A stretch of 32,896 bases of DNA from Terriglobales bacterium (GTDB lineage Bacteria; Acidobacteriota; Terriglobia; Terriglobales; Acidobacteriaceae), in the NCBI GenBank assembly GCA_015655315.1, contig JAATFH010000119.1, positions 1 to 32,896 of the forward strand, written 5' to 3'. Both the position numbers and the translations under genes were made by a program. Positions within the stretch are counted from its first letter, which is position 1, and each line of letters starts with the position of its first letter. Below, piece after piece: positions 1-32,896 of the stretch. The notes below the pieces were generated by a model, which saw only the letters and a list, made by a program, of their open reading frames with translations, was not told the DNA's origin and searched no databases.

Positions 1-960
1 GCGTTTCAGCAGCAACCTCGTGTGGTGACGCGCAATGAGCGCACCCCTAGCCGAGCCCCTGCCCACCTGGATGACGTTCCAGCCAGCGCCGCGGAAGATG
101 CCTTCCAGCTCATCGATGATGCGCTTGGTGCCGCGTACCGGCCCATCCAGGCGCTGCAGATTGCAGTTGACGACAAAAACCAGATTGTCGAGCTTCTCGC
201 GCGAAGCGACGCTGATCGCACCCAGCGTATCAACCTCATCTGTCTCGCCATCACCAACAAAGGCCCAGACTTTACGCGGAGTCTTCTCGATCAGGTTGCG
301 GCTTTCAAGATAGCGCATGAAACGCGCCTGATAGATCGCATTCAGCGGCCCGATGCCCATTGAAACCGTCGGGAAACGCCAGAAATTCGGCATCAGCCAC
401 GGGTGCGGATAAGACGAAAGCCCAGGCGTATCGCGCAGTTCGTGACGGAAATTCTTCAGATGATCGTCGGTCAGGCGGCCTTCCAGATATGCGCGCGCAT
501 AGACGCCCGGCGAGGCGTGGCCCTGAAAGTAGACGAAGTCTCCCGGCTGATCGCCGTATTTGGCATGGAAAAAGTGATTAAAGCCCACCTCCAGCAGCGT
601 TGCCAGGGACGAATATGTGGAGATATGCCCGCCGATACCCGCATCTTTCTTGTTCTGGCCATGCACCATGGCCATCGCGTTCCACCTGATAAGGCTCTCC
701 ACGCGGCGCTCCATCTGACGGTCACCGGGGTAAGGCACTTCATCATGTTTGGGAATGGTATTGAGGTAGGGAGTTCGAATTTCGCCGGGGGTGTTGACGC
801 CTGCTTCGCGTGCTCGTTGCCGCAGCGCGCCCATCAGCTCCGCTGCCTGCTCCGGGCCTTCGTCGACCACAATCTGGTCGAAGGCCTCAATCCACTCTGC
901 GACTTCTTCCGTAAAGTCCGCCTGTGCGGGAATTGCCAGTTTCATAGCCATAGCATTCAT
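1..960 (-). CDS. aceE: Pyruvate dehydrogenase E1 component, homodimeric type (partial, runs off left edge)
   Basis: Thiamine-diphosphate enzyme that decarboxylates pyruvate and acetylates the E2 lipoyl groups of the cytoplasmic pyruvate dehydrogenase complex. The first 320 residues are present; the family is about 890 long, so about 570 C-terminal residues lie beyond the window. Visible family signatures are GGHISTYSS (about 110-118), FQGHASPGVYAR (about 145-156), and the ThDP/Mg motif GDGETDE (236-242) followed by REKLDNLVFVVNCNLQRLDG, which is nearly the E. coli AceE wording. Three in-frame ATGs (960, 951, 945) lie close together. The AGGA just upstream is too near the first and sits about 10 nt before the second, so the true start may be 951. 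Residues 300-315, next to the window edge, depart from the usual W-G-S-x-W-D pattern (see findings). The gene stands alone, with 269 bp to the next gene. Family identity is very secure. Confidence 0.95.
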   Translation of the reverse strand, partial: MNAMAMKLAIPAQADFTEEVAEWIEAFDQIVVDEGPEQAAELMGALRQRAREAGVNTPGEIRTPYLNTIPKHDEVPYPGDRQMERRVESLIRWNAMAMVHGQNKKDAGIGGHISTYSSLATLLEVGFNHFFHAKYGDQPGDFVYFQGHASPGVYARAYLEGRLTDDHLKNFRHELRDTPGLSSYPHPWLMPNFWRFPTVSMGIGPLNAIYQARFMRYLESRNLIEKTPRKVWAFVGDGETDEVDTLGAISVASREKLDNLVFVVNCNLQRLDGPVRGTKRIIDELEGIFRGAGWNVIQVGRGSARGALIARHHTRLLLKR

Positions 961-1229
961 TTCCTGGAGAGCATGCGAGAACCGATCCGTCCGTAAATCG
1001 CTGACAGATAAGAAGATCTTGCATTGAAGGTTCCGATGACGGCCTGTAGCTTCTCTCGTTCAATTTTCGCAGAATATCTGCTGCTGCGTCACGCAACGCA
1101 ACTGTCAAGTGTAGCGCACACCGGGGAAATCCGGGAAAGATGCAGCGCGATCAGTTTCCCAACTCAAGAGCGCGAGTTGACGGCTGAAACCGCAGTCAGA
1201 GCACGCATCCGGCGGTGATAAGGGCATGT
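961..1229. other. Intergenic region upstream of aceE; no gene seen
   Basis: This 269-bp gap separates aceE from the 3' end of the epimerase gene; both are on the minus strand. It should hold the aceE promoter. On the minus strand I see a TTGACA hexamer (around 1103-1108) but no convincing -10 at the usual distance. An 11-bp perfect palindrome TGCGTCACGCA lies at 1085-1095. A 6-bp inverted repeat (1160-1165 with 1174-1179), 50-70 nt past the epimerase stop, could be a weak terminator but has no T-run. Short open frames here have no ribosome-binding site and no recognisable product. Confidence 0.4.
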
Positions 1230-2390
1230 TCATGCGCACTCCGCTGGAGTACCACGCTTTATGAGCAACTGTTCCGCTGGCGGCAGAGTCGTCAATACCT
1301 GCACGATCCGCTCAGCGGCATGGCCGTCTCCATAAGGATTGGTCATCCCCCGGATCGATTGCAGGAACGCAGCACTTCGCGCCTCGTTGATCTTGCCGAG
1401 AATGGATTCCGTTGTGGGAGCCGCGTCCAGCAGGTTCGCCGCACGCTCTCTTCCCTGCTGCCGCATGCCGACATTGACCGTAGGCAGCGCGAACGAGCCG
1501 GTCTCCATAATGCCGCTGCTGGAGTTACCAACCATGAGCTTTACGCGACACAGCAGGCTCCAGTACGTCACCACAGGCAGATTGATAAATAGGCGTCCTT
1601 GCCCCCGATGCTTGAGAAACCGCTCTGTGCGCTCGACCAGCATGCGACTGCCTGCATCGGCATTCGGATAACAGAACACCAGCGGTTCCGCGAGCTGTTC
1701 GAGTGCTGCGAAAAGGGCATCGGCTTCGCTCGTCGTATCGCGAAGAATCGTAACCGGATGATAGGCAATCAGAATCGGAGGCGTAGCCAGATCGATCTGC
1801 AGTTGCTCTTCGAGTTCTTCCCGTGTCAACAACCGACTGCGCCGTAAATGGTCCAACGACGGAGCACCAGCGCGGTGCACGCGCCAGGGCTCTTCTCCCA
1901 TGTTGATCACCCGTTGCCGCGCCGGTTCTGTCGATGTGAAATGGACATGGCTCATCTTGGTAAGAGCATTGCGAACGGCATCATCGATCGCGCCCTCGCT
2001 GATCTCGCCACCTTCGATATGCGCAATAGGAATGCGCAATGCGAGCGCCACCGAGGCCGGGGCCAGCATCTCATATCGATCCGCAATGAGCAGCAGCAGA
2101 TCGGGCCGCATCTGCCCAAGCGCATCAGCCAGCGCAAGAACACCAACGCCAATGCTCTTCGCCATGCCCACATCGGTGTCAGAGCTTAAAAGACACTCCA
2201 GCTTCGCAGCAATGGGAAATCCATCGGCTTCGATCTCACGCACGGTAGTGCCAAACTCAGGCGAAAGATGCGATGCCAACACAATCACCTTCAGGTCGAC
2301 ATCAGGATGAGCCTGCAAATCCTTCAGCGGCCAGAAAAGATGGCTGTAATCGGCACGGGAAGTGGTTACCACCGCGATTTTGCGTTTCAT
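1230..2390 (-). CDS. UDP-N-acetylglucosamine 2-epimerase (hydrolysing), NeuC/LegG type
   Basis: 386-residue cytoplasmic enzyme of the Epimerase_2 fold (GT-B-like). NeuC-type members epimerise UDP-GlcNAc at C2 and release UDP, giving ManNAc; LegG-type members do the same with UDP-diacetyl-bacillosamine on the way to legionaminic acid. Family marks: SRADY at 11-15 near the N-terminus, LLSSDT (67-72), DRYE (104-107), HIEGGE (124-129), LTKMSHVHFTST (143-154) and GNSSSG (288-293). The text reads as NeuC rather than as the non-hydrolysing WecB type. The start at 2390 is set by a 4-bp ATGA overlap with the stop of the upstream dehydratase gene, implying translational coupling. An in-frame upstream extension exists but lies inside that gene and looks spurious. 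Substrate (UDP-GlcNAc or a modified form) cannot be read from sequence. Confidence 0.88.
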   Translation of the reverse strand: MKRKIAVVTTSRADYSHLFWPLKDLQAHPDVDLKVIVLASHLSPEFGTTVREIEADGFPIAAKLECLLSSDTDVGMAKSIGVGVLALADALGQMRPDLLLLIADRYEMLAPASVALALRIPIAHIEGGEISEGAIDDAVRNALTKMSHVHFTSTEPARQRVINMGEEPWRVHRAGAPSLDHLRRSRLLTREELEEQLQIDLATPPILIAYHPVTILRDTTSEADALFAALEQLAEPLVFCYPNADAGSRMLVERTERFLKHRGQGRLFINLPVVTYWSLLCRVKLMVGNSSSGIMETGSFALPTVNVGMRQQGRERAANLLDAAPTTESILGKINEARSAAFLQSIRGMTNPYGDGHAAERIVQVLTTLPPAEQLLIKRGTPAECA

Positions 2391-3541
2391 TGAGGATTCC
2401 GGTACGAGAGCTGTATTTGAGACAGCAACAATGGACTTGGTTGATATCTGGGAACCGCGAAGCAAACCGCACGTATAAGATTTTCAAGATCGCGGTTTTC
2501 GACTGCTTCCGCAATCTGTATGAGCGCCTGATGGATCGTTCTCTGCGATGGGATCGGACCGCTGACGACGTGCAGTGGCATCCTTGAGCTTCCTATCAAC
2601 ACTTCGTCATCTGACAACAGACGTTCGTGGAGCTTGTCGCCGGAGCGAAGCTCAGTAAACGTGATGGGAATGTCAGGGGACCGCTGCGCACGCGTATGCG
2701 TGACAAGGAATTTCGCCAACTCGCTGATACGCCGCGCTTCTCCCGGCTCAGGGATGAGCACTGCCGAATCGTGCTCAACAGGCACGGCTGACAGCAACAG
2801 CGAAACAGCTTCACCAAGAGTGATGAAGAATCGAGTGGCCTCTGCATGCGTAACAGTAACTGGACCACCCTGCGCGATCTGCTTCAGAAAGAAGGGGACG
2901 ACACTGCCGGAAGAACCCAGCACGTTGCCCAGCCGCACCACCTTCATCCGCGTACGCCTGGAATTCACAAGCACGGTTAATTCGGCGATTCGTTTTGTCG
3001 CGCCCATGATGCTGACCGGATCTACGGCCTTATCTGTCGAAAGCAGGATGAGTTGCTCAGCTGTATGACGTACGGCAGCGGCCGCAACCCGTTGCGTTCC
3101 GATTACATTGGTCCGCGCCGCCGTAATCGGGTTCTGTTCCATGAGCGGCACGTGCTTACATGCAGCAGCATGAAAGACGATGTTGGGCCGATGCATGGCG
3201 AATGTCTCGTCCAGCAGCGTTTCGTCGCATACGTCACCGACGATAGAGGTGCAGGGAATATTGCTGCCCGCTTCGATCAAATCGCAGTCCAGCTCAAAGA
3301 TGCCTTTTTCCGAAGAGTCCAGCAGGATCAGACTCTCCACCTGAAGCTGCACGCATTCTTTTGCCAGTGCGGAACCGATGCACCCGCCTGCACCTGTAAT
3401 AAGGACGCGTCTGCCGTTGATCGCACGGCTGATCGCATCGCGATCACAAAGGATGGATGGCCTGCGTAGAAATAGTTCCCAATCGAGATGTGTACTTTGC
3501 ATGACGCGCATGGCTCGGCATGAGTCAGAATATCCATGCAC
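2387..3541 (-). CDS. CapD/FlaA1-like nucleotide-sugar 4,6-dehydratase (SDR family), short form
   Basis: 384-residue extended SDR of the Polysacc_synt_2 family, expected to make a 4-keto-6-deoxy sugar from UDP-GlcNAc or similar. NAD-binding motif GAGGCIGS is at 50-57. The active-site region STDKAVDP...MGATKR places D170, K171, M179 and K183 with the same spacing as D132/K133/Y141/K145 of FlaA1. The usual tyrosine is therefore methionine, as in the SMK type known from WbpM. The N-terminus (RRPSI...INGRRVLITG) resembles the linker before the catalytic domain of long CapD proteins, but the membrane-spanning N-terminal half is absent. Start: GTG at 3541 preceded by GAGG; ATGs at 3511 and 3502 are alternatives. 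First gene of a two-gene operon with the epimerase, overlapping it by 4 bp. Likely surface-glycan precursor synthesis. Confidence 0.85.
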   Translation of the reverse strand: MHGYSDSCRAMRVMQSTHLDWELFLRRPSILCDRDAISRAINGRRVLITGAGGCIGSALAKECVQLQVESLILLDSSEKGIFELDCDLIEAGSNIPCTSIVGDVCDETLLDETFAMHRPNIVFHAAACKHVPLMEQNPITAARTNVIGTQRVAAAAVRHTAEQLILLSTDKAVDPVSIMGATKRIAELTVLVNSRRTRMKVVRLGNVLGSSGSVVPFFLKQIAQGGPVTVTHAEATRFFITLGEAVSLLLSAVPVEHDSAVLIPEPGEARRISELAKFLVTHTRAQRSPDIPITFTELRSGDKLHERLLSDDEVLIGSSRMPLHVVSGPIPSQRTIHQALIQIAEAVENRDLENLIRAVCFAVPRYQPSPLLLSQIQLSYRNPQ

Positions 3542-3667
3542 TGAGCCTCAATCAGCTTCCTTTGCTTGATTCTATTGATTCCGATCGATTCTGTAAGTGC
3601 TATGAGCATGACCGGTGTATGTTTGTTCAAAAGATGGCCGGTGTTGAGAGAATGTGTACTTAAGCCT
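3542..3667. promoter_or_regulatory. Divergent promoter region between dehydratase and amidase
   Basis: A 126-bp gap between two divergently transcribed genes, so promoters in both directions must lie here or just inside the genes. I see no good matched -35/-10 pair in either direction. The amidase start has no strong Shine-Dalgarno sequence. Confidence 0.35.
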
Positions 3668-5053
3668 ATGAGCCTTGCCCTGCTTCCCGCTACCGAACAG
3701 CTTGCTCTTTTGCAGCAAAAGAAAATTTCTCCTCTTGAACTGGCGGAAGAGCACATTGCCCGCATCGAGCGATGGAATCCTGTGCTCAACGCACTGGTCG
3801 ATTTCGATCCGGACCGCGTTCGCCAGCAGGCGCGCGATGTACGCAGTGGGCCGCTGGCGGGTTTGCCGCTGACGGTAAAGGCCTCCATCGCAACCAAAGG
3901 CTATCGATGCGAGATGGGCAGCCTGCTTCATCGTGGACACATTCCGCAGCACGATGCCGAGGCGGTAGCACGTCTGCGCCGCGCGGGTGCCGTGATTCTG
4001 GGAACGACAAACCTTCCTGAGTTCCTGATGGCTTATGAGACAGACAATCTCCTCTACGGAAGAACGAACAACCCGTGGGCGCTGGAGCGGACCGCAGGCG
4101 GATCGAGCGGCGGAGAGGCCGCAGCCATCGCGGCGGGACTTTCCGCCGGAGGACTGGGCAGCGATAGCGGCGGCTCTGTGCGCGAACCGGCGCATTTTTC
4201 CGGCATCTGTTCGCTGAAGCCAACTTCCGGCCGCATACCGGCAGATGGCCATCTCCCCGCTTGCACCGGCCCGTTTTCGACACTCGGCGCCATAGGAACG
4301 ATGGCGCGCACCGTCGCCGACGTTGAGTTGCTTTTCCGGACAGTCGCAGGCAGGTATCTCGCCGATCCCACCGGCGCTCCAGTGAGCATACGCAGTGTAC
4401 CGATCTCCGAGGCAAAGCAGGTTCCCATCGGATGGTTCGAGGACGATGGATTGACTCCGGTCACTTCCGAGACACGCCAGGCAATACGCGATGCGGCTGC
4501 AAGCCTGAAGCGGCAGGGCTTTCAGGTAAGCCCGTTTCGTCCGCCTTCTCTGGAAGAGGCGCGCAGGCTGTGGCACATATTCTTTGTACAGTGCGGAGCC
4601 ATGTTTCACGCGCACACCGCGCGTGAGCACACCGAAAAGCTCAGCCCCACCTTCCGCAATTTTCTCGATATTGCCGAGGCAGAAACGCCGCTGACGCCGG
4701 AATCGCTGCTACACGCCTGGTCGTATAGCGATGCTGTGCGGAGCCAGTTGCTCGCGGAGATGCAGCAGTTTCCGTTGCTGCTGTTGCCGGTGTGTTCGAT
4801 CCCCGCTTTTCGCCACGGAGAGCGCGAATGGATTGTAGAAGGACGCAAGCTGCAATATCTCGATGCGATGCGCTATACACAATGGTTCAACATGCTGGCT
4901 GCACCAGCCGCAGTCGTTCCCGTTGGACGCTCCAACGAAGGGCTTCCCATCGGCGTACAAATCGCTGGCAGGCCCTTTGACGATGAACTGGTGTTGACCG
5001 TCGCGGCAGCGGTCGAAAAAGATTTCGGCTATCGTCCGCCTCCGCTCGCATGA
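3668..5053 (+). CDS. Amidase-signature family amidohydrolase
   Basis: 461-residue member of the amidase signature family, which hydrolyses amide bonds with a Ser-cisSer-Lys triad. All three residues are visible: K71 in LTVKAS, S146 in AGGSSGGE, and nucleophile S170 in GSDSGGSVREPA. The canonical motif is GSDIGGSIRxPA, so S167 replaces a hydrophobic residue. The length fits free-standing amidases. No gatB or gatC lies nearby and the C-terminal half does not look like GatA, so a role in tRNA amidation is unlikely; the substrate is unknown. The open frame extends upstream to about 3566, but similarity starts around ATG 3668 and the extension has no signal-peptide character; the upstream SD is weak. 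The gene is convergent with the large TPR/ASPIC gene, 27 bp away. Confidence 0.85.
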   Translation: MSLALLPATEQLALLQQKKISPLELAEEHIARIERWNPVLNALVDFDPDRVRQQARDVRSGPLAGLPLTVKASIATKGYRCEMGSLLHRGHIPQHDAEAVARLRRAGAVILGTTNLPEFLMAYETDNLLYGRTNNPWALERTAGGSSGGEAAAIAAGLSAGGLGSDSGGSVREPAHFSGICSLKPTSGRIPADGHLPACTGPFSTLGAIGTMARTVADVELLFRTVAGRYLADPTGAPVSIRSVPISEAKQVPIGWFEDDGLTPVTSETRQAIRDAAASLKRQGFQVSPFRPPSLEEARRLWHIFFVQCGAMFHAHTAREHTEKLSPTFRNFLDIAEAETPLTPESLLHAWSYSDAVRSQLLAEMQQFPLLLLPVCSIPAFRHGEREWIVEGRKLQYLDAMRYTQWFNMLAAPAAVVPVGRSNEGLPIGVQIAGRPFDDELVLTVAAAVEKDFGYRPPPLA

Positions 5054-5080
5054 GACGAAGCCTGGCCTGAAACTTCTTTC

Positions 5081-8000
5081 CTAATGCGTAATCGGCTGCG
5101 ACACAACCGGCACATAGTCGAATCGATACCGCTGCTTGCGATCTCCTGACTCAAACCGGTCGTTCCACTCCAGTTGATACTTTGAGGAGCGGTTGTCTTC
5201 CGGATAATGCTCCTTCGCCGGATACGGATAACCGCTCATTTCATGGAATGGCATCTGCGCAACGGTAAACGGCATCGCCTCATAAAAATCCATGTCCTTG
5301 ACGAAGCCATTCGCATAGAAGAAATAGTCTCGCTTCCAGCCTGCAGGCAACGCCGGCAACGATCCATCGCTGAACTCGGCATCGATCTCTTCGCCGCTTC
5401 CGAAAATGACATAGTGATTGTCCGCCTGCTGAAGCAGCGCCGTTACCTCGCCATACTTCGTATAGCTGCCGCGCTGCCACTGGAACGGACCTGTCGCGCT
5501 GATGCGGTCGTAGTGATACGTCAAATCGCCGGGAGTCTCGCCGTCTACCTGTTGCGGGTATCCACGGAATGCCAGATGCGCCGTCGCTAAAGACAACTCT
5601 GTTCGTCTGGCGTTCGTTATGCTTTCCGGCCCGTTGTCGACCAGCACCTGATCCCAATAAATCTGCAGGTTTGTCTTGATGCGAATACGGCGTGCGCCTT
5701 GAGGTAGTTTCCCGCTGAGATCGACAACAATCGTTCGCGGGAGCCCTGCCGGGAAGCCCATATCATCGACGATGCGCTTCCAGCTCCCGTCCGGCAGCTG
5801 CACTTCGATAAATGGAGAAATCGGCTGCAGACCCGCCTGCCAGGCCGCATACATCGAACTCGCGCTGAAGTACTCGATGAACCCATGCATGAAGAGGCGC
5901 AACGGATTCCGCGGCGACCAGTCGCCTAAATCGAGCGTAAGTGTGTGCATGTTGGCATAGCCCGCATACGTGAGATTCGTGAAGTCGCGAACATATTTGT
6001 GATCACGCGCGGCAAGAAGAGTCAGAACATCTCGCCCTTGATCGTCCCAGGCACCTGAAAGCGTCCGCGCCTGCGGAGAAGCAACAACAGTAGCTCCTGA
6101 AGCGAAAGGAGGTTCATTCAGGAAACGTTCGTCTGGGTAAACTTCTGTTCCCACCGGATGGTCGATGGCTACGAGCTTCAACTGATCGACATAGTTGATC
6201 TCTTCCATCGGTTCGACAAAGCGAAGGCTGAGGTATCCATTTCTCGCCTTCAACTGAGAACCGTCCACTTTGATCCATTCATCAGGGTCCGCCTTATTAG
6301 TCGACGTAGGCGACACCCAATGCCCAACTAAAGCCGCACCGATGACATCCGAGACAAACTGGTACTTGCTGCCATCCCATGCAAACAGCACCGGGCAAGA
6401 GCTTCCGCGGCGGTCGAGTTCCTGCAACGCGACAGGCTTGCTGGCCGCAACATCCAGCTCGTCCTGTGGAACACCCGTCGGCCACAGCAAACGAACCACG
6501 TCGGCGCTATCGGATTGCCCGAGACCGGCAAGAATCTCCGTTGAGCCCTGGCTCAGATATCCGCTGCCGCCAACCACTTCGAACTTCTGCATGCGGCCAT
6601 TCGAAAACACTTCCACCTTCGTACCGATCGCCGACTTATTGTCGGCCAAACCGGTAAGAGCGATGCGCAGAGAATGATTCCGGTTCCCCCCGACATTGTG
6701 CAAAATAAGCGGTGGAGTATTCAATTGCGTCACGATAAGATCGGCAGCACCATCGCCGTCCAAGTCGGCGGCGATGACAGAACGGGGATTTCCGAGCGTC
6801 AACTTGCCGGAGCCAACGGCATCACTTACGTCTTCAAACCCTTGTGGACCGAGGTTGCGCCACACATGCAGCTCCGGCCCGTTCGCAGATTCAACAATCG
6901 CCGCCAGATCGATCCAACCGTCATTATCGATGTCGATCGCAGTTACGCCCCACGCCGCCGTCGCACCAGCGATAGGCAGCGGCACGCGCTCAAACTTTTT
7001 GCTCTCCACATTTCGCCAGAGACTAATTCCCGGAGCGCCTGCATGCGTGACAACTACATCCATCCATCCATCTTTATTGAAGTCGAAAACGTAGACACCC
7101 AGCGTCGGGGACAGTCCGGCATCGGCGTAGAGCGGTACTGCCTGGAAAGCACCTTCGCGTTTGTTTTCATAAATCGTCGGCGCGCTTCCGCTCCCCGTCA
7201 CAACCAGGTCGACTGCCCGATCGTTGTTGATATCTGAAAGCGTCGCGCTGGTTGTAGATGCGTCTCCTGCCAGCCCTGTAGGAGCGGTCCACTCGGCGAA
7301 CGTGGAGTCACCGTTATTGCGCCAGAGAATATTTGAATTTTTTCCGTCCGCGAGTGGAGAGCCGGTCACAAAGAGATCAAGATCACCGTCATGATCGAAA
7401 TCGACAAACGTTAACCCTGCCGGGTGATTTAACTGCTCGATGCCGACAGTCTTCGTAACATCGGCGAATTTTCCGTGCCCGAGATTATGGAAGAGGATGA
7501 CTCGATCGCTCAGAGCAGCTGCCAGATCGGGCTGACCATCGTTGTCATAGTCGCCGACCGCGCACGAAACTCCATGACCGCTGACTGAAAGTCCTGTCGG
7601 CTGTGCTGGAATTTCTTCCACGCTGCCATTTGGCAAGGATCTATAGATGCGAGTGGCCGCATCACCATCGCCCATAACAACAACATCTTTTTCGCCCTTG
7701 CCTTCTACATCCAGAATGCATACGCCTCCGCCCATCGCATTCTTTGTGACGGGTGAGTCGTTCGCAGGTGCTGCCGCACTATTCGCGGCTACAAACTGCA
7801 CAGGTATCATCGCTCCCACGGGCTGTACCGGAGCCAGCATGTCCTGAACGGTAGCGTAGCGGCCCTGCTCGCCATAAGTGACGGTCAAAGGTGTGCCAAT
7901 TTTTGTCTGCGTAATTTTCTGGAAGCGCTTTAGGTGCTCGCGTGCCTCGGCTACTTTGCCAGAGCGCTGCAATGCACTGGCCAGCCCAAACTGGGCCGAG

Positions 8001-8500
8001 GCGTGCAGCGGATTCAACTGTGAAGCTTTCTCAAACTGCGCGATCGCGCTGCTGTAATCCTTCAGATTGAGGTACACGGAGCCAAGATAGTAATAGGTGT
8101 CCGCGTCGTCGGGATCGACTTTAATGGCGTGCTTGAAATCATCGATGGCGAGCGTAGGATTATCGCCGGTAAAGTGCGTCAGTCCAAGGCTGTACCAGAT
8201 GCGCACATTATTCGGGTCGATTGCAGCCGCCTGCCTCAGCGCCTGTTCAGCTTCCGGCAGCTTGCGCAAATAGAGCAGCGCGATCCCCTGGTTCAGAATA
8301 GGCACAGCGGAGGTGGGATCGGCCTTTCGCGCCTCTTCAAACTTCGCCAATGCCTTTTCCATCAACTGCTGATTCATCAGCGCCACACCCGTATTGTTCA
8401 GCCGGGCCGCGACAACTGGATCGTGGCCTACATCAACGGTTGCTCCTGGCAACCATGCCGTGAAACCCAACAGGATGAGGGCTGCGAAACAAATCCGCAT
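5081..8500 (-). CDS. Exported TPR / FG-GAP (VCBS) / ASPIC-UnbV protein with large C-terminal module
   Basis: 1139-residue protein, exported by a signal peptide (MRICFAALILLGFTAWLPGA). Residues about 30-195 form several TPR repeats (helical pairs with A-x-x-x-F/Y and DP-N patterns). Residues about 260-600 are FG-GAP/VCBS beta-propeller repeats with calcium-binding-like loops DYDNDGQPD, DFDHDGDLD, DFNKDGWMD, DIDNDGWID and DLDGDG. An ASPIC/UnbV-like segment follows (about 610-690: KSAIGTKV, GGSGYLSQGS, LLWPTG). The remaining 440 residues form a module also found in the protein at 17071-20601 (SCPVLFAW, DHPVGTEVYPDERF, WDDQGRDV, GFPAGLPRT, IYWDQVLVDNG). ATG 8500 is chosen because the signal peptide begins there and GAAG lies just upstream; ATG 8515 and 8587 are alternatives. 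Biochemical function unknown; likely periplasmic or surface binding or assembly. Confidence 0.85.
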   Translation of the reverse strand: MRICFAALILLGFTAWLPGATVDVGHDPVVAARLNNTGVALMNQQLMEKALAKFEEARKADPTSAVPILNQGIALLYLRKLPEAEQALRQAAAIDPNNVRIWYSLGLTHFTGDNPTLAIDDFKHAIKVDPDDADTYYYLGSVYLNLKDYSSAIAQFEKASQLNPLHASAQFGLASALQRSGKVAEAREHLKRFQKITQTKIGTPLTVTYGEQGRYATVQDMLAPVQPVGAMIPVQFVAANSAAAPANDSPVTKNAMGGGVCILDVEGKGEKDVVVMGDGDAATRIYRSLPNGSVEEIPAQPTGLSVSGHGVSCAVGDYDNDGQPDLAAALSDRVILFHNLGHGKFADVTKTVGIEQLNHPAGLTFVDFDHDGDLDLFVTGSPLADGKNSNILWRNNGDSTFAEWTAPTGLAGDASTTSATLSDINNDRAVDLVVTGSGSAPTIYENKREGAFQAVPLYADAGLSPTLGVYVFDFNKDGWMDVVVTHAGAPGISLWRNVESKKFERVPLPIAGATAAWGVTAIDIDNDGWIDLAAIVESANGPELHVWRNLGPQGFEDVSDAVGSGKLTLGNPRSVIAADLDGDGAADLIVTQLNTPPLILHNVGGNRNHSLRIALTGLADNKSAIGTKVEVFSNGRMQKFEVVGGSGYLSQGSTEILAGLGQSDSADVVRLLWPTGVPQDELDVAASKPVALQELDRRGSSCPVLFAWDGSKYQFVSDVIGAALVGHWVSPTSTNKADPDEWIKVDGSQLKARNGYLSLRFVEPMEEINYVDQLKLVAIDHPVGTEVYPDERFLNEPPFASGATVVASPQARTLSGAWDDQGRDVLTLLAARDHKYVRDFTNLTYAGYANMHTLTLDLGDWSPRNPLRLFMHGFIEYFSASSMYAAWQAGLQPISPFIEVQLPDGSWKRIVDDMGFPAGLPRTIVVDLSGKLPQGARRIRIKTNLQIYWDQVLVDNGPESITNARRTELSLATAHLAFRGYPQQVDGETPGDLTYHYDRISATGPFQWQRGSYTKYGEVTALLQQADNHYVIFGSGEEIDAEFSDGSLPALPAGWKRDYFFYANGFVKDMDFYEAMPFTVAQMPFHEMSGYPYPAKEHYPEDNRSSKYQLEWNDRFESGDRKQRYRFDYVPVVSQPITH

Positions 8501-8598
8501 CGATACTTCACGCATGGGTCTGCGAACTGCGAAAGAACGGTTAGGGGGATTTCCGGTGGCTGAGAATCGAAAGATGTAAGCTCGCATTGACGCAACCG

Positions 8599-8604
8599 AT
8601 TATA
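8599..8604 (-). promoter_or_regulatory. Perfect -10 hexamer (TATAAT) upstream of the TPR/ASPIC gene
   Basis: Reading leftward on the minus strand the hexamer is exactly TATAAT. The sequence 17 nt further upstream is a poor -35 (CGATGA); a TTGACC lies too far away (25-nt spacer). Transcription from it would start near 8591, leaving about a 90-nt leader before ATG 8500, or an almost leaderless message if ATG 8587 were used. Confidence 0.35.
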
Positions 8605-8722
8605 GAAGACACAGCCGACGATCATCGACGGTCAAAAACGTCGTTGCTCCGGTACGAAACCCGCGACCAGCGAGCGCGAATGAGCGTAAACTGTTGCAGT
8701 TAAGCCCAATCAGAGGATTGCA

Positions 8723-10042
8723 GTGCAGCAATACGTCGAAAAACTCATCGATCTCATCGAGCCGGATACAAACCAGATATACAACCTCACGGTAGAAGAA
8801 GCGCGGCGCCTGCTGCTCGAACAACCGGCCGACGCCATTCGCGGCGTTGAGGGATCGTTTGCCTTCATCGGGCGCTCCGGAAAGACTGTGAGGATGGCGC
8901 GCTCACTCGACCGGCCGATGCGCTATTTCCTGGCAAAACGGCAGGAAGGCCCAGTGCTGATCGTCGCCTCTCGCATTGACACCATCTATCGCTGGCTCAA
9001 GAGCGAAGGGCTTGAGGGCCAGTTCCATCCGAGCTATACACGGATGGTGCCGGCCCATCATCTCGTCGAGATTCAACTGGTAGGCTGCCCCGACCCGGAC
9101 CCTGTCTACACGCGCTTTTTCACGCCAGAACTCGGCACATTGCCTCCGGACCTTGACCGCATTGGAGAGGCATACGTCGCAGCCCTCACTGAAGAAATAT
9201 CCCAATGGCTCAGCCGCGTGCCCCTCGATGCGCCCGTTGGCGTCTGCTTTTCCGGCGGTATCGACAGTGGCAGCGTTTTTCTTGCCGCCTATCATGTCAT
9301 GCAAAAACGCGGCATGAATTTAAGCCGCCTCAAGGCCTTTGTGCTAGACCTCGGCAATGGTCCCGATGTGCAACAGGCACGCGCGTTTCTCGATGCTCTC
9401 GGTCTGGGCCTGTTTCTTGAAACCGTAGAGACGGATGCCTCGGCACTCGATGCACAGAAGACAATACGCATCGTAGAAGACTACAAGGCGCTCGATATCG
9501 AATCGGCCACGATGGCCCTGGCGCTCTGCCACGGAATCCGCGAGCGCTACCCGGATTGGCGCTACCTGTTGGATGGCGATGGCGGGGACGAAAATCTCAA
9601 AGACTACCCCATCGAGGAGAATCCTGAACTCACCATTCGCAGCGTAGTTCACAATCGGTTGCTGTACCAGGAAGGCTGGGGCGTCGGAAAGATTAAACAT
9701 TCGCTGACCTACAGTGGAGGTCTCAGCCGTTCGTACACGCGGACGTATGCTCCGGCACATCACTTTAGTTTTCTTGGCTTCAGTCCCTATACACGGCCAA
9801 ATGTCGTTGCCGTGGCCGAGGCAATTCCGTTCATCCAGTTGACGGATTACAGCGTAGAGCGGCTTTATGAGTTGAAGGGTGAGATCGTCTCGCGCGGCGT
9901 CGCAAAACTGACCGGCATGAAGATGCCCGTTTTCCCCAAGCGCCGCTTCCAGCACGGCGCGTTGCCGGAAGACACGCTGCGTCGGAAATTGCCGTTTCGT
10001 GAAGCCGAATATCGAAAGCAGTTTCTCTCGCTGTATCAGTGA
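8723..10042 (+). CDS. Asparagine-synthetase-like ATP-pyrophosphatase without catalytic glutaminase
   Basis: 439-residue AsnB-superfamily protein. The synthetase half carries the PP-loop CFSGGIDSG (175-183) and the second ATP/Mg motif LDGDGGDE (283-290, equivalent to SGxGxDE). Such enzymes adenylate a carboxylate and transfer it to an amine; AsnB, beta-lactam synthetase and lasso-peptide cyclases are relatives. The N-terminus retains only the later part of the class II glutaminase fold (GVEGSFAFIG, VASRIDTIYRWL). It has no N-terminal cysteine nucleophile, so glutamine is unlikely to be the nitrogen donor. Start is GTG 8723 with AGAGG seven bases upstream. The stop overlaps the next start by 4 bp (GTGA). 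First gene of a three-gene coupled operon with radical SAM and FAD enzymes, which suggests a dedicated tailoring or biosynthetic pathway. Substrate unknown. Confidence 0.82.
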   Translation: MQQYVEKLIDLIEPDTNQIYNLTVEEARRLLLEQPADAIRGVEGSFAFIGRSGKTVRMARSLDRPMRYFLAKRQEGPVLIVASRIDTIYRWLKSEGLEGQFHPSYTRMVPAHHLVEIQLVGCPDPDPVYTRFFTPELGTLPPDLDRIGEAYVAALTEEISQWLSRVPLDAPVGVCFSGGIDSGSVFLAAYHVMQKRGMNLSRLKAFVLDLGNGPDVQQARAFLDALGLGLFLETVETDASALDAQKTIRIVEDYKALDIESATMALALCHGIRERYPDWRYLLDGDGGDENLKDYPIEENPELTIRSVVHNRLLYQEGWGVGKIKHSLTYSGGLSRSYTRTYAPAHHFSFLGFSPYTRPNVVAVAEAIPFIQLTDYSVERLYELKGEIVSRGVAKLTGMKMPVFPKRRFQHGALPEDTLRRKLPFREAEYRKQFLSLYQ

Positions 10043-11013
10043 AGATGCCGACGTCCTTGTATCCAGCACAGACGGCAGAACGCGACAGGTGGATTCTGTC
10101 GCAACGCCCAACGCGTAACATACTCGATCCGCATCGCCCCTATGCTTTCTTTGTGGAAGAAGAATGCTCGGCGACGAGAGAAGTAGTACCGGTGGCCACG
10201 CTATTTTTGACGAACCGCGAATGCCCGTGGCGCTGCCTGATGTGCGATCTCTGGCGCAACACACTGACCGAAACCGTGCCTGCCGGAGCAATTCCCGCAC
10301 AGATCGACTATGCGCTGGCACAACTGGCACCAGCCCGGCAGATCAAGCTCTACAACAGCGGCAGCTTCTTTGACTTGAAAGCAATTCCGCCGGAAGACTA
10401 CCCCGCAATTGCGACCCAGGTTAAATCCTTTGAGCGAACGATCGTTGAAAGTCATCCGGCGCTGGTTGGAGCCGCGTGCCTGAAATTTCGTGACCTGCTG
10501 CAAGGTCAGTTAGAAGTAGCCATGGGACTGGAAACAGTTCATCCGGAGATTCTGGATCGATTGAATAAACGGATGACTCTCGATCAATTTTCCGCAGCAG
10601 CGCGATTCCTGCAGAGCAACGCAATGGACCTCCGCGTCTTCATCCTGGTCCAGCCTCCGTTCATGGAACCTGCGGAAGCACTCTACTGGGCGCAGCGCTC
10701 CCTCGACTTCGCATTTGACTGCGGAGCAACCGCCGCAACGTTGATTCCCACGCGCGGCGGCAACGGAGCGATGGACTCACTAGCGCGGCAAGGCGAGTTC
10801 ACGCCGCCTCGTCTTGAAGTACTGGAGGCCGCAGCGGAATATGGCATAGGGCTGAACAAAGGCCGCGTCTTTGCCGATCTTTGGGACGTGCCCTTAAAGC
10901 CTGATGAATGCATGGGGTGCCGCAGCCAGCGCATAGCTCATCTGCATGCAATGAATCGAAGCCAGCATATTCCGCCGCCCGTGGCATGCGTCAGCTGTGA
11001 AGGCAGCCGTTGA
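10039..11013 (+). CDS. Radical SAM enzyme with C-terminal Cys pairs
   Basis: 324-residue cytoplasmic protein. The radical SAM cluster motif CPWRCLMC gives C62-x3-C66-x2-C69. It is followed by patterns typical of the Elp3/RaSEA-like branch: the GLETVHPEILDRLNK segment, and LVQPPFMEPAEALYW. The C-terminus has two further pairs, CMGC (C291, C294) and CVSC (C317, C320), able to hold a zinc or auxiliary Fe-S site. Start is GTG 10039 overlapping the preceding stop; an ATG lies two codons on. The stop overlaps the next gene (TTGA). The closest family I can recall is the RaSEA archaeosine-type radical SAM group, but archaeosine synthesis is not expected in a bacterium and no tgt/arcS-like gene is present, so the reaction is open. 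Confidence 0.82.
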   Translation: MKMPTSLYPAQTAERDRWILSQRPTRNILDPHRPYAFFVEEECSATREVVPVATLFLTNRECPWRCLMCDLWRNTLTETVPAGAIPAQIDYALAQLAPARQIKLYNSGSFFDLKAIPPEDYPAIATQVKSFERTIVESHPALVGAACLKFRDLLQGQLEVAMGLETVHPEILDRLNKRMTLDQFSAAARFLQSNAMDLRVFILVQPPFMEPAEALYWAQRSLDFAFDCGATAATLIPTRGGNGAMDSLARQGEFTPPRLEVLEAAAEYGIGLNKGRVFADLWDVPLKPDECMGCRSQRIAHLHAMNRSQHIPPPVACVSCEGSR

Positions 11014-12560
11014 ATCGCAGATACGATATCGCTGTGGTTGGGTCGGGCTTCGCAGGCTCTCTCACGGCGATGATTGCTCACCGCCTTGGGCTTTCGGTCG
11101 TCTTACTCGAACGCGGCAAGCATCCACGCTTCATGATCGGCGAATCATCGACGCCTCTTTCCAACCTGCTTCTCGAAGACCTGGCCACTCGCTACGATTT
11201 ACCCGCCATCAAGCCTCTGTCGAAGTGGGGCACCTGGCAGCAGCATTATCCGGATATGGCGTGCGGACTTAAGCGCGGCTTTACTTTTTACCACCACACG
11301 CTCGGCCAGTCGGGCACACCAGTCCTGGACCGGAGCAGGCAGCTGCTGGTCGCCGCAAGCCCTCACGACAGAATCGCGGACACGCACTGGTATCGCGCCG
11401 ACTTCGATGCCTTTCTTGTGCAGCAAGCACAAATTTTGGGCGTCGATTACATCGATGAAGCCAGGCTGGAGAAACTCTCTGTATCCGATGGTGACGCGAC
11501 TCTGGAAGGACACAAAGGTGGCCGAAGCTTAACTGTTCGTGCGAGGTTTGTGGTAGACGCCACGGGTCCACGCGGGTTTCTGCATCGCGCGTTGCAGCTT
11601 TCTGAAACGCCGCTACCGAATTACCCTGCGACCCAGGCCCTCTACAGCCATTTTTCTGGCGTAAAGCGTCTCGGGCAGATCGAACGGCTCTCGGAAACAC
11701 CTCCGTATTCTGTCGAAGACGCGGCTGTTCACCACATCTTCGATGGTGGCTGGATATGGGTGCTGCGCTTTAACAATGGCAAGACCAGTGCCGGAGTGGC
11801 AGCACTGGATAAAACAGCCGCGGAGTTACGCTTCGCAGATGGCGAAGCTGCATGGAAACAACTTCTGGACTTGCTTCCTGCGCTCAAAGGACAGTTCGCG
11901 GAGGCTCAATCTTTGCGCCCATTCGAGCACGCGCAAAAACTATCTTTTCTGAGCGGCGCGGTTTGTGGAGATCGCTGGGCATTGCTTCCATCAGCGGCGG
12001 GGTTCGTCGATCCGCTGCTCTCGACTGGATTTCCGTTGACGCTGCTGGGTATCAACAGACTGGCCACTATTCTGGAGCATGACTGGGACTCGCCACGTTT
12101 CCATGCGAGTCTGCAGCAATATGCGGTCCAGACATTGGACGAGCTGCACGCAACATCGCGCCTGATCGCAGGACTTTATGCGAACATGAATCGTTTCCCA
12201 GTCTTCTCTGCGCTCGCCCTGCTTTACTTTGCCGCAGCCAGTTTTTCGGAGACAGCCCGGAGGCTAAAGAAACCGCACCTTGCACCATCATTTCTTCTGC
12301 ACGATCACCCGGCCTTCGGTCCGGCGTGCCGGAATTTGCTGGAGCGCGCTCAGCACGCAAAATCAGAGCATGATTCAGAAATCCTGATTGCCGACGTTCT
12401 GCGCGTAATTGAACTGCTGGACGTGGCTGGTCTTTGCAGGCAGGACCGGCATCACTGGTACCCCGTCGACGCGGAAGACCTGTTCCGCTCTGCCTCGAAA
12501 GTGGCGGCCACTCACGAAGAGATTGCACAGCTTCTGCAAAGCAGCGGCTTTTATCCTTAG
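11010..12560 (+). CDS. FAD-dependent oxidoreductase, tryptophan-halogenase-like fold
   Basis: 516-residue flavoprotein. The dinucleotide-binding motif VVGSGFAGS (9-17) and acidic residue E34 mark the FAD site. FMIGESSTP (41-49) matches the IGES region of flavin-dependent halogenases and related monooxygenases. FVDPLLSTGFP (about 332) is the usual C-terminal FAD motif of this group. The halogenase signature W-x-W-x-I-P is only partly kept: GWIWVLRF (about 247) has W-x-W but not I-P, so halogenation is doubtful and a monooxygenase or dehydrogenase role is equally possible. TTG 11010 overlaps the preceding stop (TTGA), so translation is probably coupled. Third and last gene of the operon; only 2 bp separate its stop from the convergent CRTAC1 gene. 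Confidence 0.8.
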   Translation: MNRRYDIAVVGSGFAGSLTAMIAHRLGLSVVLLERGKHPRFMIGESSTPLSNLLLEDLATRYDLPAIKPLSKWGTWQQHYPDMACGLKRGFTFYHHTLGQSGTPVLDRSRQLLVAASPHDRIADTHWYRADFDAFLVQQAQILGVDYIDEARLEKLSVSDGDATLEGHKGGRSLTVRARFVVDATGPRGFLHRALQLSETPLPNYPATQALYSHFSGVKRLGQIERLSETPPYSVEDAAVHHIFDGGWIWVLRFNNGKTSAGVAALDKTAAELRFADGEAAWKQLLDLLPALKGQFAEAQSLRPFEHAQKLSFLSGAVCGDRWALLPSAAGFVDPLLSTGFPLTLLGINRLATILEHDWDSPRFHASLQQYAVQTLDELHATSRLIAGLYANMNRFPVFSALALLYFAAASFSETARRLKKPHLAPSFLLHDHPAFGPACRNLLERAQHAKSEHDSEILIADVLRVIELLDVAGLCRQDRHHWYPVDAEDLFRSASKVAATHEEIAQLLQSSGFYP

Positions 12561-12562
12561 CT

Positions 12563-14383
12563 CTACGGGTGCGTCTGCGGCTTGGAAAACACGATTGGCT
12601 GTTCGGAGATCATGCCCTTACCCTCTTCAAGGGTAATGAACTGATCTGGCTTGATATTCGCGACTGATTCTTTTCTGCCGCTCGGCCAGACAACTTCAAG
12701 GCTTACGTTCTTATCCCCGTCGGGTTTCCCTAACCCGAAAGTGAGCGGCAATTCGCTCTGCGAAAGATAGCTCGAACCATCTTTCACCATGCCGAAAAGC
12801 CGCAGACCTTTATTCGTTTTCAGCGTAATCTTCGTACCGATTCCATCGCGATTCGACCGCGTACCAATCGTCTTCACGCGCAGCACATCGTTTTGGTTTC
12901 CGTTGTCATTGCGCAGCAGTTTCGCAGAACCGTTGTTGATGGTCATCACCAGGTCCAGATCGCCGTCGTTGTCGTAGTCCAGATACGCCGCGCCGCGCCC
13001 CACAACGGGTTGACGCAATGCCGAACCAACCTTGTCCGTCACATCTTCAAATTTTCCATTGCCCCTGTTATGGAAAAGCAGTGGCGGCTGTGCGTAGTGA
13101 ATGGTCGGAGTCACAACGCTTACATCGTCGGCGACATGACCGTTGACGGCAAATATATCCGGCAATCCATCAAGATCGTAATCGAAGAAAAATGTACTGA
13201 AGGTAAGCGAACTGGCAGATGCTGGACCGATCCCATCGGTCATTGCCTTGTCCGTAAACAAACCCGAGCCATCGTTCTTGTAGAGCGCCATGCTCTCATT
13301 CGCGAAGTTCCCAATCACCAGGCTTTGATGGCCCGACAGGTCGTAATCCGCGGCATCCGCGCCCATGCCAGCGCGCGCCTTACCCGCATCACTGAAGGCT
13401 ACGCCTGTGGCAAATGCTTCATCGGTGAATGTGCCGTTACCTTTATTGTGATAGAGCTTGTTCGGCTGCGTATCGTTGGCAACAAACAGGTCCAGCCAGC
13501 CATCGTTGTCATAGTCGAGCAGGACAATACCCAGCGACTTGCTGGACGGATCATAGAGCCCAGCCTTCTTCGTTACATCTTCAAACGTGCCGTTGCCATT
13601 GTTGTGATACAGCGTCGCGCTCTGGCCTTTGTATAACTCTGGCGTGCAATAGGATTTGTGTTTGCCGTCAAGGGTGCAGTATTGATCGGTGGCCGGCGAC
13701 CACTCCACATAATGCGAGACAAACAGATCGAGCTTGCCATCGTTGTCATAGTCGAACCACACCGCGCCGGTTGAAAAGCCAGGATCGCGCACTCCGGCTT
13801 TGGCAGTCACGTCGGTGAACTTTCCGTCGCCTAGATTGCGAAAGAGATGGTTGCCATCGAGCGCCGTAATATAAATATCGTCGAAGCCATCGTTATCGTA
13901 GTCCGCAGTAGCACAACCAAGGCCATACATTTCTACTGTCAGCTCTGCCTGTCCCGTCACATTCGTGAACGTGCCATCCTGGTTATTGTGATACAGACCG
14001 GGGAACGATTTGCCGTTCATATGACCAGGCCATGCCATGGAATTGACAAAGAGAATGTCCTGCCATCCGTCATTGTCATAGTCGAGAACGCATACGCCGC
14101 TGCCCATCGTCTCCGGCAGATATTTTTTCCCGAAGGCGCCGCTGTTATGCCGGAAGTGGATGCCCGCCTGCGCCGTCGCATCCGTAAAGCGGATAGGACC
14201 GGATGGTCGCGCAGAAGCAATCTCTGCACTCGTATTTGTTTCCGGCGTCACCGTCTCGGCTGGACGGCTGACACTGGTGGGCTTCTCCTGGGTAGACGGA
14301 GTTGAGGGTGTCCCTTTACAGCCAGGAATCAACAAGACGCCTATCAGTGGCAAAAAGCGGACAATCGGCAAGGGCGACAGCAT
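12563..14383 (-). CDS. CRTAC1-type FG-GAP / ASPIC-UnbV lipoprotein
   Basis: 606-residue exported protein. The N-terminus is a short hydrophobic signal ending in a lipobox-like IPGC (C about 22) followed by a Ser/Thr/Pro-rich linker, so it is probably lipid-anchored. The body is a seven-bladed-type FG-GAP propeller; at least six calcium-loop motifs are seen (DYDNDGWQD, DYDNDGFDD, DYDNDGKLD, DYDNDGWLD, DYDLDGLPD, DYDNDGDLD). The C-terminus is a clear ASPIC/UnbV domain (SNRDGIGTKI, DGSSYLSQSE, LTFGLGKPDG, VVWPSGRKES). ATG 14383 is chosen for its AAGGA; ATG 14416 is the alternative and would give a longer n-region. Last gene of the minus-strand operon, 40 bp after the RnfD-like gene. Molecular role unknown; domains suggest ligand or surface binding. 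Confidence 0.88.
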   Translation of the reverse strand: MLSPLPIVRFLPLIGVLLIPGCKGTPSTPSTQEKPTSVSRPAETVTPETNTSAEIASARPSGPIRFTDATAQAGIHFRHNSGAFGKKYLPETMGSGVCVLDYDNDGWQDILFVNSMAWPGHMNGKSFPGLYHNNQDGTFTNVTGQAELTVEMYGLGCATADYDNDGFDDIYITALDGNHLFRNLGDGKFTDVTAKAGVRDPGFSTGAVWFDYDNDGKLDLFVSHYVEWSPATDQYCTLDGKHKSYCTPELYKGQSATLYHNNGNGTFEDVTKKAGLYDPSSKSLGIVLLDYDNDGWLDLFVANDTQPNKLYHNKGNGTFTDEAFATGVAFSDAGKARAGMGADAADYDLSGHQSLVIGNFANESMALYKNDGSGLFTDKAMTDGIGPASASSLTFSTFFFDYDLDGLPDIFAVNGHVADDVSVVTPTIHYAQPPLLFHNRGNGKFEDVTDKVGSALRQPVVGRGAAYLDYDNDGDLDLVMTINNGSAKLLRNDNGNQNDVLRVKTIGTRSNRDGIGTKITLKTNKGLRLFGMVKDGSSYLSQSELPLTFGLGKPDGDKNVSLEVVWPSGRKESVANIKPDQFITLEEGKGMISEQPIVFSKPQTHP

Positions 14384-14423
14384 GAATCGGGTTTCCTTTT
14401 CTATCTTCGCATCCATACCGCAG

Positions 14424-15281
14424 CTATGCTGGCGCGGGAGCATTCACATCTGAGCGGCGCGCATTCATCCACATCTCAAGGAGCAACGCAATCGGCCCGA
14501 CCATGAAGAGTGCATAAAGAGGAGCATAGATGCTCTGATCCAGTCGCAGAAAAAACTCGACAACCGCCACGAAGAAAACAACAATGCATTGCCCCAGCTT
14601 CGAGCGAACCGTCGTTTTTGGATCGGTGATCATGAAGAAGATGAAGAGTTGATATTCCGGGCCGGTGATCGGAGAAATTTCGGACTGCCAGGGATCGCCC
14701 GTTATCCACGCGCGTAAAAAGGCCAGCGCGATGAACGAGGCAACATACACAGCACAGATGTGAAAGCGACGAAGACGCCAGATGATTGCGGTGCCCAGCG
14801 CCCAGATCACAATCATCGCCCCCAGGTTGTTGCCCCATTGAATGCTCAGGCTGGCCACGGCTTCCGATGCCAGGAAGAGCATCACACAAATGCCGAAGTT
14901 CGACGGGTTCCAGATATGGCGGCCCTTAACGCGCAACACATATTTAGAGGTAATCGAGAGCAGGCTGCACAGCGCATATGGCCAGAAGGCAGGCGAACGC
15001 AGCAGAATGCCAACGCTGATACCTGTGATGTAAGCACTCGCAAGATGCGGCCACTTGTGAAGAAAGATACGGCTCAGCACCAGTTCCGCAAGGATGCTGG
15101 TGCCGATGGCCAGCAGCGTCTTCTGATAGCTCTCCAGAATGCCGAACGTGAAATGCCCCACCAGCAGAATGAGCGTAATAAAAACCGGAGGAACGAAGCG
15201 GTTATCCAAGCTGAGAAACTGCTTCCATTGGGCCGTCTGCTGTGTTGGCGGCGTGGGCGTCGTTGTGGCTGGCTGGCTCAT
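14424..15281 (-). CDS. RnfD/NqrB-like integral membrane protein
   Basis: 285-residue polytopic membrane protein with about eight to ten hydrophobic segments. It resembles the RnfD/NqrB family: SAYITGISVGILL, GRHIWNPSNFG (120-130) and FFMITDPKTT (215-224) are the family's conserved regions. RnfD and NqrB carry covalent FMN on a threonine of an S-G-A-T motif; that motif is not visible here, the nearest being SPITGPE (203-209), so flavinylation by ApbE is uncertain. No other rnf or nqr subunit is in the window, so it is a stand-alone subunit. It is embedded between two ASPIC/UnbV genes: ATG 15281 overlaps the upstream stop (ATGA) and has GAGGAG at good spacing. This suggests a membrane redox or anchoring role for the exported propeller proteins. 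Confidence 0.8.
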   Translation of the reverse strand: MSQPATTTPTPPTQQTAQWKQFLSLDNRFVPPVFITLILLVGHFTFGILESYQKTLLAIGTSILAELVLSRIFLHKWPHLASAYITGISVGILLRSPAFWPYALCSLLSITSKYVLRVKGRHIWNPSNFGICVMLFLASEAVASLSIQWGNNLGAMIVIWALGTAIIWRLRRFHICAVYVASFIALAFLRAWITGDPWQSEISPITGPEYQLFIFFMITDPKTTVRSKLGQCIVVFFVAVVEFFLRLDQSIYAPLYALFMVGPIALLLEMWMNARRSDVNAPAPA

Positions 15282-17074
15282 GCGGGCTCCTCAATCTTAT
15301 AGAGTTTGCCCGGCGCAAGACTATTCAGCGTCTGCACTTTTCCCGAAGGCCAGCGGATGATCACTTTCTCAATCTGCGGATTTTTGCCCAGCCCAAAATG
15401 CAGGCGCCGGTCATTCTGCGCCGCAAAGCCGCATCCGCCGGAGACCTGCTGAATCTGCTGCTGGCCATTCCAGAACAAAGCCACCTGTGCGCCAATCGCG
15501 CTGCGATTGCTTTTCGTTCCTTCCAGAGCAAACTCAATCCAATTGTTCTCCGGCGCGACCGTGTTTTTGTAGAGCAGCAGAGGACCCCGCTGATTGGCGA
15601 CCACTACATCCAGCACGCCGCGGTTCCATAAATCGGCAAGCGCAACGGCGCGTCCATCATGCGTGTCCGCAACTCCGACTGCCTGGGCCACATCGACAAA
15701 TTTGCCCGCGCCATCGTTGAGCCACACGTGCTTTTGCTGATACCCCGACAGGCTACGTCCATCCATCCCCGGCCAGTCTTTGGCGTCTCCGATAATCGAT
15801 GAATTGCCGCCGGCAACCTTGGAAAAGTCGTACCAGTAATTTCGTTTGCGATCCAGAGAGACGTAGCCGTTCGTCAAAAAAAGATCGAGCGTTCCATCGT
15901 TATTCAAATCGCCAAACTGAGCACCGAAGCTCCATCCGCCAAGCTCGACACCCATATCGCGCGCAAGGTTCTCAAACTTGATGTCATTACCAGATGTGCC
16001 TTCTTTGGGAACCCATAAATTATTTCCCTGGATCAGCACTCCGTCTTCCGAGATGTTCGATACATACACGGAGTATCGTCCCTGATTGAAGATGTCACCG
16101 AAGGCTACATTCATGCCGCTCTTGGGAGCGAAGCCCACGCCGGTCTGCTCACCCGCGTCATGGAACCGTTTACCGTCATTGAGGTACAACTCAGAAACGC
16201 CATAGTCGTTGGCGATAAACAGATCGGGGTGCCCGGTGCCACGCAGGTCAGCGGCAGCAGCAGCCAAAGCCCATCGCCTGCTGACGATCCCCATCTTCGC
16301 GCTGACCTCTTCAAATTTCCCGTTGCCCAAGTTGTGGAAGAGATATTTTCGCCCACCGTTCTTGGCGTATTCGAAGCTCTCGGGCATCATCCGTGTCGAC
16401 TTCAAATGCCACAGGTCAACGTCTTCCGGATAGTAGCCGCCAACAAAAAGATCAAGCAGTCCGTCACCGTCGTAATCGAACCAGACAGCGGTATTTGCAT
16501 TGATCCACGGCGGCAGCTCTGCCTGTTCGCTCACGCGGGTAAAGCCGTGTCCCTGATCGTTGTGAAACAGCTCAGGGCGGCCCCATTTGATCAGAAACAA
16601 ATCTTCATAGCCATCATTGTCATAGTCGCCCCAGACTGCTCCCATGGAGACGCCGGTCCCGATCTGGTTGACATCGGCAAGACCCATTTCCTCTGACACA
16701 TCTTTAAAAGTGCCGTCATGCTGGTTTCGATAAAGATGATTCCTGCTGCCCTCCCCGCTGTTCGTCACGTAGATGTCGGGCCAGCCATCGCGATCGAAAT
16801 CGACGATAGATACCGATGCTCCCATCGACGCAACTTCCGGCATGATGTGCGCAAGCTTCGGGTCAAGCGTAGGTCCCTGGTGAACAAAATCGATTCCTGA
16901 AGCGTGGGCAACTTCTTCAAGATGGAAGCCATGCCTCGCCACTGCAGAACTGATATCCAGCGTCGTTGCGGACGCCTTGCGTGCAGACGACACGCGCTTC
17001 ACGACGATCGGAGTCAGCAGGAGGCCTACAAAAAATACAATCAGCAAAATTCGTGCAATGGGTACGCGCTTCAT
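15278..17074 (-). CDS. Membrane-anchored CRTAC1-type FG-GAP / ASPIC-UnbV protein
   Basis: 598-residue exported protein. A basic start and hydrophobic stretch (KRVPIARILLIVFFVGLLLT) without a clear cleavage site suggests an uncleaved N-terminal anchor. Then follow FG-GAP propeller repeats with loops DFDRDGWPD, DYDNDGYED, DYDGDGLLD and DLNNDGTLD, separated by a blade-like segment mentioning LRGTGHPDLFIANDYG. A C-terminal ASPIC/UnbV domain covers about 520-598 (SNRSAIGAQV, GGCGFAAQND, LHFGLGKN, IRWPSGKV). ATG 17074 overlaps the upstream gene's stop by 4 bp, and its own stop overlaps the RnfD-like start in the same way. Second gene of the operon. Function unknown. Confidence 0.86.
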   Translation of the reverse strand: MKRVPIARILLIVFFVGLLLTPIVVKRVSSARKASATTLDISSAVARHGFHLEEVAHASGIDFVHQGPTLDPKLAHIMPEVASMGASVSIVDFDRDGWPDIYVTNSGEGSRNHLYRNQHDGTFKDVSEEMGLADVNQIGTGVSMGAVWGDYDNDGYEDLFLIKWGRPELFHNDQGHGFTRVSEQAELPPWINANTAVWFDYDGDGLLDLFVGGYYPEDVDLWHLKSTRMMPESFEYAKNGGRKYLFHNLGNGKFEEVSAKMGIVSRRWALAAAAADLRGTGHPDLFIANDYGVSELYLNDGKRFHDAGEQTGVGFAPKSGMNVAFGDIFNQGRYSVYVSNISEDGVLIQGNNLWVPKEGTSGNDIKFENLARDMGVELGGWSFGAQFGDLNNDGTLDLFLTNGYVSLDRKRNYWYDFSKVAGGNSSIIGDAKDWPGMDGRSLSGYQQKHVWLNDGAGKFVDVAQAVGVADTHDGRAVALADLWNRGVLDVVVANQRGPLLLYKNTVAPENNWIEFALEGTKSNRSAIGAQVALFWNGQQQIQQVSGGCGFAAQNDRRLHFGLGKNPQIEKVIIRWPSGKVQTLNSLAPGKLYKIEEPA

Positions 17075-20000
17075 TTTCCAGCATTACTCCTCAAGGCGTT
17101 GTTAAAAATATCCGCCGTCACATAGCGCGTCTGATACGTCTGCCAATCCGTGGTGTGGTTTCGGTACACCCAATCATCGTTCAGCTTACCCGGGGGCGTA
17201 TCGTATACCGTTCGAGCATGATAGGGATAAGGCAATACAGTCTGCGAATACGTGGAGTTGTAGTCGCCATCTTTGATCCAGCCATCACCGGCAATCACAT
17301 AGTCCCGTACCCAGTCTGCTGGCGGCGGTGCCGGAGCAGCAAAGCGAAGCGCCAACTCATCGCCCGCATTCATGATGACATAGCGGTCATCGATACCAGA
17401 CAGCAGCGGACGCACATCTCCAAAGCGAGTGTAGTAGCCCGCCAGATCGCGCCATATCTGGGTCGTTGCCAGCAGGTGGTTGTAATCGGGGATTTCCGGA
17501 GAAGAAGCATTGGCCTGATGAATGACAGAGTAGCCCCGGTAATGCAAGTCGGCTTCACTGGGAGCTAGCCGCGTGATTTTCAGTGTCGTATCGGGCAGCC
17601 CCTTTGCCCACTCCATCGAGTCCCAATACACTTCGAGGCTCGTACGCAGACGCACCTTGCGCGGAGTTCCGGGAACAAAAACATTCGTCAGATCGATGAG
17701 GCATGTTTTATTACGGCCCGCAGGGAAGCCGAGATTCGGTTTCGCCACCTTCCAGCCGCCGTGTCCATCCGGAACCTCAAGACTCAACGGACGCGGCAAC
17801 TCATGCTGCCCCTGGCTCATCGCGATGTTGATCGAAGAGTCGGACGGATGCAGCCAGCCGCGCGCAACCAGCCACAATGGTCCACTCGTTGGCGCATCTT
17901 TTCCCAGGTCAACCTCAACATAGTGATCGCGAGTCACGCCCTGATATTGTCCGCGCCCAAAGGTATCCAGATATTTGCCGTCAAGCGACCGCAGTGTCTC
18001 AGTCACGTCGCGCCCATTGTCGTCCATCGCGCCTGCAATCGGCTGCGGAGGAGCCACTGCCGTCACCGCGAGCTTTACTGCAGGCACGGCATAGCGCTCG
18101 TCAGTGAATATCTCAGTTCCTGCCGGATGATCGACCGTCATCAGCGCCAGGTAGTCGTAGTAATAGGTCTCCCACAACTCGCCGGTGATGCGCAGATCGT
18201 AAAAGCCGTCACGCGGAACAAGCTGGTCGCGCCCGATCTTGTACCACTCCTGCGTAGCCTGAATGCGCGCCGGACCGAGCGAGTTGATGCGCAGGCCGAT
18301 GGCCGATCCCCACGGCACTGTATCCTTCACGAACTCCATTCCCTTGCCGTTGTAGGCGAAAAGGAACGGGCACGAACCCTTCAACCTCTGCTCCGTCACA
18401 ATCTGCTGATCGGCCTTAAGAGCAAACTCCGCGCGCACCGAGCCATTCGGCCAAACGATACGGGCTACATCTACTTCGGTTTGTTCCCCAAGACCGAAGT
18501 GCAGTTCCGGACTCGTAATCGGCTGCTTCTGCACCAGCAGCCCTGAGCGAATCTCGATATCTCCTCCGATACCGAAGGAGTTAATGCGCTGGTCGCCTGT
18601 GGCCTGGCGTGCGCGAGGCCGAATGATCTGCCAGTGATAATTTTTCGTCCCGCGATTGACCAACTCGACGGCTTGACCATCGGTAGCAATTCCTAATAGA
18701 TCGAGCCGCCCAGTCCCCAGAAAATCGGCCGCATCGAAAACCGAACCCATATCTGCAGGTTTGGACATCGACACGAATTTGGTCTGCGCGTCCTGAAGCC
18801 AGATAGCCGCTCCCTGCCCGCCACTCACCTGAGCCAGCAGCAGATCGAAAGCACCGTTGTTGTCGAGGTCGCCGACACGCAGACGAACATCATGTGTAAA
18901 GAAATTTCCGGCATCGGGCACGTTCGCAATCGTCGCTGTCGTCCATCCTCCGCCATCGCTTATTTCGGATAGCGTCACAATACTGCCATCTCCGCGAACT
19001 GCAATCAGGCCGAGCGAGCCATTTTCATTCACATCTGCGACAGCAATCGCTTTCACGCCTGAGAAGCCAGCGAGGACTGCCTGCTCGTGAAACTTGCCCG
19101 AACGATCGTTGATGAAAACATGAAGCTGATTGGAGCCATCGATGAATGCCGCATCCGGATTACCATCGCCGTTCAGATCGGCCCACACAAACTGCTGGAT
19201 ACCGGAGACCCCGGTAAAAACCTGCATCGACTGAAACGTGCCGTCGCCATTGTTCCGCAAAACAAAAGGCGACCCGTGCTTTGCGCTGACAACAATATCG
19301 AGATCGCCGTCGGCTTCGATGTCCGCTGCCCATGCCCCTGTACAAGCACTGTCTACGATGGATCGAGGCAGCTTCGTCTGCGCGGTTACATCGGTAAAAG
19401 CATCCGGCTTGTCCTGCCTTAGAAAGCGGAGGCCACCCGCACCGGCCAGAACAATATCTGTCTTGAAGTCGTAATTGAAATCGATGGGCAAGATCCCTTC
19501 CGGCGACGGCGCAAGATTCGCAGAGCCGCCCGGAAACGGAAAAGTGGCTCCCGTATTCAAGTGCACTTCGCGCGCATTCGCGACCGCGACAGCCGGTGCA
19601 CCCGAGCCATTGAGCGATATGGGTCCGATCCAACCCCACTTTCCTGCAGGCAGGTTCGCAACAGGCTGAGGCGCAAACGTTATCGCCGTATCGGGAGAAG
19701 CAGGTTTAAACACCGGCGAGGCCAGACGCAGAAAATGCGTAAAAGGGATGGCCTCTTCTCCCGGTTGTGGTTTGATCTCCGATAAACTGGCGCGAAACTC
19801 CGGCACCTGCATCAGCACATTCCGCAGAAAGATCGATCTCGTTGCCGCTGCTCTTGGTTCCGGCCCGGCAGCAGTAGCCTGCAAAGTTGCGAGCTGCTGT
19901 TTTACATCGGATGGCCATGTGCCGGACTGAGCCGCAATCCTGGCCACGGTGGAGCGCAACGTCTCCGCATCGCCACGCTTCGCGGCAATCCTGCTCAGTT

Positions 20001-20601
20001 CCAGCAGTGCGGCAAGATTATTGGGCTGCGCCGCCAGAATCTGCTCCATGAGCTTCTGAAAATCTGCATCGCTGTTCGCATCACCCTGACGCTCGACTTC
20101 CGATGCAAGCTGGTAAATTGCCCGCAAATTAGCCGGGTTCAGTTCGATTGCCTGGCGCAGATCGGTGATTGCCTTGGGCGAGTTGCCGCGATTGCTTTCC
20201 AACAGCCCCAACAGGTAGTAGATCCGGTCATTCTTCGGCGCGAGTTCGCGCGCCCGGTCCAACCGCTGCCCCGCCGTGTCAAAACTACGTTGGCGCAGGG
20301 CCAGAATGCCCCAGTTGGCCCAACCCGCCGGCTCACCGGGAACGATCTGCGTCGCTTTCCCCAGATTGCTTTCCGCGCGCACATCATCGCCAACCTGCAG
20401 CGCAGCCAGGCCGACGTAAAACGTGGAAACGAAATCGGCATACGTCTTGGAAGCAGGATCGGGCAAGCGGGCAGCAGAATGACACCCCCCAGCGAGGCAG
20501 GCCAGCAGAGCTAAAATGCAGACAAAGAGTCTTCCCTGGAAGAGATTGATTCTGAAGGTATGGTTGTTCAGAGCCCGGTCATTTCGTATCCGAATTCTCA
20601 T
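17071..20601 (-). CDS. TPR / FG-GAP / ASPIC-UnbV lipoprotein with large C-terminal module
   Basis: 1176-residue protein with an export signal ending near CLAGGC, probably a lipoprotein. Residues about 50-240 contain TPR-like repeats (GWANWGILALRQ, YYLLGLLESNRG, RAIYQLASEVERQ). A looser FG-GAP region follows (DFNYDFKTD, DIEADGDLD, DLNGDGNPD, DLDNNGAFD), with degenerate calcium loops, then an ASPIC-like segment (NSFGIGGDIEIRSG, LHFGLGEQ, IVWPNGS). From about 742 to the end it matches the module of the 5081-8500 protein: SCPFLFAYNGKGMEFV, DHPAGTEIFTDERY, MDDNGRDVTETL, LGFPAGRNKT, EVYWDSMEWAKG, HYRGYSV, YTRFGDVRPLL. ATG 20601 gives a normal signal n-region; ATG 20634 is also possible and neither has a good SD. 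First gene of the four-gene operon. Confidence 0.83.
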   Translation of the reverse strand: MRIRIRNDRALNNHTFRINLFQGRLFVCILALLACLAGGCHSAARLPDPASKTYADFVSTFYVGLAALQVGDDVRAESNLGKATQIVPGEPAGWANWGILALRQRSFDTAGQRLDRARELAPKNDRIYYLLGLLESNRGNSPKAITDLRQAIELNPANLRAIYQLASEVERQGDANSDADFQKLMEQILAAQPNNLAALLELSRIAAKRGDAETLRSTVARIAAQSGTWPSDVKQQLATLQATAAGPEPRAAATRSIFLRNVLMQVPEFRASLSEIKPQPGEEAIPFTHFLRLASPVFKPASPDTAITFAPQPVANLPAGKWGWIGPISLNGSGAPAVAVANAREVHLNTGATFPFPGGSANLAPSPEGILPIDFNYDFKTDIVLAGAGGLRFLRQDKPDAFTDVTAQTKLPRSIVDSACTGAWAADIEADGDLDIVVSAKHGSPFVLRNNGDGTFQSMQVFTGVSGIQQFVWADLNGDGNPDAAFIDGSNQLHVFINDRSGKFHEQAVLAGFSGVKAIAVADVNENGSLGLIAVRGDGSIVTLSEISDGGGWTTATIANVPDAGNFFTHDVRLRVGDLDNNGAFDLLLAQVSGGQGAAIWLQDAQTKFVSMSKPADMGSVFDAADFLGTGRLDLLGIATDGQAVELVNRGTKNYHWQIIRPRARQATGDQRINSFGIGGDIEIRSGLLVQKQPITSPELHFGLGEQTEVDVARIVWPNGSVRAEFALKADQQIVTEQRLKGSCPFLFAYNGKGMEFVKDTVPWGSAIGLRINSLGPARIQATQEWYKIGRDQLVPRDGFYDLRITGELWETYYYDYLALMTVDHPAGTEIFTDERYAVPAVKLAVTAVAPPQPIAGAMDDNGRDVTETLRSLDGKYLDTFGRGQYQGVTRDHYVEVDLGKDAPTSGPLWLVARGWLHPSDSSINIAMSQGQHELPRPLSLEVPDGHGGWKVAKPNLGFPAGRNKTCLIDLTNVFVPGTPRKVRLRTSLEVYWDSMEWAKGLPDTTLKITRLAPSEADLHYRGYSVIHQANASSPEIPDYNHLLATTQIWRDLAGYYTRFGDVRPLLSGIDDRYVIMNAGDELALRFAAPAPPPADWVRDYVIAGDGWIKDGDYNSTYSQTVLPYPYHARTVYDTPPGKLNDDWVYRNHTTDWQTYQTRYVTADIFNNALRSNAGK

Positions 20602-20772
20602 GCAATCTACTATTTTGGAGGTTCTCCTAGACATATAGCAATGGAATCCGGAGACAGAAGACGATCACTCACTCATCACTCTTCCGAAAACCATTCGCAT
20701 GCACGAGAAAAAGCAATTCCTGGGCATTATCGACATAGAAGCGCAAGCGAAAGTATTTATTTCAGCAAAGAA

Positions 20773-20892
20773 TTGTCATCCTGAGCGAGGCGAAGGATCT
20801 GCTTTTCTTTTCGGTAAGCGGGAGTCAGGGAAAGCAGATCCTTCGACTGCGTAGGACGCAAAAAGCGCGTCATACTCCGCTCAGGATGACAA
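20773..20892. repeat. Nested inverted-repeat element, full copy (120 bp)
   Basis: Outer arms TTGTCATCCTGAGCG (20773-20787) and its exact complement (20878-20892) enclose inner arms CGAAGGATCTGCTTT (20791-20805) and its exact complement (20831-20845). All 15 positions match in both pairs. The structure can fold as two stacked stems. Its right half recurs at 32002-32049. It behaves like a REP/MITE-type dispersed intergenic element; I see no coding capacity or target-site duplication that I can confirm. Confidence 0.85.
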
Positions 20893-20980
20893 CCGAGGCG
20901 TTCTATATGTCGATACGACCTAATGTAGTCAACCTGGATCGAGACTGTCTTCCCCGCATAGCTTGACCTTAGACTCAACC

Positions 20981-21027
20981 TTTTGATGGAGGCACGGTGC
21001 GGAGCCTCCCGGCTAAGATCATCAGAA
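20981..21027 (+). promoter_or_regulatory. Structured RNA leader candidate upstream of ABC operon
   Basis: An outer stem pairs TTTTGATG (20981-20988) with CATCAGAA (21020-21027), eight pairs including one G-U. Inside, GAGGC (20989-20993) pairs with GCCTC (21004-21008) around a 10-nt loop, and an unpaired 11-nt stretch lies on the 3' side. The element ends 10 nt before the GTG start of the first permease gene, where a Shine-Dalgarno sequence is expected but weak, so folding could control translation. I do not recognise it as a known riboswitch class. Confidence 0.35.
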
Positions 21028-21037
21028 CAGTAAAACC

Positions 21038-21808
21038 GTGAGAGGGATTACGAATATTGGCGTCCGCCTTCGTCCATTTGCATTGATCGCAATCCTGCTC
21101 ATTCTCTGGGAGATCGCGGCCCGCAGGCAGTCCGCGCATCTTCTGCCGGGACCGTGGGGAGTCGTTCACGGCATCGCCGATCTCGCGCAGCACGGATTGC
21201 TCGTGAAATATATCGTTGCCTCGTTGTTTCGAGTGACGTGGGGATTTCTTCTGGCTGCAATCCTGGCAATACCGCTCGGGCTGACAATTGGCTGGTATCG
21301 CCGGGCCGAGATGGCCTTGAATCCCATCCTCCAGGTTCTCCGGCCTATTTCCCCGCTTGCGTGGATACCGATCGCCATTCTCTGGTTTGGCGTGGGCGAC
21401 CTTGCAGCCATCTTTCTCATTTTTCTTGGATCGTTTCTTCCCTTATTACTGACCGCTATCAACGCGGCTCGCAGCGTTCCGGCAGTGTACGTCAATGCAG
21501 GCCGCAACTTCGGCCTCGGACCTGTGCGCCTTGTTTACCAGGTTTTTTATCCGGCGGTGGTTCCACAATTGATTGTCGGCCTTCGGATCACGCTTGGCGT
21601 CGCCTGGCTTGTCGTAGTAGCCGCAGAGATGATCGCGGTAAACTCCGGCCTTGGCTTTCTGATCATAGACGCGCGCAACGCCGGCAACCGCTATGACCTT
21701 GTGGTCGCTGGTATGGTCATCATAGGCGTTATCGGCTTACTGCTCGATATGGGAATGCGCTCACTCGAGAAGGTGCGTTCATTCCGCTGGGGATATTCGG
21801 AGGACTAG
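21038..21808 (+). CDS. ABC transporter permease, SsuC/TauC/NrtB type (first of two)
   Basis: 256-residue inner-membrane protein with about six transmembrane segments of the BPD_transp_1 type used by nitrate, sulfonate, taurine and related importers. The cytoplasmic EAA-like loop that contacts the ATPase is visible as AINAARSVPAVYVNAGRNFG. Other family text: LRPISPLAWIPIAILWFGVG and VVAAEMIAVNSGLGFLI. It is closely similar along its length to the second permease at 22593-23375, so the two probably form a heterodimeric pore. The GTG start lacks a strong SD and follows a potential RNA structure. First gene of a five-gene operon; two bases separate its stop from the ATPase start. Confidence 0.9.
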   Translation: MRGITNIGVRLRPFALIAILLILWEIAARRQSAHLLPGPWGVVHGIADLAQHGLLVKYIVASLFRVTWGFLLAAILAIPLGLTIGWYRRAEMALNPILQVLRPISPLAWIPIAILWFGVGDLAAIFLIFLGSFLPLLLTAINAARSVPAVYVNAGRNFGLGPVRLVYQVFYPAVVPQLIVGLRITLGVAWLVVVAAEMIAVNSGLGFLIIDARNAGNRYDLVVAGMVIIGVIGLLLDMGMRSLEKVRSFRWGYSED

Positions 21809-21810
21809 GC

Positions 21811-22596
21811 GTGTCAGTCGCTGAAGCTGTGCTGGCTTCCTCATTAAAAACAAAGCTCCGCGTCGACCATGTCAGCATGGTCTTCAAACGCGGTGGCAAG
21901 AGTACGCCTGTCCTTGAAGACATCAACCTCGAGGTAAAAGACGGCGAGTTCGTCTGCCTGCTGGGTCCTTCGGGATGCGGCAAGACAACACTACTGAATG
22001 CCATGGGCGGGTTCCTGTCGCCCACAAGCGGAGAAATACGCGCAGACGCAGAGATCGTTCATGGACCGGATCCCCGACGCATCTTTGTATTTCAGGAAAG
22101 AGGAGTTTTCCCCTGGCTCACGGTCGAAGGCAATATCGGCTTCGGCTTATTCAAGCTGCCACGCGCAGAGAAAGAGAAACGAATCGCCTACTACATCAAA
22201 ATGGTTGGCCTCGAGGGATTTGAAAAGGCTTACCCGCCGGAGCTTTCAGGCGGTATGAAGCAGCGACTTGAAGTCGCCCGCGCGTTGGCCGTCAATCCGG
22301 ATATGCTCTTCCTCGACGAACCGTTCGGCGCACTGGATTCCATCACGCGCCTGGTCATGCGCGGTGAACTTCTTCGCATCTGGGAAACCGAGCGCAAGAC
22401 GATCATCTTCGTCACGCACGATATCGATGAGGCGGTGCAGCTCGCAGACCGTGTAGTGGTGATGAGCGCGCGTCCGGCAACAATCCGGCAGATAGTAAAC
22501 ATCGATATACCGCATCCGCGCGATATCAGCTCCGCACGCTATCTGGAGTTGCGCGATAGTATTTTCAAGCAGATTGGTCTGGCGCAAAAAAAATGA
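21811..22596 (+). CDS. ABC transporter ATP-binding protein, SsuB/TauB/NrtD type
   Basis: 261-residue cytoplasmic ATPase that powers the importer. Walker A GPSGCGKTT is at 52-60, Q-loop FQERGVFPWLTV is consistent with the nitrate/sulfonate/taurine group, signature LSGGMKQ starts at 145, Walker B MLFLDEP at 165-171, and the D-loop and H-loop (THDIDEAVQLAD) are intact. The GTG start at 21811 has GGAGGA at good spacing within the end of the preceding gene. The stop overlaps the ATG of the second permease (ATGA), after a run of eight A residues. Substrate cannot be inferred from the ATPase. Confidence 0.93.
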   Translation: MSVAEAVLASSLKTKLRVDHVSMVFKRGGKSTPVLEDINLEVKDGEFVCLLGPSGCGKTTLLNAMGGFLSPTSGEIRADAEIVHGPDPRRIFVFQERGVFPWLTVEGNIGFGLFKLPRAEKEKRIAYYIKMVGLEGFEKAYPPELSGGMKQRLEVARALAVNPDMLFLDEPFGALDSITRLVMRGELLRIWETERKTIIFVTHDIDEAVQLADRVVVMSARPATIRQIVNIDIPHPRDISSARYLELRDSIFKQIGLAQKK

Positions 22597-23375
22597 ACTC
22601 GCTTGCAGAGCCACGAAAATGGGAAAAGCTGTTCTGGCCCATCCTTGCGTCCGCGCTGCTGCTGGCGTTATGGCACTGCTCGGTCGTCTGGACGGCCACG
22701 AAGATCTTCCCGTCCCCGCGCGATGTAGAACGAGGACTGGCGGAGTTGCTGCGGCACCATGTCCTGTGGAACGATATCGGCGACTCTCTGCGCCGTGTTT
22801 CCGTTGGCTTTGGAACAGCGGCGCTCATCGGCATCCCTCTTGGGCTGGTGCTCGGCTGGTATCCCGCGGCAAACCAGGTCGTGAATCCAGTGATGCAGAT
22901 ATTGCGGCCTATCAGCCCGATCGCATGGATTCCCATCGCCATCATCCTATTCGGCGTTGGCGACAGAGCTGCGATGTTCCTGATCTTTCTCGGCGCCTTC
23001 TTCCCCATCGTCGTCGCCTGCATCAACGGCGTCTCGAATGTGCCCTCGGTTTTTCGCCGTGCCGGACGCAACTTCGGCCTCACGCCCGTTCAACTTCTGG
23101 CAAAGGTCGTCTTCCCCGCCGCTCTTCCTCAGATTCTCGTCGGCTTGCGCATCGCACTTGGCATCGCATGGCTGGTGGTCGTCGCAGCGGAAATGATTGC
23201 GGTCGATTCCGGCCTGGGTTATCTTGTCATCGATTCGCGCAATTCCGGCAAGAGGTATGACCTCGTGGTTGCCGCCATTCTTCTCATCGGCGTAATCGGC
23301 CTCCTGCTCGATTTCGGTTTTCGCCGCCTGGAGAAGTTGCGGTCCGTTCGCTGGGGGTTCCGTAATGAGTCTTAG
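22593..23375 (+). CDS. ABC transporter permease, SsuC/TauC/NrtB type (second of two)
   Basis: 260-residue membrane permease paralogous to the first one: LRPISPIAWIPIAIILFGVGD, the EAA-like loop CINGVSNVPSVFRRAGRNFG and VVVAAEMIAVDSGLGYLVID align almost word for word. About six transmembrane segments. Most SsuABC/NrtBCD-type importers have one permease gene and use a homodimer, so a tandem pair interrupted by the ATPase gene is noteworthy. It overlaps the ATPase gene by 4 bp at its start and the binding-protein gene by 11 bp at its end, indicating strong translational coupling. Confidence 0.9.
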   Translation: MNSLAEPRKWEKLFWPILASALLLALWHCSVVWTATKIFPSPRDVERGLAELLRHHVLWNDIGDSLRRVSVGFGTAALIGIPLGLVLGWYPAANQVVNPVMQILRPISPIAWIPIAIILFGVGDRAAMFLIFLGAFFPIVVACINGVSNVPSVFRRAGRNFGLTPVQLLAKVVFPAALPQILVGLRIALGIAWLVVVAAEMIAVDSGLGYLVIDSRNSGKRYDLVVAAILLIGVIGLLLDFGFRRLEKLRSVRWGFRNES

Positions 23376-24423
23376 AAACAAAGTTCTATTCGTCATGGGG
23401 GGATGGCTGGTGCTGATCACAGCGCTCCATGGTTATCTGAATGTCAATTGGGGAGCCGTCCTGAACGATTTCCGTCCGCCCGCGAAGCGCAAAGTCGTCG
23501 TCGCGTACGTCCCAGTCACCTGCCAGCTCACTTGTCCCGTAACGGATTACATCTCCAAGTTTTCAGAAAACGGCGAGATTTTTCTGCCTCGCTTGTTTCA
23601 GGGCTTTCCCGAGATTAAGGAAGCTCTGATTTCCAACAAAGTGCAAGCCGCGTTCATCGTTGCTCCGCTGGCCATCGCCCTCGTATCGCAGGATGTGCCC
23701 ATTAAAGTTGTCTACCTCGGTCACCGTTACGGCAGCGCCCTGGTCGTAAGCAAAAATGGCCCGGTAAAAAAATTCTCCGACCTGCGTGGCCGCACGGTCG
23801 CCATCCCCAGCCGCTTCTCCGACGAGCGCCTCATCCTCTTTCGCGCGATGAAGGTCTGGGGCATGAAGCCCGGAGATATCAAAATGGTCGAGATGGCGCC
23901 ACCGGATGTCTCCGGGGCCCTCGCCGCCGGTGCCATCGATGGCTTTGTCATGGGAGAGCCTTTTCCCTCGCAGGCGGAGATGGGAGGCTTTGGCCGCGTT
24001 CTTTTCCAGGCGCGCGATTACTGGCCGGATTACATGTCGTGCATTCTCGTCGTGCGGCAGGACCTGATCGATACAAGACCCGAAACCGTGCAGGTTCTGG
24101 TCGACGGCATCGCCCGGTCCGGTCTGTGGCTGGATAAAGGAAAACCCTACCGCGAAGATGCCGCCGACTTTGTCGGCCGCTACTACTACAACCAGAAACC
24201 GGCGCTGCTGCGATGGGCGCTTACCAAGCCTCTGGACAGAGTCGTCTATAGCCATCTCTCTCCGCGCCAAGCTGATTTCGACATGGTGCGCGACCTGATG
24301 ATGGAAACGGGCGTTCTCGACAAGAAGCTTGATTTTTCCGCCTACACGGATACGCGCTTCTCAGATAGAGCCAGTATCCAGACCGCATGGAAGTATGAGC
24401 CTGGCATTGCAACTGCCAAATAG
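23365..24423 (+). CDS. ABC transporter substrate-binding protein, NrtA/SsuA-like, with Cys pair
   Basis: 352-residue protein with an N-terminal hydrophobic segment (about 7-28) that exports or anchors it, and the two-lobed NMT1/SsuA-type binding fold. Family text includes FQGFPEIKEALISNKVQAAF, LRGRTVAIPSRFSDE, the substrate-facing AAGAIDGFVMGEPFPSQAEM and FSDRASIQTAWKYEPG near the end. Near the mature N-terminus is VTCQLTCPVTDY (C53, C57), and another Cys occurs in YMSCILVV. In this fold the first strand's loop often lines the ligand pocket, so the cysteines could contact a metal or thiol-reactive ligand; that is inference. Fourth gene of the transporter operon. Confidence 0.85.
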   Translation: MSLRNKVLFVMGGWLVLITALHGYLNVNWGAVLNDFRPPAKRKVVVAYVPVTCQLTCPVTDYISKFSENGEIFLPRLFQGFPEIKEALISNKVQAAFIVAPLAIALVSQDVPIKVVYLGHRYGSALVVSKNGPVKKFSDLRGRTVAIPSRFSDERLILFRAMKVWGMKPGDIKMVEMAPPDVSGALAAGAIDGFVMGEPFPSQAEMGGFGRVLFQARDYWPDYMSCILVVRQDLIDTRPETVQVLVDGIARSGLWLDKGKPYREDAADFVGRYYYNQKPALLRWALTKPLDRVVYSHLSPRQADFDMVRDLMMETGVLDKKLDFSAYTDTRFSDRASIQTAWKYEPGIATAK

Positions 24424-24453
24424 ATGAAGTAAACATCACTTACGGAGAAGCAC

Positions 24454-24759
24454 ATGTTACGGAGACGATTTATCCAGCTTATGACCGCCGCAGGCGTGAG
24501 CGGAGTGGCAGCACTCGGCACACTGGAAGCGAGCGACACCCGGACGATCACCTACAAAGTGAAGGGATTTACCTGTATTACCTGCGCTGTTGGGCTGGAA
24601 ACACTGCTTCTCCGGCAGAAAGGCGTGGTGTCAGCCAAGGCCAGCTATCCCGAGGCATCCGTAGTAATCAAATATGTGCCTGCAACAGTTACAGAAGACC
24701 AGCTCAAGGCTTACATTGCGGAAATGGGCTTCACCGCTGAACTGGCGCACCGGGGCTGA
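24454..24759 (+). CDS. Exported heavy-metal-associated (HMA) domain protein
   Basis: 101-residue protein. The N-terminus (LRRRFIQLMTAAGVSGVAAL) has a twin-arginine-like RRxF motif and a hydrophobic core, so it is probably exported, perhaps by Tat. The rest is one ferredoxin-like HMA domain with metal-binding CITC (C41, C44) in GFTCITCAVGLE, and the typical VVIKYVPATVTEDQL second half. Such domains bind Cu(I), Hg(II), Cd(II) or Zn(II) as in MerP or CopZ. GGAG lies just ahead of the ATG; it follows the binding-protein gene by 30 bp and is presumably the last gene of that operon. A periplasmic metal-handling partner for the transporter is likely but unproven. Confidence 0.85.
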   Translation: MLRRRFIQLMTAAGVSGVAALGTLEASDTRTITYKVKGFTCITCAVGLETLLLRQKGVVSAKASYPEASVVIKYVPATVTEDQLKAYIAEMGFTAELAHRG

Positions 24760-24805
24760 ACGATCCAGCGTGCCGTGCACTATCGACCCATCCCCCGCAT
24801 GATAG

Positions 24806-24820
24806 AGTGGTCATACCACT
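24806..24820. promoter_or_regulatory. FadR-type (GntR family) operator palindrome upstream of uxaE
   Basis: A perfect palindrome with 6-bp arms (AGTGGT / ACCACT) around a 3-bp centre CAT. The core TGGTCATACCA fits the TGGT-N3-ACCA consensus of FadR-subfamily GntR repressors, which includes the hexuronate regulators UxuR and ExuR. It lies 23 bp before the chosen uxaE start. The regulator gene itself is not in this window. Confidence 0.55.
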
Positions 24821-24842
24821 TGAAGTCGGGGAGCATGGACCA

Positions 24843-26126
24843 TTGAGCCACAATGTCGAATTGTCGAAGTATTCCATCGGGGTCGGAGACCGCTTTGCCC
24901 ATCAGGCAAAAGCTCAGCTTCAGGCCTGCATTCTGGCAGCGCGTGACGGAGTCGAGGTCATACCTGTCTGGAATAAATCGAACCGCGAACACACGATCAT
25001 AGGCTCCGAACCCACAGCGACACGCGCCGCAGCAAACTCCGCGGTAAAGGCGCTGCATTGGTCTAAACCCTACTTCTGCGATGCTGATCATATCGGACTT
25101 GCCACGGTAGACCGTTTCTTCGCTGCCTGCGACTTCTACACCATCGATGTCGCAGACTTCATCGGAAAACCTGCCGACCCGGCGGCCATCGATGCTTTTG
25201 TCGCAAGACATCCGGAACTGGCCGGAGAAATTAAGATCGAAGGCATCGATCAGCCCCTGACGATTCAAACCGAATTCCTGAAAGAAACCGTTCGCAAGTA
25301 CCTGACAGCAGTGCAGCAGGCAGCAGTCATCTATCAAAAGATCGAAGCGAAGAAGGGAAAAGGCAACTTCGTCGCCGAAGTCTCGATGGACGAGACCGAT
25401 TCGCCGCAAACACCCGCCGAGTTGCTGATTATTCTCGCCGCCATCGCCGACCATAGTATTGCGCTGCAAACCATCGCTCCAAAGTTCAGCGGGAAATTCA
25501 ACAAGGGAGTCGATTATGTGGGAGACGTTGCACAATTCGAGAAGGAGTTTGCTCTCGATATCGCGGCCATCGCCCATGCGGTCAAAGAGTATGGATTGCC
25601 GCAGAATCTGAAGCTCAGCGTCCATTCCGGCAGCGACAAGTTTTCCATCTATGCTCCCATTCACCGCACCATCCGGAAATTCGATGCTGGCGTGCACCTC
25701 AAAACGGCCGGCACCACCTGGCTGGAAGAATTGATTGGACTGGCCGAAGCGGGCGGTGAAGGACTACATCTGGCGCAGGAAATTTACGGGCAGGCTTACG
25801 ATCACCGCGAAGAACTATGCGCGCCATATGCAACGGTCATCGATATTGATCCCGCTCGACTGCCGCTCCCGCAGGAAGTAGCTGGCTGGTCAGCAGAACA
25901 ATTCACCTCGGCCTTGCGCCACGATCCCACGTCACCGGCTTACAACAGCAGCGTGCGGCAGTTGCTCCATGTCGGCTTTAAAGTCGCCGCAAAAATGGGA
26001 AGCCGTTACCTTGACCTGCTGGAGGCGAACGAAGCCATCATCGCCAGCAATGTGACCGAAAACCTCTACAAACGCCATCTTGCTCCAGTATTTCTGGGAA
26101 AACCCTACCCTGAAATCAAGTCGTAG
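24843..26126 (+). CDS. uxaE: Tagaturonate epimerase (UxaE family)
   Basis: 427-residue cytoplasmic enzyme of the UxaE family, which interconverts D-tagaturonate and D-fructuronate in a variant galacturonate pathway. Strong family text: SIGVGDRF at the N-terminus, VSMDETDSPQTP, NKGVDYVGDVAQFE, LSVHSGSDKFSIY, HLKTAGTTWLEE and VRQLLHVGF, all matching what I recall of the Thermotoga enzyme. The start is taken as TTG 24843 because GGGGAG sits nine bases upstream; the in-frame GTG 24807 has no SD and lies inside the operator-like palindrome. Likely derepressed by hexuronates through a GntR regulator. Probably transcribed separately from, or together with, the GH31 gene 216 bp downstream. Confidence 0.88.
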   Translation: MSHNVELSKYSIGVGDRFAHQAKAQLQACILAARDGVEVIPVWNKSNREHTIIGSEPTATRAAANSAVKALHWSKPYFCDADHIGLATVDRFFAACDFYTIDVADFIGKPADPAAIDAFVARHPELAGEIKIEGIDQPLTIQTEFLKETVRKYLTAVQQAAVIYQKIEAKKGKGNFVAEVSMDETDSPQTPAELLIILAAIADHSIALQTIAPKFSGKFNKGVDYVGDVAQFEKEFALDIAAIAHAVKEYGLPQNLKLSVHSGSDKFSIYAPIHRTIRKFDAGVHLKTAGTTWLEELIGLAEAGGEGLHLAQEIYGQAYDHREELCAPYATVIDIDPARLPLPQEVAGWSAEQFTSALRHDPTSPAYNSSVRQLLHVGFKVAAKMGSRYLDLLEANEAIIASNVTENLYKRHLAPVFLGKPYPEIKS

Positions 26127-26295
26127 CAGGCTTCGTTAGAAACTGGAAATCGCGTCGCCTGCGAACCGGTGCGGGCAATCGCTGAAAGGTGTTGTTCAAA
26201 TGCTCGATGCATACGTGCGTTTGCGAGCAGCCAGAACCTTTTCCGAAAAAAGGCTTGAACCACTTGACGACGAGCCATAATGGCCCGTCTGATAG

Positions 26296-26315
26296 ACCAG
26301 ATGCGATCTTCTGGT
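26296..26315. promoter_or_regulatory. Inverted repeat ACCAGA-N8-TCTGGT upstream of GH31
   Basis: Six-base arms match exactly (26296-26301 and 26310-26315) across an 8-nt spacer, about 28 bp ahead of the GH31 start. It could be an operator. A CATAAT hexamer with a TTGAAC 15 nt ahead of it lies just upstream as a weak promoter candidate. The rest of the 26127-26342 gap shows nothing else convincing. Confidence 0.3.
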
Positions 26316-26342
26316 ATCAAAAAATCTGATTCAGGAACAGCC

Positions 26343-28901
26343 ATGCGACGGTTCTGCTCGATCTTCGCGATCTTCTCTACAGTACTGTTTCTCAATGCCG
26401 GGCCTATCGCACTCTGCGCACAACCTGCCCCGCCCAGCGATACCTTCTCTTTGAGCCATGTAACCGGCTTTACCTCGCTGCCGAACGGAATCGAGGTACG
26501 GGATGGCGATGCTCGCGAACAGATTGTTGCGCTGCGCAATGATCTGCTGCGCATTCGCATTGCGCGAAAAGGAGAATTGCCGGAAGACGCTTCCTGGGCC
26601 GTCCTCGCGGATGCCCGGCAAAGCTCCGTCGCCGCTACGCCTGAGATCACTGCCGATCATGTCGGTTTCCGCACAAGCTCATTGCAGGTCGAGATCGACC
26701 GGAAGAATCTCACCCTGACAGTCCGCGACTTGAATGGCAATGTCGTCCAGCAGGACGCGAAACCAACACGTTTCGATGGCAATGCATTTCGCCTTTATAA
26801 AACGATGAGTGTCGATGAGCACTTTTTCGGTCTCGGCGACAAAACCGGCCCACTCGATCGCCGTGAAGAAGCCTTCACCCTTTGGAATACCGACGCCTAT
26901 CGCTTTCAGGAATCGACCGATCCCATCTACAAGGCGATTCCCTTCTTCATAACCTTCAAAGCAGGCCGCGCTGTCGGTGTTTTGATGGACAATACCTGGC
27001 GCAGCAGCTTTGACTTCGGCAAAGAATCGGCTGCCGCGTATTCGTTCGGTGCAGCAAATGGTCCTTTGGATTACTACCTCATCTATGGACCTACTCCAAA
27101 ACAAGTCGTCGAAGCGTACGCGTGGCTCACAGGCAAACCGCCGCTCCCACCGATGTGGATGCTCGGCTTCCAGCAGTCGCGCTACAGCTACTACCCGCAG
27201 TCGCGAGTGCTTGAAGTCGCAGATCGCCTCCGCGCAGACCACATCCCCGCAGACGCCATTTATCTCGACATCGATTTTCAGGAAAAGAATCGTCCATTCA
27301 CCGTGGACCGCACGGGCTTTCCCGACTTCGCGGGCATGATCGCCAAACTTAAAGCCGAAAACTTCCACGTGGTCGCGATCACCGATTTGCATATCGCCAA
27401 CCTACCAGGCCAGAATTATGCGCCATACGACAGCGGCATCGCTGGCGATCATTTTGTGAAGAATCCCGATGGCTCGGTCTTCACCGGTCGCGTGTGGCCT
27501 GGTCCCAGCGTCTTTCCCGATTTCACGCAGGCGCAGAGCCGCGCATGGTGGGGCACGCTCTATCGCAATTTCCACGACCTGGGCATCGCCGGATTCTGGA
27601 ACGACATGAACGAACCTTCGGTCTTCAACACTATTTCAAAAACCATGCCCGAAGATGTAGTCCACCGCATCGACGAAACCGGATTCGCCAAACGCACCGC
27701 AACGCACGCCGAAATTCACAATGTCTACGGCATGCAGAATTCCCGCGCAACATTCGAAGGTCTGAAGAAACTCGATCCGGATACGCGACCTTTCGTGCTA
27801 ACACGAGCCACATACGCGGGAGGTCAGCGCTACGCGACAACATGGACAGGAGACAACAGCAGCAGCTGGAACCATCTCCGCATGGCGACCTCGATGATCG
27901 AGAACCTCGGACTGAGCGGATTCTCCTTCACTGGCGCCGATGTGGGTGGGTTCGCCGGCACTCCTACAACCGAGCTACTGACAAAGTGGCTTGAAATAGC
28001 TGCCTTCCAGCCCATCGATCGCGATCACTCCGAAAAAGGCACCGCCGACCAGGAACCCTGGGTAGGTGGTCCGGAACAGGAAGCCATCCGCAGGCATTTT
28101 ATCGAGGAGCGTTATCATCTGCTGCCATACCTCTACACGCTTGCAGACGAAACCTCCCGCACTGGACTGCCGATGGTGCGCCCATTATTTCTCGAATTCC
28201 CTCACGCCATCCCCGACCGTCATCCCATCGACGTCGACCCCGACGCATCAGGAGAATTTCTCCTTGGGCCCGATCTGTTGATCGCACCCCCTCATTACCC
28301 CGATGAACTGGATGCCTATACGATAGAGTTCCCATCGTCTGACTGGTACGACTATTGGACCGGCGAAAGAGTTCCCAAACCTGTCGTGACGCAGCCAATA
28401 GACTCGCCGCAACCGGTAAATCCGGCGATCCAGCCGCCTTTGTCCATCCAGGTTCGTCCCGAACTCGCGTCACTGCCGGTCTTCGTGCGCGCTGGAGCGA
28501 TCCTGCCCATTGCCCCGTTAGTACAGAGTGTTTACGAGAAACCGCAAGGTCCCCTCACACTGCGCGTCTATGCCGGTGGTCCAAACTCATCCGCACCTTG
28601 CCAGGGAGAACTGTATCTCGACGACGGTAAAACATACGCCTATCAACACGGCGACTACCTGCGGATGAAATTCAACTGCGAAGTCACAACAGACGCCTTC
28701 CACCTCCACGTCAGCGCGCACGAAGGCACCTATCCAGCATGGTGGAAAGAGATTCGCACCGAGATTTATGGATGGACTCCGAAACAAAACTTCGCTTCTG
28801 TGAACGGAACCGCTTCGTCGGCATCCATCGAGCGATCTACTGCGAGCACTGTCTTCACTGCTGCGGACGAGGCGAAGGGCATAGATGTGGAATTGAAGTA
28901 A
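26343..28901 (+). CDS. Secreted glycoside hydrolase family 31 (alpha-glucosidase/xylosidase type)
   Basis: 852-residue exported retaining glycosidase. The signal peptide is MRRFCSIFAIFSTVLFLNAG, with likely cleavage after ALCA. An N-terminal beta domain (HFFGLGDKTGPLDRR) precedes the catalytic barrel. The nucleophile is D421 in FWNDMNEPSVF and the acid/base D504 in TWTGDNSSSW; FQQSRYSYY and LYLDIDF-like text (IYLDIDFQ) are further GH31 marks. C-terminal beta domains follow. Length and motifs fit alpha-glucosidases, but alpha-xylosidase activity cannot be excluded. ATG 26343 is preferred over ATG 26280 because AGGA precedes it and the signal peptide starts there. The gene converges with the GH92 gene, 36 bp away. 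Confidence 0.92.
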   Translation: MRRFCSIFAIFSTVLFLNAGPIALCAQPAPPSDTFSLSHVTGFTSLPNGIEVRDGDAREQIVALRNDLLRIRIARKGELPEDASWAVLADARQSSVAATPEITADHVGFRTSSLQVEIDRKNLTLTVRDLNGNVVQQDAKPTRFDGNAFRLYKTMSVDEHFFGLGDKTGPLDRREEAFTLWNTDAYRFQESTDPIYKAIPFFITFKAGRAVGVLMDNTWRSSFDFGKESAAAYSFGAANGPLDYYLIYGPTPKQVVEAYAWLTGKPPLPPMWMLGFQQSRYSYYPQSRVLEVADRLRADHIPADAIYLDIDFQEKNRPFTVDRTGFPDFAGMIAKLKAENFHVVAITDLHIANLPGQNYAPYDSGIAGDHFVKNPDGSVFTGRVWPGPSVFPDFTQAQSRAWWGTLYRNFHDLGIAGFWNDMNEPSVFNTISKTMPEDVVHRIDETGFAKRTATHAEIHNVYGMQNSRATFEGLKKLDPDTRPFVLTRATYAGGQRYATTWTGDNSSSWNHLRMATSMIENLGLSGFSFTGADVGGFAGTPTTELLTKWLEIAAFQPIDRDHSEKGTADQEPWVGGPEQEAIRRHFIEERYHLLPYLYTLADETSRTGLPMVRPLFLEFPHAIPDRHPIDVDPDASGEFLLGPDLLIAPPHYPDELDAYTIEFPSSDWYDYWTGERVPKPVVTQPIDSPQPVNPAIQPPLSIQVRPELASLPVFVRAGAILPIAPLVQSVYEKPQGPLTLRVYAGGPNSSAPCQGELYLDDGKTYAYQHGDYLRMKFNCEVTTDAFHLHVSAHEGTYPAWWKEIRTEIYGWTPKQNFASVNGTASSASIERSTASTVFTAADEAKGIDVELK

Positions 28902-28937
28902 GAACCGATCCCGACCGGAATCTACCGAGATGCTGAA

Positions 28938-31235
28938 CTATTCCGCTTTGCCAGACATCGACGGGGGAGCATCTTCGGGTGCGCTGCCCCACTTCGTGTT
29001 TGGCTTATCTGCCATCTCCAGAGTCAGCGTACCGCCGTTAGCAACGTCCGAGTGCTGAAACCATGCCCGGTTAAGCGGCTTACCGTTAAGCTGAGCTGAT
29101 TGGATGTACTTATTCCTGGCCGAAACATGATTCGCGATGACCGTAAATTCTTTTCCATTGCCCAGCCGGACGACGCTCTTCGCAAAGATAGGACTTCCAA
29201 TCTCATACACCGGACTTCCCGGACACACCGGATAGAAACCGATCGCGCTCAGGACGTACCACGATGAGGTTTCACCACCGTCATCGTCTCCCGGAATGCC
29301 GAGCGGACCGTCTCCGTACCAGACATCCATGAGCTGACGCACACGCTGCTGCGTCTTCCACGGCTCGCCGGAAAAATCGTAGAGATACGGAATGTGGAAG
29401 CTGGGCTCATTGCCCTGTGCATAGAGGCCCACAAGGCCGGTCGCATCCGGAAACTGGTCGAGAAAATGAAACTTCGAAGTGCCATACTGCTCCACGAATA
29501 AGCGGTCGAGCCTCGTGTTGAAGGCTTCGCGGCCGCCCATCAGGCGAATCAATCCTGCAATATCCTGCTGAACATTGAAGGTATAAATCCAGGAATTGAC
29601 TTCTGTGAAGTAGTCGCGTCCACCCTGTCCGCCGCCCAGTTTCGGATCGAAATGCGCCACCCATTCGCCATCGGCGCTTTTAGGCGCCATGAAATGTATC
29701 TCTGGATTGAACACATTCTCATAGTTATGCGCGAGCTTTGTGAAGTACGCCGCATCCGACTGCTTGCCGAGCGCCATCGCAAGCTGAGCGACACACCAGT
29801 CGTCGTAGCTGTTCTCAAGCGTGACCGATACCGCCTGACGACGCTCGCCCGTTACCTCCGGCACCGTTTCCTTCTCGCCGTACGCCAGGGCCGGGAAAAA
29901 TCCCTTGTCAAAATACACCTGATCGAGGCTCGTAAGCGATCCACGCCGCCATGGAAGCATCGTTGCCTGGGTCGCATTTTTCCGCAGCGCTTCGTAGGCT
30001 TCGTTGACATCGAAATCGCGATAGCCCTTTGCGTAAGCATCAGCGATCAGCGCCGCCGCATGATGACCGATCATGACCGCCTGGTCTCCGGCAACGGAAG
30101 GAAACGAAGGCAGCCAGCCGCTCTGTTCGTACATGCGCAGATAGGAGCGGATCATATCCTGCTGCCGGCTTGCATCCAGCAGCAGCTGCAGCGGATGCAG
30201 AGAACGGTAGGTATCCCAGAGACCATCGTCGATATAAAAGTCGTGGCCCTGCGCATCATGCACCGAGTGATCGTACCCGCTGTAATATCTGCCGGCCTCG
30301 GTGATATCGGTCATGCGGCCAAGAGACCGGTAGAGCGCGGTGTAGAAAATAGTCCGCTGCCGTTCATCGCCGCCGGTGACAGCGATCTTGCCAAGAGCCT
30401 CGTTCCAGACGGCCCGCGCTTTCACCTTCACCTGATCGAATGTCCCCGGCTGGATTTCCTGCTCCAGGTTGCGCTTGGCCTGCTCTGCGCTGATGTAGGA
30501 AATGCCTACGCGCACCTCGATCACTTCTCCCGCATGAGTAGCAGTATCGGTTACAAATCCGATACTGTCGCCCGACTGTTTTGCCGCATGAGTGAGTTCT
30601 TCGTCCTGCCAGGTCGTATATGCAGCAAAAGATTTTGAGAATTCCGCATAGAAGTACTCGCGGCTATCGCCGCCTTTGCCGGAGATTTCTCCCACCGGCC
30701 CAACGACCTTCTCACTGCCCTCCACTGCGTTACTGCCAATCACCGTCAATTCGGAATCGGCCTTCATGCTCAACACAAGATGAGCATGCTCGCTCGCGGG
30801 AAAAGTAAAGCGATAGTACGCGGCCCTTTGGCTTACAGTGAATTCGGCCTTGGCCGCCCAGCTTTGCAGATCGGCTTCGTAGTAGTACGGAGTCGCAGTT
30901 TCGAAATCGTGATCGAAGTCAGAGGCATAGTCCTCTGCGTGACTGCTCACTTTGCCCACGGACGCCATCAGCATCGCCGGGCCTGCGGGAAATCCGTAAA
31001 TTTTATCTGCCAGATATCGATCTGTGATTCCCGGTGTGGTCACAGGAGCCAACCGCGCCATGCCGTGAGGATATTGAACATACGGGACTGTCGCTGTCAG
31101 CAACTGCCCTATGCCCCCTATATTCGGAGAGACGTAGTCCACGGGCTGCTTCTGCTGTGCAGGAGCGGCGAGGGCGCAGTCGTTCAGAAAAGCCGCCAGA
31201 ACCAGAAATGCTGCGGACTTCATCATCCATCTCAT
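28938..31235 (-). CDS. Secreted glycoside hydrolase family 92 (alpha-mannosidase)
   Basis: 765-residue exported calcium-dependent exo-alpha-mannosidase type enzyme. The signal peptide runs to about ALAAP. The N-terminal domain carries VSPNIGG and VPYVQYPHGMARLAP. In the barrel, YIDDGLWDTYRSLHPL, the general acid E610 in YAQGNEPSFHIPYLYDF and the acidic base cluster D650-D652 in GDDDGGETSSWYVLSAIGF are the family hallmarks. The usual wording of the last motif is GNDDCGQMSAW, so this protein has D and E in place of N and Q. Three ATGs lie close together at the start (31235, 31226, 31223); none has a strong SD. It acts outside the cytoplasm on mannose-capped glycans, for example fungal material. 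Confidence 0.92.
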   Translation of the reverse strand: MRWMMKSAAFLVLAAFLNDCALAAPAQQKQPVDYVSPNIGGIGQLLTATVPYVQYPHGMARLAPVTTPGITDRYLADKIYGFPAGPAMLMASVGKVSSHAEDYASDFDHDFETATPYYYEADLQSWAAKAEFTVSQRAAYYRFTFPASEHAHLVLSMKADSELTVIGSNAVEGSEKVVGPVGEISGKGGDSREYFYAEFSKSFAAYTTWQDEELTHAAKQSGDSIGFVTDTATHAGEVIEVRVGISYISAEQAKRNLEQEIQPGTFDQVKVKARAVWNEALGKIAVTGGDERQRTIFYTALYRSLGRMTDITEAGRYYSGYDHSVHDAQGHDFYIDDGLWDTYRSLHPLQLLLDASRQQDMIRSYLRMYEQSGWLPSFPSVAGDQAVMIGHHAAALIADAYAKGYRDFDVNEAYEALRKNATQATMLPWRRGSLTSLDQVYFDKGFFPALAYGEKETVPEVTGERRQAVSVTLENSYDDWCVAQLAMALGKQSDAAYFTKLAHNYENVFNPEIHFMAPKSADGEWVAHFDPKLGGGQGGRDYFTEVNSWIYTFNVQQDIAGLIRLMGGREAFNTRLDRLFVEQYGTSKFHFLDQFPDATGLVGLYAQGNEPSFHIPYLYDFSGEPWKTQQRVRQLMDVWYGDGPLGIPGDDDGGETSSWYVLSAIGFYPVCPGSPVYEIGSPIFAKSVVRLGNGKEFTVIANHVSARNKYIQSAQLNGKPLNRAWFQHSDVANGGTLTLEMADKPNTKWGSAPEDAPPSMSGKAE

Positions 31236-31294
31236 ATCTGTGAACCGATTCGCTTTCTCGTTGATATTGAAGTCGCAGAATTACATTGTGGGTT

Positions 31295-31960
31295 TCAATG
31301 GCCGTTCTGAAAGAGCGGCTCGAACTCAATCTCCACACTGTCTTCAAGTGCGCGCACAGTTACATGTTCGAGCGATTGGACGATCCAGTCGGCAGCACTG
31401 AGACTTTCGACCGTATGCGAGAAGAGCGTAGCCAGAACCTTGCATCCGGCGGCATGACCCGCGATTGCCCCTGCACTCGAATCCTCGATGACGAGGCAAT
31501 CTTCGGGCTTCTGGCCTAGCAGGGCCGCGCCTTTCAGATACGGCTCCGGATGAGGCTTGCCATGCGTAACCATGTCGGCGGTAATGATCCGCTCGGGAAC
31601 GGTGAGTCCGGCGTAGTGGAGACGCGAGCGAGCGAGCTTCTCCGTTGCCGAGGTGACGATGGTCCAGTATTTCTGCGGCAGAGAGGCGAGGATCCTAGGC
31701 ACTCCTTGGAGCACTTCGATGTCGTCTTTGTCCGCGATCTCGATCTCTTCAATCAGCTTCAGCTCTTCAACGTCATTGAGGTCGGGACGCAGCTTGCGAA
31801 CCGTTTCGATAGCGCGCTGGCCATGTGCGGTCTTGATAGCGAGCGCGCCATCCACGCCGCGCATTTCGCCCCATTTCGTCCAACTGCGCTCGACCGAGCC
31901 GAGCGAGCTGACGAGCACTCCGTCCATGTCAAAGAGGATTCCGCGGACTTGCAGCTTCAA
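31295..31960 (-). CDS. HAD-superfamily phosphatase (beta-phosphoglucomutase / DOG phosphatase-like)
   Basis: 221-residue cytoplasmic HAD hydrolase. Motif I FDMDGVLV (D11 nucleophile, D13), motif II VTSAT, motif III lysine in HGKPHPEPY and motif IV VIEDSSAGAIAGHAAG are complete. The cap is the small helical type used by phosphosugar phosphatases such as GS1/YfbT or beta-phosphoglucomutases. The start is taken as TTG 31960, with AGGAG seven bases upstream. The open frame continues to 32080, but that part is translated repeat DNA and is unlikely to be coding. It lies 59 bp from the GH92 gene on the same strand and may be co-transcribed with it. Exact substrate unknown. Confidence 0.85.
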   Translation of the reverse strand: MKLQVRGILFDMDGVLVSSLGSVERSWTKWGEMRGVDGALAIKTAHGQRAIETVRKLRPDLNDVEELKLIEEIEIADKDDIEVLQGVPRILASLPQKYWTIVTSATEKLARSRLHYAGLTVPERIITADMVTHGKPHPEPYLKGAALLGQKPEDCLVIEDSSAGAIAGHAAGCKVLATLFSHTVESLSAADWIVQSLEHVTVRALEDSVEIEFEPLFQNGH

Positions 31961-32113
31961 AGGGCCTTCTCCTGTATCGAAAACGTCATTCGAGGAAAAC
32001 AAAAGCAGATCCTTCGACTTCGCGCTAAACGCTTCGCTCAGGATGACAACTCTCGGGATTAGAAGCCAGAGGCACGGCAAACACCGTGCCCCTGTGGATG
32101 ACGAACGCAGTCT
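31961..32113. repeat. Intergenic region with a truncated copy of the nested repeat
   Basis: 32002-32049 reproduces the right half of the 20773-20892 element: AAAGCAGATCCTTCG (32002-32016) and CGCTCAGGATGACAA (32035-32049) are identical in both copies and in the same orientation and nearly the same order, with a shorter stretch between them. To the left, GTCATTCGAGG (31985-31995) looks like a decayed outer arm; the left inner arm is missing. The element sits between the HAD gene and the aminotransferase gene. Confidence 0.75.
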
Positions 32114-32896
32114 TTACGCAGAAAGCTTCGCGAAAAATTCCTTCATCCGCTTCGCGCCTTCTTCTACATCATCATGTGAGACGGCGTAGGAGAGGCGTAT
32201 ATGCTGGTTGGTGCCGAAAGCTTCACCGGGCACGCTGACAACGTGTGCCTCGTTCAACAAACGGCCTGCAAGTTCCATCGCCGTCTGCGCACCGGGCTTG
32301 CCCAGATACGCCGAGACATTGGGATAAACGTAGAAGGCGCCTTCCGGCGTGGTGCAGGTGATGCCGGGGATTTCCGCGAGGCGCGCAAGAATGCGGTCGC
32401 GCAGCTTGAGGTAATCGGCGCGCATCTCGGCAACGCAATCCTGCGAGCTGCTGAGTGCGGCAATCGAAGCCTTCTGCACGAAAGATGCGGTCGAAGAGGT
32501 GGACTGGCTCTGAAGCTTGCTCATCGCCGCGATGATCGGCTTGGGCCCGAGCGCGAACCCTGCGCGCCATCCCGTCATGGCGTAGGTCTTTGAGAGCGAG
32601 CCGAGCACGATGATGTGCTCCTTCGCATCTGTAAACGATCCACCACTTACGAGCGCTCCTGTGTACTGCAGGTAGACATAGCACTCGTCGAGCAGCAGGT
32701 AGATACCGCGCTCGTGTGCGAGCTTCACGATGCGCTCGAGATCGGCAGGCGCGATGACTGAGCCGGTCGGGTTCGAAGGCGAATTGAGAATGATGGCCTT
32801 GGTGCGCGGCGTAATCGCCTTTTCGATGGCGTCAGCGGTGACGCGGAAGTTCTCGGCCTCTTCGGTTTCGAGGAAGACGACCTTGCCGCCCGCGTA
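32114..32896 (-). CDS. Class I/II aminotransferase, aspartate-aminotransferase-like (partial, runs off right edge)
   Basis: PLP-dependent fold type I aminotransferase; 260 C-terminal residues are present of about 400, the N-terminus lying beyond the window. Visible motifs: NSPSNPTG, LLLDECY with the PLP-ring aspartate, the Schiff-base lysine in GSLSKTYAMTGWRAGF, and the C-terminal arginine region IRLSYAVS that binds the substrate carboxylate. The wording matches AspC-type (subgroup I-gamma) enzymes that transfer amino groups between aspartate and 2-oxoglutarate. The stop is at 32114. It lies upstream of the HAD gene on the same strand, but the repeat-bearing gap argues for separate transcription. 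Confidence 0.9.
   Translation of the reverse strand, partial: YAGGKVVFLETEEAENFRVTADAIEKAITPRTKAIILNSPSNPTGSVIAPADLERIVKLAHERGIYLLLDECYVYLQYTGALVSGGSFTDAKEHIIVLGSLSKTYAMTGWRAGFALGPKPIIAAMSKLQSQSTSSTASFVQKASIAALSSSQDCVAEMRADYLKLRDRILARLAEIPGITCTTPEGAFYVYPNVSAYLGKPGAQTAMELAGRLLNEAHVVSVPGEAFGTNQHIRLSYAVSHDDVEEGAKRMKEFFAKLSA

What the first reader, a model, noticed from the sequence alone, without database searches (positions are those of the whole stretch)
12563..20601. Coupled operon of three exported ASPIC/FG-GAP proteins built around a solitary RnfD-like membrane protein
Four minus-strand genes are joined by ATGA overlaps (17071-17074, 15278-15281) or a 40-bp gap. Three encode exported or anchored beta-propeller proteins ending in ASPIC/UnbV-type segments and the third gene encodes an RnfD/NqrB-like subunit with no other Rnf/Nqr genes in the window. 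Tight coupling implies one machine: a membrane redox or anchor protein with surface propellers. The molecular function of ASPIC/UnbV domains is, to my knowledge, unestablished.
Basis: partly seen in the sequence, partly recalled or inferred. Interest (0 to 1): 0.68.

Follow-up and report, generated by a model that had tools for sequence, protein, structure and literature searches.

The report
UnbV–UnbU operon outside enediyne clusters
A tightly coupled pair of genes, known mainly as two unexplained parts of the machinery that makes enediyne antitumour antibiotics, turns out to sit in a widespread bacterial operon with no enediyne genes, which gives a second and independent way to find out what these proteins do.

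Summary
The four genes and their overlaps are real. The surprise lies in what they are. B (15278-17074) is the genome's UnbV: enediyne UnbV hits it at 148 bits, the next of about 19 ASPIC places at 52. B's family and enediyne UnbV form one clade (98/99). C (14424-15281) has the RnfD/NqrB fold; its profile matches enediyne UnbU (E 4e-16) better than E. coli RsxD (2e-5). So B-C is the UnbV-UnbU (E3-E4) pair, whose exact roles were called 'still uncertain' in 2024. No UnbL/DUF1702 or enediyne PKS was found near it. The pair is conserved: B lies directly upstream of C in 75 of 80 loci from at least eight phyla by record title, and both occur in the same 14 of 247 Acidobacteriota genomes, neighbouring in all. 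A is usually the third member; D is a mostly acidobacterial extra. Recurrent neighbours are an AsnS-like/radical-SAM/FAD-monooxygenase triad and a sulfonate-type ABC importer. C lacks the covalent-FMN loop of RnfD/NqrB but keeps three of four riboflavin contacts. Best guess: a one-flavin membrane electron conduit serving a periplasmic calcium-type propeller. Conservation is shown; mechanism and product are inferred.

The parts
17071..20634 (-). Gene A: exported lipoprotein with TPR repeats, FG-GAP propeller, short ASPIC segment and a conserved 437-aa C-terminal region (start may be 20601)
   Evidence: ORF; Pfam; upstream of B in 60 of 80 loci
17074..18384 (-). C-terminal region of A, strongly conserved; confident beta-rich model with a galactose-binding-like (CBM32/F5-8C type) segment at residues 108-266 of the region
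   Evidence: Alignment A5, model pLDDT 92, best Z 9.7 over about 125 residues, weak
15278..17074 (-). Gene B: membrane-anchored CRTAC1/UnbV-type propeller with ASPIC domain; the genome's counterpart of enediyne UnbV (E3)
   Evidence: Best hit of enediyne UnbV in the genome; clade with enediyne UnbV 98/99; shared insert absent from the other ASPIC proteins tested; match to CRTAC1 9etn
17071..17074 (-). ATGA stop/start overlap of A and B
   Evidence: ORF coordinates
15278..15281 (-). ATGA stop/start overlap of B and C; an in-frame ATGA or GTGA overlap recurs in 55 of 80 loci
14424..15281 (-). Gene C: RnfD/NqrB-fold membrane protein, UnbU-like (E4), no covalent-FMN loop, T86/N125/D220 of the riboflavin pocket kept
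12563..14443 (-). Gene D: second CRTAC1-type lipoprotein (likely start 14386); optional member found mostly in acidobacterial loci, not of the UnbV clade
11010..12560 (+). Associated: FAD monooxygenase/halogenase-like protein, convergent with D
   Evidence: PF04820, QhpG/CmlS-like below cut-offs; recurrent neighbour
10039..11013 (+). Associated: radical SAM protein, RaSEA-like (TIGR01210 below cut-off)
8723..10042 (+). Associated: asparagine-synthetase-like ATP-dependent ligase with a PP-loop
   Evidence: co-occurrence with C
5081..8587 (-). Associated: second TPR/FG-GAP/ASPIC protein, paralogue of A
21038..24423 (+). Associated: ABC importer (two permeases, ATPase, SsuA/NMT1-type binding protein), divergent from A

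Best explanation
The core is an UnbV-UnbU pair (B-C, usually led by A) working outside any enediyne cluster. C is an inner-membrane protein of the RnfD/NqrB fold that has lost the covalent-FMN loop and probably holds one non-covalent flavin (or a quinone). I propose that C passes electrons between the membrane or cytoplasm and the periplasmic propeller B, which is anchored beside it and carries calcium-type DxDxDG blades and the ASPIC domain; A and D are further lipoprotein propellers that scaffold or bind substrate. Together they would do a redox step on a small molecule or exported product, often one linked to the AsnS/radical-SAM/FAD triad and the ABC importer encoded alongside. Shown: identity of B and C, conservation, gene coupling, predicted fold, loss of the FMN loop, retention of three pocket residues. 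Inferred: flavin binding, electron flow, B-C contact, substrate.
For: UnbU relatives by tblastn, with UnbV-UnbU adjacent in the same order in annotated enediyne cassettes. Enediyne UnbV picks B at 147.7 bits against 52 for the next place. B family + UnbV clade 98/99, excluding D and ten own paralogues, with a shared insert (W414, N424, W434-P435). C profile against UnbU E 4e-16, RsxD 2e-5. B directly upstream of C in 75 of 80 loci, 55 with in-frame A/GTGA overlap. Same 14 of 247 genomes for B and C, adjacent in all. Model of C matches RnfD/NqrB at Z 20-22, the next fold at 11. NqrB riboflavin contacts Thr162, Asn203 and Asp346 (PMC9325719, PMC10643135) align with T86, N125 and D220; Asn200 aligns with H122; no SGAT/SQAT motif in any UnbU-like row. 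No ApbE found in six of seven C-bearing genomes. A membrane protein with ferredoxin-like cysteine motifs is encoded near A in 11 of 80 loci.
Against: No cofactor, product or interaction has been tested. The relation of C's clade to enediyne UnbU is unresolved in the tree. The pocket residues are shared by the wider PF03116 family, including solitary members without ASPIC, so they do not prove flavin binding. The AsnS gene is absent from 5 of 14 C-bearing genomes and present in 19 without C, so a joint pathway is only a statistical link that ignores shared ancestry.
Confidence: 0.5

Rival explanations
1. C is not a redox protein but a channel or carrier: the RnfD/NqrB fold resembles urea transporters and Amt channels, and with the covalent-FMN loop gone C could move a small molecule across the inner membrane and hand it to B, a periplasmic acceptor. 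In enediyne clusters UnbU-UnbV would then export or position an intermediate.
For: Second-best fold matches of C are urea transporters and Amt/Rh proteins at Z about 11; covalent-FMN motif missing; an importer is often encoded nearby.
Against: Sequence and fold are clearly closer to RnfD/NqrB (Z 20-22); N125 and D220 stay invariant across 47 relatives and in the UnbU-like rows examined.
Confidence: 0.2
2. The unit is a surface adhesion or polysaccharide-binding complex: three propeller lipoproteins with a galactose-binding-like domain, C being a membrane anchor without chemistry.
For: FG-GAP propellers; galactose-binding/CBM-like segment in A (weak); glycoside hydrolases GH31 and GH92 and nucleotide-sugar enzymes at the window's edges.
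Against: Sugar enzymes are not among the recurrent neighbours; B groups with UnbV of a biosynthetic cassette rather than with other ASPIC paralogues; C keeps buried polar residues that a mere anchor would not need.
Confidence: 0.1
3. A-B-C and the AsnS/radical-SAM/FAD triad together form a biosynthetic cluster for an unknown small molecule, with UnbV-UnbU doing the same kind of step as in enediyne cassettes. This can be true together with the best explanation; it adds the claim of one shared product.
For: Triad beside A-B-C in different arrangements in Acidobacteriota, Planctomycetota, Armatimonadota and Bacteroidota; AsnS in 9 of 14 C-bearing against 19 of 233 other genomes; ten-gene co-directional locus in L095.
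Against: Triad and A-B-C each occur without the other; substrate classes of the triad unknown. The link of the enediyne cassette to iodinated polyyne intermediates rests on my knowledge of Gui et al. 2024, of which only the reference could be seen here.
Confidence: 0.35
4. Shared ancestry only: the operon is stable, but B and C have diverged from enediyne UnbV-UnbU to an unrelated role, so nothing learned here would carry over to enediynes.
For: C's clade and enediyne UnbU are separate, each 100/100, at about 27% identity, and their relation is unresolved.
Against: Strict co-occurrence and adjacency of B with C, the B-UnbV specific shared insert and the same loss of the FMN loop.
Confidence: 0.2

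Closest known systems
Enediyne PKS cassette E3/E4/E5/E/E10 (UnbV, UnbU, UnbL/DUF1702, PKSE, thioesterase)
   Same: B corresponds to E3/UnbV and C to E4/UnbU, adjacent, same order, often overlapping
   Different: No DUF1702 found in the own genome and six other C-bearing genomes nor in any of 80 loci; no convincing PKSE in the 80 loci; extra genes A, D, triad, ABC importer
RnfD / NqrB subunits of the Rnf and Na+-NQR complexes
   Same: Same predicted fold (Z 20-22); NP and TDP motifs; three of four riboflavin-contact residues
   Different: Covalent-FMN loop missing; no RnfA/E-type partner subunits found in seven C-bearing genomes; partners are propellers, not NqrC/RnfG
CRTAC1 (cartilage acidic protein 1) and other ASPIC/FG-GAP proteins
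   Same: FG-GAP propeller plus ASPIC; B matches solved CRTAC1 9etn, E 1e-16
   Different: B belongs to the UnbV branch with its own insert; membrane-anchored and coupled to C
Solitary RnfD-like proteins without ASPIC (e.g. Metabacillus plasmid, with a redoxin gene)
   Same: Same family, no covalent-FMN motif
   Different: No UnbV partner seen in their neighbourhoods

Membership tests
Enediyne PKS cassette | UnbV (E3) directly upstream of UnbU (E4) | tested here: met
Enediyne PKS cassette | UnbL/DUF1702 (E5) | tested here: not met
   Not found in the own draft genome or six C-bearing relatives; positive control G291 rings; 0 of 80 loci
Enediyne PKS cassette | Enediyne PKS (E) beside the pair | tested here: not met
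   None among the window's proteins; none in 80 loci except one partial 183-residue similarity in L050
UnbV family | Groups with enediyne UnbV apart from other ASPIC proteins | tested here: met
   Clade 98/99, best genome hit, shared insert
UnbU family | Groups with enediyne UnbU apart from other RnfD-like proteins | tested here: inconclusive
   Own clade 100/100 beside UnbU 100/100; order of the deep branches unresolved; profile match E 4e-16
Rnf/Na+-NQR complex | RnfD/NqrB fold | tested here: met
   Z 20-22 on a pLDDT 80 model
Rnf/Na+-NQR complex | Covalent FMN threonine (SGAT/SQAT) in the D/B subunit | tested here: not met
   Absent from C and all UnbU-like rows, present in RsxD and NqrB
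Rnf/Na+-NQR complex | RnfA/E (NqrD/E) partner subunits in the genome | tested here: not met
   0 of 7 C-bearing genomes, four controls ring; own genome only 77.5% complete but the six others are 99-100%
Rnf/Na+-NQR complex | Riboflavin bound in the D/B subunit | tested here: inconclusive
   T86, N125, D220 align with NqrB Thr162, Asn203, Asp346; H122 replaces Asn200; binding itself not testable here
CRTAC1/ASPIC proteins | FG-GAP propeller plus ASPIC domain | tested here: met

The most novel reading that the evidence does not exclude
UnbV-UnbU is an ancient, general periplasmic redox enzyme pair (a one-flavin membrane protein driving an ASPIC propeller) that enediyne clusters borrowed, so that the ASPIC/UnbV domain, present also in animal CRTAC1, is a catalytic or redox-partner domain, and the A-B-C + triad loci make an unknown class of product in many phyla.
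Probability: 0.25. Interest if true: 0.85.

Novelty: new variant of a known kind. Interest (0 to 1): 0.62.

Why it matters
E3, E4 and E5 belong to a cassette described as indispensable for the enediyne skeleton, yet their exact roles were called 'still uncertain' in 2024 (PMC11069151). Finding the E3-E4 pair as a self-contained, strongly coupled operon away from enediyne genes separates it from the polyketide synthase and gives a simpler system in which to test it, culturable Acidobacteriota among others. It also offers a concrete hypothesis for the ASPIC/UnbV domain: partner of a stripped-down RnfD/NqrB-type flavoprotein.

Tried and rejected
Rnf/Nqr remnant: rejected as a complex, since no partner subunits were found and the covalent-FMN loop is missing. 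Covalent flavinylation by ApbE: unlikely, no ApbE found in six of seven C-bearing genomes. Enediyne cluster in this genome: no DUF1702 found and no enediyne PKS near the pair. Chance clustering of abundant ASPIC genes: rejected by exact co-occurrence and adjacency. AsnS triad as an obligatory part: rejected, since it also stands alone; its other neighbours (DNA polymerase delta', thymidylate kinase, tyrosyl-tRNA synthetase, sensor kinases) gave no clue to its substrate. A sequence search of the PDB with C alone found nothing; a diverse profile found RnfD. Literature: no held open-access paper contains both UnbU and UnbV; Gui et al. 2024 is not held.

Full report
WHAT IS THERE. Four minus-strand genes occupy 12563-20634. 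A (17071-20634) has TPR repeats, FG-GAP blades and a partial ASPIC match; B (15278-17074) and D (12563-14443) are FG-GAP + ASPIC proteins; C (14424-15281) belongs to PF03116, NQR2_RnfD_RnfE. A/B and B/C share ATGA overlaps. D's first ATG lies inside C, but the ATG at 14386 begins a normal lipoprotein signal and leaves 37 bp. In A the ASPIC segment is followed by 437 conserved residues, so it is not terminal. The draft genome (5.3 Mb, 77.5% complete) has about 19 ASPIC places but only one PF03116 protein, C.

B AND C ARE THE UNBV-UNBU PAIR. A tblastn search of plasmids with C found proteins annotated 'enediyne biosynthesis protein UnbU' (27-28% identity, E 2e-7). Their records show DUF1702 - UnbV (CRTAC1/VCBS) - UnbU - PKS - thioesterase, UnbV directly before UnbU, overlapping in the S. 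clavuligerus record. The profile of C matches UnbU with E 4e-16 and E. coli RsxD with 2e-5. Independently, enediyne UnbV searched against the whole genome picks B at 147.7 bits; the next place scores 52. In a tree of ASPIC proteins, B's family and enediyne UnbV form one clade (98/99) without D or ten other ASPIC proteins of the genome, and share an insert (W414, N424, W434-P435) that the other ASPIC proteins tested lack. In the tree of C the window's clade and enediyne UnbU are each 100/100, but how they relate is unresolved.

CONSERVATION. Among 61 relatives a close relative of C occurs in 7 (two more matches are remote), and all 7 show A, B, C and D in this order (B of L021, hidden by an opposite-strand ORF, confirmed; D of L020 runs off the contig). 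A scan of genome contigs gave 546 relatives, of which the best 80 were kept. B lies directly upstream of C in 75, A-B-C in 60, D after C in 34; an in-frame ATGA or GTGA overlap of B and C occurs in 55. Of the five exceptions L066 and L079 start near a contig end, in L094 the C ORF runs into B, and in L086 and L108 B lies upstream but 1-2 kb away. By record titles the loci come from Acidobacteriota, Planctomycetota, Bacteroidota, Balneolota, Rhodothermota, Armatimonadota, Latescibacterota and Gemmatimonadota (some MAG labels may be wrong). In 247 Acidobacteriota genomes the near relatives of C and of B occur in exactly the same 14 and are neighbours in all. More distant C relatives (22-34%) fall into other kinds: true enediyne cassettes, ApbE-associated genes, and solitary ones without ASPIC. 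P-values treat genomes as independent, which they are not.

NEIGHBOURS. Clustering of all neighbours in the 80 loci leaves few recurrent families: an FAD monooxygenase/halogenase-like protein (26 loci), an AsnS-like ligase (25), a radical SAM protein (20) and an ABC importer (16), all present in the window. They take different arrangements, from convergent (window) to one co-directional run A-B-C-ABC-AsnS-rSAM-FAD-D in L095. AsnS is in 9 of 14 C-bearing genomes and 19 of 233 others; in the latter the triad mostly stands without UnbV-UnbU, so it is a separate module that often travels with A-B-C. A membrane protein with ferredoxin-like cysteine motifs (my reading of its sequence) is encoded near A in 11 of 80 loci.

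HOW IT MAY WORK. The model of C (pLDDT 80) matches RnfD and NqrB at Z 20-22 over about 250 residues; urea transporters and Amt channels follow at 11. In NqrB, riboflavin is held by Thr162, Asn200, Asn203 and Asp346 (PMC9325719, PMC10643135). With a Vibrio NqrB as bridge these align with T86, H122, N125 and D220 of C, while the loop with the covalent-FMN threonine is missing from C and from every UnbU-like protein examined. ApbE, which attaches FMN covalently, was not found in six of seven C-bearing genomes, and no RnfA/E-type subunit in any of the seven. I infer a one-flavin (or quinone) membrane protein passing electrons to or from the anchored propeller B in the periplasm. B's blades keep the DxDxDG calcium-type motifs and it matches solved CRTAC1. 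The role of A is unclear; its C-terminal region gives a confident beta-rich model with a galactose-binding-like segment (best Z 9.7, weak). Substrate and direction of electron flow are unknown.

COMPARISON AND NOVELTY. The pair is known from the enediyne cassette, called indispensable for the skeleton while the exact roles of E3/E4/E5 were 'still uncertain' (PMC11069151; cassette definition PMC5181780). What appears new is the widespread operon away from enediyne genes and its neighbours; I found no held open-access paper that describes it, but many subscription papers are not held. It is therefore a new variant of a known kind: the same pair without DUF1702 and the PKS. It should not be called an enediyne cluster nor an Rnf/Nqr complex.

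Noticed in passing
L142 (G291), L140 (G193), L146 (G189): Enediyne-type cassettes in Acidobacteriota: UnbV, UnbU and PKS in all three, DUF1702 seen in L142 and L140; G291 is in the window's own family.
   Followed up: partly
L029 (Serratia proteamaculans plasmid) and L032 (Sinorhizobium meliloti pSymA): UnbU relatives outside actinomycetes: Serratia has DUF1702, UnbV and UnbU beside ketosynthases and a glycosyltransferase; the Sinorhizobium stretch has matches to DUF1702 and enediyne PKS.
   Followed up: partly
window 8723-12560; L149-L159: AsnS-like / RaSEA-like radical SAM / FAD monooxygenase triad is a conserved operon of its own in many Acidobacteriota, substrate unknown.
   Followed up: partly
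L087 1497-3011 and ten other loci: Membrane protein with ferredoxin-like cysteine motifs, in part with YtkA-like and short exported proteins, encoded near A in some lineages.
   Followed up: partly
L129-L139, L141; L028: A further class of solitary RnfD-like proteins (about 30% identical to C) without ASPIC partners, once next to a redoxin gene.
   Followed up: partly
window 5081-8587: A fifth ASPIC protein, paralogue of A over its length (27%), divergent from the AsnS gene; conserved there in G002 and G020.
   Followed up: partly
window 24807-31235 and 1230-3541: UxaE-like epimerase, GH31 and GH92 glycosidases, and nucleotide-sugar epimerase genes at the window's edges.
   Followed up: no
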